From assembly GCA_027604185.1 (NCBI GenBank), contig JADGKB010000014.1, forward strand, positions 1-64,000: a stretch of DNA of 64,000 bases, written 5' to 3'. The translations under genes were made by a program, and so were the position numbers. This document shows, piece by piece, positions 1 through 64,000 of this stretch (its first letter is position 1; every line of letters starts with the position of its first letter). Below the pieces are notes generated by a model. The model was not told the origin of the DNA. It worked only from the letters and a program-made list of their open reading frames with translations, and did no database searches. The DNA comes from Boothiomyces macroporosus (taxonomy: Eukaryota > Chytridiomycota > Chytridiomycetes > Rhizophydiales > Terramycetaceae).

Positions 1-26
1 GCTTGAAAATATTCTTGCTGATATCT

Positions 27-458
27 TTATACAGTCGTTTCATGGATTCCAGTTGCAATTATTTCCTTGCACAGGCATTTCTTTTGTTTTGCAAGGACAA
101 ACTTGGGATGATCCAAAAGCTCAGTCAACTCTGGATCATTGCGACAAACTAGATTCATCGCTGCTTCATGTCTGAGATCAGCTGGGTCGGTATCCAAAGT
201 CAAAAGATATTCAATATACTTCTTGGTGGAATGCTTGCACGCCAGTCTGAAAATCAAGTTCCTTTTTGCTGTAATCTTATAGTCTAGCTTGTTCAACATG
301 AATTGTGTAATTTCAATGTTACTGTTGTACATTGCTTCAACAAATGGGTGATGCTGATCATTTTGATAGACAAAATTTGGGTTATTGATAACTTCTTTGA
401 CCTGTTCCGTCAAATTGTACCGACATGCCCATGTAAGTTGAGTCACACCATTCACCAT
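27..458 (-). CDS. Ankyrin-like repeat protein, 3' end uncertain
   Basis: An open frame of 143 codons starts at an ATG at 458. The product reads as degenerate helical repeats of ankyrin type: repeated pairs of helices with patterns such as TQLTWACRYN near the start and RLACKHSTKKYIEYLL near residue 70-85, which resemble the 'LHxACxxG..xxVxxLL' consensus without its TPLH motif. No signal peptide or membrane segment is visible. The stop at 27-29 may not be the real end: another frame across the stop reads ESMKRLYKDISKNIFK and runs off the window edge, so a further tiny intron and exon could extend the gene to the left. I could not find a clean splice junction for it. Function cannot be inferred beyond a protein-binding repeat scaffold. 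Confidence 0.5.
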   Translation of the reverse strand: MVNGVTQLTWACRYNLTEQVKEVINNPNFVYQNDQHHPFVEAMYNSNIEITQFMLNKLDYKITAKRNLIFRLACKHSTKKYIEYLLTLDTDPADLRHEAAMNLVCRNDPELTELLDHPKFVLAKQKKCLCKEIIATGIHETTV

Positions 459-750
459 TGCATGTGGCTTGACACTTTGTGATCAGAAACACGAATTTGA
501 AACACCAATTGAAGTGAAATTTGTTGAAAGAGATTAATATGGTAAACAACAACAGTGACTCATGGTATAAAATAGGTACACAGTAAAATACTTCTCTCTT
601 TATTGTTTTAATGAATAATAATATGCAACATATGTATACCGAGTATCCAGCTATCGATCTTCAACACCTTATCCATCTAGGCAGAGCTCCTCATTTATGG
701 TTGCCGCACTGTCTTGACGATTAAGTTCATCTTTCTGTCTTGTATCAATG

Positions 751-2105
751 TCAAATGGTCAAGTAAAGTTTACCTGAATGAAGTTTGAAATCAGGAAGAT
801 CCATAGCCTTTGGAGTGTACTCCATCAATTCCAAGTAAGTATCCCAGCCAACAGTGTAGATCCCATCCAGAGTAGCAGCAATTACTTTATTGTCATAGTC
901 TTCCCATAGTTTAGTATTGCGGTAAGGCTAAATTAATTATTTCTTACCTCTTCAGCTTTCTCTTTTACTTTTTCTAGTGCAGACTCCCAGTTTTCTTTTA
1001 AAGCTTGATTTTCTTGTTTAATGGAATCAAATTTCTCTTTAATTTTTTCTTTTTCTTTGTATAAATTTGCAGCTAGAGCGGACACGATCTGCAGATGATT
1101 GGCTGTTTGCATCAGGGTTGCTTGGAGAGACTAGTTAGCAACTGCTTACTTTGGATTTGGAGAGCATGTCACTGTTTTTCTTAGTCAACGCTTTGGCCAG
1201 GTCTGTGACTGCTGAAAAGCCTCTGACAGTCTTTGTTGGTTTATTTTCAGGCACCTTGATTAGGACTATATTACTGCAGAGTTGGTCTTTGCTTTGGCGC
1301 GTATCTCAGTGTTCTTTGACCAAAGACCGTCCTCGATAGCTCTCATCACCGATAGCTCTTCTGCAGCTCTTACCGATGGCTCTTCTGCAGCTCTTACCGA
1401 TAGCTCTTCTGCAGCTCTTACCGATAGCTCTTCTGCAGCTCTTACCGATGGCTCTTCTACAGCTCTTACTGATAGCGATTGTAAATTCTGGTTAATTAGG
1501 GGTTACCTTGATTTCATCTTGGTATGATTTGGTGCTGGATCTATGGCCAACTTCCAAAGTCTCGATCTTTCGGAAGGTAACGGCTTGGCGCGCCTAGAGT
1601 TACAAAGATGTACTTGAAGACTGTACTTGCACCAGAGATTTTCATAGCTTAAATCGCCATTTGCACGCTCGTTGTTTTCTTTGTCTAGTGCCAAAGATAG
1701 CATCAATCTTCCCTGGGCTGCTCTTTCGACCGAAAGCTCAGCAGTTTTTAGATTTGCTTCCTAGAGTTACATGGTATTACCAGTAGCTTCTTTTTCAAGG
1801 TTGACTCGCTCTCCATAGAAGCAGCAAGAAGCTTTTCAACCTTTGATATCTATTATTAACATTGTCTACCTTTTGCTTTGCTTCATACTTGTTACATATC
1901 GCCTATTGTTAATATTACTTACCATCTTTTCTTTCTTGGTAGTATATCCATCAAACACAGTATCAAGTCCCAGATCAACAGAGAAACCTCCATACTCCAA
2001 GAGCACTGTACCCGCAGCCACACAGTTTTCAACTGTTTCGTATACATAGTTTCCAACATTAGTTTTACGCAAGAGCTTGACTGCAAAGTTTAGTGTTTTG
2101 AACAT
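751..2105 (-). CDS. Coiled-coil protein with five 8-residue repeats
   Basis: Nine exons join through eight introns of 19-20 nt to give 398 codons plus stop. The N-terminal part (MFKTLNFAVKLLRKTNVG onward) is hydrophobic-amphipathic and contains ENCVAAGTVLLEYGGF. The middle is charged coiled coil with five tandem units of the type SVRAAEEL encoded by a 24-bp DNA repeat. Another coiled-coil stretch follows (KEKEKIKEKFDSIKQENQAL), then a C-terminal block around WDTYLELMEYTPKAMDLPDF. I do not recognise the family. An open frame of about 36 codons with good coding character lies upstream (to about 2215) and could join through a 23-nt intron starting GTTCAA, so the true start may lie further right. 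The 3' end assumes the TGA at 751-753. Confidence 0.55.
1351..1470. repeat. Five tandem copies of a 24-bp unit
   Basis: Five head-to-tail 24-bp units, unit start gatagctcttctgcagctct on the + strand, differ at only a few positions. They lie in frame in the minus-strand coiled-coil gene and encode the octapeptide SVRAAEEL/P. Read in the coding direction every unit also carries GTAAGA, a perfect 5' splice-site start, but no branch-site-like sequence. Confidence 0.95.
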
Positions 2106-2220
2106 TTGGTAAACAAAATCAGGGGTTCGCGTTTTCTTATAAACACATTGACGCTCCTTATCGCTCTTATTTCCAGATGCACAGATTGATAAGCATTTTC
2201 ATCTTCTATGGGAAGAAAAA

Positions 2221-3673
2221 GAGAGTTATATAGTCCAAGGTTTGCCTATAATATTTTAATTCTGTAGAATTGTAGTGTTGTTGGATATTATTCCCATATA
2301 GAACCACAAACCTATTAAAATTAAACAATAAAAATGAATAAAAGTAGTGTATAGTCGATATGGTATTAAATTTGTGATTACCAGTTCTATAAAGTTGTGC
2401 GTTGGTTGGGAGGCGTGCAATAAACAGCAACCAGTGTGAGTGGTTAAGTTTTCCTATAATAAAATTGAATTTAATATTTTGAAAATATTTTCAATTTGCT
2501 TGGGTATCTGATTGTTTGCCTTAGTGAGCTGATTCCACCGAAAATACTGGTTAAGGGTACCACAACAGAAACGCAAATTAAAGCATTAAAATTATAAAAC
2601 TAGTGGTTGGAAATAAAGCAATGAAATTAACGAAATGCAAGTTTGCATAAATTCAATAATTTGACTTTTTTCAAATTTGTTGGTCACACTAAAGAGTTTG
2701 AATCAAGAGAACCAATCAGTGCTCGTCCAGATCCAGAAAGTAGAACGTTGGGGACTGTAGGATGGACAGTGATCAACAAGGCATCTGGAAAGGATCCAAA
2801 CAGTAGAAATTAATGCATTGAAATTGAATATTTATAGAACATTAATTCATCTTTGATGTAAGAAACCCAAGTACCAAAGTGAATTCAATCGACACCATTT
2901 ACACAACCAAGATTAGTATCTTGAGGCGTAAATAACTACCTACATTGATAGTCTCTAATTTTAATACACATTAAAGAGTAGATTTTCTACTGCAAATGCG
3001 CCATTACCATTCACCAGCTCTGTCTTTCTGTATATCTCACAATATAAGAGGGTTATTCTTATTCTCCTTTCTCAAATTCCTGCAATACTCAAAATCTACT
3101 CTGTATCTCACTCGCATATCGAAATATCAACACTACCATAAAAGCCAGACCCAGTAATCATAAATTATGAACCACAATTTCGCGGGCCGTATTTTCATTC
3201 ACTGCACATCCACCAGTAACAAAACTAAACAAGGCATCGAATAGGCTTGTTAGGAAACATAACCATCCAGTTTCATTTCCTAAAAAGCATCAATCGTTGC
3301 ATTCGAATGAATTATTATTAAAATTAAGAGAGTAAACAAAACATGTAAAAAGTAACACAAAGCATGGCAATATTGCTTACGTAACAAGCAAGCGATTCCA
3401 ATCGGATTATGTAATCCAGATATATCAACGGCGAAAAGGTCACGCATACAGAAAAACTAAAAAGTAGCACAGACGGGCGGGTAAACTTTTTTTTTCATTT
3501 GTATATACAGAGCTGTTTAGCTTTTCAATCTCAATAAGATGATAAAAATGAGAGTCTCTAAAGCCCCCATTTAGTAGCAAATCGCTCAAACATTGATTTC
3601 CTTTTTCGCTTTCGGCTTTATAGGCGCCACAGTTCAGATAAATCAGAATTTCAGAGAAAGTTCTTTGCAAAAA
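2221..3673. other. Intergenic stretch with a decayed coding-like fragment
   Basis: About 1.4 kb without a supported gene. An imperfect AT-rich inverted repeat lies near 2464-2500 (arms aaattgaa / ttcaattt). From about 2530 to 2813 the + strand shows short open pieces with coding character, GELIPPKILVKGTTTETQ and later SARPDPESRTLGTVGW, ended by stops and not joined by any clean intron pair. They have no start codon. I read this as a possible gene remnant, not an active gene. The stretch 2960-3600 shows nothing I can support except the 5' region of the next gene. Confidence 0.35.
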
Positions 3674-4389
3674 ATGGACCAACAGTTACTCTTTCTTAAA
3701 AACATTTTCAATGAAACCAATATCCAGTTAATGAACGCAACCTATACTTCTTTGATTCAAGAGTCGCAACAGGCCTTCCAAGCAATCAATTGGCAAACTC
3801 CTTCTCTCTGGATATCTGTCGGTACCGTTGTATTGTCTCCATTGTACTGGAACGTTGTTGCCAGAAATGAATACAAGAACAAGACATTGACCAAGCTTTT
3901 TGGAACAAAGGAATTGGCCTGTTGGTTCTTTAGTGCCAGTGTCTTTATCTTGGGGTTGTACAGAGATTATCGCTTCACTGTAGCTATCAAAGATCAACCT
4001 CATGGACCAGAAGCATTCCCATTCCTCGCTTTACCAGCTGTAGTTGCGTTTGGTTACATCATTTCCACCATTGGGTCAATGTTTGTATTCTTTTCAATGA
4101 AAGGATTAGGAATTCATGGAACTTATTTGGGAGATTATTTTGGTATTTTGAAAACAGAAAGGGTAACTGGGTTCCCATTCAATGTCGTTGAGCGTAATTT
4201 TATATTAACGTAGATCCAATGTATTACGGAAGTACCATGTGTTTCTTGGGAACTGCTATCTGGTACGCCTCTCCTATTGGTGTATTATTATCCGCTTGGG
4301 TATTGATTGTTTACTTGATTGCTGGTGTTGGATTTGAAGAAGAATTCACAAACAAGATTTATTCTAACGCACAAAAGAAGACTGCATAA
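3674..4389 (+). CDS. OPI3: Phospholipid N-methyltransferase (Opi3-type)
   Basis: Two exons joined by a 20-nt intron (4194-4213) encode 231 residues. Class II phosphatidylethanolamine/phospholipid methyltransferases are ER membrane enzymes that convert (mono- or di-)methyl-PE to phosphatidylcholine with S-adenosylmethionine. The sequence shows the family pattern: YWNVVARNEY near residue 57, RDYRF, a GTYLGDYFGI block, and GFPFNVVEHPMYYGST, which is created only by splicing. Four hydrophobic segments are visible. Length is close to yeast Opi3 (206). I chose the ATG at 3674, because the open frame further upstream begins with a non-ATG codon. The downstream gene starts 249 nt away on the same strand. 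Confidence 0.9.
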
Positions 4390-4638
4390 AAATATATTTC
4401 CTTTTTAGTTTTATCATTCCGATTACTTTTTAGTGTAATTTTTGTATTATTTTTGTATCAATTAAATGCAGGAACTACTACGGTGCAAATTAAACCATTC
4501 CTGGCTGTAACTATTCAAGTGGAGAACTGCTAGTTACTGCGTAGGCGACTACTCAAAGGCAGCTCCTCAATAATTGATTTTAAGTAACTCGTGTAGACCA
4601 TTCCTATCTATTGGCAGCAGTAGCTATTCAAGGGCAGT

Positions 4639-6697
4639 ATGGGCAACCAGGAGTACATTAATGAGGATAATGATAATCGATATCAAATCCAAAAACAAGA
4701 CCACGTTTTAACTTTTTTCAAGGCAATCATGGACAGTTACGAAAAAGCAATTGATTCCTGGAAAGCAGTAAATCTAACAGAATTACAAAAACAACTGGAC
4801 GTTCAATCCCTAGCTGTATTTCAGACCCAATCATCGTCCCTCGATTCCAGAAAGAAATTAGCAGAGCAAACCAGAGGTTGAAACTACTAACACAGGTTTA
4901 TTATCCTAATACCAGAATTCAAAAAGATTCCTAATCCTGATCAACAGCAAATCAAAGCGCTGCTGAAAGAATATCAGAATGAAATTGATAGTATTAATAA
5001 GCGATCAAAGAACGCAGAATCGGCTTTTCTCAACTTGTACAAGGTATTTCGTTCTAATATAGGTATTCGCAGAAGTCGCCGATCCTTATCCTATCCTGTT
5101 GGAGCTCAAAAACAACTCTGAACAAAAGAATCAGCTGGAAGAACTAAAAACAGAGAACAGGAAATTATACAAGCAAATAGATGATCTGAATGATAAACTG
5201 ATGAATGATAAAAAGAATGAAAGCCAGATTACCGAGTTGAAACAACAAGTGCATCAGTATGAATTATTGTTGGAATCCAAAGTGAATGAAAAGGTTGCTG
5301 AACTGACCATGGAGTTGAAAGGAGAGTTTGATGAGAGAATCAAGATTTACAAGGAAAAGTAACTTTTATTTTAATCAAGTGAACATTCGCTGAACAGACA
5401 ACTGGGGCATTTAAAGGACCAAATGAATTTGTTAAAATCTAACCAAGAACTAAATTCAACAATGGCTGTCGATACCTATAACGAAGACTTGGCTTTGAAG
5501 TTGGCGGATATGGATATCTTGAATCTGGGTACGCAGAGTTTAATATAGATTTGGAAAAGGCAAACGCAAAAAATAATACTCTGCAAAAAGAAATTGTAAC
5601 AACTGCTAATATAGATTGTGTTGAAAAATGAGGTCCAGAAGCTATCCAATCAAAACGCACTTAAAGAAGCCCAACACGAAATGGAGAATTACAAGAGCCA
5701 AGTTCAAGAATTAGAGTCACAGATCAACTCTATTGAAAAAGCAAACAAGCATGATTTAGAAGTTTACAAAGTCAAAATCACTGAATTAGAGAGACAAGTA
5801 GCAACAAAGCAAGTTGAGATTAAGCAAAAAGAAACGCTCTTGGAGGAGTACTCAGACTATGAAGAAATAAAGCGAGAGCTAGAGATTATGAAGGGTTTTT
5901 TACTTTAATGGTAGGAGTAGAAATTGAACAGACTGATGAAAACTTGCCATTGGAACGAATGTTGTTGGATAAAAACAAGAAAATGGAAAATGAAAATATT
6001 GCTTTAAAGAATGAAATGTCTACCGTCAACGACGCATTAGAAAAAAGTAGAGATTTGCTATCAAAATTGCAATTTGAAACCAAACAGAAATCCAGTTTGA
6101 TTGCAAAATTAGAAGCTGATATCCATCGATTGAACGAACGTACACCACATTCACCTAATGAACATTTAGAACAACTAATGTCTGATTTCAATCCGACCAA
6201 AACCAAGAATGACAGCTCAATTATACCAATTCTAACTTCACAAAGAGATAGATACAGACAGCGGTATGAAGAGTCCCAACTAGAAACCAGATCATTGAAT
6301 CAAAAGATATCAACACTGTCTGATCAAATTAATTCATTAAAGCAGGACAATATCTCACTCTATGAAAAACTTAAATATCAGGAATCGTATGTTATAGATG
6401 TTGATGTCAACAAGTACAAACAAATGTACGAAGAGCGAATCGATCCGTTTCAACAATTCAAACAAAAAGAAACAAAGAGAGCTAGTAATCTGAATACTCT
6501 TGAACAAATCGCTCTAGAATTTACAAAGCTATTAGTTGGAAACAAGTATAGCCGAGTAATATTTGTGGTTTATGCCGCCATGCTACATTTGCTAGTGTTC
6601 GTTGCGTTGTGGGAATTAATGGCACTTGAAAGCTGTAAAGGTACTTTTATCTAACCTAGTCCATACATTGAAAGGACCAAACAAACCCGATACATGA
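4639..6697 (+). CDS. COY1: CASP/Coy1 Golgi coiled-coil membrane protein
   Basis: Eight exons give 633 residues once seven intron sites are removed. The protein is almost wholly coiled coil and ends in the CASP C-terminal domain: RDRYRQRYEESQ, then KYKQMYEERIDPFQQFKQKE, then a single membrane anchor (YAAMLHLLVFVALWELM) followed by a short tail. The N-terminus matches Coy1 (a WKAVNLTELQKQLD block and SLDSRKKLAEQTR). CASP proteins are type IV Golgi membrane proteins that act with tethers and golgins in retrograde intra-Golgi traffic. One intron site (4877-4915) is 39 nt and looks like two complete mini-introns side by side. The coding length divides exactly by three after splicing. Confidence 0.9.
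4877..4915 (+). other. Two back-to-back mini-introns (19 + 20 nt)
   Basis: Inside the Coy1 gene the exon ...ACC AGA G is followed by gttgaaactactaacacag (4877-4895) and directly by gtttattatcctaataccag (4896-4915), then AA TTC AAA. Each unit has its own GT start, a CTAAC/CTAAT branch-like element and a CAG end. Both must be removed: retaining the first gives an in-frame TGA, and the protein TREFKKIP needs both gone. It may be spliced as one 39-nt intron or in two steps. Confidence 0.8.
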
Positions 6698-6911
6698 TCA
6701 TAAATAAAAAGATTTCTATTCGATCTAGATTGAAACTCAATATTTCCAAATACATGGTTGGAAATATCTAGAGACATTCTTTAATTGTATTCTTGTCGGA
6801 TACGGGTAACTGCCATGCTATTTTTAGCAGTGGCAATCATCTTTTGTTTATACGCGATTCCACGTGAGCAAAAGTAATGACGTATCACCTTACTTTTTTA
6901 GATTTTACTAA

Positions 6912-8105
6912 ATGTCATCTACAGCCAAGGTACCAGCTGTAACAGAATCACTATCGAAACTGAATGTGGATCCAAAAACATCACCAGTCGCGGCCCCAAA
7001 CCCTGCCGCAAACGTTGCTAAACCAGCAGGAGCTACGCAGGTACCTCAGTCGCCAGTACAATCTAGAGCAACAGCCCAATTACCAATTCCAAAAGGAGCA
7101 AAAGAAAAAATAAAAAAGCTCAAAATAGAAGATTTAGAAATTAGAAACACTTTGGGGACTGGTTCGTTTGGTCGCGTACATTTAGTAAAGTATAAACCAA
7201 CTGGAAAACATTACGCCATGAAAGTATTGAAGAAAGCAGAAATCATAAAGTTACGGCAAGTAGAGCACACAATGAATGAAAAGAATATATTGGAGCAACT
7301 GGATTTCCCGTTCTTGGTGAAAATTCTAGGGACTTTTCAGGATTCAAATAACCTGTATTTGGTGTTGGAATATGTCCAAGGTGGTGAATTATTCACTTAT
7401 CTAAGAAAAAGTGGGGTAATTGAAAGTTAAATTAGCGATTCCCTAACCACGTTGCCAGATTCTACGCGGCAGAAGTGGTGATGGCATTCGAATATTTGCA
7501 TGGAAAAGATATTATCTATCGCGATTTAAAGCCTGAAAACTTGTTGATTGACCATCTTGGACATATCAAAATAACAGATTTTGGGTTTGCCAAATTTGTA
7601 CCTGATGTTACATGGACACTATGTGGCACTCCTGATTATTTGGCTCCTGAGATTATTCAATCCAAAGGGTACGGTCGAGCAGTCGATTGGTGGGCATTAG
7701 GCATTCTTATTTACGAAGTACTCTTTGCTAACTTAGATGATTGCTGGTCACCCTCCATTCTATGATGAAGATCACTTTAAACTGTACGAAAAGATTCTAG
7801 GTTGTAAATTACGATTTCCTTCTCACTTTGATCCCCTGGCTAAAGATTTGGTTAAAAGGTTATTATCTCCTGACCTTTCAAAGCGATTTGGTAACTTGAA
7901 AGATGGCGTGCAAGATATCAAGCATCACAAGTGGTTTGCAGGTGTCGATTGGGATAAATTAAAGAATTTGGAAATTCCATCGCCTTATGTTCCAAAACTC
8001 AGTCACGAAGGAGATACTAGTAACTTTGATGTATATCCAGAAGATCATGAACCTTATGGAGCTACTGGACCAGATCCTCACCGTGAGCGCTTCAAAGATT
8101 TCTAA
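6912..8105 (+). CDS. cAMP-dependent protein kinase catalytic subunit
   Basis: Three exons and two introns (20 nt at 7417-7436, 19 nt at 7718-7736) give 384 residues. Kinase landmarks are all present: glycine loop [11 protein letters not shown], catalytic lysine in [22 protein letters not shown], and the activation/P+1 stretch [14 protein letters not shown] with the Thr that is phosphorylated in PKA. The second splice rebuilds [15 protein letters not shown]. The C-terminal tail ends in FKDF, the AGC-kinase hydrophobic motif that closes PKA catalytic subunits. The first ~75 residues are a Pro/Ala-rich extension. The enzyme phosphorylates Ser/Thr targets downstream of cAMP when released from its regulatory subunit, which is not encoded here. 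Confidence 0.95.
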
Positions 8106-8166
8106 AAATAAAAATATAACGTGGTATAATTATTCCAAATATTATTTCTATTTCTATTGAACAAAA

Positions 8167-10439
8167 TCACTTTTTCTTTGAGAACAGCCCTTTTTTCTCC
8201 TTTGGTTCTTCTTTGGGTTCTGCCGGGCTAGTCAGCGCTGGCGAAGATGCAGGTAACGCTGGGGTATCAGTTTTATGAAGCTCTTTCAAGACATCTAAAA
8301 ACTGTATTGGGTTATAAACAAATGTGGAGCCTACATTATCACTCTATTACCCATAAATATTTCCCTCTGGGATTCTTTCGAGATTTCGTAACAGCTTCTC
8401 ACTTCTGAATATGTAAGGCCGCCTAAGCTAAATAATATAATTCTGGATCCATTTCTTCTCCAATCAGCCACCTCTTTGGGTGTATCCTTGGCTTTTGCGG
8501 AGGTTTTTACTCTTGCTCGGCCAGCCCAGGATGCTCGGGTAGTTCTGAGCGAATTTGGATAGTTTGGATCTGGGGGAACAATTCCATTGGATGTGAACTT
8601 GAACATTTTTAAAGTATTGCTTGCAATGCCAAGGTCTTCTGGACGAGGCTCTTTTATCCAAGGAACAATATCTTTCGGTACGCTGTTATTAATTTGATCC
8701 TATAGTTAGTCTGGAATTTACTTCTATCAAACGCTTGACTATTGGGACATATCTACTCAAATCATAAGGCATACTGTCATCTTTCTTGTTTCTTTTCTTT
8801 CTTTCTTGTTTATAACTCCCCCAATATGAATAACGCCCCTAAATTAGTACATCAGTACCTTGTCCTTTTCTTTTTTGCCAGTTGAGCTCAATTTTACATC
8901 AAACAGAGATAGATTCGTAATCCCTTGGGAATCTTCAGGAGAGACTTTTGCTGTTGACAATAGACGCTGTCTTTCCATATCCTGTATTCCGTTCATAGCA
9001 ATTATATATACTATGAGAGCCCTCAGTTTGTCATTGACTGTAGTGTTTTTGTTGTCCAATACAGGAATGAGATCCAACATTGCATTTTTAAGTGATTTTC
9101 CATCTGCAGTTTCGCCTGTAGCCAAATCTTGCTGAACAGATGCAACCAAGTCTAAATTTCTCCTTTCAAATAGCACTTTGCACTCTTGTGCAACGTTAAT
9201 GTGAATAGAAAACTAGATTACATTTCAATTACCTTTGCTTTCAATGCCTGAAATTGAGGTAACGAACTCAGCGTGTCTTTCATTTGCTTCAATGCATCTA
9301 TTCCTTGCAAACTACATTAGGCTTCATTTACCTGGAGGTATTTCCTAGAGCAGCACCTGCAGCCTTGTTTTCGGTCAAGAATTTTTGAAAGTTGTTTAAA
9401 ATATAATCAACTGCTTCCGCAAAGTGCCAGTGCCTAATTAGGAGCCAGATGGTATCAGTTTCGTCCAGTTGCAGATACATTGGAATCGGAGAAAAGTAAT
9501 TGGGGTGGGTCAAAGGTAAATTTGGTTCGCTAAATTAACTAGCGATTACGGGTGTTTAGAGCGGTCTCCACAAATTAGATCATTCATCATTGCTTGATAT
9601 GTAAATTCATGTAAAAATGGTGCCATCATGTCAAAAGTTCGATCAATTATAATTAGGATCGTTTTCCTATATTCGGATGGTAGTGGAAAGTCAGGATCGC
9701 TTTTTTCTAATTGATCGAGGTCGTTTTGGAGCATTTGCCCCAATTTGTAAGCCAATCCTTCACGATTTTCATTGGGATCGTAGCACCTGATGAAAGGTGA
9801 ATCTCCAAGTGTGATTAACAGTGACAACAGCTACAATTTAGTCCTCGATTACCTTTTTTGATATCTTTGAAAGCTCAGTCATTTGCTGTACAGATCCTGT
9901 TGGATTGTATAGTGGAAAAAGTGATAGGGGCATGTCAAAAGAAAATATCTGCTCTTCCATGGCTATAATTAACCCGCCGTTTACCCATGAAATCAACATT
10001 CATTTCTTTTAGCGATTTGATGAATTTCGAAATTCCAGATTTCTTGATTTTATCGAACAGAGGTTCATCTAGTCCAGATATAAAGAAAATGTGTGCAGCC
10101 AAGTAAGACGGTTTTTCTTGCTTGAAATCAGCAATGATCCTGTCTATAGTTTTAGCTGTTGGTGTCACGAAATAAATTGCTTCGTAATTGGGATATGGCT
10201 GTCGTTTTTGAGACATGTCCTCAATAACTATATTAGACAGAGTATACCAGTTACGTTTTCCTGTAGAATATCGTGACTTTTGCAGATTGTGTTCAGCAGC
10301 TTGGCGGAATTTGCATCAACCACCAGTAGCTTCCACTTTGCTGCTGGCTGAACCGCTTTAATCATATCGTCCATCACTCCTGCATTTTAATCCTCCAATT
10401 ACTTTTTCTAAGCAAATCTTTTAGTGATATGACTGTCAT
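8167..10439 (-). CDS. SEC1: Sec1/Munc18 exocytic SM protein
   Basis: Eleven exons and ten introns (20-26 nt) encode 686 residues. SM proteins clasp syntaxin-type SNAREs; the Sec1 class acts at the plasma membrane in exocytosis. Visible landmarks are the domain-1 start (MMDDMIKAV, KWKLLVVD), EAIYFVTPT, IIIDRTFDMMAPFLHEFTYQAM in domain 2/3, YDLSRYVPIVKRLIE and SRIILFSLGGLTYSEVRS. The first intron is the longest, 26 nt ending in GGAG, and is needed to align the start with Munc18 (K-M-M-D-D-M-I-K against K-I-M-H-D-V-I-K). The tail is short and ends in GLFSKKK. It lies 64 nt downstream of the Heh1-type gene on the same strand. A second SM protein lies at 46.2 kb. Confidence 0.92.
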
Positions 10440-10503
10440 GTTAAATGTAAATTGCGAAATTATTCTCGCGTTTTTCAGAACTATTTGTACTTAGAACTAA
10501 TCT

Positions 10504-12448
10504 TTATTTTGAAACAGGAATAGCGGCAACTCCAACATCCCCAACGTCAGTTCTTACTCGTTTCTTTACTGGACTTAGTGCCGAACTTCCAATCCAAATC
10601 CAGCAGGTGTGAGCTTCGCCTTTTAATTGGGCACTAGTTTCTCGAATATTACTGTTCTTGCATACTTCTTTTGCAACCTTTTTCCAAACTCGCTTTCTAG
10701 CACCTTCATCAAGATACCAAATCAATCTTCCAGCAGAGTCGTGTTCGTTTTCCAAGTCTGAAACCGTCCTAGGCAAAAAGTGATCACACAGCTGAGTAAC
10801 AGATAATCCTGGTATAGGATGCTTTTGGCTGTTGGAATGGTATAAATCATATTCTGCGTGGATGGCTGAAAGAACATCTTGCACCAAGTATGCAACTACT
10901 CGACCTTCATAGACCCCAGATTGATACATTGAATAAGAAATCAAACTTATTCCCAAAAGTAAAGCAATGGATAGCAATTGTACCGAATACTGGACAACAA
11001 AATTCCAGATTGAAATCTTAATTTTGCAAGAGGTAGTCAAAATAGGAGGATTGGCCGACGAGAAAATTCGATTCTGAGATGTAAATTCGTCAACAATACT
11101 TCTTACAGGAGTGTCTTCAGTCATCAGTCTATTAAGTACCAAGCCCCAATAATCTTCAAAGGTTGCATCATCCCATCTTGATCCAACCAGTTTTTTCATT
11201 TCTTGTTTAGCCAGCGATGCTGGAATGCCCAATACCTTTTTTTTTCTAGAAATGATAAATTTATGCTCTGGTTTTACAGTGTTTCCACAAGTTACACCAC
11301 CAACGTATTCTCGTGTAATAGAGTCCAAAACTTGAATCAAATGTTCAATTTGACGTTTTTTCTTTGATTCTAATAAAATTTTGGATGAGTCTAGGGTACA
11401 GGTTGGTTGGTCAAATGGAAATGGGATTATTTTGTTGGGAAGAAATCGAGAGAGAAACGTTTCTTTCAATTTGTAATCGTTCGAAGTACATCCAAGAATA
11501 TTTCGTCCTTCACAAATGGAATTGCTTGGACAGCTGATACACCCAGAAATAAATTTGTAAACTCGTGGATGATCTGCTGCACTACAATACTTTAAACTAG
11601 GGTAGTCTACTATCGCCCAATGAACAAAGAACGCCAGAAATACTGGAAGAAGATAAAGCACAGGCCAAATCTTGGTGGGCCTTTTTCTTTTTTGTAGTTT
11701 TTGTTGAATGATCTCTAATTTCGATTTTGAAGAGTTCGCTGGCATTTTCAATGGAGTAACTGGTAAATCCTTTGCTGGCAATTCCTTGATTTCATAATCG
11801 TCGACAACAGATCTGATAGTCTTTCGGGGAGATTTTTTAATAGTCTTCTTGATTGCTGGTGATGTTTTTTCATTGATGATTGCAGTCAATGTCTTTGGAG
11901 ATTCGCTGAATTTTGGGACAGTCTTGGAAAATTCAATATCAAGTGCATCCTTATCTAATCGAATTTTCGGGGATTGGAAAGGATTGTCATCGGAAAATAC
12001 TAAACTGTCCTCCAAATTTACGGCTCTCTTTTTCCTGGGAGTAGAAGCTACTGGTGAATTGGTTGCGGTTTTATCTTCGCTCTTCTTTAATGGTGTGTCT
12101 TTATCCTTGAAAATATCTTTGGCCAAGTTTTCCTTTGATTCTTCAGTTTGTAAATCCCCCTTTCGGCGTGGGCTATTTCTTCTATCATTAAGTCAATTGA
12201 TACGCTCTAGGAGATAGGAATCCTTTTGGCTGTTTTTTTGTTGATAATTTCAGTTCATCAGAGTGCCGTTTACGCATGTAAGCCAAATGCTCCAGGCACA
12301 AATCCACATACACCTGTTTCTTTTCCCTCTTATTTGGCAGGTCGACATCGTACGTTGCGAGCAATTTAATGAGTGCCGAAATATTCAGGAGCTGCGGGTC
12401 AAAATTTGGTTTTGTAAAATCCGTAAGATCGTTTTCAGAATCGGACAT
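10504..12448 (-). CDS. Heh/Src1/Man1-type inner nuclear membrane protein
   Basis: Two exons with a 22-nt intron encode 640 residues. The N-terminus carries a HeH/LEM-like fold (IKLLATYDVDLPNKREKKQVYVDL). A basic, Ser/Pro-rich nucleoplasmic region follows. Then come a first membrane span (VLYLLPVFLAFFVHWAIV), a lumenal Cys-rich segment (YKFISGCISCPSNSICEG...CTSNDY) typical of the Man1/Src1 family, a second span (SVQLLSIALLLGISLISYSM), and the C-terminal MSC winged-helix region. Family members sit in the inner nuclear envelope, tether chromatin and help pore-complex quality control with ESCRT factors. Its ATG is only 16 nt from the stop of the upstream same-strand PLP-enzyme gene. Confidence 0.85.
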
Positions 12449-12464
12449 GAAAAAATTCTCAAAT

Positions 12465-13691
12465 TTATTGCTTTAGAAGGTCCGCTACCTGCAAAAATGT
12501 AGTCCTGAAATCTTCTTGCAAATCAGCAAAGTCTTCTAATCCAATGCTAACCCTGCAGAGCGTCGGGCTGATTTTTGGGTCCTGCAATGTTCTCCATTCA
12601 ATGAGAGATTCAACACCACCTAGCGACGTAGCATTTGCAACAAGCTTGAGGTGTGTGCAAATCAGTCGTGCATGATGAAGCGTTTTAAACTATGTTAGTG
12701 ATAGAGTACCTCAACGGATAATACACAAGACCAACCATTGCCCTGTCTTTTGGCAGCGTCGTGGCCAGGATGAGTTGGGAGAGAAGCGTGCCACACCTTG
12801 TCCACTACGTCCAAGCATGGTTCACTTTTTGAAGATAGCCATGCTGCCAACTTTGCTGCAGTTTCAGATTGCTGCATTACTCGAACTTTCAAAGTTCAAT
12901 TTTTAGAGAATAATTACCTTAAACTGCGCAATAGTAGCCAAGCTTCCATATTGCCCATTACAGATCCTAAAAAGTGCCTTTGAACTACCAATTCATCCCT
13001 CACTTTGGAATCCCTAGTTATAAGCACACCGCCCAGCAAATCAGAGTGCCCTCCAAGTGATTTGGTGCTGCTATGCATAACAATGTCTGCTCCGTGTTCC
13101 AAAGTATACTGGATTGGAGGCGGGGCAAAGGTAGCATCAACAGCAAGAATTACACCATCTGGTTTCTTTGATGAATAGTAACTGAGATCAGATACCTCTC
13201 CTCTTGGGTTTTGAGGCTATATTAATGCAAGTTACTGAATCAAAGTATACCAAATCGCCTTTTTTAAGGGTGCCCAAATAATCCCCATCTTCCAGGTACA
13301 GAATCTTGACATCTCGGTTCTTTGCATATAGCTGGATAGAGTGATGAGATCCGTGATAGCCTTCTTTATTCATAAGAATTGTTTTCGGTTGGAAATATTC
13401 AAATAATGCGAAAATAGATGCGAGTCCTGAAGAGTATGTAACAGCATATCCGTTTTCTAATGCTCCCAATACCGTTTCTAATCTGTCTCTTGTGTCAGTG
13501 GACATTCTAGAGTAAACATGATGTTCAGTAGGCTGCAAATCGGTGGTAATCCATCCTCTTTTTTGCGCAGCAATTTCGTTTGTCCCTTCCGGATATTTGA
13601 ACGTTGTAGACACATGTAATGGTGCCGAGATATCCGCGGAACTGGACTTGTCTGCATGGATAGACAGAGTAGCTAAACTTAAACCTTTCAT
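12465..13691 (-). CDS. Cys/Met-metabolism PLP enzyme (cystathionine lyase-like)
   Basis: Four exons and three introns (19, 21, 20 nt) give 388 residues. The fold-type I PLP family signature is clear: SAPLHVSTTF near the start, HHVYSR, AVTYSSGLASIFAL, VDATFAPPPIQ, and the PLP-lysine site DIVMHSSTKSLGGHSDLLGG, then LLLRSLRTLKVRV. It most resembles the fungal cystathionine beta/gamma-lyase-like group of uncertain substrate rather than a bona fide Met synthesis enzyme; this is judged from motifs only. The second intron (12897-12917) must end in TTG, not AG, to give SLRTLKVRV. The gene ends 16 nt before the Heh1-type start and diverges from the first oxidoreductase gene across a 602-nt gap. Confidence 0.88.
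12897..12917 (-). other. GT-TG mini-intron (non-AG 3' end)
   Basis: In the coding direction the intron begins gtaattattctctaaaaat and closes in TG. It has the usual branch-like TCTAAAA at the usual spacing. All AG alternatives downstream (AAAG, GAG, GCAG) put the next exon out of frame or onto a stop, while the TG end restores S-L-R-T-L-K-V-R-V, a conserved stretch in this PLP family, and makes the coding length divisible by three. Confidence 0.7.
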
Positions 13692-14293
13692 CTATAAATG
13701 GCCGAAATTAGGGAAAAACGCATCACACAAATTTCCTTTTGTGTGACTCATCTCATCAGTGGTAACTTGAACCTTAGTTACATCCCTTTGGAATTCTATA
13801 TAGTGCCTATCCTGCGTTGGTCATATTTTTATCAAGAATTTTCCATCATATCCGCATTGACCGTCTGGCTGCAGATACTTTTATTTCTCGCTACAAAATC
13901 ATCGGAGCGGGATTTAATGTTAGTTTTATCATTATCCCAGTCCGCAATTTCATTAGTGTTACCGCATCTATAATGGGTTGCCCGCCGTAAGTTATACTTC
14001 TTCAAAGCGATTGTAAATTTATTGCTGTTTCACGCACAGTTGGACCAATGAACCGCTTTTGTAATAGACACGCACCTTTTGGGGCTATAAAAATTTATCG
14101 CAGATATTTAAGCAGATTAATCGGAATGAACTAGCTAAAGGTGATCTCTGCCTATATGCGGTGATTAGATATCCATTCTTTGAATTTCAGGAATCTTTTT
14201 CCATAGAAATGAAAATGAACGTTTTTTAAGGCTTAAACAGAAACGCAGTCCTTATTTGGATTAAAAAAATGTTCAAACGCAGTTTACAAATTA
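13692..14293. other. Divergent intergenic region
   Basis: About 600 bp between the minus-strand PLP enzyme and the plus-strand oxidoreductase A. Open frames here are short and lack coding character. A CCAAT (14044-14048) and a TATA-like element lie towards the oxidoreductase side. Confidence 0.6.
14086..14093 (+). promoter_or_regulatory. TATA-like box upstream of oxidoreductase A
   Basis: TATAAAAA, preceded by GGGGC, lies about 200 nt upstream of the ATG at 14294, with CCAAT some 40 nt further upstream. It is the clearest TATA-type sequence before the four-gene oxidoreductase group. The distance to the ATG would require a 5' leader of about 170 nt. Confidence 0.35.
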
Positions 14294-17002
14294 ATGAAAA
14301 AAACAAATCCACTTTGGCTACTGCTGATCTCATCCACTTGCGGACAGGAACTGTCATCAACCGCTGACGATTATGCCTTCACAAACTCCCTAAAGCTTTT
14401 CCAAGATTCTACTTACAGTTACTACATGAACTGGATGATTACTGAAGATAATCACTTGTACCTAAAGTTGGATTTAAATTCTACCTATCCTATTGTTAGC
14501 TCTTGGACAGGAATAGGGTTTGGTCCAGCAATGAGGCAGTCGCAAATGGTTGTATGCAAAAACAGCGGTGGGAAAATTACGCTACAAGAGCACCTCCCCA
14601 ATTCTGAATACTTGGCTCCTGCTGTTTATCAAGGATCATGGGCTGCTGTTGGACTATCTGGCAACTCTGGTGTTTACTCTCAATCTTGCACTTTTCAAAG
14701 ATCATTAAAGCCAAACGATACATTTCACTTGAACTTGGATCCGTCTAACCATATAGGAATGATATGGGCATTTAATCCATCAACTGGTATAAATTGGTAT
14801 GGCGAACCATTTACTTTTCATCAACCAAATCACAGAGGTGCTTTTCAAATCAACTTTATTACTGGGACAGTTGAAGAGGTCACAGTACCCAACTTTACGT
14901 TAAAGCAAATTCATGGGTTTACGATGATGTTTGTTTGGGTATTTTTATTCCCTGCTGGAGCATTTTACGCCAGATACTTTAGATCTGTAAGGGGATGGCT
15001 AGTAGTAAAGATTGGTATTCAATTCTCCGGGGTAGTATTGGTGATGACTGCCATGGTGATTGTCGTGGCCTCGATTGTTGTCTATGGTGCAGGTTGCTCT
15101 ATTTCCGGAACTGTGATACTCTCACTCCTGGCAGTTCAGATTACCCTTGGTATACTTTCACGCTTAGGTCTACAAATGGAGTCTCTTGAAAGTAGTCGAA
15201 CCAGCATTAAAGCTTTCCACAGAATTGCTGGCTACATGATTATGGTTGCGGGAATCATCCAGTCATCGTTTGGGTTAAGAGTGCTTTACCCAATAGAGGA
15301 GCCTAGAGAAATATGGCCATGGGTTATTTATATTTCCCTTATCTGTCTGGTTGTTCTTTCATTCGTGATTGCAGAGGTAATAAGGTTGGTTAGGTTTGAA
15401 AACCACGATCTAGGCTACCATAAAGTACCTACGCAGCTTATAGAAGCTCGATTACAAACTGCTGCTAAAATCATGGAGAAAAAAACTATTGCAGGGCATT
15501 TGAATTTTACTTGGGAATCGTTAGACAAGTGCATCAACGCTGGTAAAATGTACGTTGTTGCCAATGGAAAATACGTGTATGATATTAGCATATGGATTAA
15601 TTCGCACCCTGGTGGCAGAATCATTCTTGATTCCGTTAATGGAACAGACATCTCTAATGACTTTTTCCATGAAGCAGGCTTTGACGCAGAAGAATATGTT
15701 CCAAAACCACTAGCCCCAAGAAGATTAGAAATTAGAACCCCGAAAAGTACTCGCAGCTCTTATTCTGGGTCTGGGTCGACCCATTTTTCTGTTAATGACC
15801 GATTCCAGTCTGCCTATGATTATCAAATGAATGCGCACCACCTATCGTCAATTGATGATACAGATTGGAAATACATCAAGCTCGCTAGACGGACTCATGT
15901 ACATTCCAGGCTTGCAATCGAAACACTTTCATCTTTCATGGTAGGCACACTCTCCCCACGAGTAACTCCTAACTCTTTTGTCGAATCAAGTTCATCCAAT
16001 TTAGGATTCCAGTTTGACCCATTTGAATACCGCCGATACACTATTACCAAAATTACTCGAACTGTAGATGCAAAATCCAACCTTGAAGTTCTAAGACTTC
16101 GGCTTTGCCTACTTTATCCATTTGATATTAGGGACAACCAACCGTTAAATTTTCTTCCAGGCCAATCGGTCGAAATACAATCCAGAGTTAGTGGAAAGAG
16201 AATATCTCGTTATTACACTCCCCTTTGTGGCAATATGAATGCATTCGATATCATTGTGAAGGTTAAAGTTGGCGGTGAAATGTCACAGTATTTGAACAAT
16301 CAAGATTGCGGTGTTCGGCAGTTCAAAGTTCGTGGGCCATTTGGGGAGCCGTTGGTATTAGATTTCTGGGATGGCTACAGCAGGTACAAAATTCCAGAAA
16401 CCGTCTTCTTTATCACAGAAGGATCAGGTATCAGTGCGTGCACACAATTTGTTAATCATTTGTATCTCTCCACTGATGCATCATTAAACGTATTCATTTT
16501 CTAACGTTAGGTATCTTTTGATTTTGAGGCACAACTGTCGGATGAAATGTCCCTACAAGTAGGAGAACAAGTAAGAGCAATACATCAATACCATGACGGG
16601 TAAGTTTCATTAATCGACAGGTGGTGTTACGGTATTAATACTGTTACTGGCCAAGAAGGAAGCTACCCAGTCGGGACTGTGGATCCAGTAGGTGCGGTCA
16701 AAGTCATTCTAGTTTATGTCAATGACAACAATGATACATATATGGGATCAGAGATAATAGGAGGTGCAAAGTTGGCTTATCCTCAACTTGTGGAAAGTGA
16801 ATTCATTGCCCCTGCAGATCTGAATGGCAGTACCTTGATCCCAATATTGGAGAAATACCACTCACCAAACAATTCCAAGATATTTATTTGTGGATCAACT
16901 GGGTTAATGGAAAAATTGCAAGGAATCTTGGGAAATGTTTCGATGAAAACGGCAGTATTCAAGTTGGGTAATCAAAGCCCTAGTTTACACGAAATAAAAT
17001 AA
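14294..17002 (+). CDS. DOMON-b561-b5-FAD/NAD oxidoreductase with inserted SH3 (paralog A)
   Basis: Three exons with 21-nt introns at 16490-16510 and 16600-16620 encode 888 residues. Order: signal peptide (LWLLLISSTCG), DOMON haem domain (~40-175), six-helix cytochrome b561 (~205-375), cytochrome b5 (HPGG with His438; second haem His459 in FHEAG), FAD domain (Arg639 of RYYTP), start of NAD lobe, SH3 (~733-790), rest of NAD lobe. The design would carry electrons from cytosolic NAD(P)H to an outside acceptor. This copy is odd: Cys268 replaces a b561 histidine present in B, C and D; the dinucleotide loop is EGSGISA instead of GGSGITP; and the last motif is CGS, not CGP. It may have weakened electron transfer. 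The stop is 18 nt from the convergent Rad7 stop. Confidence 0.85.
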
Positions 17003-17020
17003 CTCTTTTACCAGCTTTAT

Positions 17021-18703
17021 TCAATCATATTCATTGCCGTACACCATTATTCTTCTGTCGCTTTTGTTTCTCCATTCCTTGTCGAGCACATATCTTGTTA
17101 CTTTGTGACATCCGAAAATCTTTACAGTTCTCAACTGGCCAAGCTTCAGCAAATCGGCCAAGATAAAGTCATCGACACAACGAATCCATGAAAAATCACA
17201 TTCAACCAATCTTGTGCATTTGTTGACAATTAATTGCATAGTAGTTGGAGATAACTCTGCCTTGTTCAAAAATAATCGCTCGATCGTTTCTCCACACAAA
17301 TTTGCAATTACAACAACTGGGTCATCCGTAAGTTCTGGATTGTGCCCCAAATTCACACTGGTCAATCCTAGTAATTTGGAAAACATTTCATTTAATTTTT
17401 CTGTATCTTTGGCCAATTCTGGGCATTCTTGAAGTGATAGTGATTTCAAGATTTGACATTTTGAATGTATAGTGGTTGTAATTTCTGAAGATAGTGTTGG
17501 ATGGTTATCTAACGACAAGTGTGTTAGTTGATGGCCAATAATTTCAAGCAATTTCTGGATAGTTTGAGTCTCTACTTTTCCAATACCAATGAGATGAAGT
17601 TGATTTAGATGATGAAGTGACTCCAATTCTTTGATTCCATCGTTAGTTACTCTTTCACAGTCTCGTAAATATAATGCTTGCAGGTTCTTGCAGTTTTCTG
17701 AAAGAGATTTTAAACCTGAGTTGTCAAGCTTTACAGCAAACTCCAATCTCAAGTGTTCGAGGGCAGTCAATTTCTTGAATAGATCAACATAGGCACCACT
17801 TGAGGGCAAATAAGAACCGGTCAACGTCAATGATCGCAATACACTACATCTATCCCCAATGAGGCTGAATACTTTATCTGGGTTAGTTCAAGGTACCAGT
17901 TATGCGACCACATAATCCAAGTTGCAAAAGATTCAAGTTTGGCGAAAGCATTGGGATGGAGCATAAAGCATCTTCATCAAGATCTAAATTAACCCAATAT
18001 TTACAGGTACAATCAAAAATTTGAACTTCGTCCTCATCAGCACCAAGAAACAATCCCAAATTTTCAGGTCTAATTTGCCTTTGCCTGGATAATATCCTAG
18101 CGATAGTGGTTTTGGTTTGTCTTGGGACACTCAATACCTCAACATCGTCAATTCTTTCAGTGATAAACTTGATGCACAAGTCCCTCAGCGGCAAAATCAT
18201 TCCATCAAGAGAACCTGTATATGTAATTACAGTATCTTCAGTTTTACGCTTTGTCTTTTTTGCCAATCCGCTCGATGATTTTGAAGATTTGATTGTTCTA
18301 CACGCTGCACATTCGATAATTTCAGACTCTGCACTTGGAATCAAGAACCGTCGGGTACAGTGGTTGCAAATTCGAAGTAGACCCGAAATTGAATGAGGGT
18401 CAGGCTGTTGTTTTCTCTTCTTTTTCGGAATTGGAATATCATCATCCTCCTCCTTTTTCTTTTTGTTATTCTTTTTCTTGGAAGCTGAAGTTTCTGCTGG
18501 TTGGGCTGCTTGCGGGGCAGCTGTTGATTCTTGATTAGCTGGTTCAGTATTCTCATTCTGCTGTTGGTCCCTGTTAATTCTAGCATATGGATTTGTCGGT
18601 ACGGTAATTCCTCGTTCTCTCAAGAAGCTGAATTATAGGACAGTTACCTAGACAAAGCCGAAGTTGGCCCTCTAACAGGCTGTCTATTCGGTCGTTCGGC
18701 CAT
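17021..18703 (-). CDS. RAD7: Rad7 nucleotide-excision-repair LRR protein
   Basis: Three exons with introns of 20 and 19 nt encode 547 residues, close to yeast Rad7 (565). The N-terminus (RGPTSALSRFLRERGI) is the Rad7 signature and is joined across the first intron. A disordered Lys/Glu region follows, then a small Cys-rich zinc-type motif (CNHC...CAAC) and a long array of cysteine-containing leucine-rich repeats of F-box-protein type (for example LQALYLRDCERVTNDGI). With Rad16, Rad7 acts in global-genome repair of non-transcribed DNA and in a cullin ubiquitin ligase. It diverges from the cytidine deaminase gene over only 147 nt. Confidence 0.92.
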
Positions 18704-18850
18704 TTGGAGATCAGAAAGAAAAAAGGAAAAGTTTAAATGAAACGATATCTGTTTAGCATCAAGTGAATGAATCCCATTCGCATCAATTAGTTGCAATCTG
18801 CGAGCGCTTTTGGTGAATGATGGGTCACATTTGTTTCCCCAATTAAAAAA

Positions 18851-19341
18851 ATGTCCCACACCAAAATCGGCTTGAAGAATGGTTGAATTGAATTAATCTA
18901 GGCTTAACTCCAGAAATTGAAAAGCAATTGGGTGAATTCGCATCATTAGCAAAGACCTATTCGTACTCTCCTTACTCAAAGTTCAGAGTAGGAGCTGCTC
19001 TTCTAGCTGAATCAGGAAACGTTTTTTTGGGATGTAATGTAGAGAATGCATCCTACGGAGGTGCGATTTGTGCAGAAAGGACCGCAGTGGTCAAGGCAGT
19101 GGTAACTTGTCTATTAATCTAGTCTTCTGGAGAAAAGAAATACTTGGCGATTGCAATCACTTCCGACCAGAATGATTTCATTTCCCCATGCGGTTTCTGC
19201 AGGCAATTCATGGTTGAATTCGGAAAGAAGCTGATCGTATTGCTTGTTACTGCGGAAGGAAAGGTAAAGAAGTTTACTTTGGAAGAATTGCTCCCTCTTT
19301 CTTTTGGTCCTGATAACCTTGAAAACAGAAACGATCTTTGA
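18851..19341 (+). CDS. CDD1: Cytidine deaminase
   Basis: Three exons with introns of 20 nt (18882-18901) and 21 nt (19102-19122) give 149 residues, the usual length for the homotetrameric class. The zinc site is complete: CAERTA (catalytic Glu and first Cys ligand) and PCGFCRQF (two further Cys ligands). [13 protein letters not shown] and [12 protein letters not shown] are the substrate-binding blocks. The enzyme deaminates cytidine and deoxycytidine to uridine and deoxyuridine in pyrimidine salvage. The first exon is only 10 codons plus one base, so the gene is easily mis-started at the later internal ATG. Confidence 0.95.
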
Positions 19342-19731
19342 TCATTAAATAAAGCAGTCTGTTTATCACATCTGTATTTGAATTCTGGCAAAGCTGCAGT
19401 TAAAGCCATGTACGTAATAGTGTCTATACTCAATAACTATGGCGTGTAAGACATCTAGCTGCTGTATACTACTCACTATTCAAGTGCATAATCTTGGTTT
19501 CGTGCTATTGCCACCACACTCTTTTTTACACAAAAAAAGCGGCATAATAAAAGGTACAGTAAAACCGGCTCGCCTACTTGTTAAACTCGCTCGCTTTAGC
19601 GATTCAAGCACTTTATTTTCGTTTTTGCTTTCCAGCTTATCGTTCTAATCCACAATCTAAATTTGGAAACCCGCCACCTTGTGCCCTCGGTTCAATGAAA
19701 AAAAACTATTTTCATATTAGCCTCCCAGCAG
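19342..19731 (+). other. Intergenic region before oxidoreductase B
   Basis: About 390 bp without a supportable gene. It contains pyrimidine-rich runs and, around 19541-19556, a CATAATAAAAGG element that could serve as a TATA-type sequence for the downstream gene. Nothing else was recognised. Confidence 0.5.
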
Positions 19732-22449
19732 ATGTACAAATTGCTCTTGCTCATAGCAGCAATATTCGCCCAGGGCTTACCGAATATTTCGTACCCTTTC
19801 AATTTCAAACACCAAGTTATCCTGTTTAATGACTCGGAATATACATATGTAATGGACTGGGGAATCACAGGAAATCAAATGATTATAAAATTAACAATGG
19901 ACTCGACCGATGATTTGAAGCTTTCTTGGGCAGCAGTTGCCTTTGGTACTTCTATGAGGCAATCTCAGATGATTGTTTGCCATAATGTTGGAATCAACAC
20001 TCTAGTATTGCATGAGCATCAACCTAGAGGACAATATTTGGCTGCACCTATCTATGACGGAACATTTGTCGCAGTTGGGTTATCTGGTTTATCTGACAGT
20101 AATAGCCAAACATGTGTATTTCAAAGGCCATTCCAACCAAATGATTCTTATCACTTTAACTTGGATCCAAACGCACCAATATCAATGCTATGGTCGTTTA
20201 ATCCTGCTACTGGAATAAATTGGTACGGAGCTCCATTCACTTTTCATCAACCCAATCACAGAGGAGCATTTGAAATCAATTTCTCAACTGGGGAAGTCGT
20301 ATCAACCAATGTTCCTAATTTTACCTTGAAACAAACACATGGGTTTTCAATGATGTTTATATGGTTGGTTCTATTTCCCTTTGGCGTATTTTATGCTCGT
20401 CATTTCCGATCATACCCAGGCTGGTTGTGGGTGAAAATCGGAGTTCAATCTACTGGTGTGGTGTTGGTCTTGTGTGCAATATTAATTGCCGTGGCCTCTA
20501 TTGTGGTATATGGTGGTGTGCACACAATATTTGGAACAGTAATAGCTTCAACTTTGTTGATACAAATCACTTTGGGTGTATTTTCTAGATTAGGACTCCA
20601 GTATGACACCATAGACAAACACAGGACTACTTTTCGATTCTTCCACAGGGCCTCAGGGTTTATTTTGTTAATATGTGCTGCAATTCAAGCTGGTTTGGGC
20701 CTTGAAATTATGTATCCACTTGAGGAGCCTCGGGAAACATGGCCGTGGGTGTTATACATTACTGTGCTGGTAGTAGTTGTTTCTACCTTTCTCATTGCGG
20801 AAATATTAAAGCGAGCGAGGTTCGAATACAAAGATCTGGGTTATCAAAAGTTACCAAGTAGCAACATTGATGCGAGATTACAAAATAGTACCAATCACAA
20901 CTCTGAGGCTGTTGAACCAGCTGGAAAGCTAAATTTTACTTGGGAATCGTTAGACAAGTGCATCAACGCTGGTAAAATGTACGTTGTCGCAAATGGGAAA
21001 TATGTATATGATATAAGTATGTGGATAAATTCACACCCGGGAGGAAGAATTATTCTCGATGCAGTAAATGGAACAGGTAATCTTTTGTTAAATTCGATAT
21101 TTCCAACGACTATTTCCATGAAGCCGGATTTGATGCCGAAGAATATGTTGCTAAACCAATAGTTCCAAATAGATTAGATCCGCGGCCGTTCAGAGCAAGT
21201 GCAAGTGCGTTCAGTGGAAATAGTAAGTTTTCCATCAATGATCACTTCAAATCGCAATTCGACTTTGATATGAATGCTCATCATCTATCAACATTCGATG
21301 AAGTCGATTGGAAGTATATCAAGAGATCTCGAAGGACACATATTCACTCAAGATTGGCGATTGAAACCTTGGCATCTTTGATGGTTGGGCGAATGACACC
21401 CAAGCTACAGTCAAATGCTTCTGTGGAAACTGCAATTACCAATACTGGGAGAACTTTTGAAGTTCACGAATACAGGAGATACGCCCTAACAAAAATAGCT
21501 AAAGTCCCTGGATCGACTACAAACGAAGAGGTGGTCAGACTTAGATTTTGTCTACTCTATCCGTTTGACATTAGAGATAGCCAGCCTTTACATTTTCTTC
21601 CGGGGCAGTCCATTGAAATTCAAACTAGAGTGAATGGCAATCGCATTTCTCGGTATTATACTCCAATCAGCGGCAATATGAATGCATTTGAAATTTTAGT
21701 CAAAGTGAAACCTGGTGGAGCCATGTCGCAATACCTTGCTATGCAAGAATGCGGAAACAGACAATTCAAAATTAGAGGACCTTTTGGATCTCCGCTGCTG
21801 TACGATTACTTTGAAGGATACAACAAGTTTAATTCTCCAGAGACGGCTATATTCATAACTGGTGGATCAGGAATTACGCCATGTGTCCAACTCGTGAATC
21901 ATCTGTACTTGTCTACTGGATTTTCTTGCAAAGTAAACTATTCTAATGTAGGTCACTATGCCATATGCAGCTCAATTGTCGGATGAATTGACTTTGAATG
22001 TAGGAGAAAGTGCCAGGGCTATCCATCAATACAATGACGGGTAAATTTAACTAATATGTAGTTGGTGTTATGGGACCAATTTAGTGACAGGGCACGAAGG
22101 TAGCTATCCTGTATCTTGTGTCACGCCGTTAGGACCTGTTAAAGTAGTGTTGATTCACGTCAGCGCTATAGCTGGCAAGTATATCGGCTCTGATATAATT
22201 GAAGGTGCGAAACTTGCTTACCCTCACTTATTAAGATCGTACATTGTATCTCCTGGTGATTTGGGTCCAACTACATTACTGCCAATCATTGAGCAATCTT
22301 ACATGGCTAACAATACTAAAATTTTTATTTGTGGTCCAGAGTCTATGAATCGAAAGGTTAGCGGGATGCTCGAACACTTTAGTTGGTCAATGAAAAATAG
22401 CGTCTACTTGCTTGGCAACAGCGACCCTGAAATGCACCAAATAAACTAA
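19732..22449 (+). CDS. DOMON-b561-b5-FAD/NAD oxidoreductase with inserted SH3 (paralog B)
   Basis: Four exons with introns at 21077-21096, 21933-21951 and 22041-22061 encode 885 residues with the same architecture as paralog A: signal peptide, DOMON, b561, b5 (HPGG), FAD (RYYTP), NAD lobe split by SH3. Motifs look intact: b561 His in VHTIFGTV, GGSGITPC, CGP. The first intron must end in CG (...TTCG|AT) to keep DISNDYFHEAGFD, the second haem-His segment of the b5 domain. The intron splitting DG|W in the SH3 is shared exactly with A, so A and B are sister copies. Its stop lies 14 nt before the first ATG of paralog C on the same strand. Confidence 0.88.
21077..21096 (+). other. GT-CG mini-intron (non-AG 3' end)
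   Basis: The 20-nt segment gtaatcttttgttaaattcg has a normal 5' end, a GTTAAAT branch-like element and normal length but finishes in CG. Removing it restores NGTDISNDYFHEAGFD, matching paralogs A, C and D. A 47-nt GT..AG alternative is in frame but deletes nine residues, including the conserved His of the b5 haem pocket. Confidence 0.65.
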
Positions 22450-22463
22450 TTTTTTTCATTTTT

Positions 22464-25177
22464 ATGCAGTTTGATTTTTTGTTGATGTTACGCGTTTTGG
22501 GGTTAGCTCTAGTCCTACAAGCAGCACTTGCTCAACTGAACCAAACAATTTTAACACCAGGTACACTAATTCCACAGGGTACTAAACCCCAGAGCTCTTA
22601 CCACTATATCCTTTATGACGAAACTGACTACACTTTTACATTTGAATGGAATGTCGATCGCTATAATTTTTACGGCACCATCGATTTGGTTTCTTACGAC
22701 GAATTTTTGGATTATTCTTGGATATCGATAGGTTTTGGTGTTAATATGCTCGCCAGTCAACCGATAGTGTGTTCAAACTTGAACAACGGATCTCAGGTAA
22801 TTCAAGAGAGAAGTAGCCAGATCTACTATCTAGCGCCGGTAGTATTCATTTAACACAGACCATGAATTCAGATACTATTGTTCACGGAGTTTTCTCTAAC
22901 GTTACTTTGACACGGCAGACTTGCTCCTTTCAGCGTCCACTTCAAGTAGGACCTCAAACAACACAAAAACATTACCCTATTAATCCAAACAACACTATGA
23001 AAATGGTATGGGCATTTAACCCTGCTCCATCAGTAAATTACCGAAATGAAAGATTTACATTTCACTCTCCAAATAACCGAGGTTCATTTTCGGTTCAGCT
23101 TTCTACTGGTTTTGTTGAAAACATACCTTTAAACAATTTCAATTTAAAGTTGTTGCACGGATATTCCATGCTTGCTATTTGGTTTGCGCTCCTACCATTT
23201 GGGGTCTTTGTCGCTCGTTACTGCAAGGTGTTTACTGGCTGGTATTATATCAAAATCTACTTGCCTACGATATCCATCATATTTATGATACTTTTAATTG
23301 TTGAAGTACATTTTGCAGGTGCTAGATACGGAAGATACTCTCACAGTATCTTGGGGACTGTTTTGATGATCCTAGTGGGCTTTCAGGCTGTTGCGGGGTT
23401 CACAACAAAGTTTGGCAGAAACTATGAAGTTTCTCATAAATATGTTCCATATGTAAAGTACTTTCATCACTATCTTGGATACACCCTGCTTTTCATGGCA
23501 ATTATTCAAGTAGCACTCGGATTAAATGCGCTGTATCCCGTAGAAGAACCCAGAGACTATACTGGGTGGTTCTTGTATGGTATGCTGATTGTTTTTTGGT
23601 TAGTGTTGTTCATGTTGGCAGAAGGAGTCAGCAGAAAGAAAAACTATTCTACTGAAGAAGTTAAAAGCAAAGGTAAAGATACCAGTATTGAACCAATTCT
23701 CGATAAAATGAAGCATAACAAGGGCATGGAAAGGTTTACTTGGGAAACTTTGGACAAAAAAATTCTTGAAGGGTAGCTCAATCCTGACTGTAGCAAAATG
23801 TATGTAGTATCAAATGGGAAGCATGTCCATGATATCAGCCAATGGATCAAAAGCCATCCGTAACCTTTTTTAATTTTAGGGGTGGTCAAATTATTCTTCA
23901 AAATGTGATAGGAACGGATATTACGAACGATTATTTCCTAGAAGCCGGCTATGATGCTGAAGAGTTTATTCCAAAACCTCTGACCCCAGACCGTTCGTTA
24001 ATGAAACGACTAAGCCAATACAAAAAATCGCCAAAGCTTTCATTGGCAAGGTTTGAAGAGGAAAGAAATGCATTCCAATCTTCAATGACAAAAGAAGATT
24101 GGCAGATCATCAAACGAGCTAGAAGAACCCATATTCACTCTAAAATGGCAATCAAAAAACTGGCTTCGTTGGTAGTTGGGGAAATTAGCGGATCAGTAAG
24201 GACATCCCAATCAACAATTGAGCTGACAAACTCTGATGTTTTCGAATATAGGAGATACGCCATCACAGAGCTTCAATATTTATCAAATCCAGAATCTACG
24301 AAGCCAATTATTGGAATCAAATTCTGTACTTTATACCCTTGCTCTGATAGGGCCCGGAATGATAGTTTCTTGCCTGGCCAGTGCGTAGAACTACAAGTTC
24401 AAATCAATGGCAAACGATATTCTAGATATTATTCGCCAGTTTCGGGAAACATGAATGCCCTAGAAATTATATTCAAAGTGCAATCTCAAGGTGTGGTTAC
24501 GCCATACATGATGAAGCAGGGATTGGGGGACCGCCAGTTTAAAATAAGAGGTCCTCTGGGGGATCCATTGATTAGGGATCCATTTTCGTGTTACTTTCAA
24601 TATGGATACCCAGAAACTGTATGTTTCTTTGCTGGAGGTTCTGGAATCACTCCATTTTTACAGCTATTGTCACACTTTTTCCTGTCTACTGGCTATGTAT
24701 TACCAGTAATCCTTTCTAATCTAGGCCATTCAAGATTACCGAGCCGCGCTAAGTGACGAGCTAGATATCAAAATTGGTGACCAAATTCAAACAGTCTCGC
24801 ATTACTATGACGGATGGTCGTATGGGTTTAACATTTCGACTGGAGAACGCGGTGCATTTCCATTAGCCTGTGTGCAACCTCTGGCACCAGTGAAATTGAT
24901 TTTAATCAACACATTTAATGCAAGCGCAGATTTGATTGGTGCTTCCCTTATCGAAGCTGTGCGTTTGGGATATCCCGATTGCGTAGAGACTTTTAATTTT
25001 TCTTCAGCTACTTTAAATATTACAAATGTTTCTCCGATTGTAAGCGTGCTACCAGCCAACGCTTCACTGGTTATATGTGGGCCAAATGCATACAACTGTT
25101 ATGTGTCAGACATGCTCTATGATTACTATGGCACCAGGTTCAGTAATGTTCGCATTCTCTCAAGCTCCACTTTTTAA
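22464..25177 (+). CDS. DOMON-b561-b5-FAD/NAD oxidoreductase with inserted SH3 (paralog C)
   Basis: Five exons with introns at 22839-22858, 23773-23793, 23860-23879 and 24706-24724 encode 877 residues. Signal peptide (RVLGLALVLQAALA), DOMON, b561 (His in YSHSILGTV), b5, FAD domain (RYYSPVSGN), NAD lobe (AGGSGITPF ... CGP) and an SH3 inserted after the first helix of the NAD lobe (AIQDYRAALSDELDI ... YYDGW). Introns flank the b5 HPGG motif in C and D but not in A and B, so the group splits into AB and CD. Either the ATG at 22464 or the in-frame one at 22485 could be used; the second puts the signal peptide at the very start. The gap to paralog B is 14-35 nt. Confidence 0.88.
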
Positions 25178-25255
25178 TAAACATTGGTTGGCAATCATTG
25201 AGTTTCCATTTCGAGATGTGGCACCGAGACTGTGGAAAAAACTTTTGCATAGTTC

Positions 25256-27960
25256 ATGAAATTGGGGTTGCTTTCGTGCTCTGTAGCAGCCGCATCAGTA
25301 GCGCATAATGTCCCGAATGGTTTACTCGATAGCGCAGCTTTTCAGGAAAAGACATATCAGTTCAATACGATACTATACGACAGCTCAGAATACTTGTATA
25401 AAATATTCTGGAACGTCAACGACACTACTCTGGATGGAATGATCAGTCTTACTTCCACTAACGGTGAGGCGCTAGATTTTTCTTGGATCGGACTAGGGTT
25501 TGGAACGGCAATGTTCACTGGCGAAATGATTGTTTGCCACAACTTGAATAATGGAACTCAGCTTATTGAAGAGCACTTTGGACAGATGTTTTATCTTGCT
25601 CCACTATTAAACCAAGACGTTACTGCAGTCAGAGGTACTTTTGGAAACGTTTCAGTCAGTCAACAAAATTGTGGTTTCAGCAGACCGTTGATTCCAGCTG
25701 ATCCTAACCACGCAACGCTAAGCTCCAAAAGCAAAGTAACCATGCTATGGGCTTTTAATCCAGCTCCGGGGTTGAATTATCTAAATCAGCTCTTTAGTTA
25801 TCACGGCCAGGATTACAGAGGGTCTTTTAATGTTTTATACTCTACCGGATTCGTTGAAACTATTCCTTTGAATAATTTTCAAGTTAAGCAAATTCACGGT
25901 TTCGGAATGATGGCCATCTGGTTTGTAATTTTGCCTCTTGGTGCTTTTGTTGCTCGACATTTCAAGTCGTTCAGTGGGTGGTACTTTGTAAAGATTAGTT
26001 TGCAGTCATTCTCAACTATCATCACGGTCGTACTGATTGTCGTTGCCCAGCTATCTGGTGCATCGTTTGGGAGAACTTTTCACAGCATCTTGGGGACAAT
26101 TATTGCAGTGTTGGTTGGCGGACAAGGGCTAGCAGGCCTGATAACTCGATTTGGGTTGAAATTAGAAAATTTAGCTAACCATGTCCCAAAATCGAAAATT
26201 ATTCACCGATATCTTGGCTACACACTCCTAACTGCCGCAATTATTCAAGCAGGTAAATTAAGCTAATATAGGAATGGGAATAAATATTCTTTTTCCAGTG
26301 GTAGAGCCACGAACTCTAGTTCCTTGGGTTTTCTATGGAATCCTGATTGCATTCTGGTTGGTAGCCTTTGGCGTTACAGAATATGTTTACAAAAGAGCAA
26401 ATATTAGAAAAGAATCTGGCTACTCGAGGGTGCCAAATACAAACATAGAACCAATGATAAAGAATGAAAAGATGCTAAAGCACACCCTCACAAAGTTTAC
26501 CTGGAGAACTCTTGATCAGGAAATTCTTATTGGGTAAAGAATTACTAATAGCAGAAAGCTTTATGTTGTTTCTAATGGAAAATATGTCCATGATATAAGT
26601 AAATGGATCCTCAGTCATCCGTAAGTTTACAATTTACCTTAGCGGTGGTCAAATTATTTTGCAAAACGTAACTGGGACTGATATTACCAACGACTATTTC
26701 CATGAGGCTGGCTATGATGCAGAAGAGTTTATAGCGAAGCCAAAAGCTCCAAAAAGAGACCACTCTGAACTCCCAAATGAACTAACTAATGCATCTCGAA
26801 GAAGTAGAATTGTCGATAAACACAATTCAAACTTTTTAGCTGAATTAAATGCCCACCAAATTTCATTCTATCATGAAGAGGACTGGACAATGATTAAAAG
26901 GGCCAGAAGAACTCATATTCACTCCCGCTTAGCATTGCAAAAACTAGCGGATTTAGTAGTCGGAGAAATTGACACAACATCAGGATCCCAAATAACAATT
27001 GATCCCACTGAAAATCTAGTTGGCCGGCCTTTTGACGCTTATGAATACAGACGGTATGCAGTCACAGATTTAGAAGTGCTATCAAAGCCACAGTCCACGA
27101 AACCGATTATTAAGATTAGGTTCTGCCTACTCTATCCATTCGATGTTAGAGACCACTTGCCGCTAACATTCTTCCCCGGACAGTGTATTGAAATTCAAGT
27201 ACGAATCAATGGACAAAGGTATTCAAGATACTATACTCCAGTATCAGGAAATATTAATGCTTTTGAAATCGTATTCAAAGTTCAAACAGAGGGAATAGTC
27301 ACCCCTTATCTCATGCGCCAAGAGCCTGGTGATAAACAATTCAAAATTAGAGGTCCATTTGGAGCTCCGTTGATACCAGATCCATTCAGTGGGTATCATC
27401 AATATGGATATCCTCAAAATATCTGTTTCTTTGCTGGTGGATCAGGTATTACCCCATTCCTGCAATTAATTTCGCACTTTTTCTTGTCAACTGGCTATGT
27501 ACTCCCTGCTATTCAAGACTATCGTGCCCAATTAAGTGATGAAATGAATCTTCGATACGGGGATCAAGTTCAAACTACTGAGCACTTCATGGATGGTTGG
27601 GCACATGGATACAACTTGACAACTGGCGAAAAAGGGACATTCCCACTCTCATGTCTTGAACCACTAGCTCCAATTAAATTGGTGCTGTTCAACAGTTCAA
27701 ACTCCCCAGCTGATTTAATTGGGATGCACATTATTGACGCAGTGAAATTGGCTTATCCAGATAGCATGGAAATCCACAGCTTTACCTCTGCAAGTCTCAA
27801 AATTCAAAATATCGCCCCAGTTTTAGAACCAAAATCTCAAAATATGAAGTTGATTGTTTGCGGTCCAGTTGGGTTCAATTCTGCAGTAGTAGATTTGTTG
27901 TCGGATTACAGAGGCAGCTGGACCCATGACATGAGAGTATTAGCTAGTGATACTTTTTAA
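25256..27960 (+). CDS. DOMON-b561-b5-FAD/NAD oxidoreductase with inserted SH3 (paralog D)
   Basis: Four exons with introns at 26253-26271, 26534-26554 and 26621-26642 encode 880 residues. Signal peptide (MKLGLLSCSVAAASVA), DOMON with its Met-containing haem face, b561 (HGFGMMAIWFVI, His in FHSILGTI), b5 (HPGG; FHEAGYDAEEF), FAD (RYYTPVSGN), GGSGITPF, then SH3 (QDYRAQLSDEMNLRYGDQ ... DGWAHGYN ... GTFPLSCLEP) and the second half of the NAD lobe beginning PIKLVLFNSS and ending in CGP. All redox motifs are intact. It is the most regular of the four copies and best shows that the SH3 sits between the first helix and second strand of the NAD-binding fold. Confidence 0.9.
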
Positions 27961-28131
27961 TAAACTCGTTTTCTCCTCAGATATTGATTGAAGATTATTT
28001 TTGATTTGTGAAGACTGATTCGCGATATGAAAGTATTCTGACATGAATATTTTGTGCAGCCACAATCTAATACATTCAACTTTGCACAAGCTGCCAACCC
28101 TGCTGAACCAAAAATACTTTATTTAAATCAT

Positions 28132-29385
28132 TTAATGTTTGAACCAAACAATGTCTCCTTCATCTTCTACAAATTTGCAAGTTGCGTTGCAATCAAATAC
28201 TGCCTCGTAGAATGGCTTTGAATCAAACAAATAGTAGGGGCCCAAGAATTCCTTTACTGCTGCAGTAGCTTCTTGTGCATGATAGAATGGCATTGTTGAG
28301 AATAGATGGTGAACAACATGAGTATCTGTAATGTGATGGAAGAAATAGTTCAAAATACCAAAGTCTCTATCGACAGTTCCTAGTGCACCTACATTATTTA
28401 AATAGTACCTCTCATAAAGTCCCATTCTTTACCGCGATACTTTGGAACAGTTGGGTCAGTGTGTTGAAGGTACGTAATCAATACCAACCACATGTTTACA
28501 AACAAATATGGAATTCCGTAGTAAGCAAAGACAGCCAATCCACCGAATTTGTATATTAACGATCCCAAGACGCCCAACATCATGGCAATCCCGATATTAG
28601 AGTAAACAACTCCATAGTATTCTCTTGCGTCAAAGATTGGAGCATTTGGGAAAAAGTGGGATACCCATTGCTTGTGCTTTTGTGAGGTGACATTCTTCAA
28701 AATATATAGCGGCCAACCCAACAAGAGCATGAATACAACTTGAACGACATTGTATAATGGAGCATCTTCGAATAACGATTCTCCAGAGTATAATGGGTCA
28801 ACTGAACCAGATAACGGCATCTTGTAATGTCTTTCTACCCTTCTGCGACTTGGAGGAACAAACACCTGGTCCTTTTCCAAATTGTTGGTCCCTTTGTGGT
28901 GTTTAGAATGTGTATATTTCCATGAAAAGTATGGAACCAGCAAAGCAGTGTGAAGAATGAATCCAACAGAGTTGTTGACAATACTATAATCAGAGAACGC
29001 AGAATGCTACAATTAAATAAAGAATTACACCACATTCGTGAGCAAGCACCCAGAGTCCGGTGCACACCACACCTTGAGCAAACCAGTATGCTGCCCAAGC
29101 CATTGGTTGCAATTGCAAATCAAGATATCTGATATGCAAAGCACCATAGAAAAGAGCGCTGGCCATAGCAGCATCAACAACGACGTGTGATAAAGACTTG
29201 AGAGTGTCACGCTTGAAGCAATGTGCTGGCACGCAGTCTCTAATTTGCTTTAATGTGAAAGCTAAGTTTAGCTAAAATATACTTGGAGGTTTCCATTCCT
29301 TTGCAAACTTTTCGTCGGCAAGCTTCCCCTTGACGGCTCTATCGCTTGAAGACTTGTTTTCAGCCTCTTTTCTTGATCTGACCAT
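28132..29385 (-). CDS. Delta-12 fatty acid desaturase, copy 1
   Basis: Four exons with introns of 21, 22 and 20 nt encode 396 residues. The three histidine boxes of membrane di-iron desaturases are present: HECGH (completed across an intron), HSKHH and HVVHH. The HECGH form is typical of Delta-12 (oleate to linoleate) enzymes rather than omega-3 ones; substrate is inferred from this. Four hydrophobic spans place it in the ER membrane. The N-terminus (KQIRDCVPAHCFKRDTLKSL) matches FAD2-type proteins. A paralog lies 258 nt upstream on the same strand, so this is a tandem duplication. Its stop is 171 nt from the convergent oxidoreductase D stop. Confidence 0.92.
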
Positions 29386-29643
29386 TGATTTAACGGGGAA
29401 ATATTTTTTCTTTTATATATGATTTTGCGGGCGGGGTTGCTTGCGAATAGTTTGAGCGATTTCCGTCCTCCACTTGGAATACAAGACATGCATTCATAGT
29501 GAATCATTTCCAATACTCTGAATTGAATCGTTTAGGAAATGAAAATTTAATTATTTATTCCAAGGGACTGACACGTCTGAATGGTGTATGAAAAACGCAT
29601 AGTGATAAATTGATATTTATTACCGCTATCATAGAGTATTAGA

Positions 29644-30913
29644 TTAATATTTATACCACAAAACATCTCCTTCGTCTTCAACAAATCTACATAACGTCTT
29701 ACTTTTCCATAAAGCTTGAAGACACGGAGTGTCGTCTTTGAGATAATGTTCACCCAAAAATGCTTTTACCGCTTCTGTTGCTTCTTGCGCGTGGTAGAAC
29801 GGCATAGTGGAAAACAAGTGGTGAACAACGTGGGTGTCAGTGATGTGATGGAAAAACACATTCAAGAATCCCCAATCTCTGTCAACAGTACACAAAGCAC
29901 CACGCATAAAGTCCCATTCGTCATTGTTCAAGTGAGGGACAACAGGATCGGTATGTCTACATTAATTGATAATTACTGAAGATATGTAATCAACACCAAC
30001 CAGCAATTTACTTGAATCCAAGGAATTAAAAAGTACAAAACTGGAACTTGCCATCCAAGTTTCAAGCCCAAAGCAACTTGAACGCCAATCCACAAGATCA
30101 TCCCAATATCAGAGTAGATGATGCCCATAAACTGGTTCTTTTCAAATAAAGGAGACCATGGGTAATAGTGACTGGTTTTCCATCCCTTGTAAGGCTTTCC
30201 ATCAACTATATAAGAGTTTCCACCAATGTTGGTCAAGAGATAGTAAGGGAATCCAAAGACAAGCATCAAGAACAAAACGAACACGTGAGTAATAGGAGCG
30301 TCTTGAAGAAGCGGCTCATCTCCCTCATACATTTCTTCAACTTGTTCTTTTTTCCCAGTCAATTGTGATCTAGTGTATGGCAAAAAGACCATATCTAAGA
30401 TAAATGAAAAAAAACCTTTCTTAATATGGCCAGTTCCTTTATGGTGCTTGGAGTGACTGTATTTCCATGAAAAGAAAGGGATAAGTACCATAGAGTGAAG
30501 TACCCATCCAACTGCCGCGTTCAACAACTTGTGATCTGAAAACGCACCATGTCCACATTCTACAATAAGATCACAAACTTACCATGGGCCAAAATCCAAA
30601 TACCAACCCCAACAAATGCTTGGAATACCCAGTAAAACACCCAAGCAAATGGTTGTACAATTTCTGGCATCAAGTAAATGTTTGAAGCAAAATACACCAA
30701 GCCAGCAATCATACTTAGATCAATCGCGACATAAGATAGAGACTTTAAAGCACTACGTTGGAAGCAATGGGCTGGAATCCTATCACGAATTTCTTTCAAA
30801 GTAAAATTAGGACGGGAGAATTTTTTTGCTGCTTCTGGTGCAGCCAACTTTCCCTTTATTCCGCTGTCGGCAGTTTTAGAAGACACGTTATTTCTTTGAC
30901 GGACTTTGGACAT
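29644..30913 (-). CDS. Delta-12 fatty acid desaturase, copy 2
   Basis: Three exons with introns of 23 and 20 nt encode 408 residues. Boxes HECGH, HSKHH and HVVHH are intact, with KEIRDRIPAHCFQRSALKSL near the start. It keeps two of the three intron positions of copy 1 approximately, and it has a longer loop after the second box (the GKKEQVEEMYEGDE region). The C-terminus ends in an aromatic WYKY-type tail. Two Delta-12-like copies may differ in substrate chain or expression; the sequence alone does not say. The upstream 600 bp contains no other gene. Confidence 0.92.
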
Positions 30914-31527
30914 TTTGAGGAAAGCTTTTTCAAAAAAAAATTAATATCATAAGCAAGGGCGGTGTGAACTCGCGGGCGGTCAGTTGCCCACGCTTACACG
31001 AGGAAACGGTATTCTTCAAAATTAGTTTTACTGTTAGTAGAAGCGCAAAACAGGGTGGAAATAGAACCAACCGTGAGAAAATTCATGGGCCAACAATTTT
31101 GACAGGTTTAGGCACTTTTTACAGTCTTTTTTTTTGTAACCAATCTGAGTTACTCCGCCAAAAAAAAGTCTTACTTTGGATCAAAGCATCAATCAAAGTC
31201 ATCAATCAAAATTCTAGAAGTCGAAAGTTTTTCATCACACAATCAACACTTGGTTTGTCTCTATCGGTTGTCCATCATGTAAGGTGTTCATTTCACAGAT
31301 CTACCAAACTCAAACTTTGATTTCTTGACAGCGTCTCAAAGCTACCCAACGCAGCTGCTTTTATTACATTTTGGAGTCGAAACTATTTACGTGTATCGAG
31401 CGACGTAAACAATCGTTAAAACGGATCCAGGATGAACCTGTTCCGCCAATGTGTAATGATTTTGCAAAATTAGAAGGTATTACTCATCCTGAGTAATGTT
31501 CGCGATTTTTTTTTGTTTTTTTCAGAA
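30914..31527. other. Divergent intergenic region between desaturase and Lrp1
   Basis: About 610 bp without a supportable gene. Long T- and A-runs flank both starts. A short + strand frame at 30964-31320 lacks coding character. Likely holds the promoters of both neighbours. Confidence 0.5.
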
Positions 31528-31962
31528 ATGTCAGAAAACAAAGAATTACAGCTAGTAGAAAGCAAGCTTACAACAGTGTTACAGGTACTGGAGCCATTGT
31601 TTCAAGTGCCGATTGAAGAGCATTATGAAAAGCTAGACCAGAGACAGAAAGCGTCGCTGTTGGTCACACTGGCGTTTGCAATTAATACCCTCACATTCGT
31701 ATACTTAAAAATTCAAGGCGTAAACCCAAAATCGCATAGAGTAAAAGCGGAACTGGCGAGGTGCAAGACTTATTTTGACAAGCTCTCCTTCTTTAGAAAA
31801 GAAGAGCCGACATTAAAAGTAGACGAACAGGCAGCAAAGAGGTTCATAAAGAGCGCTTTGGAGAAGGTAGATCGAGACGATGCTGAGATGAGAGCCTCTG
31901 GGCAGTCGGGCAGGGAAAATAACAAGAAAAAAAGGAAAGGAGTGTCTAAAAAAGTAAAATAA
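31528..31962 (+). CDS. LRP1: Lrp1/Rrp47/C1D nuclear exosome cofactor
   Basis: A single exon of 144 residues, about the size of the Sas10/Utp3/C1D domain plus tail. The family signature is plain: TFVYLKIQGVNPKSHRVKAE followed by LARCKTYFDK. A basic Lys-rich C-terminus (KKKRKGVSKKVK) is typical of the RNA-binding tail. Rrp47 binds and stabilises Rrp6 and helps the nuclear exosome trim rRNA and snoRNA 3' ends. The open frame extends upstream through a T-run, but the ATG at 31528 is the first. It is one of the few intronless genes here. Its stop is 10 nt from the stop of the convergent velvet gene 1. Confidence 0.9.
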   Translation: MSENKELQLVESKLTTVLQVLEPLFQVPIEEHYEKLDQRQKASLLVTLAFAINTLTFVYLKIQGVNPKSHRVKAELARCKTYFDKLSFFRKEEPTLKVDEQAAKRFIKSALEKVDRDDAEMRASGQSGRENNKKKRKGVSKKVK

Positions 31963-31972
31963 ATCCTTTATA

Positions 31973-32610
31973 TTAATCTTCATGATCATTTTGATTTCTA
32001 ACTTTTCTAATTGGCAATGGTAATCCTTGTGAAGCAAAACTCCGAATCAAATCCGAAGGCTCTACCATTCCAGGATAGTCCTTTGGAGTCATACAAGTGA
32101 AGGTGTTGGACCAAACAGTCGTGATAACATTAGCGCTATCAATGGATAAGGCTCCTCCTTCACCAGAAATATCATATAATCTGAATTCCAGTTGGAATTG
32201 CCCTCGCTCCCTGATAGATATGTCAGCAAACGTAAAGAAACAGCCATTAATGCCTGCGTAAATCTAAAATTACCGTGATTATCTCTCAGAATGGTGGGAC
32301 TCGACACTATCGATCCTGTAATTTGTCTGTCCGCCTTCACCTTTTCGTTCTGAGGCCCTATTATCCACAAGTTGATGTGAAGAATCAACATTAAATGCTT
32401 TTCTAATCTGTTGTTAACGGTTTTTACAAATAAGGAGGAATATCATCATCAATATCGTCGTAAATTACTTGTACAATTGGAGCCTAAGAATCAAGCTACT
32501 ATTACTGGGTCGACCGCTCTCCTGTCCTTTATTCCATTTCCACATGCTCTTGCGAATTTAGGCTGTTGTCGCATGATGAGTTTGAAGTGCTTATTGTTAT
32601 CATTCGCCAT
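31973..32610 (-). CDS. Velvet-domain regulator 1
   Basis: Four exons with introns of 22, 20 and 20 nt encode 191 residues, almost all velvet domain. Landmarks: KLIMRQQPKFARACGNGIKD, DRRAVDPAPIVQV, ITGSIVSSPTILRD, GCFFTFADISIRERGQFQLE, and the C-terminal DYPGMVEPSDLIRSFASQG...PIRK. Velvet proteins have an NF-kappaB-like fold, form homo- or heterodimers, and control fungal development and secondary metabolism as DNA-binding factors. This copy is the closest of the four to the canonical sequence. It ends with an acidic tail (NDHED). It converges on Lrp1 with only 10 nt between stops. Confidence 0.92.
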
Positions 32611-32879
32611 TATAGTGGAAAGATTTTTTCCGAGATACTCGGATAAATTGAAATTTCCTTTAATTCGAGAAACTATCCAGCATTACGAGATCTAAACCGT
32701 TGGTATACTTGGCAGATAATCCACCTGAAAGCTCTAGTCAAGCGTGATTGAAGTTTTCAAGTGGATGGCCATGCAATGGAAATTAAAGGTCCAGGAACGA
32801 TACAGCATTTCTACATTCTTTGATGGCGACAAACAATAATACACTCTAATTACCAATATTCACGGTTGTTACAACATGA

Positions 32880-33130
32880 ATAATGGTAATTTTGGCGGTA
32901 TTCGCTATATAGCCAGATGTCGTTGAAATGAGACATGGAATGGATGGCTATGACACTCAAAATATTTCGCACAATTATTTAAACTGAAATTTGCGCTACA
33001 GATGTGGATTAAAATTGGACACACTGTTTTGATCCGAATCCTCACTATTTTTCCTAACAGTCTATTTTTCATTACTGGCTCTCTTTTACGGCCGCAAATC
33101 CGTGGACCCAATTACCCATAAAGTTGATAA
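32880..33130 (-). pseudogene. Possible velvet-domain relic
   Basis: On the minus strand PRICGRKREPVM recalls the RACG..KDRRAVDP block, and further on a segment resembling the GQFQLEFRLYDIS coding region of velvet gene 1 is followed by a stop-rich stretch. Alignment was by eye and similarity is at the DNA level over about 40-nt pieces. No intact frame or intron pattern remains. Confidence 0.3.
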
Positions 33131-33559
33131 TACGGTTAGAATTATTAACTAATATAGAACCAAAGAGTTAAATAAGGTAGTATGTACTATAATTGCATGG
33201 AACTAAACTATTCAACTGCAAATGGCCAAAGATTGAACCAGGCTAGTAACGGGGGTTATTGATAATGGCTCAATGCAAGAGAAGAATGTACTCGATGGTC
33301 CGATCTAATCCTAGTGGGATTCGCTTGTTGTCTATGCAAGCTTTGTCTGCAATATAAAGCGGAGATTGCAAGAAAATCGGACAGCACAATCGTATTCAAT
33401 AGGACAATCTCAGGCAATCTACGCTATCTTTATTTGCATTCTTTCTAATCCGAATTCCTATGAGTTGATATTAATGTGTGTCGTGAAGCGAGAAACACCA
33501 AAATTTTCAGAATACCTAAAGAAATAATGATACAAGGATCAAATCCAAAAAGTGAGATA

Positions 33560-33960
33560 TTATTGCAATCCCGAAATAGAAGCGGAGAGTTTTATTTAAT
33601 AGTTGCCAGATCGAATATTGAAATCCGATCCTAATGCCTACTACATGAACACCCAGATTAGTATTAGGATAATGATGTTTCATAAATTAAGTCTAATGCA
33701 CAGTGGTATGGATACGCAGATGTTTAAAATAATTGTTTGTTTAAACTTGATTCTAACCTTCAAATTAAGAGTAAGTAAACAAAAAATGGTTGGATTTGAA
33801 AGCGTTGGAATGAATGCTGGGAATAACTTTATCTGTCGTTCCGATACAGTGAGCATCGCAACGCTACCCATCGGTTATTGGACTTTAATGGTCGTATTAC
33901 GTAAATTTACAACTACAATATCATATCACACCTTCAATCCAAATGAGCAGTGATGGGAAA
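33560..33960 (-). pseudogene. Possible velvet-domain relic
   Basis: The minus strand shows, in velvet order, a GSV...RQIK piece ending in gacagataaag (intact genes: gacgataaag before an intron), a CLLTLNLKVRIKF piece in the position of GCFFIFSDLS...YRLEFKLF, and cctaatact, matching the last intron of velvet gene 4. The frame is broken, so this looks like a decayed extra copy. Judged by eye. Confidence 0.35.
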
Positions 33961-34653
33961 AGTCCAATGTCGCAAGGTATACATGATCACGGGTTCCTTT
34001 GTACGGCACTTGAAAGCGGTTAGAATCGATCCTTTGGCATATATGCTGAACCTATTATCTTTTCGTGGGTTATTTTAGTTTTTCTTGAAAAATACTGGAA
34101 AGCGAAACCCCAATTTGTCCTCTCCTTAAGTTATAGAAGTGCTATTGATTGAAACAGTGTATATAATTGGAACTGATTAACCAAGCAAGTGCGCTCTAAT
34201 TTCACTTTCCAGGGTCAACACTTCCCTTGTAAGAATCTGTGTAAAGGAACAATTTGATAAACTAAACAATCTCACCTTTCATAATCACTAAACACCATAT
34301 TCAAACAACTTTTCTGGCAGTGCTTGATCTCGCCAGAGTTATAAACAAGTCGATCAGAAATTGCTTCCAGAAACCCAGTTAAAGGAGAAACCTCTAGTAA
34401 TTGGTATAATAGCGGAAGATGGATTATAAAAGGCCAAGTATTAATATTTAACGTTTATAGTTCATCTTGCAGTGGATATTCTCATGGAAACTATTTCAAG
34501 GACTAAGATTATGCAAATATCGATTGTATGGATTACTTAAATGGAATTTACAGGTCTGTGTAGCATTCTCAGGTTCTATTGCCAGGGAGGCGATATTTCC
34601 TTGTTGCGGCGTTTCTCATCAGTATTTACTACATATTATATTATTATAAATAA

Positions 34654-35367
34654 TTAATCATCATCATCCATTTCTCCATTTGAATTAGACCCTATAGAAT
34701 TAGGGGTATGATAGTTGTTCTTGGGTTTTCTAACGGGCATACATAAACCTTGGGAGGCGAATAAAAGGATAAGTTCGGATGGTGAAGACAACCCGGGGAA
34801 ATCTTTAGCGCTAGTAGATTCAAATACTGATGAGTACGCTCTTCCTATACACTCACTTGAGCCAGCAATAAGCGTGCCTCCGTTTCTATATTAGCTTGGA
34901 TTACAATAAGTTAAATAGTTTAAACTCTAGTCTGTAGAAACCTTTGTATATGACGGAGAGGTCTGCAAAAGTAAAAAAGCAACCTAGTTTCTCTACGGTA
35001 AGACTGGTTTACTGTTTATATCCCTCAACAGTGTAGCGTTACATACAGTGGACCCTAACAGGTCCTCCTCTTTGTTTTGCTTGAGGTTGTGTTGCTTGTC
35101 TACCTCCCACAGAGTTGTTTTAACTACTAGGAATGGGTGTAGCGAAGATCTAGGATTATCAAATTGTAATTTACAGCTCTTCAAGTTCATCTGCATTATT
35201 TTCATTTACAAGTTGCAATATTGGTGCCTATATAAACAAAGAAATACTGGGTCTATCATTCTCCTATCTTTTCTTCCTATCCCGCAAGCTCTAACGTATT
35301 CCGGTTCTTGCCGAACAACAAGTTTGAACCTGCGTTTAACTATATTGCACTTTTCTAATTCCACCAT
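34654..35367 (-). CDS. Velvet-domain regulator 2
   Basis: Six exons with introns of 21, 20, 25, 20 and 19 nt encode 202 residues. Motifs: VRQEPEYVRACGIGRKDRR, DPAPILQLVN, GSTVCNATLLRD, GCFFTFADLSV, FYRLEFKLFNL, and DFPGLSSPSELILLFASQG...VRKP. It ends in an extra tail with Asn/Ser and a run of Asp (MDDDD). Intron positions match those of velvet genes 3 and 4, so the three derive from one ancestor; gene 1 lacks two of these introns. Its third intron, at 25 nt, is among the longest in the window. Confidence 0.9.
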
Positions 35368-36289
35368 GATTTATTGCAGCAAATTTGGAAAAAAAATATA
35401 TTCGGTTTGGTAAAAAATATCTCCTTGTAGTTGGAAAAAAATGTAAATAAATAGTGAAAACCGTTCAAATTGATCCCTGAATTGTTTTTCCTGAAAGCGG
35501 TATCTCTAGTGCTTATAAATAGCTTTGTCTTTGGCAATATCTCTGTGTTTAGAATTTCGCTAGTGTGATTAAATGTGACATTCGCCTGAATGTCACAGTG
35601 GCGCTCGTAGTGGAGATAAAGTCCGGGAATAGTCCGCAGTGGAATGACATTTTAGATTTAGGGTAAATTTAACCTATTCCCAAGCAAGTGGGTTTTCCGA
35701 TTGGCAGGTTGCAGATCAAACGATGCTTTTTTAGAAACTTTTAATTTTCAATTTTGATACATTTGCTCCATCTCCAATATCCAAATTTGTTAGTCACATG
35801 ACCGCAGCGCTAGACATCCCATTCAAAATGGGTCCACAATGTGAATTTGATAATGGAACTTGTGGCACGGAAATACTTGATCAATAATGCTTCCGAAATT
35901 TAAGCCATGCCTTTTGACACAATCAATTGGTAAATCTAATTTGCCACTAATACTTGATGTACAAAAAACACAACCGGCAAAGAACAGTTTCAATATAATA
36001 ATATCATTATACACGAAACAAAGCGTGTGTATTAATAGGATATCGTGAGCAAACCAAGGTGTGCCATTACTCCCAAATGAAAAAAATTCCATAGAGTAGT
36101 TATACACACTGACAATATTTTGCAATTCCACTCGTTTATAATACATTATTATGCCCTAAAACCGTCTTTATTAAATGAATAACACGATAGCGGGTTAAGC
36201 GGCCTTCTTTTTGCAAAATATGGAAACCGATAAAAAAAAGAAAATGAAATTTCGCGATGGCTGGCAAGAACATGATCAAACTACCTGCT
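35368..36289. other. Intergenic stretch between velvet genes 2 and 3
   Basis: About 920 bp. It contains a perfect 10-bp inverted repeat at 35574-35597. A minus-strand frame at 35823-36146 (107 codons) has a piece, GCVFCTSSIS, that recalls the velvet GCFFIFSDLS block, but nothing else fits; I do not call it a gene. The rest shows no recognisable feature. Confidence 0.4.
35574..35597. promoter_or_regulatory. Perfect inverted repeat, 10-bp arms
   Basis: TGTGACATTC, spacer GCCT, then GAATGTCACA: both arms are exact reverse complements. It lies about 210 nt upstream of the ATG of velvet gene 2. It could bind a dimeric regulator; velvet proteins are dimeric, but no known consensus was matched. A hairpin is the alternative reading. 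Confidence 0.45.
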
Positions 36290-36936
36290 TTACTCTTTAT
36301 TAAACTTTCTAATTGGAACAATTGCGCCTTGGGCAGAAAAAGCCGCCAAAATTTCGTTTGGGGAACTTAAACCAGGAAAGTTTTTTGCGTCTGTCACTTG
36401 AAATGTTCTTGAAACAACTGTAAAGCTCTTATCAAACTGATCTATACAATTCCTAATGTTAATAAGACTTACATTAGGTGAAATAATTTAAATTCGAGTT
36501 TATAATTGCCGGTTTTTACTATAGACAGGTCTGAGAATATGAAAAAGCAGCCTAGATTGCCTAGTTTAATGTTTGCTTACCTTTATCGTCTCTCAGAATG
36601 GAAGCGTTCGATATCGTCGAGCCAACGATTTCTTTACTTTGTTTAATTCTACCATGACCGTTGACTTCAAGTAGCGAAGCAATAACAATGAGAAACGGTT
36701 GACAATCATATCTCTCATTAATAAGTATTACAATACAGAATCGAAACCACGGTCGTCGCACTTATTCACTAGCTTTAATATAGGAGTCTATCATTAAAAA
36801 CAACTTACAGGATCCAGCACTCTGCGATATTTCTGACTACTTCCGCAAGCTCTTGCGTACTTTGCGTCTTGAATAATTACAAGTTTAAACCTAAGTCAAA
36901 GTACGAGTACTTTTCCAGGTTGCTGTTTGTCTCCAT
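36290..36936 (-). CDS. Velvet-domain regulator 3
   Basis: Six exons with introns of 20, 21, 20, 20 and 20 nt encode 181 residues. Motifs: KLVIIQDAKYARACGSSQKY, RRVLDPTPILKLVN, EIVGSTISNASILRDDKG, LGCFFIFSDLSIVKTGNYKL, and KNFPGLSSPNEILAAFSAQG...IRKF. It is very close to velvet gene 4 in exon sequence and in all intron positions, so these two are the most recent duplicates. A conserved FSDLS...YKLEFKLF strand pair suggests an intact fold. No nuclear localisation signal or extra domain is visible. Confidence 0.92.
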
Positions 36937-37394
36937 TTTCAAGTTGGAAAAAAATTGTCAATTTACGGAAACTTTCACCAAACTCTGAGCGATATCGTAT
37001 TTTCAGTTAGCTGGAAACTTTTGTAAATTAATAGTTTCTGCGGCCCATGTTTTGTTTTTTTACGCCTTGTTGTCAAAATGATTCATAAGTTTCAAATAGA
37101 ATAAGTTGGCAAAAGGATGGATAATTTGGTTTCAAAGTGATCTACTTGCTAATGCCTTTTGGGCGGTTGATTTACCAGATATACCATAAAGTGGAACGGT
37201 ATGAATTTGGATTTGTCATTATTTGTCACATTCGATTATTTTCCACCCAGGAATGGCAACAAGAAATTCAACCAAAAGGAAATGAAATTTTCAATTACAA
37301 AATGGAATATGAAATAGCTATAGAGCAAAGCTAATCAGGGGTTTAATTGCGCAACAATATGAATTACTAACCAATTATATTACAGATACAAAAT
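36937..37394. other. Intergenic stretch between velvet genes 3 and 4
   Basis: About 460 bp, AT-rich. A short + strand frame (37137-37334) has no recognisable motif. Probably promoter of gene 3 and 3' region of gene 4. Confidence 0.4.
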
Positions 37395-38032
37395 TCATTC
37401 TTTGCTGAATTTCCTAATAGGAACGATAGCACCTTGAGCAGAAAATGCCGCCAGTATTTCGTTTGGAGAAGTCAGACCAGGGAAACTCTTTGCGTCTGTC
37501 ACATGAACTATTCTTGAAAGCAAACAATGGTTTTCATTACTGCTTTCTATTCTATTCCTAGTATTAGACAATATTACTGTAAATCGAATAATTTGAACTC
37601 TAGCCTATAGTGTCCAATTTTGACAATTGATAAATCAGAGAAAATAAAGAAACAGCCGAGGTTTCCTAAATTAGGGTAGCCAACCTTTATCGTCTCGCAG
37701 TATAGAAGCATTGGAAATGGTAGATCCAATCAGTTCTAGATTTCTTTTAATGATATGGCCTTTCTTGTCTACCTCATGTAGCGAAACAGTAACAAATAAG
37801 GATGTCTGTAGCTCATATCTACATTAGCGATACTTACAATGAGTTTACAATGTCAATATTGTCATTCAAATCAACAATCTTCAAGATAGGCACCTAAGGT
37901 AATTATAAATGTACTGGGTCCAGAATCCTTCTGTATTTCTGACAGCTACCGCAAGCCCTAGCGTATTTCGGTTCTTGAATAGTGATAATTTTCAATCTTG
38001 TTTAGTATAATGTACTCGTTGAATATCGTCAT
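37395..38032 (-). CDS. Velvet-domain regulator 4
   Basis: Six exons with introns of 19, 21, 19, 19 and 20 nt encode 179 residues. The first exon is only 17 nt (MTIFN plus two bases). Motifs: KIITIQEPKYARACGSCQKY, RRILDPVPILKIVD, ELIGSTISNASILRDDKG, LGCFFIFSDLSIVKIGHYRL, and KSFPGLTSPNEILAAFSAQG...IRKF. It is nearest to velvet gene 3. It consists of the velvet domain alone, like the VosA/VelB-type core without extensions; which of the classical subfamilies it belongs to cannot be told by eye. Confidence 0.92.
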
Positions 38033-38350
38033 GCTGAATAAATAATGAAAAAATTTAAAAGTTGACCACCAGAATAATTTTGAGACAATCCCACTTTTAA
38101 TTTCCTTTTAATTGTTTTATCTGTTTGATGTGATGAGGGATAATGAGAATTCTTGTGTTTATACGGAAATCTATTCCGAATTTTTGTGTGGATTTTCCTT
38201 TTTCAATGATTCACTTTGAATCATTTTAAAGAATATTTTGGAAATCACCAGACAGTTATGCGAAAATTTTAACGGTATTAGCCAATCGTAAGTCAAGTAG
38301 AATAAAGACTGGTATATTACTAGTCACTATTATTCATTGAATTATTAAGA
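38033..38350. other. Divergent intergenic region
   Basis: About 320 bp between velvet gene 4 and the Sel1-type gene. AT-rich, no recognised element apart from short T- and A-runs. Confidence 0.5.
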
Positions 38351-39272
38351 ATGTCATTGCAAACAAGGCCGGTCAGAGTTGAAAATCCAAGATTAGAGCT
38401 GGTAGGCATTATACTAATTTATTACTGATTTTAATCAAAGTAAAGAATAACTTTTGCTTTACCTGGTAGTCGCTTCTCGATTTGTAACTAATTTGGACAA
38501 GTTTCACTCGACCGGACTTATTATAAATTGCGTAAACTTCTATATAGTTGCTATATATGGAATATCAGCAAATTTGGATACAGATCAGTTGGATATTAAA
38601 TTTGCACAGTTTTTGAATCTCATGCAGGAACTTGAACATGGGGTAAAATTGCATTCTGAAAATAATTTCAACTTGGCTCTTAAATATATTAAATTGTCAG
38701 CAGACAAAGGTAATCCGATCGGGATATTTCTTTTGGGAATGTATCTGCGGCAAGGTAAGTAACTGTTAATCAAGGTAAATGAAGGGTAATCCAGGTAGCT
38801 ATAAATTTACAAAGGATGGGGATGTGAACAGGATTATGTAAAGGGATTCAATTGTTTTAAGCGGTGTGTAATTAAGCTCCAGTCGCTTCCTTGTAATGTA
38901 TTAACTAGAGATCTGCTTCAACTGCCATTGTTTGAAATTGGACAGTGTTATAGATTTGGTTGGGGAGTGCCCAAATATATTTACAATGCCCTGTATTACT
39001 ATAGACTGGCTGCTGGGTTTGGCTCAAGTGAAGCGCAAGAGTTGCTGGGAAATATTTATGAACAAGGATTTATAGTGAAAAGAGACAAGAAACAAGCTGC
39101 GAAATACTACCGGATGCTCGATTTATCCAACGTTCCGGGCAAGTCCTGGGTCCATAAACCCAAATACAACTCGCACAAAACTGAAGACCAAATCTCAGTC
39201 TCGAATATAAACCTTGATTTGCCTCATATTCCTCTTAACTGGAAACAAAAATTATTTATAAAAATGTTTTAA
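38351..39272 (+). CDS. Small Sel1-repeat protein; 5' exon structure unresolved
   Basis: An ATG at 38351 opens MSLQTRPVRVENPRLEL, followed by a splice-like GTAGG. From about 38566 the frame gives Sel1-like repeats: FNLALKYIKLSADKGNPIGI, LGMYLRQGWGCEQDYVKGFN, FEIGQCYRFGWGVPKYIYNA and SSEAQELLGNIYEQGFIVKR. This is the pattern of Chs4/Skt5-type and other Sel1 scaffold proteins, but far shorter. Between the second and third blocks a 60-nt gap consists of three 20-nt intron-like units in tandem; a 45-nt intron follows 40 nt later. How exon 1 joins the repeats (38402-38565) is unclear: no simple mini-intron set gives an obvious frame. The stop is 26 nt before the WBP1 start. Confidence 0.65.
38755..38814 (+). 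other. Three back-to-back 20-nt mini-introns
   Basis: Between CGG CAA G and GA TGG GGA lie gtaagtaactgttaatcaag (38755-38774), gtaaatgaagggtaatccag (38775-38794) and gtagctataaatttacaaag (38795-38814) with no exon base between. Each is exactly 20 nt, begins GTA, carries a TTAAT/GTAAT/TTTAC branch-like element and ends AG. All three must go to give the Sel1 motif RQGWGCEQD; reading through meets a stop at once. Confidence 0.8.
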
Positions 39273-39298
39273 TTTGCTTTTCTTTTTAAAAGATCTGA

Positions 39299-40534
39299 AT
39301 GCAAGCATTTTTAATCTTGGCTTCAACTTTGTTGGCAAAGACGTTAATTATATTGGATTCGCTGGATTCCAAACCGCAGTATTCCGCTCTATTTGATTCT
39401 CTCAAGAGTACATTTCACTAACAAAGATAGAGGGCATGACCTGGAATTCAAACTGAAAAAAGAAACTTTTGATTTCATTCAATATGAAGAATTGAAATAC
39501 GAGAATGTTGTTTTACTTGACGCTCCAGCAAATCTAGGCGGACCTTTGCGAATGGGAAATTTGATTGATTTTGTTAATTACGGAGGGAATGTGATTCTCG
39601 CTTCATCTGAAGTAAATGACCCAATTAGGGACTTTGGTTTTGAATTTTCTGTTGATTATGCTTCGTCGCTTGTTTCCGATTACTTTGCTCCTGAAATTAA
39701 TCTAGTAACTGGTAAAATTGTTGCTAGTGAACATGTCATTCCAAAGAATGTGAAGGCTCCCGTCTATAAAGGTTATTGTTTTTAATATAGGCATTGGCCA
39801 CTCACTCTCTGGAAAAAACAAGCTAGTTCAACCTGTTTTGGTAGGTAATCCTAGTGCTTTCTCTGGCGAAGATGCAAAAATTACTAGCCACACTCTTGTT
39901 GGCTCTGATCTTGTGCTAGTCTCTGCATTCCAAGCCTTAAACCAAGCTAGGGTTGTCTTTACTGCTTCTTCAGAATTATTCAAAGACATTTACCCTCAAA
40001 ACAAGGACTTTGTGAATGAATTGACTGCATGGGCTTTTAAAGAAAAGTCTGTTTTAAAAGTACAGTCGAAAAAACATCACAGACAAGGTGAAACTGGACA
40101 ACATGGTATTTACAGAATCAAGGACGACATGGTAAATATTGTTAATGTAGGTATATGAAGTAGAATTATTGAAATTGGAAAAGGGAAAATACGTGCCATT
40201 TACTCCAAAAGATGTTCAATTTGAAGCTGTCATGCTGGACCCATATATTCGTCAAACAATGGTACCAAAGGGAAACAAGCTAGTTGCGGAGTTCAAATTA
40301 CCAGATCACTATGGTGTCTTTACTTTTAAAGTTGATTACAAGCGACACGGCTTAACATATCTTAACCTCAATGAAACTGTCCAAATCAGGCCATACAGAC
40401 ACGACCAATATCCTCGTTTCTTGACTGTCGCTAATCCATATTATGTTAATGTATGGAGTATGTTTGCCGCATTCTTTTTGTTTACAGCTGTTGTCTTGTA
40501 TCACAGGGATACCAAGAAAGTCAAGAAAGAATAA
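39299..40534 (+). CDS. WBP1: Oligosaccharyltransferase subunit WBP1/OST48
   Basis: Four exons with three 19-nt introns (39408-39426, 39772-39790, 40132-40150) give 392 residues. The protein has a short signal peptide (MQAFLILASTLLA), the lumenal blocks VVLLDAPANLGGPL and FVNYGGNVILASS typical of WBP1/DDOST, IGHSLSGKNKL, a strand-rich C-terminal lumenal region, and one membrane span (VWSMFAAFFLFTAVVLYH) before a short cytosolic tail ending KVKKE, an ER-retrieval K-x-K-x-x signal. It is an essential non-catalytic subunit of the ER complex that transfers the dolichol-linked glycan to Asn. Yeast WBP1 is 430 residues. Confidence 0.93.
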
Positions 40535-40685
40535 AATGAATTGAAAATTTATCCGCGTTCTATTTGCTTTGCAGGAATTGGGTATCTTGTCACATCCAGT
40601 TGATGTCTTAATGTCACATCTAGTCATTGATTACAAGATGACTCGTTCTGAACAAGTTTAAAAATCAAGAAAAAAAAAATAAAGT

Positions 40686-43600
40686 ATGGAATCACGACAA
40701 AATCATATCCGCCAATTACAACAAAACGTGGAATGCATTAGAAATATTTGCATTATAGCTCATGTCGATCACGGGAAAACTTCTCTCTCCGACTGTCTCC
40801 TAGCTTCAAACGGAATCATTAGTTCAAAATTAGCTGGTAAAGTGCGATACCTGGACTCGAGAGAGGATGAACAGGAAAGAGGTATCACAATGGAATCATC
40901 TGGGATATCTCTGTTTTTCAATCTGGTACAGCAAACACTGGATGAGAATAATGAGAGGAGATTGGAAACGAAAGAGTATTTGATAAACTTGATTGATTCG
41001 CCTGGGCATGTGGATTTCTCTTCTGAAGTATCGACTGCATCGCGACTATGTGATGGAGCGCTGTTACTAGTTGATGCTGTGGAAGGTGTTTGCGCTCAAG
41101 TACTATCAACTAACATAGACGCATACAGTATTACGCCAGGCGAAACAGGAAAAAGTGAAACCTATCTTGGTACTAAACAAGATTGATAGGCTGATTACTG
41201 AATTGAAACACACTCCACAAGAAGCATATACTCACTTGTCACATATCCTGGAGCAAGTTAATGCTATTCTGGGTACATTTGAAGCTGGGGATCTCCTGCA
41301 AGAAGCGGAATTGGATCCTGAAAAGGAATTTGTTGATAATGTGGACGACGAGTTTTATTTCGCTCCTGAAAAAGGAAACGTTATCTTTGCTAGCGCAGTA
41401 GATGGATGGGCATTCAGGTAACAACCTTCTAACAAGAACCATTCAATTCGCAAAGATTTATGCTTCAAAGTTGGGTGTCAAGGAATCTAATCTTAACCGA
41501 TTCATGTGGGGAAATTATTACCTTGACCCAAAGACAAAACGAGTAATCGGACCAAAAGGACTGAAAGGCAGAGCATTGAAACCAATGTTTGTTCAATTTG
41601 CTTTGGATAATATTTGGAAAGTTTACGATGTTGTTTACAATAACGATCGAGTAGCTTTGGAAAAAATTATTCAGTCGTTAGGTATTAAAGTGCCACCTAG
41701 AGATATGAAAGCAAAAGATTTGAAAATATTATTACAATCTGTAATGTCTCAATGGCTACCACTTTCCAATGCCGTTTTATTGGCAGTAGTACAAAAAATT
41801 CCAAATCCACTGGCTGCTCAAGCTTACAGGATGGATGATATTTTACTCCCGAAAGATTCAGACTCTGAGGAAAAGAAATTGGTAAACCAAGCAATCGTTA
41901 ATTGCGATTCTAGCGAAACCGCTCCCGTAGTAGCGTACATAAGTAAAATGTTTACCATATCCTCAAAAGATTTGCCAGTTGCAATTACTAAAAAACAGCG
42001 GTACACTCCTGAAGAGCTACGGATAATGCGTCAAGCTGCAATTGCTCGCTCAAAAGTGGAAAGAAACGAAGAAGAAGATAGCTATAGTGAATACAGCAAC
42101 GATACGGCTCAGCCAGCAGAAGCAGAGTTGCTAGTTGGATTTGCCCGTATTTATTCTGGAGTAATCAAAGTTGGCCAGAAACTACATATTCTCGGACCAA
42201 AATATGACTTTGATGACCCAGAAAGACACCAATATGTAGCCGAAATGGAAGTTGAGCGATTATTCTTGTTAATGGGCAAAGATTTGCAAGACTTGGAATC
42301 AGTATCTGCTGGAAACGTCTTTGGGATTCTTGGGTGTAATGAAAAAGTTTTGAAAACTGCAACGCTCACTAGTGATTTAAATTGCTGTAGTTTAGCAGGA
42401 TTTAAATTGGAGAACCCACCAATCTTACGAGTAGCATTAGAGCCGGAAAATCCAAGTAATTGGTTTATAATTTAGCTCAAATGGATCAGTTGATTGAAGG
42501 ATTGGAGCTGCTAAATAGATCTGATCCGTGTGTACAAGTAGAATTGCAAGACACTGGAGAAAATGTGATTGTGTGTGCTGGAGAGCTACATTTGGAAGTA
42601 AAACTTATTGACATTAGCGGTGTGTAAAAGATTTAAGAGAACGATTTGCCAAGATTGAAATTCAAGTCTCTAAACCAATTGTTCCGTTTAGAGAAACATT
42701 GTCCTTTAATCCTTCTATATCATTTGACAATTCCAAAACAGAGTTGCCGATCGGGACAGTCCACAAAGTAACTTCTGAAAAATCCGTGTCGCTTAAAATT
42801 AGAGTCGTCCCACTTCCTAATCAAGTTCGGCAGTATTTGTTAAACAATACACATGTATCGAATTTGGCACAAACTGAAGGTGCTTTGGAAATCGCACAAG
42901 AATTCATGAAAGGCCTCAAGGAAGCCATGAATGAGTCAATTAAGGACAAGGAGTGCGGGAATATAGATATCAATTGGGAAACATTACTGGATAATGTTAT
43001 CTCGGTTGGCCCAAAGAATGGATCCAATCTTTTGATTAATCAAATACCAGGCAAGATTACTAATACGTAACTTTTGATTTAAATTAGATGGCTCCAAGAA
43101 TTTGAATCTGGCCAGAGCGGAGATCAACTTGAATTCATTGCCAGTTTATTATCAGGGTTCCAGCTAGCGACTGCAACTGGACCATTATGTAACGAACCAA
43201 TTGCTGGGATCGCTGTTCTCCTTCAGGAGTATGAAATTAATGGAGAAGATTCAAAGTCTATCCCTGGGCAAATTCTTTCATTTACCAAAGAATCAATTAG
43301 GCAAGGGTTCCTGCAATGGTCACCAAGACTAATGCTTGCTCAGTATACGTGCGAATTGCAAACTGAAGCGCTCTATATGGGAAAAGTAGATGGAGTGCTT
43401 TCAAGAAGGAAGGGAAAGATCGTTTCCGAGGATATCAAAGAAGGAACCCCATTATTCACAATCACAGCGTCGCTACCAGTGGTAGAGTCGTTTGGATTTG
43501 TTGATGAACTGAGAAAGAAAACTAGTGGTGTGGCAAGTCCGCAACTGGTGTTTACTGGCTTTGAAGTACTAGATATGGATCCTTATTGGGTTCCTAAAAC

Positions 43601-43770
43601 TGAAGAAGAGCTTGAAGACATGGGAGACAAGGCAGACAGGGACAACTTGGCAAAGAAATACATGGAAGATGTTAGGTTGAGAAAGGTAATTTTCATTAAT
43701 TTAGGGATTATTTATCGAAAAGAAACTGATTGAAAACGCAGAGAAACAAAAAACCATGAAGAACAAATAA
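40686..43770 (+). CDS. EFL1: EFL1/Ria1 ribosome-assembly GTPase
   Basis: Seven exons with six introns of 19-21 nt encode 988 residues. The EF-2-like GTPase motifs are [14 protein letters not shown] (G1), RGITMES (G2), [11 protein letters not shown] (G3) and LNKIDRL (G4). The EFL1-specific insert after the G domain is seen ([19 protein letters not shown] and the charged region [13 protein letters not shown]). Domains II-V follow, with CAGELHLE and a C-terminal [13 protein letters not shown] block. EFL1 with Sdo1/SBDS releases Tif6/eIF6 from pre-60S subunits in the cytosol. It is not EF-2 itself: the insert and the divergent C-terminus distinguish it. Confidence 0.93.
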
Positions 43771-43891
43771 CAAATACATATTTTACCGTTTGCCCCGATT
43801 CAAAAATGGGAGAGCCCGAACTTTCAAGTCTTGTACGCTTTCTTTTTCCAATTTTTGAAACGCTTGATTGAGCGTAAAAGTCGAATTCAAA

Positions 43892-46133
43892 ATGTACTAC
43901 AATAACCCAGCCGAATCCCAGGCTACTCCCGCTATAGAAGCTTACACTGTTACAGAGCACTATATACAACCTACGAGTAAGAACTTTTGATTAACCAAGA
44001 CTATAACTATCCAAGTGGCGCTCAACAAAGCCCAAAGACCACACAACGTAAGAATTTGATTAATAACTTAGAGCCAGTTTACAAAATGAATGGCGGAGAC
44101 AATAATGGCATGAGAGATGCCAATGGAAATATTGGCATTGGAAACCAAGGATCAAATAATATTGGAAATTACAATATCGGAAACAACAATGTTGGGGACA
44201 GAAATAATGGAAATAATAATGTTGGTAGCTTCAATAATGGAAACAACAACCATGGGTCGTTCAATAACGGCAATGACAACTGGGGAAATAACAATGTTGG
44301 AAATCATATTACTGGAAATGGGATAATTCAAACTGTCCCGGCGTCAAATGCAATTTCATCCCCCGAATCCACACAGACATTGACCAACTCTGTTTCCGTT
44401 CAGACATCAGCATCCAATACTGCTGCTTCAAGTAGCTCCCTTTCCACTGCTGCATTAACTACTGCAACACCTACCCCAACTCCGGGATCTAGTGACAATT
44501 CTCTATCTGCAGGTGTACTAGCTGCTATCATCATACCAATCGTGTTAGTAATTCTTTTGATTGCAGCCTGTTGCATATGGCTCTCCAAGAGAAGGAAAGC
44601 GGAACAAGGTGCTGCAGTAAAGAAAAACACTGAATATGCACCCCAAATATTGGTATCTGAAATTCCACCTGCAGTTTCCTTGCCAAGTGGAAACGAACAA
44701 GGTTTAGGATCAGCAATCGCTTCTGAATACCAAACCCTAGAGTACGGACTAGCTAGCAGGAGCGCTATCCAAAACAATGAATCGTCCTACTACAACGAAC
44801 AGGCAGTTGTCGACACTGAGCTTCCAGCAGAAGCACCTAGGTACCAATTATCAGGTGCTGAAAGGGGAATATCTGCTGCTACTGCTGCTGCTTATTCTGA
44901 ACAGGATGAAAAAGTTGTAGCATACAATACAGATACCCTTTCAAGTCACCATTCTGGAGCTGCGAAAAGAGGTAATCAATATTAATCTTAGTGGAATATG
45001 AAGAGTATACTCTTCCTAGAATTCCTTCTCAAGCAGCTTCACTAGCACAGTCTTCGCCATTGATATATGATCAAGAACTGAGGGACAGAGTTAGTGTAGA
45101 AAATATTGCGCAAAGCACTCCACCCCCAGTGCAACTGGATAGTGGACTTGCCGGTGCTACTGTATTTACGGGTTTGGCAGCTCTTGCAGCTGCAGTTGGA
45201 ATTACCAGCGCCAGCAAAAAACAAGAAGAGTCCGCCGTCATTAGTGAAATTGACCATGGATCCTTCGCCGACACTAAAGTCGGTGCAATCGCTGAGGAAA
45301 AGGAAAGCTCCCAAGTTAATGTCCTAAAGAAATTAAACGAAACCGAGAAAGTCGAAGCTGTAGAAACTGAAGTTGTTTCTAAACACAATACTCTGGAAGA
45401 AGCTGCCCTAGTAGAAGGATTTGCCGAAGCGGCTCGCACTGGTAAAGTGGAAAAGAGAGTTAGTTTCGAAGAAGTGGAACGAAAAGTTATCAAAGAAGAG
45501 ATTGTCATCAAGAAGATCAAAGAAGTGAAATTCGAGCACAAAGAGTTGGAGGAAAGGGAAATTGATATCCCTGAAGTTAATACTGAAGAAATCAAAGCTC
45601 AACTTTCAACAGTTGACGAAGAATCTTCTACCGCGGTTGCTGTTGATAAACTACCTGAAAAAATCCAAATTCAAAAGCAGACTTACACTCGCAAAGATGA
45701 CAAATACTTTGTTCCTGATGATGATGAACCAGAAGACTTGGATGACTGGGCTCCCCCAGCTGCTACGTCTCACGTAGTTTTTACTAGCTATTTCCCAAAG
45801 CAAAGAGATGAAATGCTCCTCCAGCCGGGAGATTTGATTGGTATTGAAAAGGAATACGGCGATGGATGGGCTAGAGGTCAAAATATATCTCAAGGAAGAA
45901 AAAGATGTATTTTCCCACTAGCAATTTTGACACCTATCAAATCGGGCCCATCGCAAAATGTTCGCAAAGGAAAGGGAATGATGTGGCAGGGCCAAGCAAA
46001 CGCAAACACTGAAGTTAAAGATACAGTTGTGTACCACGAGCGAACCATATCATTGAGGAGATTAAGAGGAAAGAATAGATCTAGAACCAGTCTGATTTCA
46101 ACAACTTCGTCAGACGATTTAGAAGCCAAATAA
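43892..46133 (+). CDS. Transmembrane SH3 protein with NGN-type repeats
   Basis: Three exons with introns of 23 and 20 nt encode 732 residues. After an N-terminal stretch without a clear signal peptide comes an Asn/Gly-rich repeat (units like NNVGDRNNGN, SFNNGNNNHG; residues about 60-120), reminiscent of pentapeptide-type or NxGxxN beta-helix repeats. Next are a Ser/Thr-rich linker likely to be O-glycosylated, one membrane span (VLAAIIIPIVLVILLIAACC) and a KRRK stop-transfer. A long cytosolic acidic region and a C-terminal SH3 (HVVFTSYFPKQRDEMLLQPG ... DGWARGQN ... CIFPLAI) follow. The layout is like yeast Fus1-type TM-SH3 proteins. A cell-surface or polarity role is a guess. Confidence 0.75.
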
Positions 46134-46232
46134 AGCATTGCATTACGTTGAAATTAGTCTTTTTTGTTAAATTTGAGAAGCAGTTTCCCACTCGCTTTTT
46201 GGGCTTTGCGCCACCTCAATTTTCTGCAACAA

Positions 46233-49200
46233 ATGAGCAAAATTGCAAGCATCTTCAACCTCAAGTCAGAGGTAAAGAAAGGTAGTGTTGCATTTTAATT
46301 AAGCGCTTCTTGCTGATTTAACGGATGCAGTTCAATTGACGGATTCAAGCAAAGTTCTGATATGCTGTCCTGCTGGTTTAGAGCTACTGAATAGAATACT
46401 AGACATTTCAGACCTACTACAAGTTGGGATTTCTAGTATTAATTGGCTAACGTAGTTACATTGGCTTTAAATGGAAAGCGAAAGGCAGACAGGACAAAGG
46501 GCGCTATTTACTTTTGTTTTCCCACAAAGAACTTTCTCAATGTATTCAATAACGACTTTGGGGATGATCCGTTGTACAGGGAAGCACTATTTATTTCTCC
46601 TATAAAAACACCCAATGACATTGTGGGTTCAATTCGGAAATCACCTTCCAGGCGGTTCGTGCTATCGTGGGTAGATGGAAGATACGATTTTAATGGTACT
46701 CGAAGCTAACAGCAGTGTTTGATTCCAGAAGTTTCCATTTTGATATTAATGATTCAATATCTCAGCTATACCATAACAAGTCGACCCTCAAACTGGACGC
46801 AACATTGGATGAAATTGCTGAAAAGGTATTTGGTTTTTAATCCTTGATAATTTCGGTGATGATTAGGCTCAAGCAAATCCCAAACATTAAATATTTTGAT
46901 CCAAATGGGGCAGGAACCAATTTGGCTGCAAGAGCTGCTTGGAAAGTTTATCAAAAGGCCGAAGAATTAGAAGAAGCAAAGGAAGAATGGTCGGCAGATA
47001 ATATCACTGCGGATTTGCTTATTATTGATCGAAGCGTAGATACATTAACTCCAATCTTACACAATTTGCATTACCAAGCAATCATCCAGGATTTATTCTA
47101 TGTGGAGAATGGAAAGAAGCTTCATTTACCTACGGATGAAATTAGAGATGAAAAAGTCTATGATTTAAGTGACAAGGATCAGTTCTTTATGAAATTGCGA
47201 CATCTTTACCTTGGTGATGTTGGAGAGGAAATTGCAAAATTCATTGCTGAAAATCCTGCGGCTAATGAATACTACAATGGAGGAACAGCCGCATTGGGAG
47301 ACAAGGTATATTCCTTGGGGGATGCCCAAAAGATTCAGCAACATTCAGTCATTTTTGATGCTTTATGTAAAGCTTATCAAGAAAATAAGCTGGATACAAT
47401 AGTAGAACTTGAGCAGGTATTAATCTTTTTATTCAGAATCTCGCCACTGGTGAGTCCTCTAAAACTGGGGCTAAAATCAGTGCTGAAATCGTTCAGGAGG
47501 TTCTTGAAACTATTGCCAATCCTACAATCAAGTAAAATTTGTTAACTTTAGTATCGATGACAAACTCCGTCTGTTACTAGCTTGCCATCATAGATTCCCG
47601 GTTGCTGACGTACAGGAGGAAAGTGTGAGAGATTTAGCTATGGGCGGATTTAGCGGGCTAGATGTTTTGCGATCTGGCAAGAAAATCCCCAATGATGACT
47701 CTGATCCAATGTGGAAATACACTTATGAGGGATGGAAGTCAGCAATGCAAGCAAAAGGAAGAACTTTACCTCCAGAAAATGAGGAAATTATAACCAGATT
47801 CAAGCCGACTTTGCATCGCTTGATAGATGTACTTTATCTGTAATTGTAGGATTACCTCAATAATTGGTTCAGCCCTGTGTTTTCATCTGTAGAAGAAGAA
47901 ATTGTAAAAGAAGAAGAAATTCTAGAACGTGGGAATGGATCTGTTATTCCATTTACCAAAGGATTCGTTCCATCATGGGGTAGAATGAAGCCAGAGAATC
48001 CAGATGTTGAAGAATTCGTAGATTTGTTAAAGAATGGAAGAAGAGTAATTATATTTGTCTTGGGAGGAATGTCGATACCAGAAATACAACTAATTCATGA
48101 ATCAATTTCTGTTTACAGTCGCGACCTTTTGATAGGTATTGTATAGCTTAATTGTAGGATCTACTAATTTAATTACTCCGAATATCTTTGCAAATGACTT
48201 GTGTAGACTGGGCGAGAATGATTCTGGAATCCCTAGGCTACTTTCTCCAATCAAACCGCTGTTGAAACAAGAATTGGATTTGCGAAATAAGAAAAAGTTG
48301 AAACTACTTGCTGAGCAAGAAAGGTTGAAGCAGGAGGAGGAAGATGCACTTGAAGCCGAAAAACAAAAAGAACTAAGGCGGCTGCAGAGTCAGATGCAAA
48401 GAGTGAACATTGAAGAAGGTAGGCAAAGAAGGTTACAAGAAGCACTGGCAGATGCTGACGATGGTTTAGGCAGAAATGATACAAATGCATACTCCAAATA
48501 TCAGCCTATACCCAGGTCAATGTCACCTTCTAATGTGTCTTTAGATCGTGGGCCAGGGTATGCTTCCATGCAACAGGCAGTGACCTCTGACCCATTTCAA
48601 AATGTATCATATGCTTCCAAATCATCATATTTTTCCCCTCCATATATTCTTCCGCCTCCAATTTTGAGCACAATTCAGCCCTCGCACTATTCTTCAATTT
48701 CTCATTCTACCAACTCACCTGCTACTGCGACTCCTTATACTCCCTCTGCTGCAAACACTGATCGTGATATCCCAAATATTATTCCGGTGAAAACAGATGT
48801 AACTGATCAGAATCAGGTTTCAGCAGACGAAAAATCTGCAACTTCAACAGTTTTCACAAAAATGGATGAAAAAGTTGCTACTCCAACAAACATAGAACCA
48901 AAAAATATCGGCAATGATCAAATTTCTAGAACAACCTCCATTAAATCTCTTGATTCCATTAGCTGCCCTTCAGAGTCTGCTAGACGTGAAAATAGCACAT
49001 CATCTGGAGAAAGAAAAGTTGATGTCAAGAAGCTATTCCAACGTCCCACTGTAATTAGAAAGAAATCTGACAAATTGACCAAAATGGCTTTGAAGTACCG
49101 TGAATTGGCTGCCAACTCCACGAAAAGCGAGTCGAAAGCCCAATTTGAGAACTTCATTCCTCCAACTCCTTCTATACCTCAAGCCGAAAATCCTGGCAAT

Positions 49201-50025
49201 CAACGATTTCCACAAAGACGAGTGGTGCCTGCATCGGCTACCCGTGTTCCAAATAGTGGCAGAAATCTATCTCACGATAGTTATTCCGACGGAAACAGTC
49301 CGTACAGCCAAAATTCCCCCAATTCGACACACAGCAGTCATCCAAATCTCCCGTACAACCAACCACAGACAACTGGTTACTCTGATTATAGCTATGGCTC
49401 TAATCTTCCATCTCCACCTCCTCCTGTACGAAGACAAGTGTATGCTCCTCCTCAGGGTCCCAACTGGACTCAAACTGCTTTAGGACAAGGTGGGCCCCCA
49501 CAGTTATTACAAAGACAGCCAAGACCGCCACCTCCTGCTAACTATCAAAGCTATTTTTCCCCAAATCGACCTGAACCTCCATCTCCTCAACAATATCAAA
49601 GTCTTCCACCTCAACAATACCCAAGCCCTAACCAATACCAACCTCCTATTAACCAGTATAGAAATAACCAGCCCACTGGTTATGATAATAGGGGCTCCCA
49701 TTACGACAATCGTGGTAGTGTGTATGATAGAAGTGATAACCGAGTATCCAACTATGACAATCGCGCAACAGGATATGATAATAGAAACAGTCAATATGAC
49801 AGGCAGCAAAGTAACTTTTATGGAAATCAGCAGTATACACAATACCAAGACCAATATCGGCCTCCATATGATAACTTTAATCGTCAGAGTCCCGGTCCTG
49901 ATCAATATCGCTATCATGGGTACCCTCAACCACCTGAAGGTCGTCCACAAGAGCCTCAAGGATTTGTTCCTCCAGGTCGAGGCCCATACAGGCCTGGTCA
50001 ATATCAGCCAAGACCACCAATCTAA
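46233..50025 (+). CDS. Second Sec1/Munc18 protein with long Pro/Gln/Tyr-rich tail
   Basis: Nine exons with eight introns (20-22 nt) encode 1208 residues. The first ~630 are an SM fold: KVLICCPAGLELLNRI, KGAIYFCFPTKNFLNVF, IAEKIISVMIRLKQIP, LLIIDRSVDTLTPILHNLHY, LRLLLACHHRF, RVIIFVLGGMSIPEIQ and GSTNLITPNIF. A charged helix (NKKKLKLLAEQERLKQEEED) leads to a ~500-residue disordered tail rich in Pro, Ser, Gln, Tyr with YDNRGS/YDRSDN-like repeats. The fourth intron (46826-46846) must end in TG. Motifs place it in the Sec1 rather than the Sly1, Vps33 or Vps45 group, so it is probably a Sec1 paralog with an added tail; this needs a tree. Confidence 0.85.
46826..46846 (+). other. GT-TG mini-intron (non-AG 3' end)
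   Basis: The 21-nt segment starting gtatttggtttttaatcc ends in TTG, followed by ATA ATT TCG. Removing it gives EIAEKIISVMIRLKQIPNIK, which fits the SM family block. The next AG (41 nt from the GT) puts the downstream exon in a frame with an early stop, so the TG end is the only one compatible with the conserved sequence. Confidence 0.75.
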
Positions 50026-50090
50026 CCTGCAACTTAATTAATACATGTATGTTTTAAATTTCTTGTTCATCTACGTTTTATTTTAAAACT

Positions 50091-51476
50091 CTATTTGTGT
50101 CCGTTAATTTCATCAAGCTCTTCAATGTATTGTGAGAATGGAACCTTTGATCGTTCTTTACTGTCTTCTTTTGGGAGATTTGGAATGGATGATAATCTTT
50201 TGGAAATACGCACCTCCTCTTTTGTCAGCTCCACGGCTACTCCAAAATCTGGTTCAATGCACACCATTGGTAAAGCACCTTGAGCTCCTGTTTCTGGATC
50301 AATTGCTAAACCCCATCCATCGTCATATTCCTTCAAAAGATATACACTTTTGCCAACTAGCAAAGTAAGCTCATCATCCATGGTGGAAGAGTATGGGTGA
50401 ATAATCTTGAATTTCTTTGAGCCTTCTGGGATAGTTTCAAGCGAAACAGCTGATCCGGCAACTGTTGCTGGAGAAATGATTTGATCTATGGCTGGTGTAC
50501 CAATATTTACAACAGCCGAGTCAACAACAGAGTTGGCATTCTGTGCAGGCAAAATATTAGAAGGGCTGTATGCGACAGGCTGCGGCTTTTGTACAGCTGC
50601 TTGATTAAAGGCAGAGCTGTAGGGTGAAGCAGGAGACTCTGCATATTTAGGAGTAGCATTGTTGTAAAAGTCTCTTCTCTGTTGCGCTTCATCATAGGTA
50701 AGGCTGCTAGGCCCATCATCGTAATTTCTGCCTTTTCGGTAACAGTAGAGTCCAATTCCAAGAGCAACAAGCAAGCAAACACCAACTACTGCAGAAACCA
50801 CTACTATAATGATCTTGGTTGATTTATCTCCAGAGTTGCCGTTCAAGCTCAAAAGGTAGTTTTGGCAACATTGCTTGGTGTTGGCGTCAGTGATATTTCC
50901 AGCGCACTGAACATTGGCAATGTCTGTCCCCAAGAAACCTTTTATCAATAATCATTTACCACAGCCGGTAGATTCAATAGTAGCGCCTTTCACACAAGTT
51001 GGAGCTTGAGAGTCCGCCTGGGTCTGGATTTGGTGACAATAGGTATTCGCATCTTGTAAAACTTTCAAATTTGGATTTTGACATTTAGAATTTTGCAGCA
51101 GGCTATTGAGTGAGTTTACACCAGCATAACAGTTTCCATAGCAAAGAGTTGGGCCATTTTGGTCCAAATCAGTGGTCACTTTGCAGCCGTTTGCAATTGT
51201 CTTTGAAATAAACAGTGAGCATGCCATTGATACTTGATATTGTAATGATTGCGCTTGTTGTTGAACTAAAGTCTGGTCGCATTGTGCTGCTTGGGCAATG
51301 GCGGTAATCTTATTCGTAATGTTGGCGTAAGTTGAATTTATAAAGGCGCTCCATTGGTCCACCGGCAAATCGACTGGGTAGCCAGCATATGCAGGACCGC
51401 AGATATTATCCACTGGGAGGGCATAGCAATTCGGAGTATCCGCCCTAACTGCTGTGAGGAATAGAGCTAATATCAT
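50091..51476 (-). CDS. Secreted Cys-rich ectodomain / TM / SH3 protein 1
   Basis: Two exons with a 21-nt intron encode 454 residues. A short signal peptide (MILALFLTAVRA) precedes a ~200-residue Cys-rich ectodomain (for example NICGPAYAGYPVDLPVDQW, GPTLCYGNCYAGV, KQCCQNYL). One span (IIIVVVSAVVGVCLLVALGI) leads to a cytosolic tail with a C-terminal SH3 (FKIIHPYSSTMDDELTLLVG ... YDDGWGLAIDPETGAQGALP) and a short charged end. I started at the ATG at 51476; an open frame extends upstream without ATG. It is a tandem paralog of the next gene (112 nt apart). Likely a surface sensor or adhesion-type receptor docking cytosolic Pro-rich partners; inferred from topology only. Confidence 0.78.
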
Positions 51477-51588
51477 GGAAATTGTCGTAAAAAAGCGTTC
51501 ACTGAAATTCAAGAGACTCCCGCCACACTTGCTATATTTGGGAGCGATCGTTTGTGGAAAATCCAAAGGACTAAAAAATTATGATGAT

Positions 51589-52909
51589 TTATTTTTCTTG
51601 TGCTTCCAGTTCAGCCATGTACATACTAAATGGGACTTTTGCTCGTTTGCTGGTATCTTCCGGCATCGAAGAAAGTCTCTTTGAAATTCTTACCTCAGAA
51701 TCTCTTGATCTGTCAATCTGTACGCTAACATCTTCTGTAGCTTCTTCCACGCAGACAAGAGGAACAGCTCCCTGCTTGCCGCTTTCAGGGTCGACAGCCA
51801 GTCCCCATCCGTCATCAAACGCCTTCAACAGGTAAATAGATTTCCCCTCGACAAGCGATAATTCATCATCCAATACCGAAGTATATGGATGGATAATATT
51901 GTATTTCTTTGCGTCATCAGGCAATGATAGCAAAGTAGGTGTGGCAGGAACATCTTGCGGGGCTGGAATTGGTTGAATAACTGAAACTGGAACAGTCACC
52001 TTTGCGACTTCAGCAGCAGCTACAGGAGTTACCGGAATAGGGGCAGGCTCAGGTACATATGCCGGAGCAGAATTTGGATTAGGAGTGTGAATAGGTGCAG
52101 AGACTGGTGCAGGTTCCTGTTTGTATCCGTATTCAACTGGTGGTTGGTAAGCCTGGTTGGCATATTTCTGGCTCTCAACTTCCACAGGCTTCTTTCTTCG
52201 GAAGTAGTAGATAGACCCAAATAATGCCGCAATCAAAACAACTCCGATGGCAACACCGATTGCAATAATCAAGGTGCTGTTGCCAGAGCTTCCTCTGTTC
52301 TTCAAGAAGGAAACACAGCAAGCATCTTGAGATCCTGTGCATTGAGCAACTGCAGTGCTTTCGTCAATATATCCTACAATTAAAAATGCGAGTACCACAA
52401 ACACTAGATTCAGGTGATGAACCAGCAACACAGTTTGATCCTTGTGCTTGCACAGAATTGCAATACGCATTCATTTTGTTAATTTGAGCTTGGAACACTC
52501 CTCCGTTAGGACACAAGGTGGCATTCTTGACCAAATTTGTAAAGGTTTGAACCGCCATGAAACAGTTGGAAGCACACAATGCAGGACCAGTTGAAATAAG
52601 TCCAGGAGAAACTGCGCAGCCATCTGAAACAAATTGGCTGATATAGGACGAGCAAGCAAAAGAAGCCTGGAAACGCAAAGTATCAACAGCTGAAGAAATC
52701 AAATTTGGATCACATTTTCCTTGGCTGATGAAAACCGCAGTCATGTTGGATTTGTTCATGAAATTACCTTGAATACCAGAAGTGAATTGGTCCAAGGTAG
52801 TTTCAACTGGATAACCGGCATATGCACTTCCACACACATTGTTGCTAGGTAAAGTGCTGCAGGTTAATGATCCAGCAGCTTGAGTTACTCCAATAAGCAA
52901 GGTCAGCAT
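51589..52909 (-). CDS. Secreted Cys-rich ectodomain / TM / SH3 protein 2
   Basis: Two exons with a 22-nt intron encode 432 residues. Signal peptide (MLTLLIGVTQAAG), Cys-rich ectodomain with the same motif as its neighbour (NNVCGSAYAGYPVETTLDQF, GPALCASNCFMAV, DACCVSFL), one span (LIIAIGVAIGVVLIAALFGS) with RRKK stop-transfer, a Pro-rich linker with repeated API/AP dipeptides, and an SH3 (YNIIHPYTSVLDDELSLVEG ... FDDGWGLAVDPESGKQGAVP). The intron sits at the same place (after the ectodomain Cys-Gly) as in paralog 1. The Pro-rich linker could bind SH3 domains in cis or trans. Function unknown. Confidence 0.78.
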
Positions 52910-53263
52910 TGTAATTCTATAAGTAAATTTCGAAGCGATATTGTTTGGTTTTATATGTTGGGCGCCTCAAGCTTCCTAAAACGGACGAGCTGGCACCTCA
53001 ATTGTATGAGCCCGGTCATTCACAAGCACTCATGCAACAAAATACTACAAGCAAGTATGCATGTAGCCAGACACCCCCTTGACAACACCATTTTGGACAA
53101 TTTCGGACTCTTCTTGATGCCGGTGGGGAGTTTACATCAACAGATTTTGAGGAGCTTAATAAACTACTCGCAAACGAAATAATAGGAAATTATTAAGAGC
53201 AATAGGAAATTAATCAAGAGACTTACGTCAGCCTTTTCGCGCTTTCATTGCAAATCATATTCA
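52910..53263. other. Divergent intergenic region
   Basis: About 350 bp between the SH3 protein 2 and the first membrane-protein paralog. A near-duplicate pair of short segments, aataggaaattattaagag and aataggaaattaatcaagag, lies just before 53221. No gene is supported. Confidence 0.5.
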
Positions 53264-54967
53264 ATGTCAGAGATAGATGTTGAGGAATCCAAAATGTCCG
53301 ATGGAGTACAGGAACGACCAATAGTGATTCCTGTACAGGCCAAAGACGACGATTTAAAAAGCGAACATCTTAATTCAACAACAAATCTGAAAAAAGAGAA
53401 TGCATTGGAGATATATTTCAATGAGACCATCAATGTATTGAAAGAACGCTATTACGCAAAGGTATCTTACAGAAAGGAAAGCTTGCTGTTCCTTCTCCTG
53501 TTGTTTCCGTTTGCGGGAATTGCGTTTTTATTGCCTTTCATGAACAGCATCGTATTCGCATCATCAGCGTATGCCGTAGGGCTCAAAGTAGTTGTGGTGT
53601 TGCTTGGGTTGATTTCAACTAAAGTCAGTCATATTATAAATCAAAGGCATTCAGTTCTGGAAGCAATGGCGCAAATTATAAACAACGAAGCAACCATCAA
53701 AACTATCTGTGACTCGATAGATGAAGTCCAACACAACAAATTTCTGGAATGGATAAGTAATTGATTATTAATTCTAGCATTGCTGTTCTATGCATGCTTG
53801 ATCGCTACCCAATTATCCATTCAAAGTTTACCATATGTGACACCTTATGGGACAGCAACTGCTAACGTACTCACCTCCCAAATAAGTAACATATCAAATG
53901 TTGGCACTACTGCGCAGGAGATAATGTATGCTACGATTGGGTCTCAGTATTCTTGCGTCGATTGCGAGAGTTATTCATCAGGAAATGTGTTGCTGGTTCC
54001 AGTGTCATCTACTCTGAGCCCAAACTTGGCTCAGGCCAATGAAAATGTAATCTTGTCTGGTACTCAGGATGTTCTTTCTGTTCAGGCAACCTGCTTTACC
54101 CTTTACAATCCATTATTCAGCTCATTAGGAAATGTGATACAAATCAATCAAATCGAATTGGCAAAGGGTGTGGGGTCTATCCAATCCGATGTCCAGCTAT
54201 CGGGAGTAGACAGCAACGGCAATGTGGTATCCCGTCAGTGTGCATTTATGATTTCAGAATACCAGGCAGATGCTGGTGTGCGATATAGCATTGATGAAAA
54301 TGGATTTCCTACTCGGCTTTCAGTCAATTCTATAGTTGGAAACAACTCTACCTGCATGTCAATTGGTGATGTGTGTCTTGGCGCTTCTTCTCGCAGTTTA
54401 CTCGCTTACTCGCTGTACACATATGGTTTCCCAACCAATATCACGATAAACAAACTCTATGGTACTCTAAATTTACTCCCTGATCCAGGGAGTTCAATGT
54501 CTGATTTGGATTTCGGCCAACAGATGATGAAATTTCTGTCATTGAACTTGTTGATGACCGCCAGCTCACTACCATCCTCTCGTTTGCCATGCACATTAAT
54601 GACTGACAATGTTGCCGTAAAAATGAATATCGATCCTGTTTTAATGTGGGTATCAATTGTGACTGCCTCAATTGCATCAATAATAGCAATATTGCTGATT
54701 GTAACTGATCTGATCAAATTGGAGAAGGCATCAGACTTGTTACTTCGACGGCTTTCACGAAGTGTGCAGCCTGGTAAGAAATTATTGGAAGATTGCTCTG
54801 TGATGGTGTCAAAACTTTGCATGCCTGGTGCAAACAACGATGATTGGGTCACAACGCCAATCAGGTTTGGAGAGGATAAAGCTACATCGAACAACACCCT
54901 GGGCATACTGAGATTTGGAGTGAAGAAAGAAATTGTGAAATTTAAGGCCACCAGAGCCTACTATTAA
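53264..54967 (+). CDS. Multi-pass membrane protein of unknown function, paralog 1
   Basis: Two exons with a 21-nt intron encode 560 residues. A charged cytosolic N-terminus (~60 residues) is followed by two closely spaced spans (LLFLLLLFPFAGIAFLLPF and VGLKVVVVLLGLISTKV). A third span (LLFYACLIATQLSIQSLPYV) opens a ~280-residue external domain rich in Ser/Asn with conserved cysteines (SCVDCESY, ATCFTLYNP, STCMSIGDVCLG). A last span (IVTASIASIIAILLIVTDL) leads to a cytosolic tail with LLLRRLSRSVQPGKKLLEDC and TPIRFGEDKA. I do not recognise the family. The same layout and motifs recur in the next gene, 112 nt downstream. Confidence 0.75.
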
Positions 54968-55079
54968 AAGACTATTTAGTTGTGTATTTTTAAATTTTTG
55001 ACGCGTTTTCAATGGTACACGATGATAACTTTAGGAGTCCCAAAAACAAATTAACTTGACTGCTAGAGCTCACCGCAAA

Positions 55080-56815
55080 ATGTCTAATGCCAATTCTATC
55101 CAAGTAGATTTCAATCCGCAGCGGAAGTCAGAGGTTCGAACGAGAACCACTGCAATAGCATACGCACCTAAAATATATTTGGGAGAGAGCACAAATGAAG
55201 CAACGTATCAAGAAATTATTAGAGTTAGTAAGCTACAGGCTGGAGATTCTGCATCTTTAATAGGGGAAAATTACTCTACCGCACGAAATTTCTATGTAAA
55301 GATGGTCGATTCAACGATAGTTTCATATTTTACGCATGTTGGGTACAGATTGGAGAGTGTTTTGGTGCTGCTTTTGTGTATTCCAGCCGTTGCTCTCATT
55401 GCCACAAGTATAACAGAAAATGTGATATTCAGGGATAGCACCGTTCTTTTTGTATACAGATTGGTCATGTGTGTCTTGGCGGCGGCTTCTATTCTATCAT
55501 CCTGTTATATCAACTGTAGAATTGAGGTTTTACACAGAATAACCATGACCATCCAGAAGAAGATTACCTTTCTAATACTTTCAAACAGCCCCACAAAGCC
55601 AAAGGCAAATTTGATCCTGTGTAAATCAATTGCTAACTGATAGATTTCTTTTTGTTCTATGTTGTAATCACAAACCAACTCAGCTTGGTAACGACCCCAA
55701 TTCCAAATTACGTAGCGAGGGTTCAAATTAATTCTCTCTCAAATCCAATAGTCCTCAACAACACAAATACTGTTGATCCAATTGATGCAGCCTTAGGCTT
55801 GAAAGCCATTTGCTCCGAGTGTAACGCAATCATTTCGCAGAATACACTCTTAGTGCCATTAACAGAGAAACTGAGCAACATAAACTTGCTATCAAAAGAT
55901 ATTCTAATTGAATCAAATCAGGATGTTGTAGCAGTAAAAAGTATTTGTGCCACGGAAATGTCAAATAACGCGAATCTTTCCAGTGGAGTCATTCAAACTC
56001 AAACCACCAGTGTAGCAAGTAACAGTAACAAAAACTATATCAATATGGTTATATCTTCTATCAGTTCCTATACTGGAAATCAGTATACTCAAAATTGTAC
56101 AATAACAACCACAGACTTGAATAGTAACGTTTCAACTATATACAGAAAGAGCAGTCTCGGGCCCTATCGCTATTCAGGTATTTATAGCATCAACAACTCC
56201 ACATTGTCAAACTGCACTGTTGCAGGGACGTATTGCTTGGACAAATCCAAACGAAATCCCTTATCACTATTACTGCTCGGAAAACTTGCAACAATTTCCT
56301 CAACATCCATTTTCAAATCAGAGTCACTGTATATTTTCCCCGACCCTTCGTTAATAACAAATGATGCTACTTTTTCACTAGAACTAAGTCTGGCGCTGTC
56401 AAAAATCATGATAATGCAAGCCATTTCACTGTCGTCAGATGTTGACTCTGCCGATGTCTACAATACCAGCTCGCAATTCCAAATTAGTATTCAACCAATA
56501 CTTCGGTTGATGCAAATTGCTTTAGCGGGACTATGCATCTTGTTTGATATTGGAAGGATTATTTGGTACGTTTATCTATTACGAGATGTGAATGATAACT
56601 TGTTGAGAAGGCTATCGCAGAATGTTGTGCCAGGACAGTGGCAGCTGCAGGACTTGTCAGATTTTATAGAAAAATATCACAAGAAGAAGCGGTGGATGGA
56701 TTTGCCTTTAGAGTTTGGGGAGGACAAGTACACTGCGGAGGAAGATGTTGGAAAATTGATATTTGGCACGAGCAAGATGGTAAATCCAATAACAAGAGGA
56801 AAGTTGTATAGATAA
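55080..56815 (+). CDS. Multi-pass membrane protein of unknown function, paralog 2
   Basis: Two exons with a 23-nt intron encode 570 residues. The intron lies at the start of the third span, as in paralog 1. Spans: LVLLLCIPAVALIATS, LVMCVLAAASILSSCYI, FFLFYVVITNQLSLV, and one near LAGLCILFDIGRIIWYV. The external domain carries the matching cysteines (ICSECNAIISQN, STLSNCTVAGTYCLD) and many N-glycosylation sequons. The tail repeats LLRRLSQNVVPGQWQLQDL and LPLEFGEDKY, so the RRLSxxVxPG and P-x-(R/E)-F-G-E-D-K motifs define the pair. The RRLS motif is a possible basophilic kinase (PKA-like) site. The ATG at 55080 is the first in frame. The stop is 10 nt from the convergent next gene. Confidence 0.75.
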
Positions 56816-56825
56816 TAAAGATTAA

Positions 56826-59800
56826 TTATATTGCATATCCTATTAATTCTATTCGCACTACACTTTCGTTTTTGCGAACAATCAGACGCTCTTCGGAAAC
56901 CCCAAAAGTACTTGGAGTAAACATCACAGGAAGGATGATGAAACTTCTAGCTGTTAATATCATTTCTCTTATTGGAATTGCAAATACACCAGTCACAATA
57001 AATTTGACATGTGCGTTGTGATTATCTGGGTTGCTGATTTTCAGAGATAGTGTTTTGGATTGGCCAATTTTGACATCTCCAAAATCTAGAATATTCCTGG
57101 TGAGGTTAGGGGTTCTTGATGTTTTTGCTATGGAGGTTGGCAATGGAATCGCCATATTTCTGTTTGGCGTTTTTAAAATGTTTATATTTGGAGTCATACC
57201 TACAATTGATTCTAGATACTTTGTTTGAGTTTTACTTCTTGCTGGAGTCATAAAGTCTTTAGAAAAGTTAGGAGGACGGGAATGCTCCACAGTATGCATT
57301 GGGGTTTTGATTCCTTTGAAGCGATCATGAAGATTTCCCCCAGATTCACTTTGTGCTTTTGAAGGCGTTTTAAGGTCATAATTAACCGGTCTATCTGTAT
57401 CTGGGACACTTGATACTGACTTTTTCAGTTGCACTTTTGAATCAAGAGTCAAGTTATCTTTTCCATTCGAATGTTTGATGGATTTTGCAACTTCCATGGT
57501 GTGAATCGTTTCGTCCTTCAACTTTGGTAGTGGATCTGTTTGTAGCCGCATATCTTTGGTAGGAGTGTTGTGGAGTGTACCATGATCGCGACCAAAGTTT
57601 GCTGGAGAAAAGAGCTTTGTTTTGTTATTCTTTACTGTGGTATCTCCAGTGCTCATAGTCTGATTCGATGTGTGATTAGGGGTTTTGCTCAGACTGTCGA
57701 TTGTTGTCCCTGGAAACTCTCCAAAGCTCTTTTCGATATCAGATTGATCTATGTTCTTTTTAGTATAGCCCTTGATTTGAATATTTATATCAGCGTTACA
57801 AGTTTTGATTTGATAAAGAGTTTGGTAGATGCCATTAGTTTCTGGATGAAAATTAATCACAATTTCCTGAGAATCAAATGCAAGAATCACTCCGTTGTCA
57901 GGTTCGCATTTGAAAATCGATTTTTCAATCAGATGCACTTTTTCATCTTCAATCCAGTGTGTCTGGCCAATTTTGGATAGCCTCCAATCAATGGACTTGT
58001 TGCTGCTATTCGTCAGACAAATTTTGAGTCTTTGGCTTTTGTTTTTTGGGGCATATAACAAATAGCGGTACCGAGAAGTATTTCCTGTTTTAGTTGTACC
58101 AGAATGGCTGGGTATTACTATAACACCGAATGTTGGCTGAGTTAAGACACCAATACCTTCGTAATCGAATCTCCATCATCTACTTCTGTACAATCACTAT
58201 TAGATTTAGGACTGAGAGCTTGCCCTTCAAATTTAGAAGAGAAAGATGCTTCAGAATTTAATGATTTGTGGTCAGATATACATTCGTTGGTAGATTCTTG
58301 TGTAACTTCAAGAGCCTGCTGCCAGTCAAATGGATCAATATCTTCAGTTTCCGTACGGCCCTCTGATGCGTCGCTCTTTGACAAAATTTCTGCCTTTTCA
58401 TCTGATATTATGTCATTGGTCAAAATAAGTTCACTCGTGCTGCCCAAGTGCATGTTTGACAATCGATCATTGATAAATCTACTTTCAAAAGAGTCCTTTT
58501 CTTGCTGCGATACAACTAAATGAGATACAGATATTGAATTACTCAAATTACTACGTGAAAGAATACATACTTTTGTGTAGCAGCCTTTCCATGCTCATTA
58601 GGTGTCTCTAGAAGTTCTTGTAGTTCAGCGGGGCTCTCGCCTTTGGGAATGCCTTGAACAATTTCAGTAGATTCAAATGTCTGGCCAAAGTTGTCTTGTA
58701 GAATATCTTTAGGACCTGGATTAAGAGGCGGCTTTGATCTTTCGTTCTGTGGAGTACTCTCATATAATGGCTTGCGCACTACTCGTTTTCCCGCAGGAGT
58801 AGCACCAAGTTTTTCTGATCTTTCATGCGGAGTTTCTCCAATTGGATCTATTAATTTTCCATTTCTATCATGCTTTGGAGTGTACCAAGTTGGCTATAAT
58901 TAATATATCGCTACTCTACTTTCTGCACTTGGTGCTCCGCCTATCTGACCCAAAGAACCTGACCTTGAAGCAAAAAATGAGCCTGGAGAAACATCAGTGA
59001 CAATACTGGACAAGGTCCGGACATTTTGAGGGGTAAACTCCTTGATATCTATAGCATCTCCAAAAACAGAATCTTTATCCAAATCATTTAAAAGTGAATT
59101 GGCAGGTTGGAATTCTTCATCTATTTGTATTACTTTGTCCATTTCTTCTTTTAGTTTGTGAAAATCATCACTCTGATCAATAGATTTGTCCAAATCTGAT
59201 AAAGATAGTTCCGGATTGATATTTGAGCCTGAAATCATTGGATCGTCTATTTCTGAAAAAATCTTGATTTTCGATTCGTCCAATTCTTCAATTCCAGATT
59301 CAGACATTTGTGATGGGATATTTTGTTCATTCATAAAAGAATTATCCCTGGAGCGATTTGATCCATTCTCGGAGGACACTGTTTCCCTTGGAGCTCCTTT
59401 TTCTAATAGTAGTGTTGGGAACTTTGCAAACGGGCTTTTGATTACAAATTCTTTTGGTCTGGAATCTAGGTCAGTTAAAAAGCACCTTGGTCATCTACAA
59501 ACGGATCTTTGATTGCAGATGCCTTTGGTGTTTCCAATATATCATAAACTTTGTTTGGCCTTGGAGTTTCTTGAATAGAGTCCTCACAGTCGTCAAACAG
59601 ACTGGATGGCGGGTCGGTTGGGCTGCCATTCATTTCTATGGCAGTATTTTGCTCTACTGAATGTTCAGAAATTCTCCCTTGTATCGAATCTACGGACATA
59701 TCAAGGTCAGACATTGCGTTATGCATCGAACTTTCCTGAAGCGTTGAAATTGTTTTCTCTTGGATATATTCTGAAAAGGTAACTTTTTTAGCTCATCATT

Positions 59801-60091
59801 ACCTTTTCCTTTGCGTGGCTCTTGTATTATCGAGTTGATTTCAGACAAAAGTTTTTCCATGAGATTGTCCAACCTTTCAAACTAAAATTTTTACATTAAT
59901 ATTGTCAGCATATTAACACCAAATCTAACTTTTGATGGGAAGCTGGAGCTACGGCGTACGGTTTGTTTTCGCCACCGCAGTTCGACCATGGAATACGATT
60001 CATGACTCAAATAAGCGAACTGAAATAAGGACGGTTTAATTGGAGATTGTTCAAATGATCTTGTGCCATGTGTGTTGCTAGTCCGTTTCAT
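56826..60091 (-). CDS. SPD-2/CEP192-like protein with ASH-type domains
   Basis: Seven exons and six introns (36, 20, 20, 21, 20, 20 nt) encode 1042 residues. The N-terminal two thirds are acidic and disordered, with repeated ETP/TPxxxR motifs that look like CDK-type sites (IQETPRPNK, GETPHERSEK, ATPAGKR). The C-terminal third has two Ig-like modules of the MSP/ASH kind: one around SGTTKTGNTSRYRYLLYAPK, and a last one from LDFGDVKIGQSKTLSLKISN to the C-terminus. This organisation matches SPD-2/CEP192 centrosome proteins that recruit Plk/Aurora kinases and build microtubule-organising centres. The assignment rests on architecture and motifs, so another ASH-domain protein is possible. Confidence 0.65.
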
Positions 60092-60326
60092 CCCTGGTGG
60101 CTGAAAAAGCCTGTTGAACCGAAAGACACTAAACTTTGATTAATTGAGTTTTAATTTGGTTGGCTTGCAGAGAGAAATAATTTCTAAATGGGCTTCAACA
60201 TAAATATCCTGGTGTATTTTGTTTGATAACCGAATTTTCAATTGCTTGTGATTGACCGCTGTGCTAAGCCTCTTTTTGATTTCTCATGGCACCTCAGCCA
60301 ATTTCTTGTCTGATAACTCAAACAGT

Positions 60327-62277
60327 ATGAGGACTCAAAACCCAAACAACTGTGATAATTGCGCAAGAAAAAAGAAGCGCTGTGATAGGGAGCAACCGCA
60401 GTGTGGTAATTGTATAGCAAGCGGTGCAGAATGTTCGTATTATGATTTGAAGAAGCCTGGACCAAAACCTGGACGTTCAAAAGCATTGGAAGATAGATTA
60501 CGCAAATTGGAAGCGATTGTAGACGCCTTAAATCTAGATGAACATAGTGCAAGCGATTCAAATGATGTGAAATCTGTTTCCCCATCTCAAATGTCCAAAT
60601 TGGCGATTGCTCCTGTTGTGCCAGCTTCTCCCGCCTTTTCAAGACATACTGCTGTTCCTCCTCATGTGGAAGCTCCTAGACCAGATTTGGAAGAATTGTT
60701 TTTGTCTACTGGCTCAAGCTACTTGTTTTTGAATGAAGAGGAAATCAGAAAAGCGATCAACGACTCATTGTTTATGCGTTATGTAGTATATGCTCTTGGT
60801 GCTTCAGTCGCTCCTCCTTCCATGGTTTCTGCGGAATTTGGATCGAGAAAAGATATGGCGGAAGTTTACTTTAAGATGGCTGAAACCTTTTTGCGAAGGG
60901 TTTTCAGAAAGCCATCTTACCATAGCGTGTTGGGATTATTTGGATTGGTCATTTATTGCACTCGTAAATTATCATTTAATTTTAGGCACCAACCGCGGCC
61001 CAGAGACGTTTTACTACTACACGGTTGGAGTGAGGATAGCGATATCAATTGGATTGAACAGTGAAGAGGAATACAAGCGTCAAGGATTAACGGATGAGCA
61101 AAAGGAGATTATGCGCAGAACATGGTGGACAGTATACCTTGGAGACAGAATCTTATCCGCCTTGCGATATGAATCCCCTTTGATTAAAGACGAATACTGT
61201 CTAGTGCGGTTGCCTGCTAGCCCAGAAAGTGTGTTCCATCCTCAAGATAAGATGGAAATATTGGAGACCAGCATCATGTCCTCGAACGAATGGTACATCC
61301 CTACTCCTAGAAATTTAGCACATGAATCATATCTGATCATTCTCGTAAAGCTACACGGCAGAATTATTGCTCTATCCAAAGAAAACAAGAGCACTAGGAC
61401 AAAATTATCTCAAGCGGAATATCTATTCAGAGAATGCTCATTGAGTAGTGCCCTTAGAGATTGGTATGCTGCATGTCCAGATTCTATTCGAAATGTTCTT
61501 CAAGATATAAACAAAGACACTCCACCCGCAAATCCAAAGAAAGTCTGGAATAATGCATATATCATGATTTTGTATTACTGCATCAAGTTGTACCTGCCAA
61601 AGAAATCACTATTGGACAATATTCAAGAAAATGTCCAATTGGCAGCCTCTTCTTCTGCTGCAAGAGAAACCTTTTTGGCTGGATGTGACTGTGCTGCAAT
61701 TGTTCAGTGCTTCCTGAAGCACAACCCTTCATTCCACTATGTTCCTCCATTCATTGCATCATGCTTGTTTGGAGCTGGAATTATGCTTTTAGTAGTCAGC
61801 AGAATGAATCTGAACCCAAATGATGTGGCATTAGCGGAATTCAGTTATCAGACAGTTGTCACCTCCCTTGCTCAACAAAGTGCATTATACAACATCGGCA
61901 CAAGCCAAAAAGCGCTTTTGGACCGCTTGGAAACTTGTAGAGACCCAGTGTTGCTCGTTCTAGCCATCAAGTCTCTAAAGAATATGAAGGGTGAGGCATA
62001 TGCTACTTCTTCGTCGGAAATGCTCCTTGCAGATCCAGATGAAATCAGCGGCGCTACTATGGATGCTCTCAGTGATGGTCCTTTGGACACGCAGTTTAGA
62101 AGTATGGGAGTTCCAATGAACATGGGCATGACTGCATATGCAAACACTGAACTATTAGAAACGGTTGCAGAATTATCAAATCCCTATGCTGAGCTCCTAA
62201 TGGGAGTCGGAATGTCTAACCCGGAGCCAACTTTTGATCAGCTTTTTGACTTTTCGGGCGGTGCAATGCAGCAGTAA
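60327..62277 (+). CDS. Zn2Cys6 transcription factor with fungal_trans-type domain 1
   Basis: Two exons with a 22-nt intron encode 642 residues. The zinc cluster is complete: CDNCARKKKRCDREQPQCGN then CIASGAEC (six cysteines), followed by a basic KPGPKPGRSK linker and a short dimerisation coil (ALEDRLRKLEAIVDAL). The middle homology region carries the splice (FGLVIYCTRTNRGPETFYY) and IAISIGLNSEE ... EIMRRTWWTVYLGDR, the classic fungal_trans motif. An acidic/Met-rich C-terminus may activate. It should bind CGG-type repeats as a dimer. The earlier in-frame codons have no ATG, so the start is 60327. A second, related factor follows 161 nt downstream. Confidence 0.9.
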
Positions 62278-62438
62278 TTTCATTATAGACTTGTGAGATT
62301 CATGGTAAATAAAACACTATAATTTTGATTCGTTGATTATGGTAAAACATCGGAATTAGTTTAGCCGAGGTACCGTACCCCCCATTCGTTTCTTCTTCGC
62401 CTCACGGCTAAAAGGAAAAGTTTCGTTACGTTTGCATT

Positions 62439-63979
62439 ATGCAAGAATACACACCAGTTCCAAGTCCGCTAATAAAGGGTGGGATAGAAGGTAAAAGGCG
62501 GGTAAGAACAAGTAATGCCTGCAGCTACTGCGCTACCAAAAAAACCAAATGCGATGGCCAACAACCATGTGGGAAATGTACCGTCTTGCACCTGGAATGT
62601 ATCTATGTAGAAAAAACAAAGCGCAGAGGGCCAAAACCTGCACAACTTGAATTGTTCAAACAAGCTGGGTCTTTTCCAGAGCGACATGATTTTTTCTCTT
62701 GGACACATGCTTCATTCCCGCCGATAGCTAATCAAGATGGAGGTGACCAGTAACTGATATAGTAAAAATTCCGTGGCTTCAGATTTACTTTACCTGGGTG
62801 AACCCCAAAATGCCAATGCTTTCACAGAGTTGGTTTATGGAGAATGTCGACCAAGTGCCAAATGTTTTACTGCATATAATGTACGCACTTGCTTTAACTA
62901 TTCCAATTAACAAAAGCGTAACGTACAACGGAGGTGATGAACATTACAAGTACTGTAAATTGGTGTTGGATAATCATTTGGAAAGCCCTAATCCATTTAT
63001 TGTTATTACTGCATTGTTGGTATCGTTCTACGGAGTTGGATCTACCCGCCCTGTATCAAGTCCAATCTATTTGGCAGCAGCGATTAGAATGGCACAGCAT
63101 CTTGGAATGGAACGCGACGAAGATATCATCTGGATATCTCACAATGAAAAGCTTTTAGGTACCCAAATCGGTACCTCAAAGGAATTCTGTAGATTAATAT
63201 GGTGGCAATGTTACGAACATGATTTTTATACTTCGTTTTATTCCAGGCTACCCTACATGATTGACGAAAGCTCTCAGCATCCACCTTACCCAAATGGTTA
63301 TTTTGAACAGCCATATTTGGACTCGGATGAGCAATCCACCATCTTAACCTCCTTCTTTGGCTTGATTTCTATTTGTAGAAAGGTTGGCAGGTATGAAATT
63401 AAAATGAAAACCAACACGATGATGAATATGGCTGATGAAAGAGAAAGAATTGACAGCGAGCTAGGTATTTGATAATTAATCGTAGTATTTTGGTACAACT
63501 CACTACCTCAATGGATGAAGGCAAGATCAGAAGAGTTTAGCCCCATCTTGACTTCCATTGAGCCGCCGCCATGGCGTTTGGCATATATGCTAACCCTCTA
63601 CCACTTTTGCAGAATAGTCTTACATAAACATGAATTTGTTATGTCCACTGCAAATCCTGAAAGGGCAAGAAGTTCTTTATCCACTAGGATTTGTATCGAA
63701 TCAGCTTCAAACATCTCCAACTTGCTTCAAATATTTATGAAGACTAATTCCACCTTTGCCTTTGTTCCATCCTTTATTCACTTGTGCATATTCACCTCTG
63801 GCGCTGTATATTGCATCACTGCAAAGATTAACGGAAGCTCGAATGCTGCAAGCAATATCCTAGAACTGCATGTCACTGCTCTGAGAAATATCGGATGGCA
63901 CTATTCTCAAGCCTTAGAAAAAGCCAACATCCTAATGAAATGGATAACTAATGTAGATTTGGCAGTGCAGGGCATTTAA
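62439..63979 (+). CDS. Zn2Cys6 transcription factor with fungal_trans-type domain 2
   Basis: Three exons with introns of 20 and 21 nt encode 499 residues. Zinc cluster: CSYCATKKTKCDGQQPCGKC...C, with the KTKRRGPKPAQ linker. Unlike its neighbour it lacks a clear coiled coil after the cluster. The regulatory domain includes YFTWVNPKMPMLSQSWF (made by splicing), YLAAAIRMAQHLGMERDED and CRLIWWQCYEHDF, typical of xylanase-regulator-like fungal_trans domains. The first intron uses a GTGACC 5' end, hidden next to a more obvious but wrong GTAACT. Likely an ancient tandem duplicate of the factor upstream. The gene ends just before the window edge. Confidence 0.88.
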
Positions 63980-64000
63980 TATATTATCTTTTACGTCGTT

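Follow-up and report, generated by a model that had tools for sequence, protein, structure and literature searches.

What an SH3 domain could be doing inside the dehydrogenase of a transmembrane electron chain is the question raised by a gene cluster of the chytrid Boothiomyces macroporosus. The window, which is the whole stretch of 64,000 nucleotides analysed, carries on its + strand four neighbouring paralogs (g1 to g4), which were spliced by hand. The first-pass annotation had assigned to each of them DOMON, b561, b5, FAD and NAD modules, and this composition is borne out by Pfam profiles, six-frame matches and the hand-spliced models. The genes and the parts discussed below are the following.

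14294-17002, + strand: g1, DOMON-b561-b5-FAD-NAD(SH3), hand-spliced model of 888 aa with three exons (14294-16489, 16511-16599, 16621-17002)
16511-16696, + strand: SH3 insert of g1, from alignment with the paralogs, with a 21-nt intron (16600-16620) inside
19732-22449, + strand: g2, DOMON-b561-b5-FAD-NAD(SH3), four exons, 885 aa
21952-22137, + strand: SH3 insert of g2, from alignment with g1, g3 and g4, with a 21-nt intron (22041-22061) inside
22485-25177, + strand: g3, DOMON-b561-b5-FAD-NAD(SH3), five exons, introns of 17, 21, 20 and 19 nt, 871 aa
24725-24889, + strand: SH3 insert of g3, from the SH3_1 match and paralog alignment
25256-27960, + strand: g4, DOMON-b561-b5-FAD-NAD(SH3), four exons, introns of 19, 21 and 22 nt, 880 aa
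27031-27408, + strand: FAD lobe of g4, from the FAD_binding_6 match and model strands
27412-27507, + strand: first part of the g4 NAD lobe (strand 1, GGSGITP, helix A), from the AlphaFold2 model
27508-27672, + strand: SH3 insert of g4, from SH3_9 and SH3_1 over cut-off, the model and matches to solved SH3 domains
27673-27957, + strand: second part of the g4 NAD lobe (strands 2-5, CGP motif), from the AlphaFold2 model and b5 reductase alignment

The introns of these genes are short (17-22 nt), and a phase-0 intron lies just before the SH3 insert in g1 (16490-16510, 21 nt), g2 (21933-21951, 19 nt) and g3 (24706-24724, 19 nt). The g2 model depends on one intron without a terminal AG (21077-21096), and the NCBI counterpart of g2 is probably P0006 (HK103_001458). 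The Pfam scan, which covered six pieces of g1, g3 and g4 at E 0.1, placed over cut-off DOMON, Cyt-b5 and FAD_binding_6 in g1, Cytochrom_B561, FAD_binding_6 and SH3_1 (32.6 bits) in g3, and FAD_binding_6, SH3_1 (27.6 bits) and SH3_9 (32.4 bits) in g4, the curated cut-offs being 22.9 bits for SH3_1 and 30 bits for SH3_9; SH3_9 in g3, with 29.4 bits, fell slightly below. The six-frame genome search added SH3_1 matches in g1 (16517-16669, E 8.1e-4, 23.2 bits against the cut-off of 22.9) and g3 (24725-24862), as well as DOMON (41.1 bits) and FAD_binding_6 (54.1 bits) in g2. The SH3 of g2 gave no profile match by itself and was recognised by alignment with g1, g3 and g4, so that the proposal of an SH3 in every copy holds by profile for three paralogs and by alignment for the fourth.

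The position of the insert was examined in g4, where NAD_binding_1 matched over columns 2-19 only, with 19.0 bits (below the cut-off of 22); removal of the SH3 lets the family sequences align along an uninterrupted NAD lobe. In the AlphaFold2 model of 26659-27957, built on an alignment of 23 sequences, the NAD lobe begins with a strand (254-260) and helix A (261-275), the SH3 part follows with strands at 281-284, 303-309, 314-319 and 325-329, and the lobe then resumes with strand 340-346, helix 356-365, strand 370-375 and helix 382-392, ending with strand 396-401, helix 404-417 and strand 425-428. Residues 281-340 reach pLDDT 90-94, with four strands of at least three residues and short bridges, and residues 277-339 align in sequence with solved SH3 domains, including those of vinexin and p47phox. 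In the structure search, in which the SH3 part was included in the whole-model query, the matches listed were all FNR-type or b5-type reductases, and the model aligned with b5 reductases as far as residue 428; the FAD and NAD lobes have the fold of the cytochrome b5 reductase/FNR superfamily. The model thus confirmed the earlier placement: the SH3 segment separates helix A of the NAD lobe from its strand 2. The motifs given for it stood in part: the SH3 does follow a G-S-G motif, but g1 reads GSGISAC rather than GSGITP and its SH3 starts with SFDFEAQ rather than the proposed YRAQ.

The further claim, that the SH3 adjoins the cofactor site, was not supported. Rossmann-type domains generally bind the cofactor where the strands of their parallel sheet have their C-terminal ends, and the loop from helix A to strand 2 lies at the opposite edge; helix A has 15 residues in the g4 model, which corresponds to about 22 A. 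On this general topology, the SH3 would not sit beside the cofactor. The same topology argues against the idea that an SH3 ligand opens or closes NAD(P)H access and so switches electron export, either directly or through a shift of helix A. Such gating would fit the joint behaviour of the SH3 Trp and the NAD-site residues, which the reductases retain together and the 11 receptor tails described below have lost together, but this joint loss is also expected if the whole domain merely lost its redox function, and gating is considered unlikely. The reading that we prefer, to which we give about an even chance, is that g1-g4 are NAD(P)H-dependent plasma-membrane reductases whose SH3 would serve as a built-in docking handle away from the cofactor. 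From general fold topology we infer a docking position on the NAD-lobe face opposite the cofactor, where the SH3 would bind a cytosolic partner while leaving the NAD(P)H site unplugged, and docking would place the enzyme or retain it in a complex.

Whether the SH3 can bind a classical ligand depends on its groove, whose positions we take to correspond to Src Y90, Y92, D99, W118, P133 and Y136. In our own alignment, Tyr occupies the Y90 and Y136 positions in 0/47 rows, whereas the Y92 position is aromatic in 45/47, the D99 position is Glu in 47/47 and P133 is kept in 47/47. Since row selection required [DE]GW and the second Gly of G-S-G, both residues are biased in that set, and the Trp at W118 was counted separately (kept in 45/45). 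Given the missing tyrosines, classical Pro-rich ligand binding may be absent. This would suit a structural relic, an enlarged loop stabilising the lobe or a dimer without binding peptides, as would the receptor tails, which keep the SH3 Pro in 11/11 and the Trp in 0/11. Family-wide, the reductases show conserved FAD/NAD motifs and a partly preserved SH3 groove. Their constant acidic pair, Trp and Pro, however, seemingly exceed the needs of a mere loop, which leaves the relic doubtful. A ligand could also lie within the protein: a PxxPxR motif follows b5 in all four paralogs (PLAPRR, PIVPNR, PLTPDR and PKAPKR), and the SH3 might bind this Pro/basic linker, in its own chain or in an adjacent one, and hold b5 against or off the FAD lobe. 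However, the classical motif occurs in 13/59 family linkers against 4.9 expected from shuffles, mostly in close relatives of g1-g4, and such self-docking is judged very improbable.

All relatives open to checking, from at least five orders of Chytridiomycota, retain the SH3 insert, and the family yielded no member lacking it. Its presence in other genera rules out an assembly artefact. The profile search was word-based and scored the best 8000 candidates by word sharing, so relatives outside chytrids could escape it. P0021-P0024, P0049, P0052, P0055, P0058, P0060 and P0061 end shortly after the G-S-G motif, some of them probably cut at an intron like the unspliced frame of g1, and P0057, P0059 and P0062 are partial sequences.

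Beyond the reductases, profile comparison suggests that the SH3/NAD-lobe hybrid domain occurs again without the redox modules: it would form the cytoplasmic tails of certain receptor-like surface proteins, where Pfam had not recognised it. A protein search with a receptor tail as query returned four proteins, all from Boothiomyces or Terramyces. The AlphaFold2 prediction for the tail P0063, made with four sequences, had a mean pLDDT of 33.8 and is neutral as evidence, which leaves profile comparison as the basis for the shared fold. The receptor profile gave weak matches to the PDB, the best being the vinexin SH3 (E 0.11), and the receptor flanks compared with an SH3-less NAD lobe (the single sequence L032) gave P 0.6; the link of the tails to FNRs appears to be visible only through the reductase family. 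A tentative and rather doubtful extension would make the SH3-split Rossmann domain a portable chytrid signalling module, passed from the reductase NAD lobe to a redox-stripped LRR/PAN receptor tail, with partners shared.

With regard to the redox chain, we infer both the cytosolic partner and a flow in which NAD(P)H would reduce FAD, a b5-type haem, the b561 haem(s) in the membrane and then the outer DOMON haem, which could pass electrons on outside the cell, either to an oxidase or to ferric or cupric ions. The DOMON Met and His are each present in 45/47 rows, with two gaps each, and the second b5 His in only 31/47. With b561 His positions paired with plant CRR by order and spacing only, g1-g4 carry Lys instead of the predicted ligand His at position 246 of g4 (Lys in 18/47 rows, His in 29/47), and g1 has Cys at another such site, its position 276 (3/47 rows, including g1), so that g1-g4 lack the full set of four b561 His for two haems. 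Because of this replacement by Lys in all four, and by Cys at a second site in g1, electron export through b561 appears weakened as a reading of these four proteins.

The CYBDOM proteins (plant CRR, animal SDR2) resemble them in combining an outer haem DOMON with Met/His ligands and a membrane b561; they are reported to have ferric reductase activity and two b561 haems held by four His (PMC10784552). In contrast, g1-g4 are short of one such His and, whereas CRR has DOMON and b561 only and depends on ascorbate, they include a FAD/NAD dehydrogenase of their own together with b5 and SH3 modules. Compared with NADH-cytochrome b5 reductases (CYB5R3, the nitrate reductase reductase fragment), their dehydrogenase is fused to b5, b561 and DOMON and carries the SH3 between helix A and strand 2. 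NADPH oxidases share with them the transmembrane flavocytochrome and the SH3, NOX2 being under SH3-linked control via p47phox/p67phox, and the p47phox SH3 was among the sequence matches. However, NOX enzymes have a ferric-reductase membrane domain and SH3s on separate subunits, while the SH3 of g1-g4 is nested in the dehydrogenase itself, and Ferric_reduct (which we take to be PF01794) was absent from the Pfam matches at E 0.1 in the six pieces of g1, g3 and g4. An SH3 nested inside another domain's fold is known from the split PH domain of PLC-gamma, but there the host is unrelated to the NAD lobe and several domains are inserted. L032 (contig C6 of the same genome) is an SH3-less paralog that resembles g1-g4 in DOMON, Cyt-b5 and FAD_binding_6 by Pfam and in the b561 His columns by alignment, all four of which it has; it differs in its nearly complete NAD_binding_1 (columns 1-107 of 109, 36.9 bits). 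The DOMON-b561-b5-FAD-NAD(SH3) architecture had been presented as undescribed, and no description turned up in the literature searched, judged by titles and abstract beginnings.

By sitting inside the dehydrogenase of a transmembrane reductase, a docking SH3 could mediate regulation in a manner not known to have been described, and the presence of L032 in the same genome as g1-g4 allows the effect of the SH3 to be tested by comparing them. The apparent recurrence of the hybrid domain in receptor tails suggests a group of surface proteins in chytrids with an inner domain missed by Pfam. To our knowledge, surface redox and sensing are poorly known in zoosporic fungi; if the module is indeed portable, surface sensing and electron export would share one set of cytosolic partners.

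The proposal of the first-pass annotation that an SH3 domain is inserted in the NAD lobe of a multi-module electron chain in four plus-strand paralogs (g1 to g4) was confirmed. The four proteins align with one another over their whole length. Among g1, g3 and g4, each of the DOMON, b561, b5, FAD and SH3 modules passed the Pfam cut-off at least once, the NAD domain of these proteins being recognized in its first columns only, while the DOMON and FAD modules of g2 came from genome searches. The genome measures 15.2 Mb, and the window lies at the start of its contig C14, which is 207,664 bases long. The gene models were spliced by hand. All introns measure 17–22 nt (e.g., 16490–16510, 16600–16620 and 21933–21951), the shortest having 17 nt (22842–22858), which is unusually short for a fungus. 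GT...AG borders are present in every intron except the first of g2 (21077–21096), which starts with GT and ends with CG, and for which a sequencing error, an allele or a rare splice site may be responsible. Nine residues at this site are absent from P0006, the probable NCBI model of g2, and present in its relative P0005. P0006, P0058 and P0063 are proteins of Boothiomyces macroporosus, a chytrid that belongs to Terramycetaceae within Rhizophydiales.

Two protein searches provided 62 database relatives, which were judged together with the four window models (66 proteins). A rule for a complete C-terminus, made without requiring SH3, was passed by 45 proteins, all of which carry the domain (45/45), and eight further proteins missed by the rule have SH3 after helix A; thus, it is present in 53/53 judgeable proteins, the remaining 13 either ending early (10) or being partial (3). 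The named relatives belong to genera that we take to be chytrids, and for six species the taxonomy was checked, every one of them falling in Chytridiomycota: one each in Rhizophydiales, Synchytriales, Polychytriales, Lobulomycetales, Spizellomycetales and an uncertain order. P0016 of Synchytrium microbalum (691 aa) lacks DOMON and b561 in its precomputed Pfam list and carries a proline-rich N-terminus (PLPPTK) ahead of b5-FAD-NAD(SH3); it may represent a soluble variant, or its gene model may be at fault. Near-identical repeated blocks, which occur twice on C115 and also on C133, carry two more SH3 reductase genes; this may reflect recent duplication or assembly redundancy.

A paralog of the same genome, L032 on contig C6, provides the comparison for the insertion itself. 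Its Pfam matches are DOMON, Cyt-b5, FAD_binding_6 and NAD_binding_1, the last almost complete (columns 1–107 of 109; 36.9 bits against a cut-off of 22). SH3 is absent, and no b561 match passed E 0.01, although the alignment shows the four histidine columns of b561 to be kept. When the SH3 columns were removed from 47 reductases, the remainder gave a 134-column match to the L032 NAD lobe (P 98.6, E 6.5e-16), and the join left by the deletion was gapless. The L032 lobe is the putative empty site for SH3 insertion; the reverse history, in which L032 once had the domain and then lost it, is possible.

The parallel sheet of this fold holds the cofactor along the C-terminal edge of its strands, where the glycine loop is found and helix A begins; helix A ends, and strand 2 starts, at the opposite edge. 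The inserted SH3 is exposed on the side of the NAD lobe far from the FAD cleft, as derived from established topology and not from measured coordinates. On the same topology, the earlier suggestion that SH3 gates NAD(P)H access was not supported, since the insertion loop lies at the edge away from the cofactor. Docking fits better than plugging of the cofactor site, and a role as a docking handle for a cytosolic partner is preferred, at about even confidence. An indirect effect of SH3 through helix A, modelled at 15 residues or about 22 Å, is possible. At the Src-like groove positions, assigned by alignment in 47 rows, the acidic pair and the proline are invariant (47/47 each), the second ALYDY tyrosine position is aromatic in 45/47, and the Y90 and Y136 positions have tyrosine in 0/47; the tryptophan is present in 45/45 reductases. 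Peptide binding via the Trp/acidic pocket may still be possible.

The genome search listed 66 SH3_1 matches, which include repeated copies, and the window contains three further frames with such a match and a nearby proline-rich frame that could be a candidate SH3 partner:

Other SH3 frames of the window and the neighbouring proline-rich frame
44991–46133, plus strand: frame with an SH3 match at or near the cut-off
50091–50948, minus strand: frame with an SH3 match at or near the cut-off, single hydrophobic segment by eye
51589–52470, minus strand: frame with an SH3 match at or near the cut-off, single hydrophobic segment by eye
48139–50025, plus strand: proline-rich frame of 628 aa with PPPPVRR

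The redox residues were counted in two sets of 47 rows with 41 rows in common, the second consisting of 46 SH3 proteins and L032. In the first, the CGP cysteine is found in 44/47 and the first glycine of G-S-G in 47/47, the second glycine having formed part of the row-selection rule; in the second, the DOMON methionine and histidine are each kept in 45/47, with two gaps each. The b561 ligands were matched by order and spacing to the pairs 220-289 and 256-325 of Arabidopsis CRR (PMC10784552). Across 47 rows, the predicted ligands (g4 numbering) are His at 214 (45), His (29) or Lys (18) at 246, His (44) or Cys (3) at 276 and His at 317 (45); Lys246 occurs in 4/4 window genes and Cys276 in g1 and two relatives. 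By motif, many other chytrids and L032 thus retain the complete electron chain assumed in the first-pass annotation, whereas its intactness is uncertain in g1 to g4. The second b5 haem histidine is not conserved (31/47; g4 residues 462 and 535 are concerned), and the histidine of RTHxHSR, after the b5 domain, present in 47/47 including the SH3-less paralog, is a possible alternative haem ligand.

A g4 fragment also gave weaker genome matches over NAD lobe and SH3 on C34, C76 and C14 at 141 kb, with E between 1e-11 and 6e-8. The proteins there consist of an outer region, a single hydrophobic stretch and an inner tail in which strand 1, helix A, an SH3-like part, strand 2 and a CG-like motif follow one another. 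No FAD lobe was seen on reading these receptor-like sequences, and 0 of 16 genome matches to FAD_binding_6 fell at receptor-type loci. One tail as query matched C76, C14 at 141 kb, C41, C23, C121, C77, C98, C149, C34, C7 and C60, the reductases of C115 and C133, g3, and g4 (E 1.8e-8, residues 9–191 of 208); two more tail queries added C113 and C128 and matched g4 again (E 2.0e-9). Ten of the thirteen receptor-type loci were read (all except C60, C113 and C128). Pfam assigned PAN units to L048, L052 and L050 and LRR to P0065 and P0066, which are related to the C76 protein; L029 and L030 are LRR- and PAN-like by eye, one stretch of L053 had no Pfam match, and no ectodomain was settled for L049, L051 and L054. 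P0063–P0066 have one clear membrane segment each.

Profiles of the 47 reductases and 11 tails (seven loci and four database proteins) matched over the whole domain (P 99.3, E 9.5e-21), over SH3 only (P 98.4) and with SH3 removed from both (P 96.6, E 6.3e-10, score 61.6), the separate N- and C-flanks giving P 86.8 and 91.8; 30 column shuffles used as control gave P <=1.6 and score <=17.7. A short phase-0 intron at the helix A/SH3 junction is found in g1, g2 and g3, not in g4, and in five tails (L029, L030, L048, L050 and L053), while L031, L052 and L054 read through it; the unspliced L049 and L051 stand outside this count. The tails have the SH3 tryptophan in 0/11 and the proline in 11/11, and have lost the GGSGITP pattern except for one glycine (9/11). 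Counting against identity of the domains, the receptor tail fold prediction was unsuccessful, the tail flanks had no direct match to L032, and the tail profile had no FNR match in the PDB. A second reading is that reductases and receptor-like proteins may have a hybrid domain in common.
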